Positions 1-44,169 of a DNA stretch of 44,169 bases are shown piece by piece. Each line of letters begins with the position of its first letter. Positions within the stretch are counted from its first letter, which is position 1. The notes beneath the pieces are model-generated. The model was given only the letters and a program-made list of their open reading frames with translations. It had not been told where the DNA came from and made no database searches. Made by a program: the position numbers and the translations under genes. Source of the DNA: a virus; the IMG/VR virus record IMGVR_UViG_3300022540_000315, positions 1 to 44,169 of that record; one strand, 5' to 3'.

Positions 1-2552
1 CCCATTGCTGATATCAGGATGGCATGCACGAGTTCAGGAGTGATGTCATCTTTTGTGGCCATCTCTACTGGTACTGGATATGACTTGATGCCGGGCTTGG
101 TCACAGTCTGCAGTTGATCCATGCGTTTCTTCTTGCTGGTTGTCTTGCCCTTTGATATGTACTCCACGTAGGTACCAGCAGGCACAAGCTGATCTTCACT
201 GATGTGAAGGTACGCCTGACCAGCACTGTGCCTCTTCCAGTCAACCAGCATCTTGGCCGCCTTCACATGCTTTGGTGTGGTCTTGGTGTACTCACTGATA
301 CGCTTGGTCATCTGGGTGGTAACCGCATAGTCTGAGATCTCGCCCTCTTTATCCCAGATCTTTTGGTAGTATTTCCTGACCACGGTTCTGAATACGTGTT
401 GTAGTGTATCGTGATTACAATATCCGTTGATACAGAGACCCTTGACTTCTTCTAAGCACTCATCGAAGCACCGTCTGACAATGGGGGGCACATTTCTCTT
501 CTTGCCCATGAGTCCCCTGATTGTAAGCTCATGTTTGTCATCAATGTAGAAGTAGTTCTTCTTACCACACATGACCATGACGATGGTGTGATACTCATGA
601 GCCAGTTCAATGTCCAGTGTATTCAGCGACCACTCTTCAAGCTCTTTGATCTGCTCAGTAGTTGCACCTACTAGACCCACTGAGTCAGTGTCACCGAAGA
701 TGATCTTAATACCCATGCTCTCGACCTTTGCCTTCAACTTCATCAGGGCGTCTCTTCCATATGCTGCAGTGCTCTCGCCAGCAGGCGGGCAGTACAGTCC
801 GAAGTGCTCATAACCTGTGACCCCGAAGCTTGCGTTGATGAACACTTTCAGTGCCTGTTCGACTGCTGATGCTTCTGGATCTGCCTTTGCTCTTGGCTTG
901 AAGACTGATAGCCTGATGTCCTTGACCAGACTGATCAACTTGGGCATGATGCCCTTGTATATCTTACAGGTGTAGTGGGTGAGAGATGGTACCCTGTTGT
1001 CCAGTGCGGCCTTACATTCAGTGTGACCACAGTTCATGGTCTCGAAGGATATGTTGTTGTTGCACATCACGGTGGGATACAGGGATGAGAAGTCCATGGT
1101 GTCGGTGTCGTAATGATCGCCAGCTTCTACTTCTAATATGGTGGCACCCTCGAATCCCTTACCTGCCTTGGATCTATCTGCTGACTCGATCTGACCGAAC
1201 ACTTTCAGTTCCTCACTGGTGGGGATGAGGATGTTTTGCTCTATCATGTAGCCTTGGAATAGATTCAGGATCTTAGATCCTATGGCGCGGTGAGCGGCAT
1301 CACCAAAGGTCTGTCTGCCCAGCCGCATGAACATGAGTATGATCTTGAGTGTGACCTCACTATCGAACTTGGTGAGTTCCATGGTCAAGTAGGAGTCCCA
1401 GTAGTTGTACCACACCAGATCACTGATGGCCATGTCAGATATCTCACCCTCGTATTTGTATTTCTCGAGTCCGAGCAGGGCCTTGGACACACCGCCCAGT
1501 TTCTTGGTGTCAAGGTACTTGTTCTTGTGCACGTAGTTCTTGATGACTGGCTGATCTAGGTGCACACATAGGTCGAGATGCAGCTTGTCATTGAAGTTAA
1601 TTTTCCACTCTCTGTATGTCTTGGACTTCCCACCCTTTCGAGTAGATGCTCTGATGCTGAGCCATGCTCTGAATGGTATCTCTCTGTCTTGGAAGTTGAG
1701 TTGCTTGGCCCTGTTATAGAGGTAAGGAAGATCGAACTCTCTCCCCCAGTAGGTGCAGATGAGAGGGTATCCCTGTTCGCCCATTCTTTGGAACACGTGT
1801 TCCAATAATTCTCCCTCACTGTCGCACATCTTTACCTTGATGTTGCCTTGTTGGATCTGTTCGGCCAGTGACTGGTTGCGCTTCACTTTGTTGTTGAAGG
1901 CTCTGACCTTGGCCTTGAGCACGAACACCGCAGCAGGGCGGTCATCTGAATAGACCACAGCGCATGAGATGATGGGTTCCAATGCCTCTCTCACATCAGG
2001 TATCACGTCACCCCTTGATAGGGTCTCTATGTCAATGGCCATTCTCTTGATGGTAGGTAGTGGTGCGAATGTCCACTGTAACAGTCGTGATCTCAGGTCG
2101 GGGTCATGATGGCTGAATTTGTTTGTCCATTTAGGATCTACGGGGATGGTGAGTGGTTTGTACAGGTTGTTGTAGGGCATGCCATAGAGCCAGCCCTTGT
2201 CGAAGGCGTGACGGTATATTCGTTTGATGTTGCCCTCATTGGATGTCACAAGCCGGTACTTGCCGACTGCTCTGGCCGATTTCATCCTGACCCTAGCAAC
2301 ATCGATCTCTTGTTTTTGTAACAGGTCGTACTGCTTTATGTGGTCAATGCCAAGTACGGTGCCTGCCCCCTTATTGCTCTTGATCGCCTGAAGGATCTCC
2401 TGATCTGTCATGCCCTTCTGTTTGAAACAGGAGTCGCTGTCGGATCTTGGGATGATCAACTTGTCTATCTCTTGACTAATGGTGTCCAAGAACCAGTAGT
2501 CGGGATTGTCTGTGTATTTGTTATACTTTGCACTTACTTGTACTTTGACCAT
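1..2552 (-). CDS. polB: Family B DNA polymerase (3' end outside window)
   Basis: Replicative DNA polymerase with 3'-5' proofreading. About 850 residues are visible and the frame stays open to the window edge, so the C-terminus (rest of the thumb) is missing. Exonuclease motifs are intact: Exo I DIETL at D174/E176, Exo II EFDLPYL with D274, Exo III YNYWD with D386. Polymerase motif A is DFSSLYPT (D487), motif B begins at K569 (KVFINASFG), and motif C is FGDTDS (D621/D623), so both activities should be functional. The ATG at 2552-2550 follows a GAGGT ribosome site about 8 bases upstream and overlaps the 3' end of the primase-helicase gene by 19 bases, so the two are probably co-transcribed and translationally coupled. 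Family assignment is secure from the motifs; subfamily (protein- or RNA-primed) is not, but the adjacent primase argues for RNA priming. Confidence 0.95.
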   Translation of the reverse strand, partial: MVKVQVSAKYNKYTDNPDYWFLDTISQEIDKLIIPRSDSDSCFKQKGMTDQEILQAIKSNKGAGTVLGIDHIKQYDLLQKQEIDVARVRMKSARAVGKYRLVTSNEGNIKRIYRHAFDKGWLYGMPYNNLYKPLTIPVDPKWTNKFSHHDPDLRSRLLQWTFAPLPTIKRMAIDIETLSRGDVIPDVREALEPIISCAVVYSDDRPAAVFVLKAKVRAFNNKVKRNQSLAEQIQQGNIKVKMCDSEGELLEHVFQRMGEQGYPLICTYWGREFDLPYLYNRAKQLNFQDREIPFRAWLSIRASTRKGGKSKTYREWKINFNDKLHLDLCVHLDQPVIKNYVHKNKYLDTKKLGGVSKALLGLEKYKYEGEISDMAISDLVWYNYWDSYLTMELTKFDSEVTLKIILMFMRLGRQTFGDAAHRAIGSKILNLFQGYMIEQNILIPTSEELKVFGQIESADRSKAGKGFEGATILEVEAGDHYDTDTMDFSSLYPTVMCNNNISFETMNCGHTECKAALDNRVPSLTHYTCKIYKGIMPKLISLVKDIRLSVFKPRAKADPEASAVEQALKVFINASFGVTGYEHFGLYCPPAGESTAAYGRDALMKLKAKVESMGIKIIFGDTDSVGLVGATTEQIKELEEWSLNTLDIELAHEYHTIVMVMCGKKNYFYIDDKHELTIRGLMGKKRNVPPIVRRCFDECLEEVKGLCINGYCNHDTLQHVFRTVVRKYYQKIWDKEGEISDYAVTTQMTKRISEYTKTTPKHVKAAKMLVDWKRHSAGQAYLHISEDQLVPAGTYVEYISKGKTTSKKKRMDQLQTVTKPGIKSYPVPVEMATKDDITPELVHAILISAM

Positions 2553-5500
2553 TGAAATAACCTCTGAACTCTATCTCGTGACTGTGGTGAATAGGTCTCG
2601 GTCACTGTGACCCCCAGATATTCTAGCAGTGCAAGAGAATCAGAAGAGAAGGCACCATCTAATTGGTTAGAATATGACCTCATCTTATCTCTCAATGTGT
2701 TCTCTGTGAGAGATCCACTGGTTCTCACTATGCCCGCTATGCGTATTAGAAATGGATCTACGATTGTGCCCGAGTTGATCCATATCTTGCCCACGCTGAT
2801 GACCAGATCAGATCTGGCCGTTGATGGTGTTGGATTGAATATGTGAGGCTTGGGTACCTCATCATCAAATGTCATTAGGTCCATTGCTGATTGGATGCCC
2901 ATCTTATCCCTTCTGTGACGGCCACCTGATACACCCCAACAATACACCACACTCTTGACCCTTACTTCTGGATCTTTTGATCTGCCTATTGCCTGATAGA
3001 AAGCAATCTTAGCGGATGTAGTGCCAAGTCTTCGGCCAAGTTCCTTGATGCTGAGGTCTATCAGGATGCCGTCAAGATGGAAATAGAATGCAAGCCAATC
3101 GTGGCTGCCCTTTGGTGGTGTGGGTGGGCATATTGTGATCATGACTCTGCGATCAGACTCTACTCCTATGGTCAAGTCCGATCTGTAATAGGTGAGTATC
3201 AGTCTCTTTGGTATGGCACCTTCCTTTCGCATGTTGTAGAGCCAATGAAATGTGAATATGTTCGGGGCGACCACCATGATGTTCTCGGCACCATGTGCAT
3301 CACCCACTGTAGATATGAATCGTAATAGATCCATCTGTAGGTTAGACCTCTTCAGTTTGTTGAAGAACAGATCAATGACATTGACATTCCGAGAGTCTGT
3401 GATCACCAGTTGTGTATCATTGGTGCCCCGTGGGTCACCCACTTCATAGTGATTGAATTTTATCTCAAAGAAGTCCATCATATTGACGTATGGGAGTGTG
3501 GCATCGGTGACGATCACTTGTTTGTCGTCTGCTCTGTCCACCTCACGAATGAAGTTCTTGATGTGTCGTGTGGCGGGTTCCACAATGAGTGACATGTCAA
3601 TGGGATTGAAGTTGGTTGGAATACTAGACATCATCCATTGTTGTTCTTTGAGCAGGAATAAGATGGCCTCAATGTTACTGAATGATATGTTTCTCTCGAG
3701 TGCGGCCTTCTCTATGATGTCGTGATATGCCGAGAAGTGCTCATTGAGTCTGTCTATGTCATCGGGATCCAGAAAGTTATCCATGCGCCTTGTCTTTTCA
3801 TCAATGAGTGGGTTCTCTAGGAAGTGTTCGTATTCAAAGATGAACTTCATTACATAGTCTTCAATGGACTGGGTGGTTTTCGAGTCCTTGTATTCTCGCA
3901 GTGTGATTATCTCTCTGTGTAACTCAAAGATCAGATTGTCAGCGTACTCTGCATACTTGGTTACCTTCTTGTTATTGGATGCACTCTTCCTGAGCAGCTT
4001 GATCGTCATGGCCGAGTGATTGGTGAGATGAGATACCTCATCCAAGAGCACCACGTCAAAGCACTCAAATAGTTCGTTCCTGATGAATGATGCTTGGTCT
4101 GAGTCAGTGGAGAACAGGGCAAACAGTTTGGAATAGGTGATGAACACTACATCCAGATCTCTGATGTGATTGTAGAGGGTAATGTAAGCGCAGGTGCCCT
4201 GACTGTGCTTGACGCTATCCTGATAGACTGTTATATCAGCGTCAATCATTGGCACTGGAATGTCATTGTTCATTATGGGGATAGGAAACTCCATTTCCCT
4301 GTACTTACATTTCTCACATGTAGGTTTAGAGTGATAACGCAATGCTGACCACGCCAGTGGCGCGGCCCATACAGGGTCGGCACTGGTACGCTTCTTACGC
4401 TTCACCTCTTCATTGAGAATGGTCAGTATAAGACAGGCATTCTTGTTGGCTGCGAACATGGCACCGTTGACTTCCACATCGAACTTGGTCTTACACAGGC
4501 TCACTGCCTTGACGAAGGTCTCCCTGCCGATCTTGTTTGTGGGAACCACCACTAGCATCTTTCTGCCTAGCATTTTGGCCATGGGAATCATGGTGGTTGT
4601 GAGACCAGCACGAGTGGCTTTCTTGACCACTAGATTCTGTCCTCGGAAGTTATCAAGTATGTCCATGCACTTACGCTGAATCTCAATGAAGCCTTCTGCT
4701 TCTTTCTCTTCTTCAGTGATGTGTTCTCGATAGTTCTGAAGTGGGTGGGTTCTCTTACAGATGGCACACATCTCTTCCGTGGCGATCTTCCACTCTGCTG
4801 ATGTGGGTTCGCCATGGAACTGAAGCTTTGTACATCTCATCATGGAATATGGCTTGGCTCGTGGGCCATAGACTTGTGGCATGTACTGCTCTAGTTTCTT
4901 CCTGTTGCCGGGCGCATTATCAAGTTCATCATTGACCTTGAATCTCATCAGGGTGCCGATTTCTTCTGGTGTGTAGCCTTTGTTGGCCAGCCATCTGACC
5001 CAGACGAATCTGCCCCAGAATATTCCCTTCTCTGTCTTGGTCTTTTGGTACCATATAGATACGCAGGGGGGCACCTCTTTCTCATCGCATGCCATCAGTG
5101 CGTCTAGCTGATCGATCTTGTACTGCATCACCTGAGTGAGTTCTTCTTCTGGTGCTGGTACATCTATGCGGTAGTACTTGCCATCACGATACTTCTCATC
5201 GTGGGTGGGTTTTGGAACCCCGGGCACCGATCCCTTTGGTAGAAGGTGTCTCTCGAACTGGAAGGGTGGGATAGTGTATTCGTGTATGATCATTTTCTCT
5301 CGGTGCATGTGTTCGAGTATCCAGTCTGCGTTCCACTCATCTATGGGAATTGCATAGTTAAAACGAGAGGGAATCTTCATGTTACGAGAGTAAGTCCACC
5401 TGATCATGTGACGGGTGTAGAACATGCCAAGGTCAACTGTGATCTCGGCCTTGATGCCATCAACAACGACAACTTTAGACCATCGGGTTACCCAAGGCTT

Positions 5501-6058
5501 CCAGATCTTCATGTTCTTGTCGTACTCATATGGATTGTGCCATCCGTCACAGTTCTCATCACATATGTGTGGTTCAGTGAGTTCGGGTTTGGCAGTAGCG
5601 GGCGCATGTTCGCATTTTGGAAATAGGTACTTGGCCACGGGTTCCATGCGCTTGGGGTTGATTCTCTTGTCGTATTTCTGGACTAGGTGTATGCCAGAGC
5701 CACTGATCTTGGCAAAGAACTGATACTCTGGGTTCTGCTCAAGCCATTTCTTTACAAAGTCTAGGGTGACGCGGATCTTGGACTCCCTTAGAATAAGTTG
5801 GTCGTGCTTATCCATGGCAGGGAGATCACCCAAGATCCTAGCGTCAAAGTCTAGTACGAAATAGGTATGCTGACTTCCAGAGGTGGATATGTGAAATGGG
5901 AGATCCCATCTAACACCGTCGGCTGCTATGCCATCACCGGGTACCCAGTACGACATCTTCTCGGAACCGGGTTTGGCATTGACATAGTAATCAGATCCTA
6001 TCATCCAAGGTTTGTTGACCAGTGCAATTCTGTCATAGATATGCAAGTCAAATGCCAT
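2534..6058 (-). CDS. AEP primase - Fe-S domain - XPD-like SF2 helicase fusion
   Basis: Predicted replication primase-helicase, 1174 aa. Residues 1-280 look like archaeo-eukaryotic primase (PriS fold): DFD at D70/D72, SGSGIH at 119-124, third acidic D209, followed by RWTYSRNMK; C149/C166/C170/H174 could be the PriS zinc site. Residues 330-440 start with PPC (C332), then C409, C431, C434, resembling the Fe-S domain of the primase large subunit PriL (inference). Residues 475-1050 are SF2 helicase-like: degenerate Walker A ATRAGLTT (481-488), DEVSH (673-677), TDATL (851-855), QAIGR (1022-1026). Cysteines C542, C581, C584 and C623, the last followed by AYITLYNHIRDLDVVF, match the Fe-S cluster region of XPD/DinG helicases. 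An upstream in-frame start at 6142 exists, but the TATA box at 6092-6099 predicts transcription from about 6070, favouring ATG 6058. The Walker A lysine is Leu486. Confidence 0.85.
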   Translation of the reverse strand: MAFDLHIYDRIALVNKPWMIGSDYYVNAKPGSEKMSYWVPGDGIAADGVRWDLPFHISTSGSQHTYFVLDFDARILGDLPAMDKHDQLILRESKIRVTLDFVKKWLEQNPEYQFFAKISGSGIHLVQKYDKRINPKRMEPVAKYLFPKCEHAPATAKPELTEPHICDENCDGWHNPYEYDKNMKIWKPWVTRWSKVVVVDGIKAEITVDLGMFYTRHMIRWTYSRNMKIPSRFNYAIPIDEWNADWILEHMHREKMIIHEYTIPPFQFERHLLPKGSVPGVPKPTHDEKYRDGKYYRIDVPAPEEELTQVMQYKIDQLDALMACDEKEVPPCVSIWYQKTKTEKGIFWGRFVWVRWLANKGYTPEEIGTLMRFKVNDELDNAPGNRKKLEQYMPQVYGPRAKPYSMMRCTKLQFHGEPTSAEWKIATEEMCAICKRTHPLQNYREHITEEEKEAEGFIEIQRKCMDILDNFRGQNLVVKKATRAGLTTTMIPMAKMLGRKMLVVVPTNKIGRETFVKAVSLCKTKFDVEVNGAMFAANKNACLILTILNEEVKRKKRTSADPVWAAPLAWSALRYHSKPTCEKCKYREMEFPIPIMNNDIPVPMIDADITVYQDSVKHSQGTCAYITLYNHIRDLDVVFITYSKLFALFSTDSDQASFIRNELFECFDVVLLDEVSHLTNHSAMTIKLLRKSASNNKKVTKYAEYADNLIFELHREIITLREYKDSKTTQSIEDYVMKFIFEYEHFLENPLIDEKTRRMDNFLDPDDIDRLNEHFSAYHDIIEKAALERNISFSNIEAILFLLKEQQWMMSSIPTNFNPIDMSLIVEPATRHIKNFIREVDRADDKQVIVTDATLPYVNMMDFFEIKFNHYEVGDPRGTNDTQLVITDSRNVNVIDLFFNKLKRSNLQMDLLRFISTVGDAHGAENIMVVAPNIFTFHWLYNMRKEGAIPKRLILTYYRSDLTIGVESDRRVMITICPPTPPKGSHDWLAFYFHLDGILIDLSIKELGRRLGTTSAKIAFYQAIGRSKDPEVRVKSVVYCWGVSGGRHRRDKMGIQSAMDLMTFDDEVPKPHIFNPTPSTARSDLVISVGKIWINSGTIVDPFLIRIAGIVRTSGSLTENTLRDKMRSYSNQLDGAFSSDSLALLEYLGVTVTETYSPQSRDRVQRLFQWSKYK

Positions 6059-6090
6059 GTTGCACGACCCATCATATCGTGGGCGGCGTG

Positions 6091-6102
6091 GAATATAAAC
6101 AC
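6091..6102 (-). promoter_or_regulatory. TATA box for the primase-helicase/polymerase operon
   Basis: On the minus strand this reads TTTATATT, a good archaeal TATA box. Transcription would start about 26 bases away, near 6070, giving an 11-12 base leader to ATG 6058. It forms the left half of a divergent promoter region with the plus-strand promoter at 6111-6147. Confidence 0.5.
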
Positions 6103-6110
6103 TATGCAAT

Positions 6111-6147
6111 CGGAAAGTATTTATCTGAACGGTAACAATCACAGGAG
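6111..6147 (+). promoter_or_regulatory. Promoter with shared ACGGTAACAA element
   Basis: A TATTTAT box (6118-6124) is followed by ACGGTAACAA (6129-6138) and a predicted transcript start near 6147, giving a leader of about 50 bases before ATG 6198. The GAAAGT...TTTAT...CTGA...ACGGTAACAA arrangement recurs at 16814-16850, and the element recurs inverted at 14282-14292. Within the leader, GGTGTTA occurs twice (about 6163 and 6188), a possible extra operator. Promoter function is inferred from spacing. Confidence 0.5.
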
Positions 6148-6197
6148 TGCATCAGTTAGTTCTGGTGTTAGAAACACTGTTAACTCAGGTGTTAAAA

Positions 6198-7871
6198 ATG
6201 TCATTAAATCCAAATGATCCGCGGCTTGAAGAGCCACTGTCAAGCTTCACACTGACCGATGCGGTAAATGTGGCAAAGGCGATGGTACATCCAGACTACG
6301 CTTCTTTTGTGACTCCGGTAACCATCAAGCCTACATATGAACACCCTGTTCGCAGCTCATATCCCATAAGGATCTGCAAGAACTACTTCGAGCAGGCTGC
6401 GAAGGCAGAGAAACGAAAACAGTCCATGAACACATGGGATGGATACTTTCTTGGTGGCCGTGACATCCTCACGGCAAAGAATAACTTTGATCCAGCCAGA
6501 GTCAATGGCCAGAGAACATTGATCTATCGACTGGACACTGGGCAACTAGCAGAGGCAACAGTATGGGGATCTGGGCCGGGAGATGAAGGCAACAAGGTGC
6601 CACTACCGTTCTGGCATGTTCTGTCTATGAAAGTAGAAGAGAACGAGTTCAAGCGCAAGTCTGGTGAGACCGACATTGGTTACACCATGTCATACCTTGA
6701 CAAGTCGGAACCACTGTCATCTGAAACCATCATAGGCCAGATCGCCAAGATTGCACTGCCAGTCAGCGCACTTGATCGGGAGTCACATCTATACGCACCC
6801 GTGATCGTCACTGGTAAGCTTGGCAGTTTCAGAACCATCGAAGAGTGGGAAGAGACAGGCAATCTGGTACCAGTGCTGGATGCTGATCGGAATCCTGTAA
6901 TAGATCCGAAGACCGGCATGGTACAGATGCGACCCGAGAGAATGCCGACTGCTGAAGGACAGCCACTCATTCAATCAAGGATAGACAATCCAGAGAAGAG
7001 CATCTATACCTTTGGTGGTAATATTAGGCCAATAGATGATGATGACAAGAGTGACAATCGCCTCAAATTCAAGTTCTTGAACAAGAGGTTGGGCAATCAC
7101 TTTGTGAATCTTCCCATCATTGACCAGATATTCACAGATGCCGTCAGGATGGGTGCTAGTTCATCAGAAGATGCTATCGGACACTTGACCAACACCTATG
7201 CAGGAACTGAGGTGTTAGTAGCTGGAGTAATCACTCGTTTTTACCGAGACGAAGAGAGAGAGATCAACTGGATCGACATGGAAGCAACTATGCTCGTTCC
7301 ATTAGGTTTCTCTACCGGAAAAGTTGAACAGGTGGTCACCACATCAGCTCCAACTCCTGCGCCTCAGCCTGCACCCCCTACACCCCTTGACGTGGAAGCG
7401 GCACGTGTAGAGGAAGTGATAGCAGCAGCAACCGATCCCGGGGCACCGCCAGTGGCTCAACCAGCAGCCATTCCCAAACCCGCGCAGAAGACGGATGTGA
7501 CTGTTGATTCGCTGAAGGCCATTGTGCTGGAAGGCAGAGAACTGTACGGTCCTACTCTGACACTGAAAGAGTTGGAGAGCCTACGGATCTTGCCACAACA
7601 CATGACAGGGGCTGATGGTAAGTTGCTATCAGATCATGTCAAACTGGTCAATCATGTGATTGGAATTGTTGCCAAGGAATATGGTGACTCACCCGTTGGT
7701 GCGGCTGGTAGTACAGGCACACCCGTTACTGACACACCAGCAGTAGAGAAGGTGCCCGGTGCTGCGGCACCTCAGATGGAACCAATCGTCTGCAACAAGT
7801 GTAAAATGACCTTACAACCAAGTGAGGTACTTACACACTCACAGGTTTGCACAGGCAAGCCAGCAGAGTAG
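6198..7871 (+). CDS. Putative ssDNA-binding / replication accessory protein with C-terminal zinc finger
   Basis: 557 aa, first gene of a plus-strand recombination operon. The N-terminal 380 residues have no motif I can name with certainty; a late segment (around VLVAGVITRFYRDEEREIN) looks like OB-fold beta strands. Next comes a Pro/Ala-rich flexible linker (about 390-440), a small helical region (about 445-505), another low-complexity stretch, and a C2HC zinc finger (C532, C535, H547, C551). A binding domain plus linker plus small terminal domain, next to a Sak4-like ATPase, fits an SSB/RPA-like protein, but that is inference. Start chosen at ATG 6198 because AGGTG lies 6 bases upstream; a longer in-frame GTG at 6147 has no such site and coincides with the predicted transcript start. 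Confidence 0.5.
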   Translation: MSLNPNDPRLEEPLSSFTLTDAVNVAKAMVHPDYASFVTPVTIKPTYEHPVRSSYPIRICKNYFEQAAKAEKRKQSMNTWDGYFLGGRDILTAKNNFDPARVNGQRTLIYRLDTGQLAEATVWGSGPGDEGNKVPLPFWHVLSMKVEENEFKRKSGETDIGYTMSYLDKSEPLSSETIIGQIAKIALPVSALDRESHLYAPVIVTGKLGSFRTIEEWEETGNLVPVLDADRNPVIDPKTGMVQMRPERMPTAEGQPLIQSRIDNPEKSIYTFGGNIRPIDDDDKSDNRLKFKFLNKRLGNHFVNLPIIDQIFTDAVRMGASSSEDAIGHLTNTYAGTEVLVAGVITRFYRDEEREINWIDMEATMLVPLGFSTGKVEQVVTTSAPTPAPQPAPPTPLDVEAARVEEVIAAATDPGAPPVAQPAAIPKPAQKTDVTVDSLKAIVLEGRELYGPTLTLKELESLRILPQHMTGADGKLLSDHVKLVNHVIGIVAKEYGDSPVGAAGSTGTPVTDTPAVEKVPGAAAPQMEPIVCNKCKMTLQPSEVLTHSQVCTGKPAE

Positions 7872-7908
7872 GGTTTATCCCTACTCCCCCATTTTTTTGG
7901 TGATGAAG

Positions 7909-8793
7909 ATGGCTACGAATACTCTGCCCGGAGAACCAGTGTCCGAATGGATACCAAACATCAAGGTGGCATGCTTTGGTGATCAAGGCACTGGCAAGAC
8001 AAGATTTGGTATCAGGTCAGCCAGAATGAGAGAAACCAAGACGGTGTTGTACTTGAACACCGAGCCATATGAGAACTTGGATCAGATCTTGAAGAGGTAC
8101 CCAGATGTGAGAAAGAGGACTCGTATCATACCGACTCAGGCACAGCAAGATCAGATCAAGATAGAGGGTGACAAGTTAGATCTGACATATGAGCATGGTC
8201 ATGAGCTTGCACTGGCAAGATTTTTACTCAAAGAGGTCAAGCAGATTGTCTCTTTGCCATATGAGCAGATATCAAAGCTGTTCATCGTGTTCGATACTGC
8301 ATCATTTGTCTATAAACATCTGATGCACAGAGTCATGGATGATATTAAAACAGGCAAGATTGGTCAGGCAAGAGCACAGTTTGCTTACGGTGTGCCAAAG
8401 CGTAAGTTTAACATCATGGCAAATCGTCTGATGAAGGCACCCACTGATGTTGTGATACTTGGGCGATCTGATCCAACAGGCAAGAAGGAACCGGGTAAAG
8501 GTTTCGAGTACGATGGTGGTCAGAGACCAGAGTGGGATGCTCACAAAACTAAGTCTAGGATATGGTACGATGCTACTACCATCATTGAGCTGAACAGGGG
8601 AGAACGTCTGTTCAAGGATGCTAATGGTAAATACGTCGAACCTGATCCAGTCAACCTACCACTGGTTTACAAGATGGAACTGATATGGTGGGCCAAGATA
8701 CTGAAGCATAAGACCACTCTCAAGGAGGTTCCCGTCTTTTGGAATCCAACGCCGGAAGAGATCTTCATGTGGCTGAACGACCAGTCGAATTGA
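7909..8793 (+). CDS. Sak4-like RecA-fold ATPase (AAA_24 type)
   Basis: 294 aa. Walker A is GDQGTGKT (24-31, K30) and Walker B is KLFIVFDT (D129). The later part, with VVILGRSDPTG and a basic/aromatic segment ending in an IIEL strand, matches the layout of phage nucleotide-binding proteins of the Sak4 type, which are short RecA/RadA relatives that promote strand annealing with an SSB. Residues 45-110 hold an insertion rich in charged residues. Start: GGTGA at 7899-7903 lies 5 bases before ATG 7909; an upstream ATG at 7903 overlaps that site and is less likely. It lies 37 bases after the ssDNA-binding candidate, consistent with joint function in recombination-dependent replication or repair. 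Confidence 0.75.
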   Translation: MATNTLPGEPVSEWIPNIKVACFGDQGTGKTRFGIRSARMRETKTVLYLNTEPYENLDQILKRYPDVRKRTRIIPTQAQQDQIKIEGDKLDLTYEHGHELALARFLLKEVKQIVSLPYEQISKLFIVFDTASFVYKHLMHRVMDDIKTGKIGQARAQFAYGVPKRKFNIMANRLMKAPTDVVILGRSDPTGKKEPGKGFEYDGGQRPEWDAHKTKSRIWYDATTIIELNRGERLFKDANGKYVEPDPVNLPLVYKMELIWWAKILKHKTTLKEVPVFWNPTPEEIFMWLNDQSN

Positions 8794-8840
8794 TCTCCAT
8801 AGGAAACAGCATACTAGAAGATAGAATAGTCAGAAGGGCC

Positions 8841-9140
8841 ATGGCCGAGAGAAAGGCTGTGGTCTATTTTTCACCAGACCCTGACAATCCACGAGTTGGG
8901 TTCTATGTACAGTTACCACCTGTCATTCAGGCAACCTATCGATGTGGTAGTTGTCCAAGGATAGTTGTTGCCACGATATTTCTTCCCGATGTATTGAAGG
9001 GAAGGGTTGCCAAGATCAAGCCATGTACTGACTGTAAATCTCGGATGAGCTTACGTGCCCTTGGCCCAGAAAAAGAGAGGCCAGTGGTGATCAGAGAGAA
9101 ACCCAAAGCCGGTCTTGAAGAATTTACTGAAGGGGATTAA
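8841..9140 (+). CDS. Small zinc-ribbon protein
   Basis: 99 aa, unknown function. Two Cys pairs, CGSC and CTDC, separated by about 26 residues, form a classic four-Cys zinc ribbon; the C-terminus is Lys/Glu rich. The frame is open further upstream into the Sak4-like gene, with possible TTG (8790) and GTG starts, but ATG 8841 preceded by AGAAGGG is the simplest choice. Its stop (TAA 9138-9140) interlocks with the stop of the convergent minus gene (TTA 9137-9139). Such ribbons are common in nucleic-acid-binding accessory proteins; role here is not determined. Confidence 0.6.
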   Translation: MAERKAVVYFSPDPDNPRVGFYVQLPPVIQATYRCGSCPRIVVATIFLPDVLKGRVAKIKPCTDCKSRMSLRALGPEKERPVVIREKPKAGLEEFTEGD

Positions 9141-9544
9141 CCCACTGCGACTGTTCTTTCACCTTCAAAGGTACACGGAACATTTCTGATGAACTCAATA
9201 CCGCTTTCCTCTACTTGCCTGACGACTTGCATCCAATATCCTTTTCCTTTGATCGTTTCATATCCCTCAATACGACCATTGATCACCACTGGGGTGTCGG
9301 TCTTTACTGGGGGTTCTGGATCAAAAGTAAGTTTAGGAGATGTCCGTTCAGGTTCAGGTTCTTCGGGTTGCTCTTCTGTCACCACTGGTTCTTCAGGTTC
9401 TGGGGGGGCTTTGAGTAGCTCCTCGAGCTTTGCCACTGTCATCTTTTTTAGACTTGATTCCCCGAGCTTCTTACGAATCTCTTCTGGGAGTTCTGCTATG
9501 ATGACAGCCTTGGTGCGCCTCTTCGGCTTTTTTTCTTCTACCAT
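9137..9544 (-). CDS. Hypothetical protein with SAP-like helix and acidic linker
   Basis: 135 aa, function not recognised. A basic N-terminus (EKKPKRRTK) leads to a short helix SLKKMTVAKLEELLKA (31-46) that resembles a SAP-type or HeH nucleic-acid-binding helix pair. A Pro/Glu-rich linker (48-80) follows, then a small beta-rich C-terminal domain (about 85-135). ATG 9544 overlaps the end region of the preceding small gene (TGA-A-ATG) and has AGGATGAG about 8 bases upstream; an in-frame ATG at 9556 lacks spacing from that site. Last gene of the terminase transcript. Confidence 0.6.
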   Translation of the reverse strand: MVEEKKPKRRTKAVIIAELPEEIRKKLGESSLKKMTVAKLEELLKAPPEPEEPVVTEEQPEEPEPERTSPKLTFDPEPPVKTDTPVVINGRIEGYETIKGKGYWMQVVRQVEESGIEFIRNVPCTFEGERTVAVG

Positions 9545-9545
9545 T

Positions 9546-9677
9546 TCAGATCTCATCCTTGGCAGAAGGGTTTTTCTCTTTCGTCATCCTCAAGAGCACG
9601 TACTGATCTCTGAGACCCACGGGCATGCCGCCTCTCTCGATTATTCCTAAGAATAGGGACATATCGTAGGTCGTCAC
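9546..9677 (-). CDS. Small protein (43 aa) between terminase and SAP-like gene
   Basis: Reading from GTG 9677-9675, this encodes 43 residues beginning (as initiator Met) MTTYDMSLFLGIIERGGMP and ending in KEKNPSAKDEI. GGTGA lies exactly 5 bases before the GTG, the same spacing as at the Sak4-like gene, and the TGA stop is one base from ATG 9544. The composition is balanced and protein-like. No family recognised. Upstream, 9678-9769 contains only a 23-codon frame and no convincing gene. Confidence 0.5.
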   Translation of the reverse strand: MTTYDMSLFLGIIERGGMPVGLRDQYVLLRMTKEKNPSAKDEI

Positions 9678-9769
9678 ATCATTCACCAGAGATAGTTCTG
9701 TCGTGAACCTTAGAATCGGGTGGAACAGTTACTTGAGTGTGGTCTAGCACTCATATTAAAGTTCCGTCA

Positions 9770-11365
9770 TTACTTCTCTTCCCATGGAAGTATGCCAATT
9801 GGTCTTCCTGTAATTGGATCTCTCATCACCCTTCTGTCCCTTGATGAGATGGCGGATGTGCCAATAAACCTGACCATTTCTTGTCTTTGTGTCTCTTGTG
9901 GCTTGTCCATCTTCGACACCCCACCAACAAACATCTCGTATCTGGGTTCCAGAGTGCTCATGCAGGCCAGTGCAATGGCATCTGGGTAGTCATCATGCCC
10001 GCCCGATGCGGCCTCGATCTTGATCCTGCCGCTTGGCATCTTGGTCATGGCCACCAGTTGCATTTGGGTGAGCAATTCCTTGTTCATTGCGGGGAGTACC
10101 AGTTTCCCAGCACCAAGCAGCTCATACACATTGGCGTACATCTGGTTCTGCTTTTCAAGAGATGCCATGCTCACTGATTCTACCCTGCACACCCCCTGTA
10201 ACATCTGACGTAGTTTCTCTACATTGGGTTCCCCCACACCGGTGCTATCAGCAAAGAGTACTTTGACACCAAATCTCTTGGCGAGTTGCGCGGTGCGTGG
10301 CACTGTGATGGAATAGTCACGCTTCTGGTCTTGTTGCCAGTTACACACTCTCATAGGTAGTGCATCATCAGGATATCTCTTGATTACCACTGCAATGTAG
10401 AAGTCTGCGATCTTGGCAAAGTCCACACCCATGTAGTACTGGCACCCGGGTTCGGGTTGCACTTCCATGGGATACTCTTCTACTGCATTCATGATCAGTT
10501 TCAGTGGGAAATACATGGCAGCATCATCAACGAATCGGGCCTCATGTTCTTGCGCGAACTTTACTGGATGCATTCTTCGTTTCTGTCGTTTGATGGATGT
10601 TTCTGAGGATTGTGTCTTCCCAGTGTACTTCCCTCTTCTATCCCTGAGAACTACTTCTAGGCCCACAGTGTAGGGATACCAATGTGTTACTGACCTGCCA
10701 TCTTCAAGGGTCTCCCCTCTTTTCTTCATCTGAGAATAGTCACTGTACGGAACCCCATCTTTGATGGCGTCATAGAAGTATCCGAACCGCCCAAAGGGTG
10801 TTGATATCAGTACCATGGAACCCTCTGTGTGGCTGAGTGCAGGTTCCAGTGAGATAAACACACGATCTGGTACATATGCGGCCTCATCAACAATGAGCAG
10901 ATTGATGGCATAGCCACGTACTCTGTCTGCAGTCTCACCGATTGGGAAGTTGTAGATGACCGCACCGTTCTTGAATCTGATCTCTTGCTGAATGGACTTG
11001 ATGACACTCTGTTGTAGAATGGGGCTTGAATTGATGAGTCGCTGGATCTGCTCGAACATGATCTGTGACTGTCGTTGAGCAGGGGCAATTATCATGACCA
11101 CATATGGATCTTCTGGATTGATGACGCCGGGCTTGGTGAAGGCAGCATGAATGGCCTTGATCGCCATGGCAAAAGTCTTACCAAGTTGTCTTCCCATTCG
11201 TATGACTATGGAGTTTGCATCGTTAAGCAGGATCTCTTCTTGATACCAGTGTGGATAGGCGTAGCATATCTTCTGAGCAAAGAGTACTGGGTCTTGTCTG
11301 AGCCGAGGGATGATGCTCTCGTCAAGTTCCAGTGCCAATGGAAGATCATCAGGTTTCGACTTCAT
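9770..11365 (-). CDS. terL: Terminase large subunit
   Basis: DNA-packaging motor, 531 aa. ATPase domain: Walker A GRQLGKT (K63), Walker B LLIVDEAAY (D160/E161), coupling motif LISTPFG. RNase H-fold nuclease domain: GVDFAK (D315), LFADSTGVG (D373), and HDDYPDAIALA (D458/D459/D462) supply the metal-binding acids. Length and motif order are normal for tailed-virus terminases, so it should be active. ATG 11365 lies inside the 3' end of the upstream Cys-rich gene (17-base overlap), consistent with translational coupling; a TTG at 11371 is an alternative start. The segment at 235-270, rich in Arg/Lys, between the two domains is longer than usual. Confidence 0.95.
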   Translation of the reverse strand: MKSKPDDLPLALELDESIIPRLRQDPVLFAQKICYAYPHWYQEEILLNDANSIVIRMGRQLGKTFAMAIKAIHAAFTKPGVINPEDPYVVMIIAPAQRQSQIMFEQIQRLINSSPILQQSVIKSIQQEIRFKNGAVIYNFPIGETADRVRGYAINLLIVDEAAYVPDRVFISLEPALSHTEGSMVLISTPFGRFGYFYDAIKDGVPYSDYSQMKKRGETLEDGRSVTHWYPYTVGLEVVLRDRRGKYTGKTQSSETSIKRQKRRMHPVKFAQEHEARFVDDAAMYFPLKLIMNAVEEYPMEVQPEPGCQYYMGVDFAKIADFYIAVVIKRYPDDALPMRVCNWQQDQKRDYSITVPRTAQLAKRFGVKVLFADSTGVGEPNVEKLRQMLQGVCRVESVSMASLEKQNQMYANVYELLGAGKLVLPAMNKELLTQMQLVAMTKMPSGRIKIEAASGGHDDYPDAIALACMSTLEPRYEMFVGGVSKMDKPQETQRQEMVRFIGTSAISSRDRRVMRDPITGRPIGILPWEEK

Positions 11366-12305
11366 ATTCAATGTCCACTATTGGTTTCCCATCTATGTCT
11401 ATAAATGAGTGCTTTTTTGGTTCTGGTACCTTCTTGTACGATGTGACCGTGGTGGTCTGAGTGGCCGAATGTATTTCCCCAACGCTCTTGTCGGCCATGA
11501 GTTCAGCCAGTGTCCTGTCTGACAATTGGCGATCATTACCCCTTCTGATCACAATCCTGAACTTACGATCAACACCAAGGGTGCGCATGTTCTGTTGGAT
11601 CAGCCGGTTGAGTTGCAGGCGAAGACCAAACATGCCTTCTTTCATGGCGGATTCCGTGCCATGGTGTGACTCATAGAGGTGTGTCTTGATGATGTCAATG
11701 AATGATGATATCATGTTGAAGGCAATCATCTGGTCAACGGCCTCGGTCAATGAGTACTGTCTGACCACATCACCCATGAGTTCATTGAACAGGGTGTGTT
11801 GTTTGATACATATGCCGTCATTCTGACCTTCCTTGTCACACCTGAATCGGTATTCACAGTTGGCACACCGCGTGTAAATGTTCATTGCAATATCACTGAA
11901 TGCCTTGAATGAGGGAACGGTTGGCAACCCGGCCTCATCAACGGGTATCATCTCCCCGTGGATCTCTTTGACTTGCATCTCTTTTGGCTCCACAACTACG
12001 GGTGGGTTTGCATGAAGACCACATTTACCCACCATGGTGACATTGGCTATGGCCTCATCAGCAATTGGGTAGTTCTTACATGGCTTGTGATTCAAGGTAG
12101 GCCATCCGCATATGGCGTGACCCACTTCTCTCTCTGCCTTCCATACATCAAGCAACCAACTGGCTGACCAGTGCAGGGGCACTACAGTCCAGTGATCGGT
12201 CATCAACACTTTATGTACGTTACCGTCTGCATCAGTCACTTCCCACTCGCGTAGCTTATGTCGTAGTGGGTTGAATATTGGTTCCTCTTCATTATTGGCG
12301 GTCAT
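11349..12305 (-). CDS. Cys-rich protein upstream of terL; candidate terminase partner
   Basis: 318 aa, no family recognised with certainty. Two metal-binding clusters are visible: an N-terminal one (CGWPTLNHKPC, then GKCGLH) and a central one, CANCEYRFRC followed by a fourth Cys in GICIKQ, which could hold zinc or an Fe-S cluster. The middle (about 165-260) is helical and the C-terminus ends in a short beta-rich tail. It overlaps terL and occupies the place where a small terminase subunit is usually found, so a packaging role is possible but unproven. Start at ATG 12305 (GTG 12308 also in frame), with AGGT about 8 bases upstream. Confidence 0.7.
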   Translation of the reverse strand: MTANNEEEPIFNPLRHKLREWEVTDADGNVHKVLMTDHWTVVPLHWSASWLLDVWKAEREVGHAICGWPTLNHKPCKNYPIADEAIANVTMVGKCGLHANPPVVVEPKEMQVKEIHGEMIPVDEAGLPTVPSFKAFSDIAMNIYTRCANCEYRFRCDKEGQNDGICIKQHTLFNELMGDVVRQYSLTEAVDQMIAFNMISSFIDIIKTHLYESHHGTESAMKEGMFGLRLQLNRLIQQNMRTLGVDRKFRIVIRRGNDRQLSDRTLAELMADKSVGEIHSATQTTTVTSYKKVPEPKKHSFIDIDGKPIVDIEYEVET

Positions 12306-12314
12306 CACAATAAC

Positions 12315-12794
12315 CTATAGCAGCGCATCTCCTAATCTCTTTTTTGTTCCTTTCCTTTCTTTCACAATCTTAGGTTTGTATTGAGTAAGGAGGTCTGTCA
12401 TGTCTTGTACTCTATCATTGGGTATGCCGGACAGTCGTAGTTCACCCACAATGAACCTCTTTAGATCGTCTAATGCGGCCATGGTCACTCTGCTATCACC
12501 TGTCGATATCTCGAGAATGTCTTTGGGAACGACGACTGCAAACTCGTAGATGTTACCAGTCTGTTTGATGATGCCAAGTTCAATCATGAATCCTAGCCCA
12601 CGGTGGACAGAAGATGAACTGAGAGATGTGGCTCTTAGTATCTCCTGTCGGGTCTGTGGAAGCCTCTCTTGCATGAGGTAGATCAGGCCCATCACAATGA
12701 AGTTCCATGTGTGAAAGAGCCTGATGCTAGGATCTGAGATCTCGCTTCGTAGCCAGTCGCGTACTTTGCGGACTACCTCGAAGACCGCCTTCAT
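12315..12794 (-). CDS. Winged-helix DNA-binding protein
   Basis: 159 aa. Residues 45-90 form a winged helix-turn-helix: the recognition region TRQEILRATSLSSSSVHRG is followed by a LGFMIELGIIKQTGN helix and wing, as in MarR/TrmB-like or archaeal viral regulators. The C-terminal half is helical and ends in a basic tail (KIVKERKGTKKR). It could be a regulator, a small-terminase substitute that binds the packaging site, or a DNA adaptor for the nearby actin-like protein; the sequence does not decide. ATG 12794 has GGAGTGA 5 bases upstream; a GTG at 12803 overlapping the preceding stop (GTGA) is an alternative. Confidence 0.7.
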   Translation of the reverse strand: MKAVFEVVRKVRDWLRSEISDPSIRLFHTWNFIVMGLIYLMQERLPQTRQEILRATSLSSSSVHRGLGFMIELGIIKQTGNIYEFAVVVPKDILEISTGDSRVTMAALDDLKRFIVGELRLSGIPNDRVQDMTDLLTQYKPKIVKERKGTKKRLGDALL

Positions 12795-12799
12795 GGGGG

Positions 12800-13096
12800 T
12801 CACTCCGTCGTGGGCGGTTTTTCTGCTGCTGTCTTTGCGGCCTCTTGTTCAGCAAGCCACTGATCATACAAGACTTTGTTGAAGGTGGCAGCTCCTGTAC
12901 CAAGGGTCACCGTGTGGGTGTGGAAACTAAAGTTCCTGCTTATGTTCTGGGTCACTTCTTCAACTCTAGTCAACCTGTTCAGTGTGTCCATGAGCAGGGT
13001 ATTGAATGCATCTAGTTTGTTCTCAAGATTCGTGGCCGTGGTGTCTTTTTCCGCGACCTTCTTTGGTCTTCCTCTTTTCTTTGGGGTTTCTGACAT
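12800..13096 (-). CDS. Small AT-hook protein with coiled coil
   Basis: 98 aa. The N-terminus carries a KKRGRPKK AT-hook (residues 5-12), a minor-groove DNA-binding element. A heptad-like region (about 25-55) suggests oligomerisation, followed by a short FSFHTHTVTLGTG beta segment and an acidic/Ala tail. ATG 13096 is preceded by GAGG at a spacing of about 9; the frame is open upstream within the actin-like gene, but those codons are unlikely to be used. Lying between the actin-like ATPase and the winged-helix protein, it may link DNA to one of them (inference). Confidence 0.65.
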   Translation of the reverse strand: MSETPKKRGRPKKVAEKDTTATNLENKLDAFNTLLMDTLNRLTRVEEVTQNISRNFSFHTHTVTLGTGAATFNKVLYDQWLAEQEAAKTAAEKPPTTE

Positions 13097-13106
13097 ATTG
13101 ATTGCC

Positions 13107-14198
13107 TCATGATAGTTGTGACCAAGTGGCCACTTTCTCATCAACACGGTCACGTTCAAACAGATTGGCTGCTTTCCATGCACCAATTGCTGGTGCTACA
13201 ACCCCATCTGTGGGGCTGACCATGGTGATCCTGCTGGATATGCCGCCGCTCTGTACTAGGTTGTCATAGACAGCCTGTGTGAATCCGGGCATGTTGGTCA
13301 TGCCACCTACAAGTGCTAGATAACCTTTGCCTTCGATCTGAAGGGCGTTGACGGCTGCAAGGTTTGTAGTCCTTGCCTCTCTCAAGAATCCTCTGATCCT
13401 ATTGGTGACATCGTTGATGTAGGAATCAACGATCTTTCTGATTGTGGCACCCTTGATGGTCTCTTGGGTGAGTGATGATTCTCTAGTGAGTTCAGCATGT
13501 ATTCCATCGTTGGTGGTATAGTTGTACCTCTCTTTGATCTGTCGTGCCTGATTCTCAGTGGCCGACAGACCACGATATCCCATCTCTATGGCATTCACCA
13601 ATCGACGGTCAATGTTGGATCCACCGAATGTCCACACTGCCTTGTCTATCTCATCAATACCCGAGAAGAATATGGTCTCAAGTGTTGATGAACCAAAGTT
13701 AATGGATAGCACCTGTGTTTCAAGTGCCTTCTTGATGGGTAGTACGCCCAGTGCGGCTGCCCAAGCCTCACCCATGAACTCTATTCCAATCTTGCCCTGT
13801 GGGAGTGTCCGAAGTGTGTGCTTCAGGGCCTCAAGACCCTCTGCGTACTCGATCATGGGCAAACAAAACACAATGCCCGTTTTCTTTGGAATGTCTTTCA
13901 GCAGCCAAGCGGCAAACTCTTTGATGTACATGCAGGAGTCTGTCAGGCTCATTTCCCTATCATTTCGTGGTGCCCCATGTAGCAACGGGAACACTGCATT
14001 GTGATAGGGTTCTGCATTCTTAGAGAATGCGTACTTGTAGTCTTCAGGCTTCAGAAGTTCCTTTGGCACCTTTCTCAAGCATGTAAGCTCGATCCTAGGT
14101 TTCTCACCAACAGGTACCCCGTAACTGACAGTCCATTTACTACCAAGTTTAACACCAATGGTATTATCATAGACGATCAAACCTTTGTCTTCACTCAA
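13107..14198 (-). CDS. Actin/Hsp70-superfamily ATPase
   Basis: 363 aa, the usual size for bacterial and archaeal actins (MreB, ParM, Alp). Order of elements: phosphate 1 region VYDNTIGVKLG (9-19), connect 1 GEAWAAALG (143-151), phosphate 2 INFGSSTLET (166-175), GGSNIDRRL (192-200), and adenosine motif GGMTNMPG (298-305). The loops are degenerate: phosphate 1 lacks the usual DxGT pattern and phosphate 2 has Asn where Asp is expected, so nucleotide turnover may be altered. The start is TTG 14198 with GGTGAGG about 8 bases upstream. First gene of the operon leading to the terminase; roles could be filament-based DNA positioning, partition, or a chaperone-like function. Confidence 0.8.
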   Translation of the reverse strand: MSEDKGLIVYDNTIGVKLGSKWTVSYGVPVGEKPRIELTCLRKVPKELLKPEDYKYAFSKNAEPYHNAVFPLLHGAPRNDREMSLTDSCMYIKEFAAWLLKDIPKKTGIVFCLPMIEYAEGLEALKHTLRTLPQGKIGIEFMGEAWAAALGVLPIKKALETQVLSINFGSSTLETIFFSGIDEIDKAVWTFGGSNIDRRLVNAIEMGYRGLSATENQARQIKERYNYTTNDGIHAELTRESSLTQETIKGATIRKIVDSYINDVTNRIRGFLREARTTNLAAVNALQIEGKGYLALVGGMTNMPGFTQAVYDNLVQSGGISSRITMVSPTDGVVAPAIGAWKAANLFERDRVDEKVATWSQLS

Positions 14199-14301
14199 AG
14201 TTAATTACCTCACCGATCTGATTCTACCAGACAGATAAGAACCTTTTGGATTATGGTATTCCAGATGGTAACCCTTATTAGTTATTACCGTTCCAGTAAT
14301 A
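14199..14301. promoter_or_regulatory. Divergent promoter region with shared element
   Basis: For the plus-strand helicase, CTTATTA (14274-14280) lies about 25 bases before ATG 14302, predicting a leaderless message, and TTATTACCGTT (14282-14292) lies between. That is the reverse complement form of the ACGGTAACAA element at 6129 and 16834. GGTAAC (14268-14273) and GTTATTACC (14281-14289) also form an imperfect palindrome. For the minus actin-like gene, a weak TATA-like TTCTTATC is seen near 14232-14241 and GGTGAGG at 14208-14214. Confidence 0.45.
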
Positions 14302-15804
14302 ATGATTACAATGGAGTTGGCAATAAAAATCGGGGACAGGTACTCTACTTTTCACACTGATGACAGGAGCATTGCGAAGGTCATCAGGGAAGAGTGCAGC
14401 TTCGAGAAGAAGGACTGGCAGTTCGCCCGAGAGAAGTGGATCAAGAAGGCCAGAGCCAATGGCGACGACTGGCAGTTAGAGAGAGCACTTGAATGGGATG
14501 GTACCATATCACTGTTACAGGGAAATGCCTTCCCCACGGGGCTGATGGAAAAGGTATTGCTGAGATTGATGCTTGATCCTATACCAATCGCTATCCACTC
14601 TGATCTTGTCGAACCAAAGAGGTTAGGCCCGCCCCTTGAGATGACGGCCAAGTTCGAGCACAGGCAGTACCAGACAGATGCCTTCAATGCGGCCATGAAT
14701 AAGGATGTGAGGGGTATTATCAAGTCACCCACGGGATCTGGAAAGACCATCATGGGTGCCATGCTGATCGCCCACTTGCACGTACCCACTCTGATACTTG
14801 TAGATAAGGTGATACTGATCAAACAGTGGATGGATGCCCTCAATGAGATGATCAAAATACCAAGGAACTATGTGGGTCGGGCACAGGGCAAGAACTTCGA
14901 GCCTAGCATCATCACCGTGGCATCAGTACAGTCACTGATGAGCTGGAAGAAGAGGAAGAAGGATGAGTACAAGATGCTCATGGATCTACACCCTGATGGA
15001 TGGGGCATGATCATAGAGGATGAGTGTCATCACTTGGGTGCTGATGGAAGATACAATGTCAGCATGTCCATACCTGCATATCACAGACTTGGGTTCAGTG
15101 CCACCCCGCTAGACAGAATGGATGCCAATCTGAGGGTCATGGCTGCCACAGGGCCTATGATCTACGAGCTACCTGCTGAGGATCTGATAGGTCAGGGCAT
15201 GTTGGCCAAGCCCATAATCAAGTTTCAACCCGTTGACATTCTGATATACGATCAGTTTGAGAAATACATTGACGTGTACAGGTCAGCCATAGTGCGTAAC
15301 ACCAAGCGGAACACAGAGATAGTGAGGATTGTCAAAGAACATGCCATGCAGAGAAAGAAGGTACTGGTGTTCGTTGACTTCATTGAACATGGTGAGATAC
15401 TGGAATCCATGTTACAGTTGCAGCAAGTGATACGAATTGACGATCATCCGGGCATGGAGTCCGCATTCGTGCACGGTGAGGACACTGGTAGAGATTGGAA
15501 GTTCAGTTCATTCAAGAGTCCTGATGGCATACTCAATGTGCTGGTATCAACCGAGGGTCTGATCGGTGAGGGCTTTGACATGAAGAATCTTGATGTCATA
15601 GTGCTGGCCGATGGTGGTAAGTCTGCCATTCAGACCATCCAGAAGCTGGGCAGGGGTCTCCGTGTGATGAAGGACAAGAAAGAGGTCTTGATCTTTGACT
15701 TTGCTGACAGGTGTAAGTACCTCAGCGATCATGCCAGAGAGAGATTGAAGGTCTGGCGTAGTGTTGGCTTCGAGGCCGAGGTGCCAGAGTACATGGAGGA
15801 CTGA
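14302..15804 (+). CDS. SF2 DNA helicase, UvsW/XPB-like
   Basis: 500 aa. After an N-terminal domain of about 115 residues there is a Q-motif-like RQYQTDAF, Walker A SPTGSGKT (K148), DECHH (240-244), SATP (266-269), and motif VI TIQKLGRGLR near residue 450. This is the arrangement of UvsW, XPB and RecG-like viral helicases that remodel branched DNA, reverse forks and open R-loops; all catalytic residues are present. No ribosome site precedes ATG 14302, agreeing with a leaderless transcript from the promoter at 14274-14292. A second ATG at 14311 is possible. It heads an operon of small genes ending in a Cas4-like nuclease. Confidence 0.9.
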   Translation: MITMELAIKIGDRYSTFHTDDRSIAKVIREECSFEKKDWQFAREKWIKKARANGDDWQLERALEWDGTISLLQGNAFPTGLMEKVLLRLMLDPIPIAIHSDLVEPKRLGPPLEMTAKFEHRQYQTDAFNAAMNKDVRGIIKSPTGSGKTIMGAMLIAHLHVPTLILVDKVILIKQWMDALNEMIKIPRNYVGRAQGKNFEPSIITVASVQSLMSWKKRKKDEYKMLMDLHPDGWGMIIEDECHHLGADGRYNVSMSIPAYHRLGFSATPLDRMDANLRVMAATGPMIYELPAEDLIGQGMLAKPIIKFQPVDILIYDQFEKYIDVYRSAIVRNTKRNTEIVRIVKEHAMQRKKVLVFVDFIEHGEILESMLQLQQVIRIDDHPGMESAFVHGEDTGRDWKFSSFKSPDGILNVLVSTEGLIGEGFDMKNLDVIVLADGGKSAIQTIQKLGRGLRVMKDKKEVLIFDFADRCKYLSDHARERLKVWRSVGFEAEVPEYMED

Positions 15805-15807
15805 AGA

Positions 15808-15975
15808 ATGAAGTTCAAAGTCAAAGTATTACAGAAACGCCCACACAGGACATCAAATGAGAGAGATGACCTGTTAAAAGAGTCCGAAGTGACAATGGAA
15901 GAAATTGTAGGGATGGTGTACAAATTACTCTACGGTCTTGGTGTTGAATGTAGGGTAGAGATAATAGAGGACTGA
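15808..15975 (+). CDS. Small hypothetical protein (55 aa)
   Basis: 55 residues starting MKFKVKVLQKR and ending VECRVEIIED. GGAGGA sits about 6 bases before ATG 15808, overlapping the end of the helicase gene, and the next gene begins immediately after its stop. The predicted fold is beta strand, charged loop, amphipathic helix (MEEIVGMVYKLLYGLG), beta strand, which is compatible with a small compact domain. Function unknown. Confidence 0.6.
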   Translation: MKFKVKVLQKRPHRTSNERDDLLKESEVTMEEIVGMVYKLLYGLGVECRVEIIED

Positions 15976-15981
15976 TTGAGT

Positions 15982-16503
15982 ATGGGACTATATAATTTGA
16001 TGTGGGGCAGAAATCCGTTGGCGCAGCTCATAATGGTTGCATTCGAGATTCCAATTCCCCCAAGATTTAGAGATGTCTGCATGTACAAGAAAGACGACAG
16101 GTACATTGTCGAAATACTTGCCCGTCAGGGTGGTGGAAACAGGGAAGACTATGAAAAGGAGAATGAAGAGCTTGCAGCTCATCCGAGCTTTGTCTCTGAC
16201 AGGGATTTCGATGACTATGATGCGACCTACAATATCATCACATTCGATGTCACTGACCATCCGTTGACTAAGGACTTCATAGAGAGTCAAGAGAAGTATC
16301 CAGATAAAGAGATAATCAGCTCGCAGACCAAATTCACCATGACCCTTGCCGATGTCAAGAAACGGGCAGGGGAGATGTTTGAAGATCCAAAGGAGAAACC
16401 AAAGATCGAGAAGCTTGTTGGTGACATCAAGAAGACACTGGATAAGGGCGGCGGGACTGTCATTGTAGATGGGGATGGATCAGAGATGGTGGATGATGAG
16501 TGA
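15982..16503 (+). CDS. Conserved phage-type hypothetical protein
   Basis: 173 aa. The N-terminus GLYNLMWGRNPLAQLIM, then RFRDV, a strand-plus-glycine segment ILARQGGGNREDYE, an HP pair (AAHPSF), and DFDDYDATYNIITFDV fit a widely spread phage hypothetical family with an N-terminal LFGxNP-like segment and a GGGNR motif; I recall this family from tailed bacteriophages, and its function is not known to me. The C-terminal 50 residues are Lys/Glu rich. Start: ATG 15982; TTG 15976 directly after the preceding stop is an alternative. Confidence 0.65.
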   Translation: MGLYNLMWGRNPLAQLIMVAFEIPIPPRFRDVCMYKKDDRYIVEILARQGGGNREDYEKENEELAAHPSFVSDRDFDDYDATYNIITFDVTDHPLTKDFIESQEKYPDKEIISSQTKFTMTLADVKKRAGEMFEDPKEKPKIEKLVGDIKKTLDKGGGTVIVDGDGSEMVDDE

Positions 16504-16654
16504 AGAACCCCCTAATCTGTCGAAAGTGGATTGTTGTGCAAACTGTGAGCATAACGAGTTCGACATAGCAGACTGTTGTTATTCATGCCTGAAGCACTGG
16601 AAGCGGATATATCGCCCAGATTACATATGCGATGACTATGAGAGGAAGGGATGA
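16496..16654 (+). CDS. Small Cys-rich putative zinc protein (52 aa)
   Basis: 52 aa with DCCANC and DCCYSC, a repeated CCxxC pattern that would form one zinc knuckle pair, plus a final Cys in YICDDY. ATG 16496 overlaps the preceding gene by 8 bases and is preceded by GGTGG. Function unknown; probably a small nucleic-acid or protein-binding factor. Confidence 0.6.
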   Translation: MSEEPPNLSKVDCCANCEHNEFDIADCCYSCLKHWKRIYRPDYICDDYERKG

Positions 16655-16659
16655 TGACA

Positions 16660-16809
16660 ATGAGTAGATACCAATTGAAGGGCAGTGAAGTGAGGTCATA
16701 CGCACTGGGGGTACTGGTTGCAGGAATCGCATCACTGTTTATAGGTGCCGGCACCTTAGTTGGGATCGCATTAGCACTTGCCACTATCAGTTTTTGCATG
16801 GATGGATGA
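16660..16809 (+). CDS. Small membrane protein (49 aa)
   Basis: 49 aa: a short charged N-terminus (MSRYQLKGSEVRS) followed by about 34 consecutive hydrophobic or small residues, enough for one long or two short membrane helices (LGVLVAGIASLFIGAG and LVGIALALATISF). GAGGAAGG precedes; ATGs at 16651, 16654 and 16660 are all in frame, and the last has about 10 bases of spacing. Last gene before the internal promoter at 16814. Function unknown; a holin-like or envelope role cannot be excluded. Confidence 0.55.
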   Translation: MSRYQLKGSEVRSYALGVLVAGIASLFIGAGTLVGIALALATISFCMDG

Positions 16810-16813
16810 AGCG

Positions 16814-16850
16814 AAAGTTCTTTATTTACTGATACGGTAACAACTATCCA
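16814..16850 (+). promoter_or_regulatory. Internal promoter with ACGGTAACAA element, leaderless
   Basis: GAAAGTTC, then TTTATTTA (16821-16828), CTGAT, and ACGGTAACAA (16834-16843). The centre of the TATA box is about 25 bases before ATG 16850, so the message is probably leaderless, and no ribosome site is seen. The block aligns with 6111-6138 apart from short insertions. Confidence 0.55.
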
Positions 16851-17125
16851 TGCCAGACAAGTATTCCCATAAAGAAAAACCCACTACCAATGCTGTTGAT
16901 GATGGCACCAACTGGACAATCCATGGCCCAGATATGCCTACCCCTACAAACATATTCATCACTGTCGATGACCATGGCATCAAGATTGAGAAAGGTGGTG
17001 TCATCTTTCTTGAAATGTCATATGGAGAGATCGCTGCTATCACTGACAAGATAGACTCAATGGAAGCAGAGATTGGCAGACTGTGGGCGGCACTTCAAGG
17101 TAAGTTGGAAGTTGAACTAGATTGA
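16850..17125 (+). CDS. Hypothetical protein with C-terminal coiled coil
   Basis: 91 aa, no family recognised. The polar N-terminus is followed by a beta-rich centre (TNIFITVDDHGIKIEKGG, then VIFLEMS) and a C-terminal amphipathic helix (residues 60-88) with heptad spacing, EIAAITDKIDSMEAEIGRLW. First gene behind an internal promoter and likely leaderless. Its stop overlaps the TTG start of the next gene (TTGA), so translation of the following genes is probably coupled. Confidence 0.65.
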   Translation: MPDKYSHKEKPTTNAVDDGTNWTIHGPDMPTPTNIFITVDDHGIKIEKGGVIFLEMSYGEIAAITDKIDSMEAEIGRLWAALQGKLEVELD

Positions 17126-17532
17126 AAGATCACGACCCGTACAAGCCAGCAACCGACAAGGAGATCGGCCCAACCCCTTGGGACAAGATGAAGGATGCTG
17201 ACGATCTGTTTGATTTCACGGTAAAAGAGAGGCGTGAGATGTTCGGTGCGGGCAACAGGGGTGTCATAGAGGCAGGTCTGTGTGATGGTCAGAAGTGCAT
17301 TCACCACTGGGTGAAGCCATACGGAGTGAAGGGATGCGCGTGTCGGCTTGCCAAGCCGGGATATCCGCGTGGTGAGTACTATCGGGATCGGCATCAGATC
17401 GTCTGCACACAGGGCGGGCGACATGAAGTGACGGAGTTGGGATGTGATGGATTCTCGGGGGATCCAGCGAAGATACACGACAGGAAGAGACCAGCTTACA
17501 TGAAGAAAGTGTACGTGAGGAAAGTCGTATGA
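17122..17532 (+). CDS. Cys/His-rich hypothetical protein
   Basis: 136 aa, function not recognised. The middle holds CDGQKCIHHW, GCACRL and then IVCTQGGRH and LGCDGF, suggesting one or two metal sites; the C-terminus is strongly basic (KIHDRKRPAYMKKVYVRK). Start TTG 17122 overlaps the previous stop by four bases; ATG 17188 is an alternative but would lose a plausible N-terminus. It overlaps the next gene by ATGA. Possible nucleic-acid-binding protein. Confidence 0.6.
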   Translation: MKDHDPYKPATDKEIGPTPWDKMKDADDLFDFTVKERREMFGAGNRGVIEAGLCDGQKCIHHWVKPYGVKGCACRLAKPGYPRGEYYRDRHQIVCTQGGRHEVTELGCDGFSGDPAKIHDRKRPAYMKKVYVRKVV

Positions 17533-17780
17533 GTGAGATATACATCGAAGATGAAGGTGGCCGATTCAAGAAGGTCACCATAGGAGAAGCCCTGATTGAG
17601 TTCATCAACAGGAAGACTCCGCCCGCCATGAGCAGCAAGCAGATATCGGTAGAGATGGGAATACCATACACTACCATCCATCATCGGCTTGTGAGCATGG
17701 CTGAAGAGAATCTGATCAAGTGCAGCGAAGACCGTACCATGCGGCCCGGCAGAAAGCCTATGCTCTGGGAGAAGATCTAG
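17529..17780 (+). CDS. Small winged-helix/HTH protein
   Basis: 83 aa. An N-terminal segment (IGEALIEFINRKTPP) leads to a helix-turn-helix, SSKQISVEMGIPYTTIHHRL (34-53), followed by a third helix and wing (MAEENLIKCSEDRTMRPGRKP), a MarR/ArsR-like winged-helix layout. A likely DNA-binding regulator and a candidate for recognising the shared promoter element (inference). The start ATGA overlaps the previous stop; its own stop TAG overlaps the GTG start of the nuclease gene by one base. Confidence 0.7.
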   Translation: MSEIYIEDEGGRFKKVTIGEALIEFINRKTPPAMSSKQISVEMGIPYTTIHHRLVSMAEENLIKCSEDRTMRPGRKPMLWEKI

Positions 17781-18709
17781 TGCCTTACAGACGAAAGGGT
17801 AAGAGCTATTTCAGGGTCACTGAGGTGCTTGCATCACTTGAGTGTGAGAACATAGCATATCAGATCAAGAAGGGTGACCCTAAGAGACCCAGAGAGTCAC
17901 ATGCGGTGGTCATTCCGGGAACCTTCTTGCACTACCGCATTGCCAAGTTGCTGTGTGAGATGAAGGGCGTTGAACCCCCATCAGCACCAGTGCTGAACGA
18001 CGGACTCAAGAAGATAATGGAGGCTTGGCGAGAGAGTGACAGCATTGATGAGAAACTACACATCCCAGTACAAGAGGGGTTGCTTAATTTCCATCACTTC
18101 TGGGATGCCTACGACATCAAGCCAGTTGCCATAGAGCAGACCATGTTCTATGAGTTCGATCACCTTGGCAAGCACTACGATCTCGGCGGCACTGTTGACC
18201 TTGTTGGCAGGGTCAGACTGAAAGGCACCACATTCACTGATGGTGATAGGGTACTGTTCAGCAGGTGCAACCACGTCACCCCAGATCCCATGTGTCAGTG
18301 TGAGTGGCATGATGTCATCACGGTCATGGACTGGAAATACTCACTCAGGCCGCACAAGAACCACTCCATTCAGTTATCGGTGTACAGATGGATGGCCGAG
18401 CAGCTGGGTCTCATTGAAGACTGGACACATGACTACAAGTACCCAGCCAACGCGGATAACTGGTCAGTACTGCTCAAGACCCGCAATGGACAGGTAGATC
18501 ACAATCTGTGGAAATATCAACAGGACACTGAGGATTTTTTCGAGGGCTGCCGCATACTAGACGATCCAAGGCCAAGAACCATAAACGCAAGAACAGGTCA
18601 CGAAGGCGTTAAGATGCGGTGCTCATTCTGTGCAGAGAGATGGAATTGCCCTGATGTCGGGGTGTGGACACCCAAGGGCGAATATGATGATGCTGTTGTA
18701 GTGGACTAG
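17780..18709 (+). CDS. Cas4/RecB-like PD-(D/E)XK nuclease with Fe-S cluster
   Basis: 309 aa from GTG 17780. Nuclease motifs in order: GTFLHY (H51), GGTVDL (D140), VMDWKY (D184, K186), and QLSVY (Q198/Y202), the RecB/Cas4 pattern of H-D-DxK-QxxxY. Cys C22 near the N-terminus plus C281, C284 and C290 (CxxCxxxxxC) reproduce the 4Fe-4S arrangement of Cas4 and AddB. An insertion between D140 and D184 contains C163, H165, C172, C174 and H177, possibly a zinc site. Related viral enzymes are 5' or bidirectional ssDNA exonucleases that make recombinogenic ends. No cas1 or CRISPR repeats are near, so a recombination role with the Sak4-like ATPase and UvsW-like helicase is more likely. Stop interlocks with the convergent gene. 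Confidence 0.85.
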   Translation: MPYRRKGKSYFRVTEVLASLECENIAYQIKKGDPKRPRESHAVVIPGTFLHYRIAKLLCEMKGVEPPSAPVLNDGLKKIMEAWRESDSIDEKLHIPVQEGLLNFHHFWDAYDIKPVAIEQTMFYEFDHLGKHYDLGGTVDLVGRVRLKGTTFTDGDRVLFSRCNHVTPDPMCQCEWHDVITVMDWKYSLRPHKNHSIQLSVYRWMAEQLGLIEDWTHDYKYPANADNWSVLLKTRNGQVDHNLWKYQQDTEDFFEGCRILDDPRPRTINARTGHEGVKMRCSFCAERWNCPDVGVWTPKGEYDDAVVVD

Positions 18710-19104
18710 GGAAGTGGGATTGGGATACCGAAGACTACTAAGAGAAATCCTAAGATGGATAAAAGGAGAAAGACAAGGACTTTCTGCATTTTCTCCTGCC
18801 ACTTGAATCTCTCATCTATCTTCCCCGTATCAGAAGCCTCGTGAATACAGTGTTCTATGAAGTCATCTTCCACGATCTTTATTCTGCCGTTCATCTTCTC
18901 GGTGACCCCATCAAGCTTGCAATCCATGTTCTTGATGTCCTTAGCAGTCTGTTCCTGTCGTGTCTCCACTTTAGCGAGTGATACCTTCAGGTCGATGAGT
19001 CCGTCACTGAGCATGGCAAAGATAGATGTGTTGCTGACCCTCTGTGGATTATCTGACATGTCAAGGTACTTACGATGTTCCTCGGCTATGTCCTCTCGGT
19101 TCAC
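18706..19104 (-). CDS. Coiled-coil protein with C-terminal membrane helix, holin-like
   Basis: 132 aa. A long polar, coiled-coil-prone region (30-100) is followed by a single C-terminal membrane helix, VLVFLLLSILGFLLVVFGI. This layout resembles XhlA-type lysis accessory proteins and phage membrane anchors. GTG 19104 follows the fibre gene stop by three bases (coupled); ATG 19059 is an alternative. It is the last gene of the late transcript. A lysis role is inferred from layout and position only. Confidence 0.6.
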   Translation of the reverse strand: MNREDIAEEHRKYLDMSDNPQRVSNTSIFAMLSDGLIDLKVSLAKVETRQEQTAKDIKNMDCKLDGVTEKMNGRIKIVEDDFIEHCIHEASDTGKIDERFKWQEKMQKVLVFLLLSILGFLLVVFGIPIPLP

Positions 19105-19107
19105 TCA

Positions 19108-21318
19108 TTATGCACTCTCCAGAGTGTCTATTCTGCTCTCTAGCTCTTCAATCTTTGTCATTAAGGTGTCATTCTCATCCTTCAGTTTACCCACGGCCTG
19201 AATCAGCACAACTTGGGCCTTGTTGATGGAATAGGATTTCTCATGCTCGAAGTCTTCATCACTGTACCCATCTGCGTAGTTGCCTACTTTCACATCCTTC
19301 TTCAGTCTTTCATCATAGACTTCTCTGGCCCCTGCTTTCTCATAGCCAGACTTAAGGATATATCCGCTTTCCCATCTGAGATTTCCTTTTGCGTCTTTCA
19401 CCTTACACTTTACTCTGGTTCTCACCCAGTCATCCAGATTGTCGTAGTCTGTCTCATATACATCGCCGGGCAGGTGCCTGAACTTAGCAATAGTGGCGAG
19501 AGGATTTGCATAATGTTTCCAGCTTGAAACATTGTTCCAGTTGTCTGCATAACACTCATCCCATGCTAGGATGTTCGTGCCCATGTCGTAGAGTTTGTGT
19601 ACTAGAAATGGGTCAAGATCAGTTGAAAATGGCATAATGGCGTCAATGCTATCTGTACCGTCAAAGGAAATCACGACAGCCCCAGAAGCATCTCTGATGT
19701 CATTCCCATCGATCCTAATGTCGCCATTTATGGTGACAGTCGAACCAAGAGTGATTCGGGTCGTTCCACCAGAGTCCTTGATGTCATTACCATCGATCCG
19801 AATGTCACCATTGAAGGTGGTGGTAGAACCAACGGTGATCCGTGTAGTTCCAACAGAGTCAAGAATAGTGTTACCGTCAAGCTTAACCCATCCACCGACT
19901 GTAAGATTGGTTCCACAGTTTATGAGTCCTGTTGTGCCAAATGCAACAATTTGTGGCGTGGAACTCCAAGCACCACCGTCAGCACCATCTCCAAGAAGCA
20001 ACTCGTTTGTTGCACCACCACTGGGTACATGCTTGTAACCGGCCGCGTTGGAATGAACTACTTGCCCAGAAGTGTTGACTGACATTGCCCCCGTGCCACT
20101 CACTGCAACCGTGCCTGTGGTATTGGGGAATGTATAGGTCTTGTCGCCACCAGACAGAGATGCAGTTGTGACGATGCCATCAGATGCGCCTGCAGAGTTC
20201 AGGTAGATCTGGTTAGTGGTATCACTGAGTGTGATCTTGTCAGCAGTGACATCGTTCCCATTCAGTGTCACCCCGCCCACGGTTGCAGACCCCGCAATAC
20301 TGGATCCTGTTTCTTCTGCTGTAATCTTACCCTTCACTAATACATTCAGTTTACCAGCACCAGAGTTTTCAAATGTAGCAATCTGGTCTGCTGCGTTTGC
20401 CAAGGTGATAGATGCACCAGTAGTAGCAAGGGTTATTGTAGATAGATCGCCTATGCTCAGGGCACCTGATATGTCGGTGGTAGTGAGGGTCATTGATGCC
20501 ACATCAAGCTGGGTAGTGACATCGATATTGGGCACAAAGAGGGTACTGTTAGTAGTGGAATCTGCTCTCAGATCCACATAGTTTGATGCGCCGCTGTACA
20601 GTCTTATGGCCGTGGTGTCGTTACCGTAGATGATGAGCTTCTTGGGAATGCCTGACGTGAAGAATGTGGAGTCACCACCATATACCTCTAAGGACTGTTC
20701 GACAGTGCCTGTCTGTGTGATGGTAAGTACTGCTACTGTGCCGGCATCTGTGTCACCACTGAATGTGACAGGTGGTGAGAGTGAGGTGTTTGACGATCTG
20801 AGATCGGTCAGGGATATCCAATTGTAGGGAGTAGTGGGCCAATTATCTACTTCTGCATATGCAAGTGTGATGTACTTGTCGTCATTGGACTCTGGTGATT
20901 CCGATGCCTCGGCAATGTATGAATGGTCGTCGGTTGACACAACATATTTGATTCTGACATAATAATATCCATCTGCAGTTACCCCTGCTCTTACTCCTGT
21001 TTCATCTTCTATTGATCCGTCACCAGTCCTGATGAAACGCCTTCCTCCTATGTCAGCAACTCCTTTCTTAAGCCAAAGATCGCCAGCAGGAACACTAATC
21101 TCAAGACTGTCAGTAGGTGTCCATCCTGAGAGACCCCAGTCACTGTCGGAAGAGATTGCTTTATTGATCACCTGTGGGGTGTGTAGGGCTTCTCTTCTAT
21201 AATCGAACTCTTGCTGAACGTTATACTCCAGACTTCCTATATCACCCAGCTTGAAGTGTTCTACCTTCACGGTTGCGCCGGGAGTAATGCTGATTACATC
21301 CATGTTGTCCTTTGCCAT
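19108..21318 (-). CDS. Tail fibre with C-terminal chaperone-like domain
   Basis: 736 aa. Residues 1-150 look like a virion attachment domain. A long Gly/Thr/Ser-rich beta-helical shaft follows, with about three copies of a 28-residue repeat near residues 470-555 (core DGNxIxDSxGTTRITxGST), also visible as an 84-base DNA repeat at about 19680-19900. The C-terminus has an aromatic-rich domain, then INKAQVVLIQAVGKLKDEND and a coiled coil, as in S74-type intramolecular chaperones, although I do not see a clear catalytic Ser/Lys dyad. ATG 21318 overlaps the upstream stop (TAATG) with GGTGATC before it. Probable receptor-binding fibre. Confidence 0.75.
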   Translation of the reverse strand: MAKDNMDVISITPGATVKVEHFKLGDIGSLEYNVQQEFDYRREALHTPQVINKAISSDSDWGLSGWTPTDSLEISVPAGDLWLKKGVADIGGRRFIRTGDGSIEDETGVRAGVTADGYYYVRIKYVVSTDDHSYIAEASESPESNDDKYITLAYAEVDNWPTTPYNWISLTDLRSSNTSLSPPVTFSGDTDAGTVAVLTITQTGTVEQSLEVYGGDSTFFTSGIPKKLIIYGNDTTAIRLYSGASNYVDLRADSTTNSTLFVPNIDVTTQLDVASMTLTTTDISGALSIGDLSTITLATTGASITLANAADQIATFENSGAGKLNVLVKGKITAEETGSSIAGSATVGGVTLNGNDVTADKITLSDTTNQIYLNSAGASDGIVTTASLSGGDKTYTFPNTTGTVAVSGTGAMSVNTSGQVVHSNAAGYKHVPSGGATNELLLGDGADGGAWSSTPQIVAFGTTGLINCGTNLTVGGWVKLDGNTILDSVGTTRITVGSTTTFNGDIRIDGNDIKDSGGTTRITLGSTVTINGDIRIDGNDIRDASGAVVISFDGTDSIDAIMPFSTDLDPFLVHKLYDMGTNILAWDECYADNWNNVSSWKHYANPLATIAKFRHLPGDVYETDYDNLDDWVRTRVKCKVKDAKGNLRWESGYILKSGYEKAGAREVYDERLKKDVKVGNYADGYSDEDFEHEKSYSINKAQVVLIQAVGKLKDENDTLMTKIEELESRIDTLESA

Positions 21319-22802
21319 TAGATCACCACATTCATTTCGTCAAAGTAAGCGGTCTGTACCGCATGAGTGCCAGTTTGATCTATGCAGCCAAAGCCCGGTC
21401 TTCCATATCTGATGTCAGACCAAGCATCCACATCACTGATGAGTAGTACATTGTCCACATAAAACCTTGCTGAGTTGCCCCGCATATCAACCCTGAGATG
21501 GTAATTGGTTGCAGTATCAATTGTCACTGCTACTCCACCCAGTCCCGTTGGCCTCTCGGTAAGTGATGTTGCACTATGATCCCAGTAGTAGCAATATGCC
21601 CTGTCGTCATTGGCTGAGATACCAAATATGTAGCAGTCGTACTGATCAGTTCCACTGGCCTGCCATCTGGTGACAACCCCCGCCATCTGATTTACAGTGC
21701 CTGTTACATCGCGGACATAACCAGTCACCTGATAGTCTCCCCATTCACCATCGAAATCAGAGTTGTCGATCACACTGAGTCCATCTGCATAGTCGGGCGT
21801 TGTGCTGTCATCGTACTTGTATTCACCGCCTGTCACAGACCAATCCCCAATGCTGCTGGTGCCCGGTTTAGTAGTACCACTCTGTGGCACAACTGTCTGT
21901 CTTGCCCAGTTGTCATCATTCGTGCCAAATGCCTCATCCACAAGGTATCCGAGATATCCTGTCACGCCCTCTGCCTTTGCAAGATTGAGTGACTTTTTGA
22001 GATTATAGGCCCCATATGTTGGAAACACACTGTAGTCTTCCGTCTTAAAGATCACATAGAATGTTGCGGGTTGATTCACAAACGAGAAGTATCTTGCAAT
22101 ATTACTACTGGCACCATCATCATAGACATAGACCATACTGGCATCTGATGGGTTATAATCATAGTAGGATGTCTGTTCCCACAGTTCCTCTATGGTGGGG
22201 GTCTTACCAGTCATTCTCTCCATCAGTGAGATGATGGACTCAGGAGTACCTGAACTCAGAAATGTTGACAGGAACTCTTGCAGCCTTGATCTGAAGCTCA
22301 GATCGGACTCACCATCGAACCTTGTGGTATCATACCAACCCCCAAGCAGATCAAGCTCTTCACCTGTGGATGTTGACAATGCCATGCTTCTTACTGCCTT
22401 TTCCCTCTTCTTGTACGATCTGTAGATCTGTGTACCAAATGCTGTGACAACGGATGTCAGCACTGAGTCTGTCCCAATGAATGGATAGATAGAACTCTTG
22501 ATGGTTGACTCTGGTCTCTTCTCGTACACATATGTGATCCAGAACGGAATGTACTCGTATCCAAGCACAGGTGGGGGCACTGCGGGCAGATCGCCAGTGC
22601 CAAGCCAGTAGAGTTTGTCACCTCTCTGCTCGTAGTCAGTACCATTATCAAACATGTGATGTACTGATCCAGAGTCTAGGGTCTTGAACCCTCTCACGTA
22701 GAGTATCTTGTACCCACAGTAATTGAGCACCTTGAGTTGATACTCACTCACTCCCGAACTGTAGTGATGGAGTTCTTCTTGCACTATTTCCATGTGGCTC
22801 AC
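21318..22802 (-). CDS. Tail protein I-like baseplate protein with LamG-like domain
   Basis: 494 aa. Residues 110-300 contain STGEELDLLGGWYDTTRF and SFRSRLQEFLSTFLSSGTP, typical of baseplate proteins following gpJ (P2 gpI type), which attach fibres. Residues 300-494 form a beta-jelly-roll like LamG/concanavalin domains (DWSVTGGEYKYDD, YHLRVDMRGNSARFYVDN, RPGFG), a probable sugar-binding module. GTG 22802 overlaps the baseplate J stop (GTGA); ATG 22793 is an alternative. The fusion of a fibre-docking protein to a lectin-like domain suggests direct host-surface binding. Confidence 0.75.
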   Translation of the reverse strand: MSHMEIVQEELHHYSSGVSEYQLKVLNYCGYKILYVRGFKTLDSGSVHHMFDNGTDYEQRGDKLYWLGTGDLPAVPPPVLGYEYIPFWITYVYEKRPESTIKSSIYPFIGTDSVLTSVVTAFGTQIYRSYKKREKAVRSMALSTSTGEELDLLGGWYDTTRFDGESDLSFRSRLQEFLSTFLSSGTPESIISLMERMTGKTPTIEELWEQTSYYDYNPSDASMVYVYDDGASSNIARYFSFVNQPATFYVIFKTEDYSVFPTYGAYNLKKSLNLAKAEGVTGYLGYLVDEAFGTNDDNWARQTVVPQSGTTKPGTSSIGDWSVTGGEYKYDDSTTPDYADGLSVIDNSDFDGEWGDYQVTGYVRDVTGTVNQMAGVVTRWQASGTDQYDCYIFGISANDDRAYCYYWDHSATSLTERPTGLGGVAVTIDTATNYHLRVDMRGNSARFYVDNVLLISDVDAWSDIRYGRPGFGCIDQTGTHAVQTAYFDEMNVVI

Positions 22803-25147
22803 TCATACTGTGCTGTTACATCCATCTCAGTTCCAGTGGCATCAGTGTCCGCTTTCACAATATAACCACTGTTGACCGCGATCACATTCCATCCGCCTGT
22901 TGCGCTGTCCCAGTCCCACCATGGTGATGAGTCATGTGGTGGATAATCTGCCACACCGGCGTCAGAAGGATCATCGTAACCCTCTACCGTGATGCTTGTC
23001 ATGTCCACATAGGACACACCATCCACTGCCTCTACTATGGTGATCAGTTCGGATTCGTGTATGTCATCGCCCACACTGAATGAGTTTATCCAACTGATCA
23101 TGGCAGCCTCGACATCAGTCTCTACTGTTGCTAGGACATAACCCTCATCCTGTGGCACATTGACCGTCATGCCTATTGCAATGTACACTGGTATTGGGCC
23201 ATCGACAGTCACCTGAATGCCCGCAGCTCTTGCCAGTTCCACCGCGGCGATCACCTCAGACTCCTTCGCTGCTGATAACACACCCGCAGCAGACCATGCG
23301 AAGATCTCAACCTCACCAACACTAATAGAGGCATCAGTTGAATAGTCGTCAACCGTGGTGCCCGCAATACCATCTACCGATAACACTGCGGATCTTAGGG
23401 CGGCAAGAGTGCCCTTGGCTGAGGCTGTGACGCCGCTCTTTATCCTGATCTTGTAATTATCATCAACCTCAACGTCTGACCCGTCAACGAATTGATTGTT
23501 CCATGTGTAGTCCATGAGCAAGTCAGAAGCATCATAGAGTGGCCACAGTAGTTCAAGAGCATCACCATCTACTGAATACTGGGTTGCTTTTCCAGACCCT
23601 GCAGTAGCCATTGGTACGTATCCGAACCTGAGTTTCTTGGTACCATCTGATCCGTAAGTTGATTCCCAAGAAGCAAGACCCGCAGTATATGAAAAATGGG
23701 TTCTGTCATACGCACTTATATTTGTCATCTCATTACGTGTCCAACTGGCTCTCTGGTCTGAACCCCACGATCCACTGTCATATACATATATGGTGTCATA
23801 GGCATCATCATTGGCGTAGAGGGCAGTGAATCCTGAGTCAACACGATCTCCTACGGCCTGACCAGTGGTGTTGCCCACAATGTAACCTGCTGTCCTTGGG
23901 CACTGTATTCTAACGGTCCTTGTATCAAGTCCACCACTTGCCCCAGAGAAAGTGATATAGTAAATGTAAGTGAAGTCAATACCTGCACTGTCATAAGGCC
24001 CAGCAGCCCCGGGCACTGTAATGGTATCTGATATAAGATCTCCATCTGCTGATGAATACCCAACAATGGTCACGGTTCCAACCCATGTATCAGGACTAAT
24101 GGTTACTCTTACTTCCCCCGCAGAAAGTGGTTGTGACATCCATCCTCTGACATCCTCATTGGCCACTTCTATGGCCTTTCCATCAGCATCCTTGTCAACA
24201 AAACCACTGCTATCTACAGAGTGTGCCAGAGTGAACACTTGTGCGGTTCCAGTACCAGTGACTGACTCATCTGAGGCGTCAAAGTTAGATGGATTGGTGA
24301 TGTTCGTGATCACGGTATTGGCATTCACATTTCTTATGATGGCATCGCTTGACACGTTACCGCTTATGCCGGGGTTGATGGCCTGTACTGCAATCCATTT
24401 CTTTTCATAGTCATCATGGGTGGCATCGGACACCTTGGCATCGGTCTCAGTGTTGGCCATCTGGGCTGCCACAGTGGTCTCAAATGTCACAGCAGATGTG
24501 CCGGATGCCCCAATAGTACTGATCTGTGTGCCCACGGGAATGGTGACGATACCAGATGTCAAGTTTGCGGGCCTGCTCATGGTGACATATCCTGCTGTGC
24601 TGACGGCATCGTTCCTCGTGACGCCTACGATCTCACCAAGTTCATCCAGTTCAAGGCCGTCTGCTGAGTCAATGAAACTATCTCTTGCCACATCGTTGAG
24701 CTTCAGTTCTACGAGCCTGATCTGCAGAGCACAGGCATCGATGATGGTACTGAGCACAGACCCACCACTGACATCAGTGAGGCCGCTGGCCACAATGAGG
24801 TACCTGTAATCCACGTAGAACACGGTGCCGTCATCAGGATCGTCACCTGTTGGACTCCATGATATGCTGTCATAGTAACCATCACCAGTCTGATCTGCAA
24901 GTATGTAGTCAGCTTGAAATGTGAAAGTGGTCTCTATGCCATCCATTATGCCGACCACGCGCAAGATGTCATACGCCTTCTTGGGATCGGTGTTGTCACA
25001 GTACAGGGTATAGACATCGGTTCCACTGGCGTAGGTTATGGCCTCTTCCCACACTGGTCTGTAGCCGCTGACGATCTGATCCAGCATCTGGCTCTTGATC
25101 TCTTCGGTGGTTCTCAGGTTTGGGATTTGATACTCACTCATTGTCAT
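22799..25147 (-). CDS. Baseplate wedge protein, gpJ/gp6 family
   Basis: 782 aa, far longer than P2 gpJ (about 300). The core is recognised by SFIDSADGLELDELGEIVGV, a following VPVGTQIS-like strand region, and C-terminal segments such as VEVAMISW-type helices with IHESELITIVEAVDGVSYV. Two extra beta-rich blocks (about 40-115 and 295-500) account for the length. ATG 25147 overlaps the gp25 stop (ATGA); ATG 25141 has better spacing from GAGGG. It forms the baseplate wedge with gp25 and the tail protein I homologue, as in other contractile injection systems. Confidence 0.85.
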   Translation of the reverse strand: MTMSEYQIPNLRTTEEIKSQMLDQIVSGYRPVWEEAITYASGTDVYTLYCDNTDPKKAYDILRVVGIMDGIETTFTFQADYILADQTGDGYYDSISWSPTGDDPDDGTVFYVDYRYLIVASGLTDVSGGSVLSTIIDACALQIRLVELKLNDVARDSFIDSADGLELDELGEIVGVTRNDAVSTAGYVTMSRPANLTSGIVTIPVGTQISTIGASGTSAVTFETTVAAQMANTETDAKVSDATHDDYEKKWIAVQAINPGISGNVSSDAIIRNVNANTVITNITNPSNFDASDESVTGTGTAQVFTLAHSVDSSGFVDKDADGKAIEVANEDVRGWMSQPLSAGEVRVTISPDTWVGTVTIVGYSSADGDLISDTITVPGAAGPYDSAGIDFTYIYYITFSGASGGLDTRTVRIQCPRTAGYIVGNTTGQAVGDRVDSGFTALYANDDAYDTIYVYDSGSWGSDQRASWTRNEMTNISAYDRTHFSYTAGLASWESTYGSDGTKKLRFGYVPMATAGSGKATQYSVDGDALELLWPLYDASDLLMDYTWNNQFVDGSDVEVDDNYKIRIKSGVTASAKGTLAALRSAVLSVDGIAGTTVDDYSTDASISVGEVEIFAWSAAGVLSAAKESEVIAAVELARAAGIQVTVDGPIPVYIAIGMTVNVPQDEGYVLATVETDVEAAMISWINSFSVGDDIHESELITIVEAVDGVSYVDMTSITVEGYDDPSDAGVADYPPHDSSPWWDWDSATGGWNVIAVNSGYIVKADTDATGTEMDVTAQYE

Positions 25148-25539
25148 ACCCTCAATGAATATTCTATGTTGGTAGAAGTGGCAGTATTGATGCCAATCAC
25201 AGTGAATGATATGTGAAGCTCATCGTTGTCGTAATTGACCTCAATGTTATCAACGGAGACCTGCCGTGTCTCTTTCATCAGAGCCTCACCGATCATCATG
25301 CGGGCAAGATACTCGTTCTCTTTTCTCTGGCCCTTGCCCATGAGCTGTGACAGTCGGCTACCGAACTCTGGCTGTAATGGTAGTGACCCTATTGGTGTTC
25401 TTAAACGCAAAAGAATGGCCTGAGCCAGATTCCGGTTTCCTTCGACTGTAGAGATGTCAGTCCTGTCGGTATCAATGTCCGACAGATCAAAGTTCATCTT
25501 GAGATCCCTACCGATGAGATCAACATCATTCTGGCTCAC
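25144..25539 (-). CDS. Baseplate wedge protein, gp25/gpW-like
   Basis: 131 aa, normal for the family. RNLAQAILLRLRTPIGSLPLQ, then PEFGSRLSQLMG, is the gp25 signature (RTxxGxxPxxPxFG), with the usual following helix and C-terminal beta hairpin. GTG 25539 has GGTGA four bases upstream. It nucleates sheath and wedge assembly. It lies behind an intergenic region with its own probable promoter (ATATTTCAA-like sequence near 25582-25593). Confidence 0.9.
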   Translation of the reverse strand: MSQNDVDLIGRDLKMNFDLSDIDTDRTDISTVEGNRNLAQAILLRLRTPIGSLPLQPEFGSRLSQLMGKGQRKENEYLARMMIGEALMKETRQVSVDNIEVNYDNDELHISFTVIGINTATSTNIEYSLRV

Positions 25540-25722
25540 GCGGTCACCACACTAAGTTGCTTGTTGAAATAGTCGATGCGTGGATATTTCAATATTACGT
25601 TGCCAATGACTGGCAAGGTTAAATGTCTATCTCACTACTTCTGGCCACCATTTCTCATTTCCCAAGGGAACCAAGAAGATTTATGTGAGTAATGTTCATC
25701 AGACTATCAGGTGATTCAATCA
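25540..25722. promoter_or_regulatory. Divergent intergenic region with perfect inverted repeat
   Basis: Between the minus gp25 gene and a plus membrane gene. TTGCCA (25600-25605) and TGGCAA (25611-25616) form a perfect 6-base inverted repeat with a 5-base spacer, just upstream of the AT-rich TATA-like sequence at 25582-25593 (minus). A TATA-like GATTTATG at about 25678-25685 (plus) is placed to start transcription near 25708. The layout suggests a repressor or activator site controlling one or both genes. Confidence 0.45.
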
Positions 25723-26061
25723 ATGCTAGACACATTCGGATTCCCGACCTTCCAACTTGGCATGATTGCTTGGATTCTTGGAACTCTGTGGACACTACTT
25801 CTACCATTCTACCTGAAAATAAGGAAAGGAGAACTCACATGGGGCGACTTCAACTACGGCTATCTGGTGAACTTCTTCACCACCATAGCGATTGGTATAT
25901 TCGCTGGTCTGCTCGTGTTTGAGATGTGGACAATACCACTAGAAGTTGATTGGCTGGTATTTGTCATTAGCTTCTTGACAGCAGCTGGAATGGATGACAC
26001 TGTTCTGAAAGAACTCTTCAAGTGGCTAGGTCTGTACGAGAGGCTTAAGAAGAGAAGTTAA
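25723..26061 (+). CDS. Small multi-span membrane protein, holin candidate
   Basis: 112 aa with three hydrophobic stretches: LGMIAWILGTLWTLLLPFYL, LVNFFTTIAIGIFAGLLVF and VDWLVFVISFLTAAGM, then a basic C-terminus (ERLKKRS). GGTGA 8 bases before ATG 25723 supports this start; the longer GTG at 25711 overlaps that site. It is the only plus-strand gene inside the late module and is convergent with another membrane protein. Size and topology fit a holin, but no family was recognised. Confidence 0.65.
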   Translation: MLDTFGFPTFQLGMIAWILGTLWTLLLPFYLKIRKGELTWGDFNYGYLVNFFTTIAIGIFAGLLVFEMWTIPLEVDWLVFVISFLTAAGMDDTVLKELFKWLGLYERLKKRS

Positions 26062-26096
26062 TCTCGCCCAATGTTGAGGTGACGATCTTCGTTGCT

Positions 26097-26462
26097 TCAA
26101 CTACCCTCTTTTTTCAGTCGCTTGACCTCTTCCAGCAGATTCATCACTGTCTCGGAATATCCCTTCACTACAAAGTTCTTGCGATTCAGCTTGTATCTCA
26201 GGTCCGCTATCTCTCCCCTCAACATTCCCTTTGTCACTCTTGGGTGCTTGGCCATCCATTTGGGAGAGGCCCACATATAGACTATCTGTGCTATGATAGC
26301 CCAAGTGACATAACCGAATGGTGGGAGAACCATAATCCAGAATGTGTTGGTAAAGAGGGCGATGATGAAAGCGATGCCAATGATGAATAGCTCACCGTTG
26401 AACCAGAGTATCTTCCAGACTCGAGATCGTCTGCTCATTCTTCTTTGGGGGACAATGCCCAT
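26097..26462 (-). CDS. Two-span membrane protein with coiled-coil tail
   Basis: 121 aa. The basic N-terminus is followed by two membrane helices (ELFIIGIAFIIALFTNTFWIM and PPFGYVTWAIIAQIVYMWA) and a charged C-terminal helix (AKHPRVTKGMLRGEI onward) ending in a coiled coil. AAGGG lies about 8 bases before ATG 26462; ATG 26438 is an alternative. Upstream, a perfect inverted repeat TTCACC-GCTT-GGTGAA (26480-26495) may be an operator or terminator. Function unknown; lysis or membrane remodelling are possibilities. Confidence 0.65.
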   Translation of the reverse strand: MGIVPQRRMSRRSRVWKILWFNGELFIIGIAFIIALFTNTFWIMVLPPFGYVTWAIIAQIVYMWASPKWMAKHPRVTKGMLRGEIADLRYKLNRKNFVVKGYSETVMNLLEEVKRLKKEGS

Positions 26463-26479
26463 CTATTTTCCCTTCAATG

Positions 26480-26495
26480 TTCACCGCTTGGTGAA
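26480..26495. repeat. Inverted repeat TTCACC-gctt-GGTGAA
   Basis: Perfect 6-base arms with a 4-base loop in the 79-base gap between the giant fibre gene and the membrane gene at 26097-26462. Twelve of its bases (TCACCGCTTGGT) recur at 41334-41345 just upstream of another late gene. It may be a regulatory site; the hairpin is too weak and lacks a T-run, so a terminator is less likely. Confidence 0.4.
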
Positions 26496-26541
26496 TACCG
26501 TACTCTCTTAAATGTCATTCGAGAGCACCCATCTCATTCCA

Positions 26542-29500
26542 TTATGCTCCATAGAAACACTGTAACGACACGAATCGTAAGTCGAAATTCCCAAATGCGT
26601 TGACATTGACATCGAACTTCACAAATATCTTCTCATAACTAGAACAATCTCTCTGCACTGTCAAGAATGTCTTCAACCCAGTTGTTGTATAGCCTGTAGA
26701 GTCTGTATCTATGGTGGTCACGGCTCCTGCACTGGTGACTCCGATTATCCAAACGTTGTCTATTTTATTACTGATGTTCGCCTGAGATATGTAGAACCTA
26801 CAATCGTCGTAGTACAGCTTGTAGCCTACCTTAGTCGGTGGCAGGGCTAGCCCGTATAACCACTCTCTAGGCGTACTCGCAGCGTTAGAGATTGCACATT
26901 CTGCTGCCCCCGGCTCAGCAGACACATCATCTCCACCATTCTCAACGGCCTCAAATATCAGTGGAACCCATTCTTGGTTTGCAGCCCCGTACATTGACAG
27001 TGCTCTAGCGACTGCGGCATATTCTAGGATGCCCTGTGCGGTCAGCAGTTGATCGTCAGTAGGTGATGCTTGCATAGCAGTGTCTATATCATTCACACCT
27101 GTGCCAGCATTGAGGTAGAGCTTGCCATCAGAAGCGGTCTTGGCACAGATCACACCATCATCATCCTTGATGTTCTGAACGAAGATGTCCAACCAAGTCT
27201 TTGTAGCATCACCAAGTCCATCACCCAAATCAGATTCGGGATTAAGACCATCAACAGTGGCCAATCCGGTGACAGTCAATGTTCCACCAACAGTGGCTGC
27301 TGTGCCTGCACTGTTCTGTGAGACCATTGAGTTGCCAAGAGTGGTCGTGGTATTCCAGACAGGCAAAGTCCATTGGGCGCCAGAACCCGGTCCGCCACCA
27401 GTTTGTGCCTGAACCTCCCAGCGTGAGTTTGTTAAGTCCCAAGCCAGCACATCGTTATCTGAGGGAACTCCTTGATTTGCAAGATAATCGATGTATCCAG
27501 CCCCATCGTTCCCCATGATCTGACCACCGGCAGCATCATAGATATCCTGCACGTAGAGATTGAGCCATGTCTTTGAAGTAGAGCCAAGCGAGTCTGCAAG
27601 ATCACCCTCTGGGTCAAGACCATCCACAGTGGCCTTCCCCTGTGCTATGAGAGTACCAGTGACAAGGAGATTCCCAGTTGCCGAGTCAAGTGTCATCCGA
27701 GTGGCATCACCATCATCTTGGTCACGGAAATAGAATATCCCACCCGCATCAATATACCAGTGCTGATTAGTCCCGGATGTGAAATGAACATAGCCAACAG
27801 CATTGAAAGCAAGATTACCACCCGAGGCAATTATGGTGGACTGAGAGGATGCCTGTGGTTCCATATAGATGTGAGTCAAGCCCGATGCTATAGTAGTTGA
27901 AGTATGTATGAAATACGAAGTTGTGCAGAGATGGACCGTTCTATTCTCACCAGAGAACTCTCCAGCATAGACAGTACCAGCACCATAAGTCGGGGTTGGC
28001 ATCTGGACTCTCAGACCGGTTATGTTTGGGTTCTGCCCAACAGTTATACCACTGAAATCGGCATCAAGTCCATAAATAGTAGCAGGACCAGAAGTTGGGT
28101 CCATTGCTCCACCATCAATATTTACTCCCTTCCAAGTGACAACACCAGACAGTATGGCAGTTGGGGTGATGTCGATGATGGTTGCTGAGCCTGTGCCTGA
28201 TGGATTTAGATCGATAGAGTCATCAACCACGAGAGCCCCATTGACAGTGGCTATGGTCCCTCCAGAGTTCTGACTAATCATAGAGTCGTCAATCGATGTG
28301 GTCGTGTCCCAGACAGGCAGAGTCCATGCCGTGCCTGAACCTGTGACTCCTCCTGCACCACCTGTCTGAGCCTGAACAACCCACTTGCTCGAAGCCGTGT
28401 CCCACGCCAAGACATCATCATCGCTTGGTGGTGTTCCCTGACTGGCAAGAAAGTCAATGAATCCAGACCCATCAAATCCAATCATCTGATTATCGCCTGA
28501 GTCGTAGATATCATTGTCAACGAGCTTGACACCAGAGCCAATGTCAACAGCATAGGTATCTCCACATAGACCAACCGTTCTCCCATCACCCTGAACCCAG
28601 ATGCCCCACTCGGTTCCACCCGCGTAAGTCGCAGGCATAGTAATGTTCATCCCATAGAAATCGGGATTGTTTGTCAGGCTGACACCGGAAAATGAGCCCA
28701 AGAAACCAAAGATTGTAGCACCGGCTCCTGCAGGGTCAAGAGCACTTCCGTCAATCAGGACACCTCTCCAGTTAGCAGAGGCTGCCAGAGCTGCGCTGGG
28801 TGTGATATCAATGATGTTTATGACACTGGTGGTAGAACTTGGATTCAGGTCGAGTAAGGGACTGCTTGTTCCAGACAGAGCAAGCTGTCCAGAGAATGAT
28901 TGGTTAGAATCAGGAATGATGTCACCAGCATGAGCAGACTCCCCATGTGTGCCCGTCAATGCACCGATATCACTAGCAACCTCAGCACCAGTCCTGAACT
29001 TGATTATCCCAGTATCGCTGACCAAGAATTTGTCGTAATCGGAGACCCCCGCAACTATGGAGCCAATACTGACCTGTGCAGCAAATGTGGCATCTTGGTC
29101 AGTCGCTAGTGTGAGAGCAAGAGTGGGGGTCGAACCAGAGTACAGTTCAAGAGCATCCGTATTGTTAGCCAGCTTGGGTGAGGTCTTGTCACTACCGAGA
29201 TAGAGATCTTCACTAATGACCGTGTCTCCACCATAGACCCTGACATCACCATGTAAGAGTGCAGCCCAAGTGTCTGTACACAGATAGACATCGTTCCCGT
29301 CTCCTTCGACTACGATACCATATTCGGTACCACCACCGTATGTGTCAGGCATTGTGACCCTGATTCCCTCAAGGAGTGGTGAGTTTGTGACAGCAACACC
29401 ATAGAGTGAGATACGCATCCCAACGACCTCAGCATTGGCACCAGTGGGATCAAGAACATCTGCATCCAACGAAATTCCTGTCCACTCGGCAGCTGCGCCA

Positions 29501-30603
29501 ATCGTGGCAGTCGGAGTGATATCGATGATGGTCTGAGTGCCAGTTCCAGATGGGTTCATGTCTATGATGGCACCAGTACCAGTGAGATCAAGTTCACCTG
29601 TCATGGAGAGATCAGTGACGCTACCAACAGAACCACTTATCGTGAGTGCAGTACCACCACTGTTCTGACTGACCATTGAATCTCCGAGAGAGCTTGTGGT
29701 ATCCCAGACCGGCAATTTCCATTGGACTCCACTTCCGGGGGCATCTGGCACAGCTTGCCATGAAAATGCGGTGGCTGAGTCAGCTGCTATGACATATCCC
29801 ACTGTGAGACCACTTGCTGTGTGATCCGTGCCTGATAGAACATGTGCAGACGGTGCAAATGTCGATGGTACATTAGCAAGCCAACCATAGTCATATTGCG
29901 CCCAAGCAACATCAGTAGCTCCCGAAACAAGGGCATAGTTAGTAGTACCAAGAGATAGTTCTGCCCAGTCCGTTGCATCTCGGTATATGATAGATCCTTG
30001 AGATCCTACTGCAAGATCAGCCAACGGTAAAGTGCCGCTGTGCGGCCCACTGGTAGCAAGTACATGAGCACCTGTAGGCGCAGCTTGCCAACTGAATGTT
30101 GTGGCAGTATCAGCTGCTATAACATGTCCTACTGTGAGTCCCGTGGCGGTGTGATAGGTCTCATCATCGAGTATGTGGGGAGTCAGACCACTGACACCGA
30201 TTGTCTTCCACGCACCATCCCAATACTTGAGCACGTTTCCACCACTGTCGTACATCAACGAACCCAAAGTGTCTGGTGCCGCAGTTGTGGTAGTTGGATT
30301 GAGCACAATGCTCGGATCAACGGTGATCTTCCCAAGTTCTACCTTGATCTCCCCGTTTGTGACCACTCCCGGCCAAGACCCAGAAGCATATGTACCTGCC
30401 CTGAAGTATCCATCTTGACCACCAATAGTGGCCTCACCAACAAGCTGAAAGAATGGATTGTCGGCCGCTACTACATCTATTGGATTATCCACATCTTCAG
30501 CAAACATGGCCATATGTCTGGGTCTAGTAGGATGAGTCCATGTAGGCCCAGTATAATCATAGTCATGAGAGTATTCAGCCTTGAATCCGGGATAATCGGT
30601 CAT
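26542..30603 (-). CDS. Giant modular tail fibre
   Basis: 1353 aa, the largest gene here. The N-terminal 100 residues probably attach to the baseplate. The shaft is built from repeated modules: an LPVWDTT-DSM-SQNSGGT segment recurs near residues 291, 754 and 1073; an 85-residue domain (WxGxxxD at the front, GDGxxVxLC at the end) recurs near 365-450, 605-690 and 817-905; and a DNDVLAWDxxxxxWxVQAQTGG segment occurs twice. The C-terminal 190 residues are non-repetitive and aromatic/Cys-containing, a candidate receptor-binding tip. ATG 30603 has GAGGTGA 7 bases upstream and overlaps the spike stop (ATGA). Function inferred from composition and position beside the spike. Confidence 0.7.
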   Translation of the reverse strand: MTDYPGFKAEYSHDYDYTGPTWTHPTRPRHMAMFAEDVDNPIDVVAADNPFFQLVGEATIGGQDGYFRAGTYASGSWPGVVTNGEIKVELGKITVDPSIVLNPTTTTAAPDTLGSLMYDSGGNVLKYWDGAWKTIGVSGLTPHILDDETYHTATGLTVGHVIAADTATTFSWQAAPTGAHVLATSGPHSGTLPLADLAVGSQGSIIYRDATDWAELSLGTTNYALVSGATDVAWAQYDYGWLANVPSTFAPSAHVLSGTDHTASGLTVGYVIAADSATAFSWQAVPDAPGSGVQWKLPVWDTTSSLGDSMVSQNSGGTALTISGSVGSVTDLSMTGELDLTGTGAIIDMNPSGTGTQTIIDITPTATIGAAAEWTGISLDADVLDPTGANAEVVGMRISLYGVAVTNSPLLEGIRVTMPDTYGGGTEYGIVVEGDGNDVYLCTDTWAALLHGDVRVYGGDTVISEDLYLGSDKTSPKLANNTDALELYSGSTPTLALTLATDQDATFAAQVSIGSIVAGVSDYDKFLVSDTGIIKFRTGAEVASDIGALTGTHGESAHAGDIIPDSNQSFSGQLALSGTSSPLLDLNPSSTTSVINIIDITPSAALAASANWRGVLIDGSALDPAGAGATIFGFLGSFSGVSLTNNPDFYGMNITMPATYAGGTEWGIWVQGDGRTVGLCGDTYAVDIGSGVKLVDNDIYDSGDNQMIGFDGSGFIDFLASQGTPPSDDDVLAWDTASSKWVVQAQTGGAGGVTGSGTAWTLPVWDTTTSIDDSMISQNSGGTIATVNGALVVDDSIDLNPSGTGSATIIDITPTAILSGVVTWKGVNIDGGAMDPTSGPATIYGLDADFSGITVGQNPNITGLRVQMPTPTYGAGTVYAGEFSGENRTVHLCTTSYFIHTSTTIASGLTHIYMEPQASSQSTIIASGGNLAFNAVGYVHFTSGTNQHWYIDAGGIFYFRDQDDGDATRMTLDSATGNLLVTGTLIAQGKATVDGLDPEGDLADSLGSTSKTWLNLYVQDIYDAAGGQIMGNDGAGYIDYLANQGVPSDNDVLAWDLTNSRWEVQAQTGGGPGSGAQWTLPVWNTTTTLGNSMVSQNSAGTAATVGGTLTVTGLATVDGLNPESDLGDGLGDATKTWLDIFVQNIKDDDGVICAKTASDGKLYLNAGTGVNDIDTAMQASPTDDQLLTAQGILEYAAVARALSMYGAANQEWVPLIFEAVENGGDDVSAEPGAAECAISNAASTPREWLYGLALPPTKVGYKLYYDDCRFYISQANISNKIDNVWIIGVTSAGAVTTIDTDSTGYTTTGLKTFLTVQRDCSSYEKIFVKFDVNVNAFGNFDLRFVSLQCFYGA

Positions 30604-31796
30604 GGAATTTTCACCTCTGTTTGAGATGCCACAACAGTATGCGTGTGCCCCGGCGTCACGGTCTGATCATAACAGATCATGCCAAGCATGTTGACTGTAA
30701 TGTGAGCCGAAGTAGAGTCGCCATGTTTGACAACATTCTGTGGCGATCCACCAGAGTCACCAAGGTAGAGAATCTGACCATTCGTATCAATATAGACGTT
30801 TCCAGTGGTGTCGATCCTGACCTTGGCACCTGACTCGTGCACAATGTTCAACTCCCCAGACACTATGGTACTATCTGGTGCAGGTGATGTGTGACCTGTA
30901 TCCTTATTCCGCAATCCCGCATCCCAGTACTCGGTGCCAACTGCTATGGTCATGCCATCTGCTGCCATCTTGATTCCCGTGTAATCCGTGTTCACAGGAA
31001 CCATCTTGAACACACCACCACCCTGATGAAGCAGGTAGAATGTGTCAGACCCCACATTGGTAGCGGTGCTGGGGAATGCCTCATTTGGCGGGCCTACGAA
31101 CTTCTTGCCAGTGGCACTGGTATCCCAAGGCTGATAGTACGTGCTACTTGGTACTGCATCATCGAATATGCTGGTGTAGGCATACCCATCGGACTCTGGC
31201 TCATTGAGATCAATCTTGATGTCTTGTGAGGCATGCTCGGCCATCAGACCAAAGGGCAGGAACTTGGATCCAACAAGGTGTATTGCCCTGTTGGCCACTA
31301 TTGACATGGCACCCGTGATACCATCGTACTCATCAGGCACAGGCGCAGTCACTCCGGGGTACTTGTCATTGAACCTGATGGATGCGCCACTACGATGAAT
31401 GTAAGATAGATCGTCTGATGTGTAACTTGGTAACTCACTACCACCGGGCGCGGGATATACACCCATCACAAAATAACGATCTGGGCCAAACCACCCAACA
31501 ATCACCTTGTCACCACGTCTGGGTGGAGTGATCATTCCATATTGCTGATTGAGTGGAGATTCCAGTTTCCTCGAACTGGACTGGGTCTCGTCAGTGGTGG
31601 GTTTAGAAGCATATTGCACCACTAACAGGGCATCAACATCCCACTCATCTCTCACCCACTGCCGATCTTCACCTATGTACCCCGCAAGATTCACCCGTAC
31701 CCATCCAAGACCGTTCTTCCCATTCGCTAGGGTCACACTACCATCATACACTTGCACAATTACTGCATCTGGATAGAAACTAGAACCTTGAAGCAT
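30600..31796 (-). CDS. Central spike (gpV/gp5-like OB-fold)
   Basis: 398 aa. The N-terminal half has the OB-fold of baseplate spikes: GWVRVNLAGYIGEDRQWVRD, PPRRGDKVIVGWFGPDRYFV. The second half becomes beta-helical (HESGAKVRIDTTGNVYIDTN) as in membrane-puncturing spikes. GHTHTVV close to the C-terminus provides the HxH pattern that binds iron at the tip of P2 gpV-type spikes (family knowledge). It lies between the hub and fibre genes, the expected order. ATG 31796 directly follows the hub stop. Confidence 0.85.
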   Translation of the reverse strand: MLQGSSFYPDAVIVQVYDGSVTLANGKNGLGWVRVNLAGYIGEDRQWVRDEWDVDALLVVQYASKPTTDETQSSSRKLESPLNQQYGMITPPRRGDKVIVGWFGPDRYFVMGVYPAPGGSELPSYTSDDLSYIHRSGASIRFNDKYPGVTAPVPDEYDGITGAMSIVANRAIHLVGSKFLPFGLMAEHASQDIKIDLNEPESDGYAYTSIFDDAVPSSTYYQPWDTSATGKKFVGPPNEAFPSTATNVGSDTFYLLHQGGGVFKMVPVNTDYTGIKMAADGMTIAVGTEYWDAGLRNKDTGHTSPAPDSTIVSGELNIVHESGAKVRIDTTGNVYIDTNGQILYLGDSGGSPQNVVKHGDSTSAHITVNMLGMICYDQTVTPGHTHTVVASQTEVKIP

Positions 31797-33629
31797 TTAA
31801 TCATCTCCTATTGCCGACCCTACTCCTTTCTTTCGTTGTATCTGATGACGACGATACGCATCGGTAGTGGTAATCAGGGTCTGTGGTTCTTTCACAAAGA
31901 AGGCCTTGCTGGTGATCTCATTCTGACCCACATAGTGCCTTACCTTCCATATCCAATAGATGTCTTCTACACCTTTCAGACCCAGATTGACTGTTTTCCC
32001 TAAGAGCCTTTTGTCTTTATCAAGACTTGGAAATCTCTTTACAATTGCTGACTTGATCTTGGTGGCCGCTTCTACCCCAAGATCAATCGTTGCGCCAACT
32101 GATGTGCCAAATCCTTCCTTGTCCCTGATGTCAACAACTCTGAGTACATCACCCACCTGCATTTTAACATTGGCTGCCATGTAACTAGAACCCCGCATGC
32201 CAAGATGCTTGAAACGATTACCAATCATTTCCAATATTTCATCCAAATCTTCAACACTTGTAGCAGTATCTCCCTGATCGAACAGAAATATGTCATGTCT
32301 TCCCCAATGAGACCCCGGCCCGTAGTATCTCATTGCATCAGTTTCTAGTTGCCCCGATACTGAAAATGAGGGTGTGTGTTCGCTTGATGCTGGTGTGAAT
32401 GATGGTGGTCCTACTCCCGGGCTTGGATCTAGGTAGTACAGGTCAATCGCCCCTGCTGACATATCAAGAGTGGTATTCATCTGTAGGTGTATGACATTAC
32501 TCCCTATGACAGCATCATGAACTCTTACCCTATCCCTGTCATGTGTTGGTCTCTTAGTGCCAGCTGCTATCTCAGTGGTGCTCATGAATTGGCCCATGAT
32601 TGTTGCTCTTCCCTGATAGTCGAAGAAGAAGAGATGTCTTGAGTAAAAGTTTTTCAGAGTGTCACCAAGTGCCACTTTTAACTGTTCGTCAAGTGTTGAT
32701 GGTGGTCTTGGTGACATGGCCTTGATCACATCAAAATATGATGATCCCCCTTTCTTCTTCTTGAGATTGGCAGTATCAAAGTCTTGTAAGAGGCGGGGAG
32801 CACGATCACAGTTAAGCAGCCTTATGTTACGTCTAATGACAGACTTAGCAGAGACTTTGTCAGTCTTTCCAGCGATAATTCCCATTGCTCTGAGAATTGG
32901 TACTGGCCATTTTGGGGATTCCTTTGTGGCAAGAGGCCCAAAGGTCTTTATCGCTTCTTCTTCATTAACGAAATGATCTGCCATCTGGGCAAACTGTCTT
33001 AGCAGTCTTGCGAATACATCTCTGAGATGTTCTCCTTTCGTTGCGGTGAATGAAAGACATCTGGCCTGTGACAACAGGTACTCGAAACCATAACATGTGA
33101 TCTGGAATCTATCACCAGTGCTGACAATCTCCTGCGTCATTGCCGCAACAATTCCGGTGAATATGGGATAGATCTTGCCTGCGGTCAGAGCCTTCTCATA
33201 TGGGTGCTGAATGAAATGACCCTCTGGTGTCAGGAATCCCATTGACACCCTGATTGGGTACCCACACTCTATTAGATCCTCACTCAACCACTGGTTACCA
33301 GTTGGCCTATTCACGAGCACGTTCTGAAAGATCAGATTGGCAATTACCCTGTATCTATTAAGAACAGCAGTATCAATCATCAGCCCAAGTAGTGGGGTGT
33401 CTGTGGTCTGTGATCCAAGAAAATCTGTCACCTTGGCCCTGATGGCACTCAGACTCAGCAAACTACCGATTCCCCTGTCAGGGTCAGCCACTCTCACCCA
33501 AGAGGGAAATGTGTCTTCAATTGTCTTGTCACCAATGCGCCCACTTTCCAGACTCTTACAGGTCTCGATCTTGAACACCGGGGTCAGGCCAGATGTCATA
33601 ATGTATTTCTTAAAGAAGCCAGATGACAT
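31797..33629 (-). CDS. Baseplate hub protein, gpD/gp27-like
   Basis: 610 aa. Assignment rests on position directly before the spike gene and on hub-like beta-domain features: SWVRVADPDRGIGS, IYPIFTGIVAAMTQEI, and RFQITCYGFEYLLSQARC, typical of late-control D/gp27 proteins that cap the tube and carry the spike. About 200 extra residues in the middle (250-420) include a basic KKKKGG loop. GATGATGTGA lies before ATG 33629. Moderately sure. Confidence 0.65.
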   Translation of the reverse strand: MSSGFFKKYIMTSGLTPVFKIETCKSLESGRIGDKTIEDTFPSWVRVADPDRGIGSLLSLSAIRAKVTDFLGSQTTDTPLLGLMIDTAVLNRYRVIANLIFQNVLVNRPTGNQWLSEDLIECGYPIRVSMGFLTPEGHFIQHPYEKALTAGKIYPIFTGIVAAMTQEIVSTGDRFQITCYGFEYLLSQARCLSFTATKGEHLRDVFARLLRQFAQMADHFVNEEEAIKTFGPLATKESPKWPVPILRAMGIIAGKTDKVSAKSVIRRNIRLLNCDRAPRLLQDFDTANLKKKKGGSSYFDVIKAMSPRPPSTLDEQLKVALGDTLKNFYSRHLFFFDYQGRATIMGQFMSTTEIAAGTKRPTHDRDRVRVHDAVIGSNVIHLQMNTTLDMSAGAIDLYYLDPSPGVGPPSFTPASSEHTPSFSVSGQLETDAMRYYGPGSHWGRHDIFLFDQGDTATSVEDLDEILEMIGNRFKHLGMRGSSYMAANVKMQVGDVLRVVDIRDKEGFGTSVGATIDLGVEAATKIKSAIVKRFPSLDKDKRLLGKTVNLGLKGVEDIYWIWKVRHYVGQNEITSKAFFVKEPQTLITTTDAYRRHQIQRKKGVGSAIGDD

Positions 33630-33632
33630 CTA

Positions 33633-34328
33633 TCACATCATCCCCAACCCTGCAAGTCCTAGCATCTTTAGCAGTTGTGGGAGTCTGCGATATTCTATCA
33701 TATCTATGGTATAATTCACCCATTCTGGATTGCCCCCCACAAGACTAAGCTTCACACGAGTGATAATTACCTCTGCAATGTCGTACTCACATATGAACGG
33801 CACAGGCACACCCGTTCTCTCTAACAATCTTAGCAACTGAGTGTTGCCCACTGCTACATTGTTATCAAACGTGGCTCTGAATATGGATGAAAAGGGGGTC
33901 GAACTGGTGGCCTTTGGGTCAACAGCAAAGAATCTTCCACTGAGCCGATAAGTGACTGATTTGGATCCGAGGTTCTGAATGAAGTCGCCCTCTCTACCCG
34001 GCACATCAACAATGGCAAGCCTGCGCTGTTCATCGATCTCCAACACGTTGGCATTGAGATCGAAGAAGGTTATCAGTGCCTCTAAGGGGTTCACTGTGAT
34101 ACCAAGTTCGTTTGCGGCCTGATTGGACACCTTGTTGACCATGTTGGAAACACTGGGAACCACAGAACTCAGAACGGTGGTGACTGCGGCAACACCCACG
34201 ACTGCCGATGATACGGCACCAACCACATTTCCAAGTGCACCACCAATTGCACCACCAATGTTCATGCCGCCGGCAAGCATTCTGGTCATCAACTGGATGG
34301 GGAACCCTATGACTGCTCGCTTACCCGC
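33633..34328 (-). CDS. Tail-tube initiator / DNA-circulation-like protein
   Basis: 231 aa. The Gly/Ala-rich N-terminus (GGAIGGALGNVVGAVSSAVV) looks membrane-active or aggregation prone. The middle, DVPGREGDFIQNLGSKSVTY, followed by RLSGRFFAVD, matches the pattern of phage Mu-type DNA circulation/tail proteins (PGRxGxxxQxLGxxxxxxxxxG). It lies between tape measure and hub, the normal place. ATG 34328 has GGAGTGAGG just upstream; the longer GTG at 34340 overlaps that site. Overlaps the tape-measure gene by 8 bases. Confidence 0.65.
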   Translation of the reverse strand, partial: AGKRAVIGFPIQLMTRMLAGGMNIGGAIGGALGNVVGAVSSAVVGVAAVTTVLSSVVPSVSNMVNKVSNQAANELGITVNPLEALITFFDLNANVLEIDEQRRLAIVDVPGREGDFIQNLGSKSVTYRLSGRFFAVDPKATSSTPFSSIFRATFDNNVAVGNTQLLRLLERTGVPVPFICEYDIAEVIITRVKLSLVGGNPEWVNYTIDMIEYRRLPQLLKMLGLAGLGMM

Positions 34329-35550
34329 CATGATCCTCACTCCTATGGTGATCTCGCATTCTATCTACTAGACCAACAACGTGTTTCACTTCTCTTGCTG
34401 CTCCTGTCTCACCAATGTTGTACAATGCTTCTACTACTCTGTTAAGTGCTTCTACTATTTTACTGATGTCCACTTCGGATCTTCTGACATCCCCCGGCAT
34501 CTCCTTGATGGCAAGATCACTCGGAACGGGGGGTACTGCCTCTTTACCTATCTCGGAAGTACTCGAATACCAATCTGAAACAAAGCCCCCATACGTCTTC
34601 ATGATGGCATCCACGACCCTTCCAATGTTGATGTCAAACTCTTCACCAAGACGCGCCCTCTCGGTACTGAACAGACTTGTCAGATGTGGTACCACCTCTT
34701 TCTGTAAGAATCCAATTACCCTCTCAAACTGTTGTTGTTCTCTCTCTTCGACAATTGGCTCAAACTGGGCAATGGCCACACCACCCTCACTGAGAGCAAC
34801 CGCTATCTCAGTGCGAAGTATATCCCCAATGTCCTCAGTGATGGTAGGTTCTATGCCCATGATTGACAAGAGTTTGGCCACAGTCATGACATCCACTATA
34901 CCATCTGGCTGATCCATGCTCATCTCTTGGGTGACAAACTCCATGCCCCTCTCTCTGCCCATGATGCCGATCAATTGCTCTTTCATGCCATATGGCAGTT
35001 CATCCATCGATTCAAGGCCACGTGACAGTCCATCGGCCAGTCCGGTGAGCCTGCTAAGTGAATTTAACACCACACTCAGATCGCCATATCTTCCTTCTTG
35101 GGTGGTGATACTAGACGTTGCTGAACCCAATATACGGGTGGCACTCACTGGATTATCCGTGAGATAGCCCATCACCTGTGAGATCAACATGCCTATGGTC
35201 GAAGAGATGAGTGGACTGATCTCATCTGCAGTTGCACGTTCCATGAGCGCCGCGGTCTGTTTCAGTAGATCGCCCACTGTGTCTGGCTGTGACGGCACAG
35301 GCATATCCCGTCTGGCATCTCTTGATATCCCTCTCTCATAATCAGCTGCCACTTCAACTTCTAACTGGATGGGGCCTGTCTTCTTTATCGCTTTGCGTAT
35401 TGACTTTGCTAGTGACTTAGTGACCATCTCATTGAGCTTACTGTCCATGTCTGGCTTTACTCTTTTGATGGCCGTGTTGACGGTGTTGATCAGGCTGTCT
35501 TCATCGGCCTCGAACTCGATCCTATACGAGAATTTACTACCTTCCGACAT
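34321..35550 (-). CDS. Short tape-measure protein candidate
   Basis: 409 aa, mostly helical with no globular motif recognised. Evidence is position: directly after the frameshifted tail assembly chaperone and before tube-initiator and hub genes. Ser/Thr-rich helical repeats (SLSRLTGLADGLSRGLESM, TVAKLLSIMG) fit a tape measure. At the commonly quoted 1.5 angstrom per residue the tail would be about 60 nm, short for a myovirus. GGAGGT lies about 11 bases before ATG 35550; TTG 35562 is in frame but too close to that site. Confidence 0.55.
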   Translation of the reverse strand: MSEGSKFSYRIEFEADEDSLINTVNTAIKRVKPDMDSKLNEMVTKSLAKSIRKAIKKTGPIQLEVEVAADYERGISRDARRDMPVPSQPDTVGDLLKQTAALMERATADEISPLISSTIGMLISQVMGYLTDNPVSATRILGSATSSITTQEGRYGDLSVVLNSLSRLTGLADGLSRGLESMDELPYGMKEQLIGIMGRERGMEFVTQEMSMDQPDGIVDVMTVAKLLSIMGIEPTITEDIGDILRTEIAVALSEGGVAIAQFEPIVEEREQQQFERVIGFLQKEVVPHLTSLFSTERARLGEEFDINIGRVVDAIMKTYGGFVSDWYSSTSEIGKEAVPPVPSDLAIKEMPGDVRRSEVDISKIVEALNRVVEALYNIGETGAAREVKHVVGLVDRMRDHHRSEDHGG

Positions 35551-35716
35551 TCGCCAGTTCAACCTCCCTGATCATCATCTCACGAATGACCAGTATCTCG
35601 TTGATCTCGTTCTTTGTCATGTTCCTGAACTGGTCAGGCAGGATCTTGAAGTCGAATGCCTTTACTAGATTGTACAGTTGTTCCCCTTCGGGCGTTCTAT
35701 AGAACGCCTCAATCAT
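35537..35716 (-). CDS. Tail assembly chaperone extension (T frame), reached by -1 frameshift
   Basis: A 59-codon frame starting at ATG 35716 and encoding MIEAFYRTPEGEQLYNLVKA and onward to a TAG at 35537-35539. It overlaps the A8 run at the end of the upstream chaperone gene. A -1 slip on CAA-AAA-AAA-TGA joins the two into one 167-residue protein, the gpG/gpGT arrangement known in many tailed phages. Alternatively it is translated from its own ATG, which overlaps the TGA. It overlaps the tape-measure start by 14 bases. Confidence 0.7.
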   Translation of the reverse strand: MIEAFYRTPEGEQLYNLVKAFDFKILPDQFRNMTKNEINEILVIREMMIREVELANVGR

Positions 35717-36039
35717 TTTTTTTGAATGCCGCCCGAGATCTTGCCTATCTCACTGCTAAGGGCCACAACAATACCGATCTTAAGGCGCTCCACTTCAGCC
35801 TCGGTCATCTCTGGTTTAACGAGTCCAGCATGCACGGTGAGCTTCATGTACTCACGATCAGCCACTTCCTGTGGCACCCCTCTCTTGACAAGGTTAGCAG
35901 CCGCGCCAGCAATGGCCACTTCCTGTTGCCATGTGAGAGGTTTGATGGTGACAGTGAGCTTGTCTGATATCTTGATCTCTTTCATCTGGTTGGCCTCTGC
36001 GAACAGTGCCGTTTTCAGATCGGGAGTCTCTTCGGACAT
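35713..36039 (-). CDS. Tail assembly chaperone (G frame)
   Basis: 108 aa, located between tail tube and tape measure, the universal place of the tail assembly chaperones. The sequence has a beta-strand start (KEIKISDKLTVTIKPLTWQ) like other tail chaperones of the DUF/gp24 type, followed by helices (EVAIAGAAANLVKRG and AEVERLKIGIVVALSSEIG). It ends GGIQKK-stop with CAA AAA AAA TGA, a slippery A8 sequence at 35716-35723. Assignment from position plus slippery site. Confidence 0.75.
   Translation of the reverse strand: MSEETPDLKTALFAEANQMKEIKISDKLTVTIKPLTWQQEVAIAGAAANLVKRGVPQEVADREYMKLTVHAGLVKPEMTEAEVERLKIGIVVALSSEIGKISGGIQKK
35714..35724 (-). promoter_or_regulatory. Probable -1 ribosomal frameshift site (A8)
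   Basis: On the minus strand C-AAAAAAAA-TG. In the zero frame it reads CAA AAA AAA TGA. Two Lys tRNAs can slip one base back, avoiding the stop and entering the 35537-35716 frame. No clear downstream pseudoknot was checked by folding; the short distance to the stop could help pausing. Confidence 0.65.
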
Positions 36040-36049
36040 TCTATATCAC

Positions 36050-36631
36050 CTACGTGATGGTCGCCATCTTTATTCCTACTCTCGGACAGACAAATGTAAG
36101 GGTCTCTCCAACCTCGCTGTCCTGTGTGAATCCCATTCGATAGGTGTCAATCTTGCAATCGGAAAACATGTATTCCATGAACTCGTTTTTACCATCAATG
36201 TGAAGCTCACATGTAATGTCAAATTCATAGAGTTTCCACCATGGCTGCGTACCAGCAGCAGGGGTGAGATCTGCTGCGGTTATATCATCACTCCTATTGA
36301 GCACTGTTGCAGCATCAATGGTAGATAGCTTCTGGGATGCACCGACAACATCTCTGGCACTGCCCATAGCAAGCCTCATCTTCATGGTGTCAAACACCAT
36401 TCCACGAAGGGTGCCACGACAGTCGAAGTTTCCTTCCACGTACCACGGATTGCGTGATCCAATCTCATAGTACGGTTCCATATTGTTATTGATGGTGAAG
36501 TTGATCTCTTGGCCTCTGCCAACAATCACACCAGCAATGGTCACATGGACATTGAAGCCCTTGTAGATGCCAGACTGTGGTGCTGTCTCACCAAGGGCGC
36601 TCACGTTTGTTCCTTTCTCTTCTAACGACAT
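36050..36631 (-). CDS. Tail tube protein
   Basis: 193 aa, immediately downstream of the sheath gene with 10 bases between, as in nearly all contractile tails. The sequence is beta rich: NVHVTIAGVIVGRGQEINFT, YEIGSRNPWYVEGNFDCRG, and FDITCELHIDGKNEFMEY, with IGSR...EGN/CRG matching the pattern of the Mu/T4-type tube fold. ATG 36631 starts MSLEEKG with a weak upstream GGTGAT. No direct motif proves it; position and fold features make it likely. Confidence 0.75.
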   Translation of the reverse strand: MSLEEKGTNVSALGETAPQSGIYKGFNVHVTIAGVIVGRGQEINFTINNNMEPYYEIGSRNPWYVEGNFDCRGTLRGMVFDTMKMRLAMGSARDVVGASQKLSTIDAATVLNRSDDITAADLTPAAGTQPWWKLYEFDITCELHIDGKNEFMEYMFSDCKIDTYRMGFTQDSEVGETLTFVCPRVGIKMATIT

Positions 36632-36641
36632 TTCATATCAC

Positions 36642-38903
36642 CTATTCGATGTACTCTATGATTGTGATGTACTTGATGGCCTTCACTGGCTTGAAAGTCA
36701 CAGTCACCTGCACAATCCCTGCGGCCTGTTGCTGCTCTGTTGATGTCACAGACACCGTGTATGATGGCATGCTGTCTGACAACATCTCACTGTTTTTCAT
36801 GGTCTCGAAGAACCCAATGACGGCATTCGCAATTGCGGATCTTGCACCACCAAGGTTCTTACGGCCAATGAACTGATTACAGATGGATCGTAACCCAAAT
36901 GTGGCATAGTCCGTGATCCTGACAGTTGTGATCTCTCGCCATTCGGAGTCAGAAGAGGTGTTTATTGACTCTCTCCATCTATACCCACCCTCGGCCATCT
37001 CACTGGCGGGGATTATCCTTCGCTGTACGATCTGTTCTAGTTCTCCCTCAGAGTATAGGGTCTCGAGTCCTGCTACACTCAAAGTCTTGAACAGGTTTGA
37101 CTCAGACACATCTCCCTTACAGAGCTGCCCTGCAAAGTAGGCGGCAGTGTATGATGCTGGAAGATCTTCTACGAGTCCAGTACTGACGTTTGCTCTGTCT
37201 ATGCCGGGCGACACGAATGCCAGTCGCTTTGATGCATATGGCCCACTGGACTGTAATACCTGAGCCAGTGTCTTATCAAACGCATGCCCAGCAACGGCCA
37301 CTCTCTCTTTCTTCTTGTTTGCCATGTTCTCACAATGGGCGGTCATGGCTGATATGGTGGCCCTGTCAGACCTACCCGCGGCTGTCAGAACATGCACGTT
37401 GAACAACTCAAGTGCTGTCCATCCTGCATCGTAGTCACCAGCAGACACGTCAGCGGCACCACTGTTACCTGTGGTTCCTGCCCCTACACCGAACTGTTGG
37501 AACCCTGTAGTGATCAATGGTTCTTCTGTCACATTGGTATCAGCAGTGGCCGTTACAAGGGCTGACCCTGCATTGACATCAGCAACCATGTCGGTTCCGT
37601 CAACCACCCAGAAGTACTCTTCAAGGGTTCCGTACTTCACGGTGAGCTTTCTCGAAGATGCCGTGTAATATCCTATGTTGGCATGTGTAGTATCAGTAGG
37701 AGTTGAATCACCTGACCATCGGATGTGCTTGTACTCTCCGCCCGGCCATGCAGTATCCCAATTGTTGACCACAAATTCACAGTGTGCCTCTGGGATGGTT
37801 ATGATGATGTCAAACATGTAGTCCTCGACAAAGGTGGATGCACCCCAGTCTGTCCCACTATTGGATGAGTACCATCCATCACCCTTGGTATAGGTGTCAG
37901 TGCCATCAGCAGTGAGTCCACCGACATACACTATACCAGCACTTATGGTATCACAATATATCACAATAGCATACTTGGTGTCTGCCACCAAGTCATATGT
38001 AGCACTGAAGGTGAATACCTCAGTAGAGTAGGATGTCGATAGAGCCAAAGTCGTGTCCGAAACTGATACACTGGCAAGATGGGCACCAGTAGGCTTACCT
38101 GTCGCAGTGTCCACTGCCCTTAGAGCAACGGTCACGTCTCCAGTAAGACCTGTTGCGTCTTCTGCCATCCGTATTCTGACGCCTTCTATGGTGCATGCGT
38201 CAAGGGTTGTGAAGGTCTGTGAACACCACATGGCAGTAGTACTCAGGGGTTCTCCCGGGACATCTGCGGTCTCTTTGAGGGCATGGGCATCAGAATGAAT
38301 GATCGTCATATCGACAGCAGTGCCCGTGCCAGAGTCATAGATCACCTGAACACTGTTACCTGCATTCTCTTCGGCATAGTAATTGACAGCAGTGGCTATA
38401 TCAAGATAATCAAAAGGTGAAGAGGCTGTGAGGGCATCTGTGTACGTGTCCTCTACAAAACCAAAGTGTTGTGCTACGTGTCCTGTGGTTGCGGTGTCAC
38501 CATCAGCGATCTCGATCTTGAACTGGAGATCATTTCCCCAAGTCCCTTCTGAGGCTGCTGTGAGAATCACACAGTCACCACTGGTTGACTGTACATCTCT
38601 GGTGGCACTGGCTGCGCTGCTGGCGGCAACACGGACAGCGTAGATGTTACTAGCACCGCCATCAAAGGCAAGCTGAATGGCCCTTGTGAGGCTCAGTTCC
38701 TGCATCTCGGTAGTGCTATCAAATGCGTCAGGATAACCAAACGTATTGTAAGCCTGTTGAATGCCTGTGATCAGAGTAGGAGTGTCCAACACGCCTCTGT
38801 TGGCGGTTCCTACCACTGCAAGCGTGTTCAGACTGACAGGCAAGGCAATTGCCATGGCTCCTGTTCTCTGTTCAGTATATACTCCGGGAAGTATTCTCGA
38901 CAT
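36642..38903 (-). CDS. Contractile tail sheath protein with inserted beta domain
   Basis: 753 aa, against about 400-650 for most sheaths. The N-terminus ILPGVYTEQR and IQLAFDGGASNIYAVRV, and the C-terminus (NQFIGRKNLGGARSAIANAV, TVTFKPVKAIKYI), are standard sheath signatures. Residues about 208-372 are an extra beta-sandwich resembling carbohydrate-binding or PKD-like virion domains (FTTLDACTIEGVRI, STSYSTEVFTFSATYDLV, TKYAIVIYCDT). ATG 38903 has GGTGA about 7 bases upstream and a probable promoter in the preceding gap. Because the sheath is present in many copies, the insert would decorate the whole tail. Confidence 0.9.
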   Translation of the reverse strand: MSRILPGVYTEQRTGAMAIALPVSLNTLAVVGTANRGVLDTPTLITGIQQAYNTFGYPDAFDSTTEMQELSLTRAIQLAFDGGASNIYAVRVAASSAASATRDVQSTSGDCVILTAASEGTWGNDLQFKIEIADGDTATTGHVAQHFGFVEDTYTDALTASSPFDYLDIATAVNYYAEENAGNSVQVIYDSGTGTAVDMTIIHSDAHALKETADVPGEPLSTTAMWCSQTFTTLDACTIEGVRIRMAEDATGLTGDVTVALRAVDTATGKPTGAHLASVSVSDTTLALSTSYSTEVFTFSATYDLVADTKYAIVIYCDTISAGIVYVGGLTADGTDTYTKGDGWYSSNSGTDWGASTFVEDYMFDIIITIPEAHCEFVVNNWDTAWPGGEYKHIRWSGDSTPTDTTHANIGYYTASSRKLTVKYGTLEEYFWVVDGTDMVADVNAGSALVTATADTNVTEEPLITTGFQQFGVGAGTTGNSGAADVSAGDYDAGWTALELFNVHVLTAAGRSDRATISAMTAHCENMANKKKERVAVAGHAFDKTLAQVLQSSGPYASKRLAFVSPGIDRANVSTGLVEDLPASYTAAYFAGQLCKGDVSESNLFKTLSVAGLETLYSEGELEQIVQRRIIPASEMAEGGYRWRESINTSSDSEWREITTVRITDYATFGLRSICNQFIGRKNLGGARSAIANAVIGFFETMKNSEMLSDSMPSYTVSVTSTEQQQAAGIVQVTVTFKPVKAIKYITIIEYIE

Positions 38904-38925
38904 AAGTGGTCACCATCATCTTCTT

Positions 38926-38952
38926 CATGTTGCATAGTTACTCTTAACTTTT
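38926..38952 (-). promoter_or_regulatory. Possible promoter for the sheath-tube transcript
   Basis: On the minus strand ACATAAAAGTTAAG gives an AT-rich TATA-like box at about 38940-38950 that overlaps the stop of the preceding gene. Transcription would begin near 38918, upstream of GGTGA and ATG 38903. It would allow the sheath and tube to be made in excess. Confidence 0.35.
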
Positions 38953-39430
38953 ATGTGACCTCATCATAGTCCGTTTCTGTCATGCTCCAGCCGTGTAGGC
39001 TCATCCATAGGGTGCCTGCCACGGTAAGAGTGGTCTCTGATACGGTCATTGTCTGGCCAGTTGACTGGCGCATTTTCAGGGGCGGATCGAACTTGATCAC
39101 TCCCTGTACATTGTAAGTGCCTGACGGAAATTGAAAGCCTCTAAGCTCACTGGCCAATGCCATCAGTTCTTGCTCTTCTGTGATCGTTGCTATGGTCAGG
39201 TACTGGTTCGACCCAGAAGCAACACTGTGCTTGATGGTCATTGAACCAATAGAGAATGCAAGATCGCCAGATGCCCAGAACCGCATCTCGTTAATGAACA
39301 ATATGTGTCCTGTGTACGGGGTGGCGGTGAGGGTGGTCTGTGAGCTAGAATCCCATTTCTCTCTGAACACCTGTGGAAATTCAAAGGGAACGTTGTTCTT
39401 GTAGAATATAAAACTTGTATCGACCATCAT
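38951..39430 (-). CDS. Neck/tail structural protein, unknown
   Basis: 159 aa, beta-rich throughout, with segments such as TGHILFINEMRFWASGDLAF and KMRQSTGQTMTVSETTLTV, the latter resembling the receptor- or head-completion protein folds of small neck proteins. Position between tail terminator and sheath suggests a minor neck protein or decoration. AAGG five bases before ATG 39430, whose ATGA overlaps the previous stop. No family recognised. Confidence 0.6.
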   Translation of the reverse strand: MMVDTSFIFYKNNVPFEFPQVFREKWDSSSQTTLTATPYTGHILFINEMRFWASGDLAFSIGSMTIKHSVASGSNQYLTIATITEEQELMALASELRGFQFPSGTYNVQGVIKFDPPLKMRQSTGQTMTVSETTLTVAGTLWMSLHGWSMTETDYDEVT

Positions 39431-40143
39431 GTGAACCTTCCTAGAGGTCTCTTGAGAGCATATCTACTGTCTAGTATTAAATCTGTGGCATAGCCAATTC
39501 TCAATGCCAAGTCTGCATACCAGACAGTGCCTGTGATGTCTATCTGCTCGATGATGCCTGTGGATACATCCTTTGATGGCACCCAGATCAGATCGTACTC
39601 GATATTGAAAGTCATCACCTTTCTCCAGACCCTAGCAGTGGTCTGAGTGACCCTTGGATAGATGGTAGTGTCTGCCTGCTCGAACATGCGAGTACTGGCA
39701 AAATCAGGGAACACATCTCTGAATCCCAGAGCACTGAAATAATGCCTGCTAGTGTGCATGACGTACATGATGGCATCGGCCACCATATCTCTCTCCATGG
39801 AGTTCCTACCCCACACGTCTATCTGGAGGAGCATGTTCTTTGTGATGCCAGAGTACTCACCAAAGTCCACGCCTGCTGGCACTTGTCCAATGCCAACATT
39901 TCCCGCCAACTCTGATATGAAAGTGAGTGCAACAAATGGAAGCTCTATGAGCTTGTCGGGATACTCAAGAGCATATGTGATGTCAACGTTAGTAGTATAG
40001 TCGGCACCGCCACCAAACATATAGACCACACTGGGCATCTTCTCACGCAGTCTGGTGATGATGTGATCATAAACTGCAAGATGCCCTGCAGGTCGATACT
40101 CACTGGGGGTGAGTCCAATTGCGCCAGTATAATTATAGCTCAT
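39427..40143 (-). CDS. Tail terminator / tail completion protein
   Basis: 238 aa. The helix SEYRPAGHLAVYDHIITRLREK at the front, then LIELPFVALTFIS, LLQIDVWGRN followed by ADAIMYVMHT, and KVMTFNIEYDLIW is the alpha/beta layout of tail terminator proteins (lambda gpU, Mu gp37 type). It follows the gp10-like neck gene, as expected, and overlaps it by ATGA. The C-terminal 60 residues are an extra beta-rich extension. Confidence 0.65.
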   Translation of the reverse strand: MSYNYTGAIGLTPSEYRPAGHLAVYDHIITRLREKMPSVVYMFGGGADYTTNVDITYALEYPDKLIELPFVALTFISELAGNVGIGQVPAGVDFGEYSGITKNMLLQIDVWGRNSMERDMVADAIMYVMHTSRHYFSALGFRDVFPDFASTRMFEQADTTIYPRVTQTTARVWRKVMTFNIEYDLIWVPSKDVSTGIIEQIDITGTVWYADLALRIGYATDLILDSRYALKRPLGRFT

Positions 40144-40607
40144 TCAGCAGCCGCCCCCATGGACTCTTCTATCAGGATGGTCTCTGCAATACCATGCTGC
40201 TCAAAGTAATGAATGGCAGGTCTGAAGAAGGGCCTTGCTGGAATTAGTGTTCCATCCGCCCTGACACCAAAACCGCCATATTCTAACCATGACGCCTTCG
40301 GGTCATTGACAGACACCTCGAACTCTCCTTCACCCAGATCGGTCACGGTCACAGATCTTAACAGAGCGCCTGTGTCCACCATGCCGGGGCCACGGCCCAC
40401 CCTCTTGGCATAGGCTTCACTTCTTGGTGGCCAAGGTGCATCAAGACCAAGCGGGCTGACAAAGTATCCACTGGTGATGTTTAATCTGATGATGTCTGCA
40501 AGGGTCTCTGCAGCCTTGCCTGCGGCTGTGTCAGATCCTTTCTTGACCTTGCGCAGGAACCAATCTCTCATGCTTGCCTGCTGTGCAGACATCTTGATTT
40601 TGATCAT
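40140..40607 (-). CDS. Head-tail neck protein, HK97 gp10-like
   Basis: 155 aa. GALLRSVTVTDLGEGEFEVS, ASWLEYGG, and IPARPFFRPAI are the hallmark of the gp10/virion morphogenesis family that forms the neck beneath the portal adaptor. A basic helix covers the N-terminus (MRDWFLRKVKKG). ATG 40607 overlaps the upstream stop (ATGA). Length is normal. Confidence 0.85.
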   Translation of the reverse strand: MIKIKMSAQQASMRDWFLRKVKKGSDTAAGKAAETLADIIRLNITSGYFVSPLGLDAPWPPRSEAYAKRVGRGPGMVDTGALLRSVTVTDLGEGEFEVSVNDPKASWLEYGGFGVRADGTLIPARPFFRPAIHYFEQHGIAETILIEESMGAAAE

Positions 40608-41329
40608 ATGAGTGGATACCCTCGTACAGTGACGGTGGTATTTGCTGGGGTCGCGTTAACGCCCGCGTCAACTATGCCAAGACGCCATGAGTCATCCTCG
40701 ATGACAATTCTAAGGTTGGGGTATTCTGTGCTGCTGTTGTAGGTTCCATTGATAGCAGTCTTTGTGAACTTGAGGTTCAGTACTGTGCCTGTGGTCTGAT
40801 CGCCCTGATAGATACCAATGTCAATGTTTGTACCATCGGTATTTACTTCGATCTGCGTAATTACAACTCCGTTCAGTGGTGGCACGAATGGAATTGTGGC
40901 TGCTAGGGTCTGACCTGTGATGAGGCTAGAGATCTCGTAGTCGGTTCCGGTATCACTGATTGATGTGATGCCTGATAGGATGGTAGGCACGGTTGCCAGA
41001 ATACCATTCTCTCCCGACATGGGCACTCCCATGGCAACGAACTGGCTGTCAGTCTTATATGTCACCCAGTAGGCAGTGTCAACGGTCATGGCAGTAGTGG
41101 CATCCACACCCATGTGAAGCCAGAAGCCATCGACCATGTTGCTATCATACGCAGTCCAGTAGTTGGTTCCAGTACCCGCATCGTTGTCAAAGACACCGGA
41201 CACAGAACCTGCATAGAAGTCAATTGGAATCTTATTCGGATCCCAGTCAGACGAGTCGGCCTTTCCCGACTTGCTCTCTTCGAGAGTAACGTCATATATC
41301 TTGGATCGTAGAGATATGCCTGTTGGCAA
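40604..41329 (-). CDS. Virion structural protein of neck cluster, unknown
   Basis: 241 aa, beta-rich and acidic, no family recognised. Thr/Ser/Gly-rich segments (TDYEISSLITGQTLAATIPF, PPLNGVVITQIEVNTDGTN) suggest a virion surface or decoration protein rather than an enzyme. TTG 41329 is the start, with GGTGA four bases upstream; that site lies within a 12-base sequence (41334-41345) also found at 26481-26492. Position between connector and gp10-like genes supports a structural role. Confidence 0.6.
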   Translation of the reverse strand: MPTGISLRSKIYDVTLEESKSGKADSSDWDPNKIPIDFYAGSVSGVFDNDAGTGTNYWTAYDSNMVDGFWLHMGVDATTAMTVDTAYWVTYKTDSQFVAMGVPMSGENGILATVPTILSGITSISDTGTDYEISSLITGQTLAATIPFVPPLNGVVITQIEVNTDGTNIDIGIYQGDQTTGTVLNLKFTKTAINGTYNSSTEYPNLRIVIEDDSWRLGIVDAGVNATPANTTVTVRGYPLI

Positions 41330-41333
41330 ATGA

Positions 41334-41345
41334 TCACCGCTTGGT
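41334..41345 (-). promoter_or_regulatory. TCACCGCTTGGT motif shared with 26481-26492
   Basis: Identical 12 bases lie upstream of two minus-strand late genes; on the minus strand it reads ACCAAGCGGTGA and here contains the ribosome site GGTGA. At 26481-26492 it is part of a perfect inverted repeat and 19 bases from the start codon, so a purely ribosomal role does not explain both copies. Confidence 0.3.
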
Positions 41346-41368
41346 AATATCTATGCCTTCTTATTAGC

Positions 41369-41767
41369 TTATTGACTAACCCTCTCTAGTGCACAGCACA
41401 GTAACAGATCGCCATTCAGTCCTCTCATCATATCAGCAGAGAGCACTTCATACTGTTTCCCCTTATACAATATGATGTCATTAATAACCACATCATCATC
41501 TGGTCTGAAATATGCAAGGATATCAGTAAGTGGGATCTCATCTTCATCATCCCAGATGGTCAGAGCATTCTCGAAGCACATCTCTGCCTTTGTGATGCGC
41601 TGGTTCTCTGTCTGGGCGTGGTCTATGGAATGGGCGATCTCACCAGTACCCATGCAATAGTGACAAGCAGGGTTAGCATGACCAAGAATGCGATCAACAC
41701 AGACACAACGCATTGGTTCCGATCCAATGCCCCTCTTGGGGTCTCTGATGACAATGACATTCTCCAT
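41369..41767 (-). CDS. Head-tail connector-like protein with zinc knuckle
   Basis: 132 aa. An N-terminal CVCVD and, 12 residues on, CHYCMGTG form a four-Cys site like the zinc knuckles in some phage head-completion proteins. The C-terminal half is beta rich: DVVINDIILYKGKQYEVLSA, a typical head-tail joining strand pair. Position upstream of the gp10-like neck protein supports a connector (adaptor/stopper) role. Confidence 0.65.
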   Translation of the reverse strand: MENVIVIRDPKRGIGSEPMRCVCVDRILGHANPACHYCMGTGEIAHSIDHAQTENQRITKAEMCFENALTIWDDEDEIPLTDILAYFRPDDDVVINDIILYKGKQYEVLSADMMRGLNGDLLLCCALERVSQ

Positions 41768-41778
41768 AAGACCATCAA

Positions 41779-41982
41779 CTAAGTGCCTATGGTCATGACT
41801 TCATCAATGTTTGCCTTCAGTGTGCTCAAGACCTCACTGAGATTGGCCCAAGTGACACTCATTACCTCAGCGATCACTGCCGCTACTTCTTTGGATGCCT
41901 GAGTACGGAGCCTGAGATCATTATCTGGTGAGGTCTCGCCCTTGTCAACATCGGATCTGAGATAGCCATCATTCGCGCCCAT
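41779..41982 (-). CDS. Small helical protein (67 aa)
   Basis: 67 aa, function not recognised. Polar N-terminus, then a long amphipathic helix (KEVAAVIAEVMSVTWANLSE and LSTLKANIDEVM). GGTGGTGG precedes ATG 41982, which immediately follows the stop of the repeat protein. May be a small virion or connector-associated protein. Confidence 0.55.
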   Translation of the reverse strand: MGANDGYLRSDVDKGETSPDNDLRLRTQASKEVAAVIAEVMSVTWANLSEVLSTLKANIDEVMTIGT

Positions 41983-43398
41983 CTATTCCACCACCGGCTG
42001 TAATACGTGATCGGTGACATCAAACACGTGGGTTGCCAAATCCTTCCATGAGATCACCTGATAGTTCGCATCGTTGTCAGTGAGTCCTGTGAAAGAGTAG
42101 GCACCTGTGACTGCATTCGATAACAGATATGCCTTGTAGGTGTAGGTATTATCAAGATTGTCCTTCACGAGAAAGGTGTGACAAGATCCCAAAGCAGAGC
42201 CAGCATTGTCCTTGGTGATCCCCTCAAGCTTGTACGTGACCACCACACCAAGCTCTATCACGAACAGAGTCCTTGCCCTTGTTGTGTCCAGAGTAGGAAT
42301 TGCCGCAATATTCTGCCATCGAGCAGCAAAGGTGTGAGAGGCTGCGGATAGTCCTGTCTTGGCTCTTGCCAAGAGTATCCTGTGAGCACGAACAGTAGAG
42401 TCCGTGAATGAGATCAGCTCAGCCCCCTCTTCTGTGCCATCCACTCCGATCATAAAATCAGCATTTCTATCAACAGCGGCGGTTATCTGGATGTTGGCAA
42501 ACATGAGGGCGATAACTGATGTACCACCCACGACATACGAGCTTGAGAGTCCATTGACATCCCCATAAGTGCCCGGTGCTGTGCCAGCGACACTGCTCTC
42601 TAGGTCCAGCTTGAGGACTGCATTAGCTGTCAACTCTACCACCTGAAATGTCCTCAGTCGAGCACCATCAGTCTGACCTGCTCCTGATATGGCCTGCCAT
42701 TCCAGATGGAACGTGTGATTACCAGTTGACAGACCATCAAGACAGTGCACTCCTGACCATCCACCCCCCTCTAATGGATTGTCCGTGCTTGCAGTTGTGA
42801 CTGCTCCCTCTCCTGCGGTGTCCACAGCAAACCGAAAGTCAGAAGCCTCATCAGCTTCCATGTTGTAGGGCACGTTTGAAATCAACATCAGGACACTGCC
42901 TGTCCCTGCCACTGCAACACTGCTTGATGTGAACAGATCTCCCCAAGTTCCGGGGTCCGCCTCTGTGGTTGATGCTGACATATCCACTATGATCTCGGCA
43001 TCACTGTCGATCTCCACCACTTGCAAGGATCTTGGCCTTGTGGTGTCAGCAACAGGGATACCAGTGAGTGTACGCCACTGCACTGCAAAGCTGTTGGCCG
43101 AACCTGAGAGTCCATCCACAACCCACATCATAGTGCAGCCCTCCGACTCTTCATTGGCAGCATTGTCAGTGAAAGCAGTGATGACAGGACTGCCAGTGGC
43201 CGATCCGTTCACTGTGAACCTGAACTCTGCTGTGGCATCAGCGGCAGGGTCAATGGTCATCTGGAACATCAACAACACAACACTGCTGGTGCCCTGCACG
43301 GTGATGCTGCTGGCACTCAGACCAGTTATGTCGGCCCATGTACCAGTAGAAGTGGATGCTGTGGACACGGTGATGTCAACAAGAATATCAGAACCCAT
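41983..43398 (-). CDS. Virion surface protein with three tandem repeats and C-terminal beta domain
   Basis: 471 aa. Three beta-sandwich-like repeats of about 127 residues (about 4-131, 132-258, 259-386); each has a GTW/GTYxD near the front and ends in an R-A/S-LxVxEL/VVEL strand after a WRT/WQ segment. The C-terminal 85 residues start YKLEGITKDNAGSALGS and resemble a carboxypeptidase regulatory-like fold; the same domain ends the next gene upstream. GGTGG lies about 9 bases before ATG 43398. Probably a head fibre, decoration or adhesion protein; no enzyme motif seen. Confidence 0.7.
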   Translation of the reverse strand: MGSDILVDITVSTASTSTGTWADITGLSASSITVQGTSSVVLLMFQMTIDPAADATAEFRFTVNGSATGSPVITAFTDNAANEESEGCTMMWVVDGLSGSANSFAVQWRTLTGIPVADTTRPRSLQVVEIDSDAEIIVDMSASTTEADPGTWGDLFTSSSVAVAGTGSVLMLISNVPYNMEADEASDFRFAVDTAGEGAVTTASTDNPLEGGGWSGVHCLDGLSTGNHTFHLEWQAISGAGQTDGARLRTFQVVELTANAVLKLDLESSVAGTAPGTYGDVNGLSSSYVVGGTSVIALMFANIQITAAVDRNADFMIGVDGTEEGAELISFTDSTVRAHRILLARAKTGLSAASHTFAARWQNIAAIPTLDTTRARTLFVIELGVVVTYKLEGITKDNAGSALGSCHTFLVKDNLDNTYTYKAYLLSNAVTGAYSFTGLTDNDANYQVISWKDLATHVFDVTDHVLQPVVE

Positions 43399-43399
43399 T

Positions 43400-44169
43400 T
43401 CATTCAGCCACCGGTGTTAAGTTATGATCAGACACATCCATTACGTGTGGGGTATCATCCTTGAGGTACACCACAAGATAGGCTGAGTCGTTGTCAGCGA
43501 TCCCCGTGAACGAGTACGCCCCTGTGCCGGCATTGGACAGCACATAGTCCTTGAACGAGATTGTGTTGTCTAGGTTGTCCTTATAGAGATAGCATTTCAC
43601 TGAACCCAAGATCGAGCCATCCTTGTCATAGGTGACGCCTTCCAGCTTGTAGGCGGCTGTTGGTTCTCTGAGTGCCACCATTGTACGGGTATAGATGCTC
43701 CGAGTGTAGGTAGAGTCAGCTCCGGTGACATATAACTGAATATCGTCAGTGGCAGGAGTGACCGTGACCCTGCTAGCACCAAAACATGCCTGATACGTAT
43801 CATCAAGAGAGTCCTCAAGCCAGAACTCCCTGTTCGAGTCAGTGACAGCAACCCCGCCCTCACGGATCACCCAATCCATGCCAGTCCCCGGTGCGGCCAA
43901 AGTGGTTCCGAACCAGTAAGAACCCCAGATCACAAGCCAGTCATTAGCTCCGGGGTCTGTGATGATCATGTCGTCAACCTGAACTGGAGTGGTGTCAGCA
44001 TTGGTGTCAGTGGCAGTACCGGATGCCTGTTTGATGTCATTCGCAGCACAACCAATGTGGATCATATTCCTCTCGTAGCAGCTACAAGTACCAGCCCCCG
44101 ATACCCGTGACCACTCGATCTCGACCACCTGAGAGCCATTCGGGTTGATGGATGCAGCTATCATCACAC
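43400..44169 (-). CDS. Paralogous repeat-type virion protein (5' end outside window)
   Basis: At least 256 codons visible; the frame is open to the window edge, so the true start is likely beyond it, although GTG 44167 and ATG 44164 are in frame. The N-terminal part carries two Cys (GTCSCYERN) and a beta-rich domain similar in style to the neighbour's repeats (ends TRTMVALREP). The last 83 residues start YKLEGVTYDKDGSILGS and are clearly paralogous to the C-terminus of the 41983-43398 protein. Gene duplication of a surface protein is the simplest explanation. Confidence 0.65.
   Translation of the reverse strand, partial: VMIAASINPNGSQVVEIEWSRVSGAGTCSCYERNMIHIGCAANDIKQASGTATDTNADTTPVQVDDMIITDPGANDWLVIWGSYWFGTTLAAPGTGMDWVIREGGVAVTDSNREFWLEDSLDDTYQACFGASRVTVTPATDDIQLYVTGADSTYTRSIYTRTMVALREPTAAYKLEGVTYDKDGSILGSVKCYLYKDNLDNTISFKDYVLSNAGTGAYSFTGIADNDSAYLVVYLKDDTPHVMDVSDHNLTPVAE

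Follow-up and report, generated by a model that had tools for sequence, protein, structure and literature searches.

The minus strand of a 44,169-base virus record (hereafter the window, meaning this whole stretch of DNA) encodes a single chain that very likely joins, in this order, a PriS-like archaeo-eukaryotic primase (AEP), a PriL-like Fe-S-type domain and an XPD/DinG-type SF2 module. We consider that this protein is probably a replicative primase, equipped with a PriL-like initiation module and an XPD-derived module for single-stranded DNA (ssDNA).

The primase-XPD reading frame runs from an ATG at 6058 to 2534 (1174 residues), and the plus strand across the same interval is stop-rich. 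The residue numbers used throughout follow the 1174-residue form, as in the initial annotation of this DNA. That annotation had named no strand; the minus strand is established here. The features referred to below are as follows.

2534-6142, minus strand: whole open reading frame (1202 residues from a GTG at 6142; 1174 residues from the Met at 6058)
5222-5899, minus strand: PriS-like AEP domain, residues about 54-279, with D70xD72, SGSGIH (119-124) and D209
5537-5614, minus strand: zinc-knuckle-like insert, residues 149-174, with C149, H164, C166 and C170 (from the family alignment)
4733-5146, minus strand: domain like the PriL C-terminal Fe-S domain, residues about 305-442, with C332, C409 and C431/C434
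2768-4711, minus strand: XPD/DinG-like SF2 module, residues about 450-1097 (from Foldseek and VIA-align)
4592-4621, minus strand: degenerate motif I, KATRAGLTTT, residues 480-489, with Leu in place of the Walker A Lys
4190-4435, minus strand: XPD-type four-Cys insertion (C542, C581, C584, C623) between motifs I and II
4031-4042, minus strand: motif II, DEVS, residues 673-676 (from the family alignment)
3491-3508, minus strand: motif III, TDATLP, residues 851-856 (from the family alignment)
2969-2995, minus strand: motif VI-like QAIGRSKDP, residues 1022-1030, with the second Arg of QxxGRxxR replaced
3-2552, minus strand: family B DNA polymerase (PolB; NF004417, E 1.6e-141), extending beyond the window

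A family of fused viral proteins

Six relatives were identified on independent virus contigs, which gives a family of seven (the window, L290, L293, L009, L292, L291 and L294), six of them full-length. Identity to the window protein was 54% for L290, 49% for L293, which is cut by its contig edge past the start of the PriL-like part, and about 30-33% for L009, L292, L291 and L294. The order of the three parts was identical in all six full-length members. Because the same architecture recurs on independent contigs, the fusion is not an accident of assembly or gene calling. The region is under purifying selection (dN 0.04, dS 0.57 for the primase part of L290 and L293).

The relatives were reached by several routes. 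L290 (=L244), L292 (=L273) and L291 (=L258) were first found with a degenerate nucleotide pattern built on motif I (TRAG[LV]TTT), L293 and L294 were added by a family-alignment search, and L009 (contig 3300033149_002633; 33% identity) was reached through an alignment of the neighboring PolB. Neither the primase-XPD protein nor PolB, used as a single-protein query, recovered relatives from viral contigs, phages, plasmids or genomes; scans of the genome and plasmid collections, which respond to exact short peptides only, likewise yielded no cellular or plasmid relatives. Two PolB relatives (L006 and L007) had no match to the primase-XPD protein. An ICPPTPP pattern was discarded as a family finder, its matches being mostly due to chance. 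Profile searches with Pfam, NCBIfam and PHROGs gave no confident match to the primase-XPD protein.

All motif and cysteine positions named in the initial annotation are present in the sequence. Of the 1174 residues of the window protein, 133 were invariant across the six full-length members, and these included 7 of its 17 cysteines (P = 0.0015). All seven (C332, C409, C434, C542, C581, C584 and C623) fall within the eight that had been singled out as possible cluster ligands (Fisher P = 0.0004), and only C431 varied. The predicted structures were of uneven confidence: mean pLDDT was 56.6 for the full-length model and 69.8, with a core near 90, for an AlphaFold2 model of residues 1-452 built with the seven sequences, and in both models pLDDT was below 50 around much of both cysteine sets.

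The PriS-like and PriL-like parts

In the N-terminal model, the first part of the chain has an AEP fold, as supported by VIA-align scores and by the catalytic motifs. Residues 1-279 aligned with Prim-PolC (6sa1; Z 12.1), the LigD polymerase domain (Z 10.9), human Pri1 (6r4t; Z 9.2) and Pyrococcus PriS (Z 8.6). In Foldseek, RepB', the LigD polymerase domain, the pRN1 primase and CRISPR Prim-Pol led the matches, with a best E of 0.024 and none at or below 0.001. The acidic triad proposed from the window sequence alone (D70, D72, D209) proved to be invariant across the family, together with S119, G120, G122 and R220. The window, L290 and L293 have the His of the SxH motif, whereas the other four members have Tyr there. 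The zinc-knuckle-like insert is kept in the subgroup of the window and in L294, and partly in L291.

Residues 310-433 of the model aligned with the C-terminal domain of Xenopus PRIM2 (8g9l_B, 277-391; Z 7.4, rmsd 2.7, 91 residues), and 5f0q and 3q36 matched the same range, although a Z below 8 is modest on its own. Profile comparison with hhalign related the N-terminal family to a PriS-PriL family from tailed viruses of haloarchaea (HRTV-27 gp62; probability 75.7%, E 2.4e-5) from AEP motif III through the PriL cysteine region, and a control comparison with PolB gave 0.2%. Of the PriL-like four-cysteine layout that had been suggested, three cysteines (C332, C409 and C434) are invariant. The putative fourth ligand shifts among members: the window, L290 and L294 have C431, and L009, L291, L292 and L294 have a cysteine near position 439.

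An XPD-like module with an altered ATP site

All 22 PDB matches of the C-terminal part with E at or below 1e-3 in Foldseek were XPD, TFIIH-XPD, DinG or CasDinG (best E 2.4e-10). With VIA-align, many SF2 proteins tied near Z 14, and XPD (8rev_A) gave the longest alignment (444 residues, Z 13.9). Detection by sequence was weak, with Pfam DEAD_2 matched in two of the seven members (best E 0.0054), and an hhalign comparison with the single sequence of E. coli DinG was uninformative (1.3%). The comparisons gave no indication of a D5/SF3 helicase, a match that the initial annotation had named as a refuting outcome: the only significant PDB folds were SF2 XPD/DinG, and a Pfam scan of the members found no SF3 family. 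The second four-cysteine set (C542, C581, C584 and C623) lies between motifs I and II as it does in XPD and DinG, and none of the six full-length members departs from it. Taken together, fold comparison and family alignment back the three-domain reading well.

The SF2 helicase motifs first read from the sequence were upheld in part. Motif Ia, the DE of motif II, motif III (TDAT.P) and the GR of motif VI (QxIGRxKdP in the family) are kept, but the Walker A GK[ST] is absent from all six full-length members, and motif VI has another residue in place of its second Arg. Instead of Walker A, the family carries TR[AC]G[LV]T[TS] (in members other than the window, KTTRAGVTTT, KSTRCGVTTS and similar), in which the Lys position is always Leu or Val and K480, T482, R483, G485, T487 and T488 are invariant. 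A sequencing error behind the missing Lys was rejected, as the frame is intact (codons GGT CTC ACA) and the same loss occurs in the five other full-length members. L290, L292 and L291 are no independent proof of this loss because they were found by the motif I pattern; independent evidence comes from the window, L009 and L294, whose discovery did not depend on it.

Since the motif I residues are invariant and motifs II, III and QxIGR are kept, the ATP site is changed but conserved, and is not drifting. The loss of the Walker A Lys and of the second motif VI Arg in every full-length member makes the label 'helicase' doubtful, and because these two defining motor features are missing we do not class the protein as an XPD/DinG helicase. 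The module is better described as XPD-like by descent, one that may not be an ATP-driven helicase and in which ATP use, judged from these motifs, would be lost or altered. Given the same two losses, it probably clamps ssDNA and has an ATPase activity that is low or altered, although ATP use might be restored by the conserved K480/R483, which in that respect count against a clamp. A fuller version of this idea, quite possible if somewhat short of probable, is that an XPD-type Fe-S helicase has become a clamp that handles the template either independently of ATP or with an unusual source of power. Each chain would then carry two predicted Fe-S domains, the first belonging to the module that initiates primers and the second to the one that grips ssDNA, and the lysine-free P-loop of this pseudo-helicase would be under strong selection.

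It is also conceivable, if rather unlikely, that the protein is a true primase-helicase, that is, an active 5'-3' Fe-S helicase that serves as the replicative helicase, moves together with its own primase and uses a non-canonical P-loop in which the invariant K480 or R483 (KxTRxGxT) takes over from the Walker A Lys. The three-part architecture is common to this reading and to that of a replicative primase with a clamp. The strong conservation of KxTRxGxTT would be needless for a dead ATP site, motifs II, III, Ia and the GR of VI are kept, and neither MCM nor DnaB was found in the seven records. However, SF1/SF2 helicases contact the phosphates of the nucleotide through the Walker A Lys and are normally inactive once it is mutated, and here the second motif VI Arg is missing as well.

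An exceedingly improbable reading is that of an origin-binding initiator similar to AEP-UL9 proteins, in which the SF2 part would recognize the viral origin. Mobile elements encode AEPs joined to distant SF2 modules that are related to herpes UL9 (PMC5862659), and the 'DEXDc helicase-primase' of Bodo saltans virus was a weaker structural match. Nonetheless, the folds favored XPD/DinG by many orders of magnitude, Herpes_ori_bp was not matched in the Pfam scan, and the four-Cys insert is of the XPD type.

Genomic context, proposed role and related systems

PolB lies just downstream of the primase-XPD gene in all six loci that reach far enough, and in the window it overlaps the end of that gene by 19 bases. 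An XPB/UvsW-like helicase with an intact P-loop follows PolB in L291 and L294 and is located at 14302-15804 in the window, where the same region also encodes a RadA/Sak4-like ATPase and a Cas4-like nuclease. With positive controls, MCM, DnaB_C and DNA_primase_S (PF01896) had no match in the seven records, some of which are fragments. Because of those fragments, and because the DNA_primase_S model also misses the primase-XPD protein, a divergent second primase may have been missed. The NCBIfam models closest to PolB are those of PRK05761 (E 1e-141); among phages, its closest counterparts are from haloviruses. These affinities, along with a salactin-like actin, suggest an archaeal host, and given the contractile tail sheath at 36642-38903, the group probably represents archaeal contractile-tailed viruses.

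The reading as a replicative primase draws on the seven-member architecture, the domain folds, the seven invariant cysteines, PolB downstream and the lack of MCM, DnaB_C and DNA_primase_S matches in the seven records, as well as on homology to the PriS-PriL proteins of haloarchaeal tailed viruses and on the precedent of PolpTN2 from the Thermococcus nautili plasmid pTN2, which primes for PolB in vitro despite a missing His (PMC3973330). The moderate to low model confidence, the weak sequence-only detection and N-terminal Foldseek E values above 0.001 count against it. For the division of labor, we infer that the PriS-like domain would make the primer, while the PriL-CTD-like domain would hold the template and the initiating nucleotide, as PriL does. 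At the fork, the XPD-like Fe-S-type module would grip or track the template strand once unwound and present it to the primase, and PolB from the adjoining gene would extend the primer. Unwinding itself would be carried out by the host MCM or by the separate XPB/UvsW-like helicase.

Alternatively, the protein could be a repair or restart enzyme instead of the main replicative primase, repriming at lesions or gaps in the manner of PrimPol and using the XPD-like Fe-S module to sense damage. XPD is a lesion-verifying helicase, the best VIA-align matches of the AEP part are the repair-type Prim-PolC and LigD polymerase domains, and the XPB-like helicase and the Cas4-like nuclease are close by. We nevertheless regard this as improbable, considering the adjacent PolB gene, the lack of any other PF01896-type primase in the seven records and the PriL-CTD-like domain, which is typical of initiating primases.

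The usual fusion partners of viral AEPs are SF3 or other AAA+/RecA helicases, and the initial annotation had proposed that the present combination would be new. We found no description of the triple PriS-PriL-XPD fusion in the open-access literature searched; fusions of PriS with PriL (PMC3973330, PMC7414124) and of AEPs with SF2 modules (PMC5862659) were already known. PolpTN2 likewise holds PriS-like and PriL-like parts with predicted Fe-S cysteines in one polypeptide and lacks the catalytic His, as do four members here (PMC3973330). It differs in having no helicase motifs and a separate SF1 helicase, and in its PriCT-1 and C-terminal winged helix (PMC5862659). Assignment to a PolpTN2-like family (no helicase, winged-helix end) was rejected, residues 450-1097 matching XPD/DinG. 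The hafunavirus primase HRTV-27 gp62 is annotated with N-terminal PriS and C-terminal PriL regions in one tailed-virus protein, but has 413 residues and no XPD-like part; the next gene product, gp63, is a separate protein with the P-loop TGPASTGKT. In All3500-type proteins of mobile elements, an AEP also precedes an SF2-related module, but one related to UL9 or pVOG1685/9714, and the available part of the source does not describe a PriL Fe-S domain or an XPD-type Cys set (PMC5862659). Phage 1706 GP55 joins a viral helicase to an AEP and is linked to PolB; in contrast, that helicase is SF3, a PriL-like domain is lacking and PolB is in the same chain (PMC12205980). The fused PriS-PriL of DPANN archaea combines both primase subunits (PMC7414124) but is cellular and has no helicase module. 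Finally, the XPD/DinG/Rad3 family shares with the module its fold and the four cysteines between motifs I and II, whereas the module here lacks both the canonical Walker A Lys and the second Arg of motif VI and is fused to a primase.

A PriS-PriL-XPD chain would be an archaeal-type primase complete in itself, with the Fe-S template grip built in, and its small size would suit studies of what Fe-S clusters do during initiation and hand-off by primases, which is debated. With the neighboring XPB-like helicase, these viruses also bring XPD- and XPB-type proteins together in a single replication module, outside TFIIH. A P-loop that is conserved yet free of lysine, within an XPD-type fold, makes it possible to test whether a helicase domain was repurposed as viruses evolved.

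Cys/His insert and divergently transcribed gene at the primase

Within the primase domain, residues 149-174 (window 5537-5614) form a Cys/His insert that resembles the PriS zinc knuckle; it was present in one subgroup, that of the window, and in L294, and absent from L009 and L292. Transcribed divergently from the primase is a gene (window 6147-7871) for a 574-aa protein of unassigned family, with a C-terminal CxxC...H...C motif and homologues in L290 and L293 (weak in L294). This protein is perhaps a viral ssDNA-binding protein.

Other genes of the window and related viruses

The window also encodes a Salactin-like actin homologue (13107-14198; PF25229, E 7e-27), which is kept close to TerL in L290 and L293. 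Related virus G003 carries genes for a response regulator (L276:11251-12108; L276 is G003 20001-40000) and a PAS/HATPase two-component protein (L278:13158-14654; L278 is G003 60001-79254), as well as what look like two glycosyltransferases (L276/L278). A tRNA-Trp gene was found in related virus contig G010 (L302:18035-18111).

XPB-like helicase

14302-15804, XPB/UvsW-like SF2 helicase (NCBIfam XPB, E 4e-33)

The P-loop of this window helicase is intact. In L291 and L294, an XPB/UvsW-like helicase gene immediately follows that of the family B DNA polymerase (PolB), which places an XPD-like and XPB-like pair within a single replication module.
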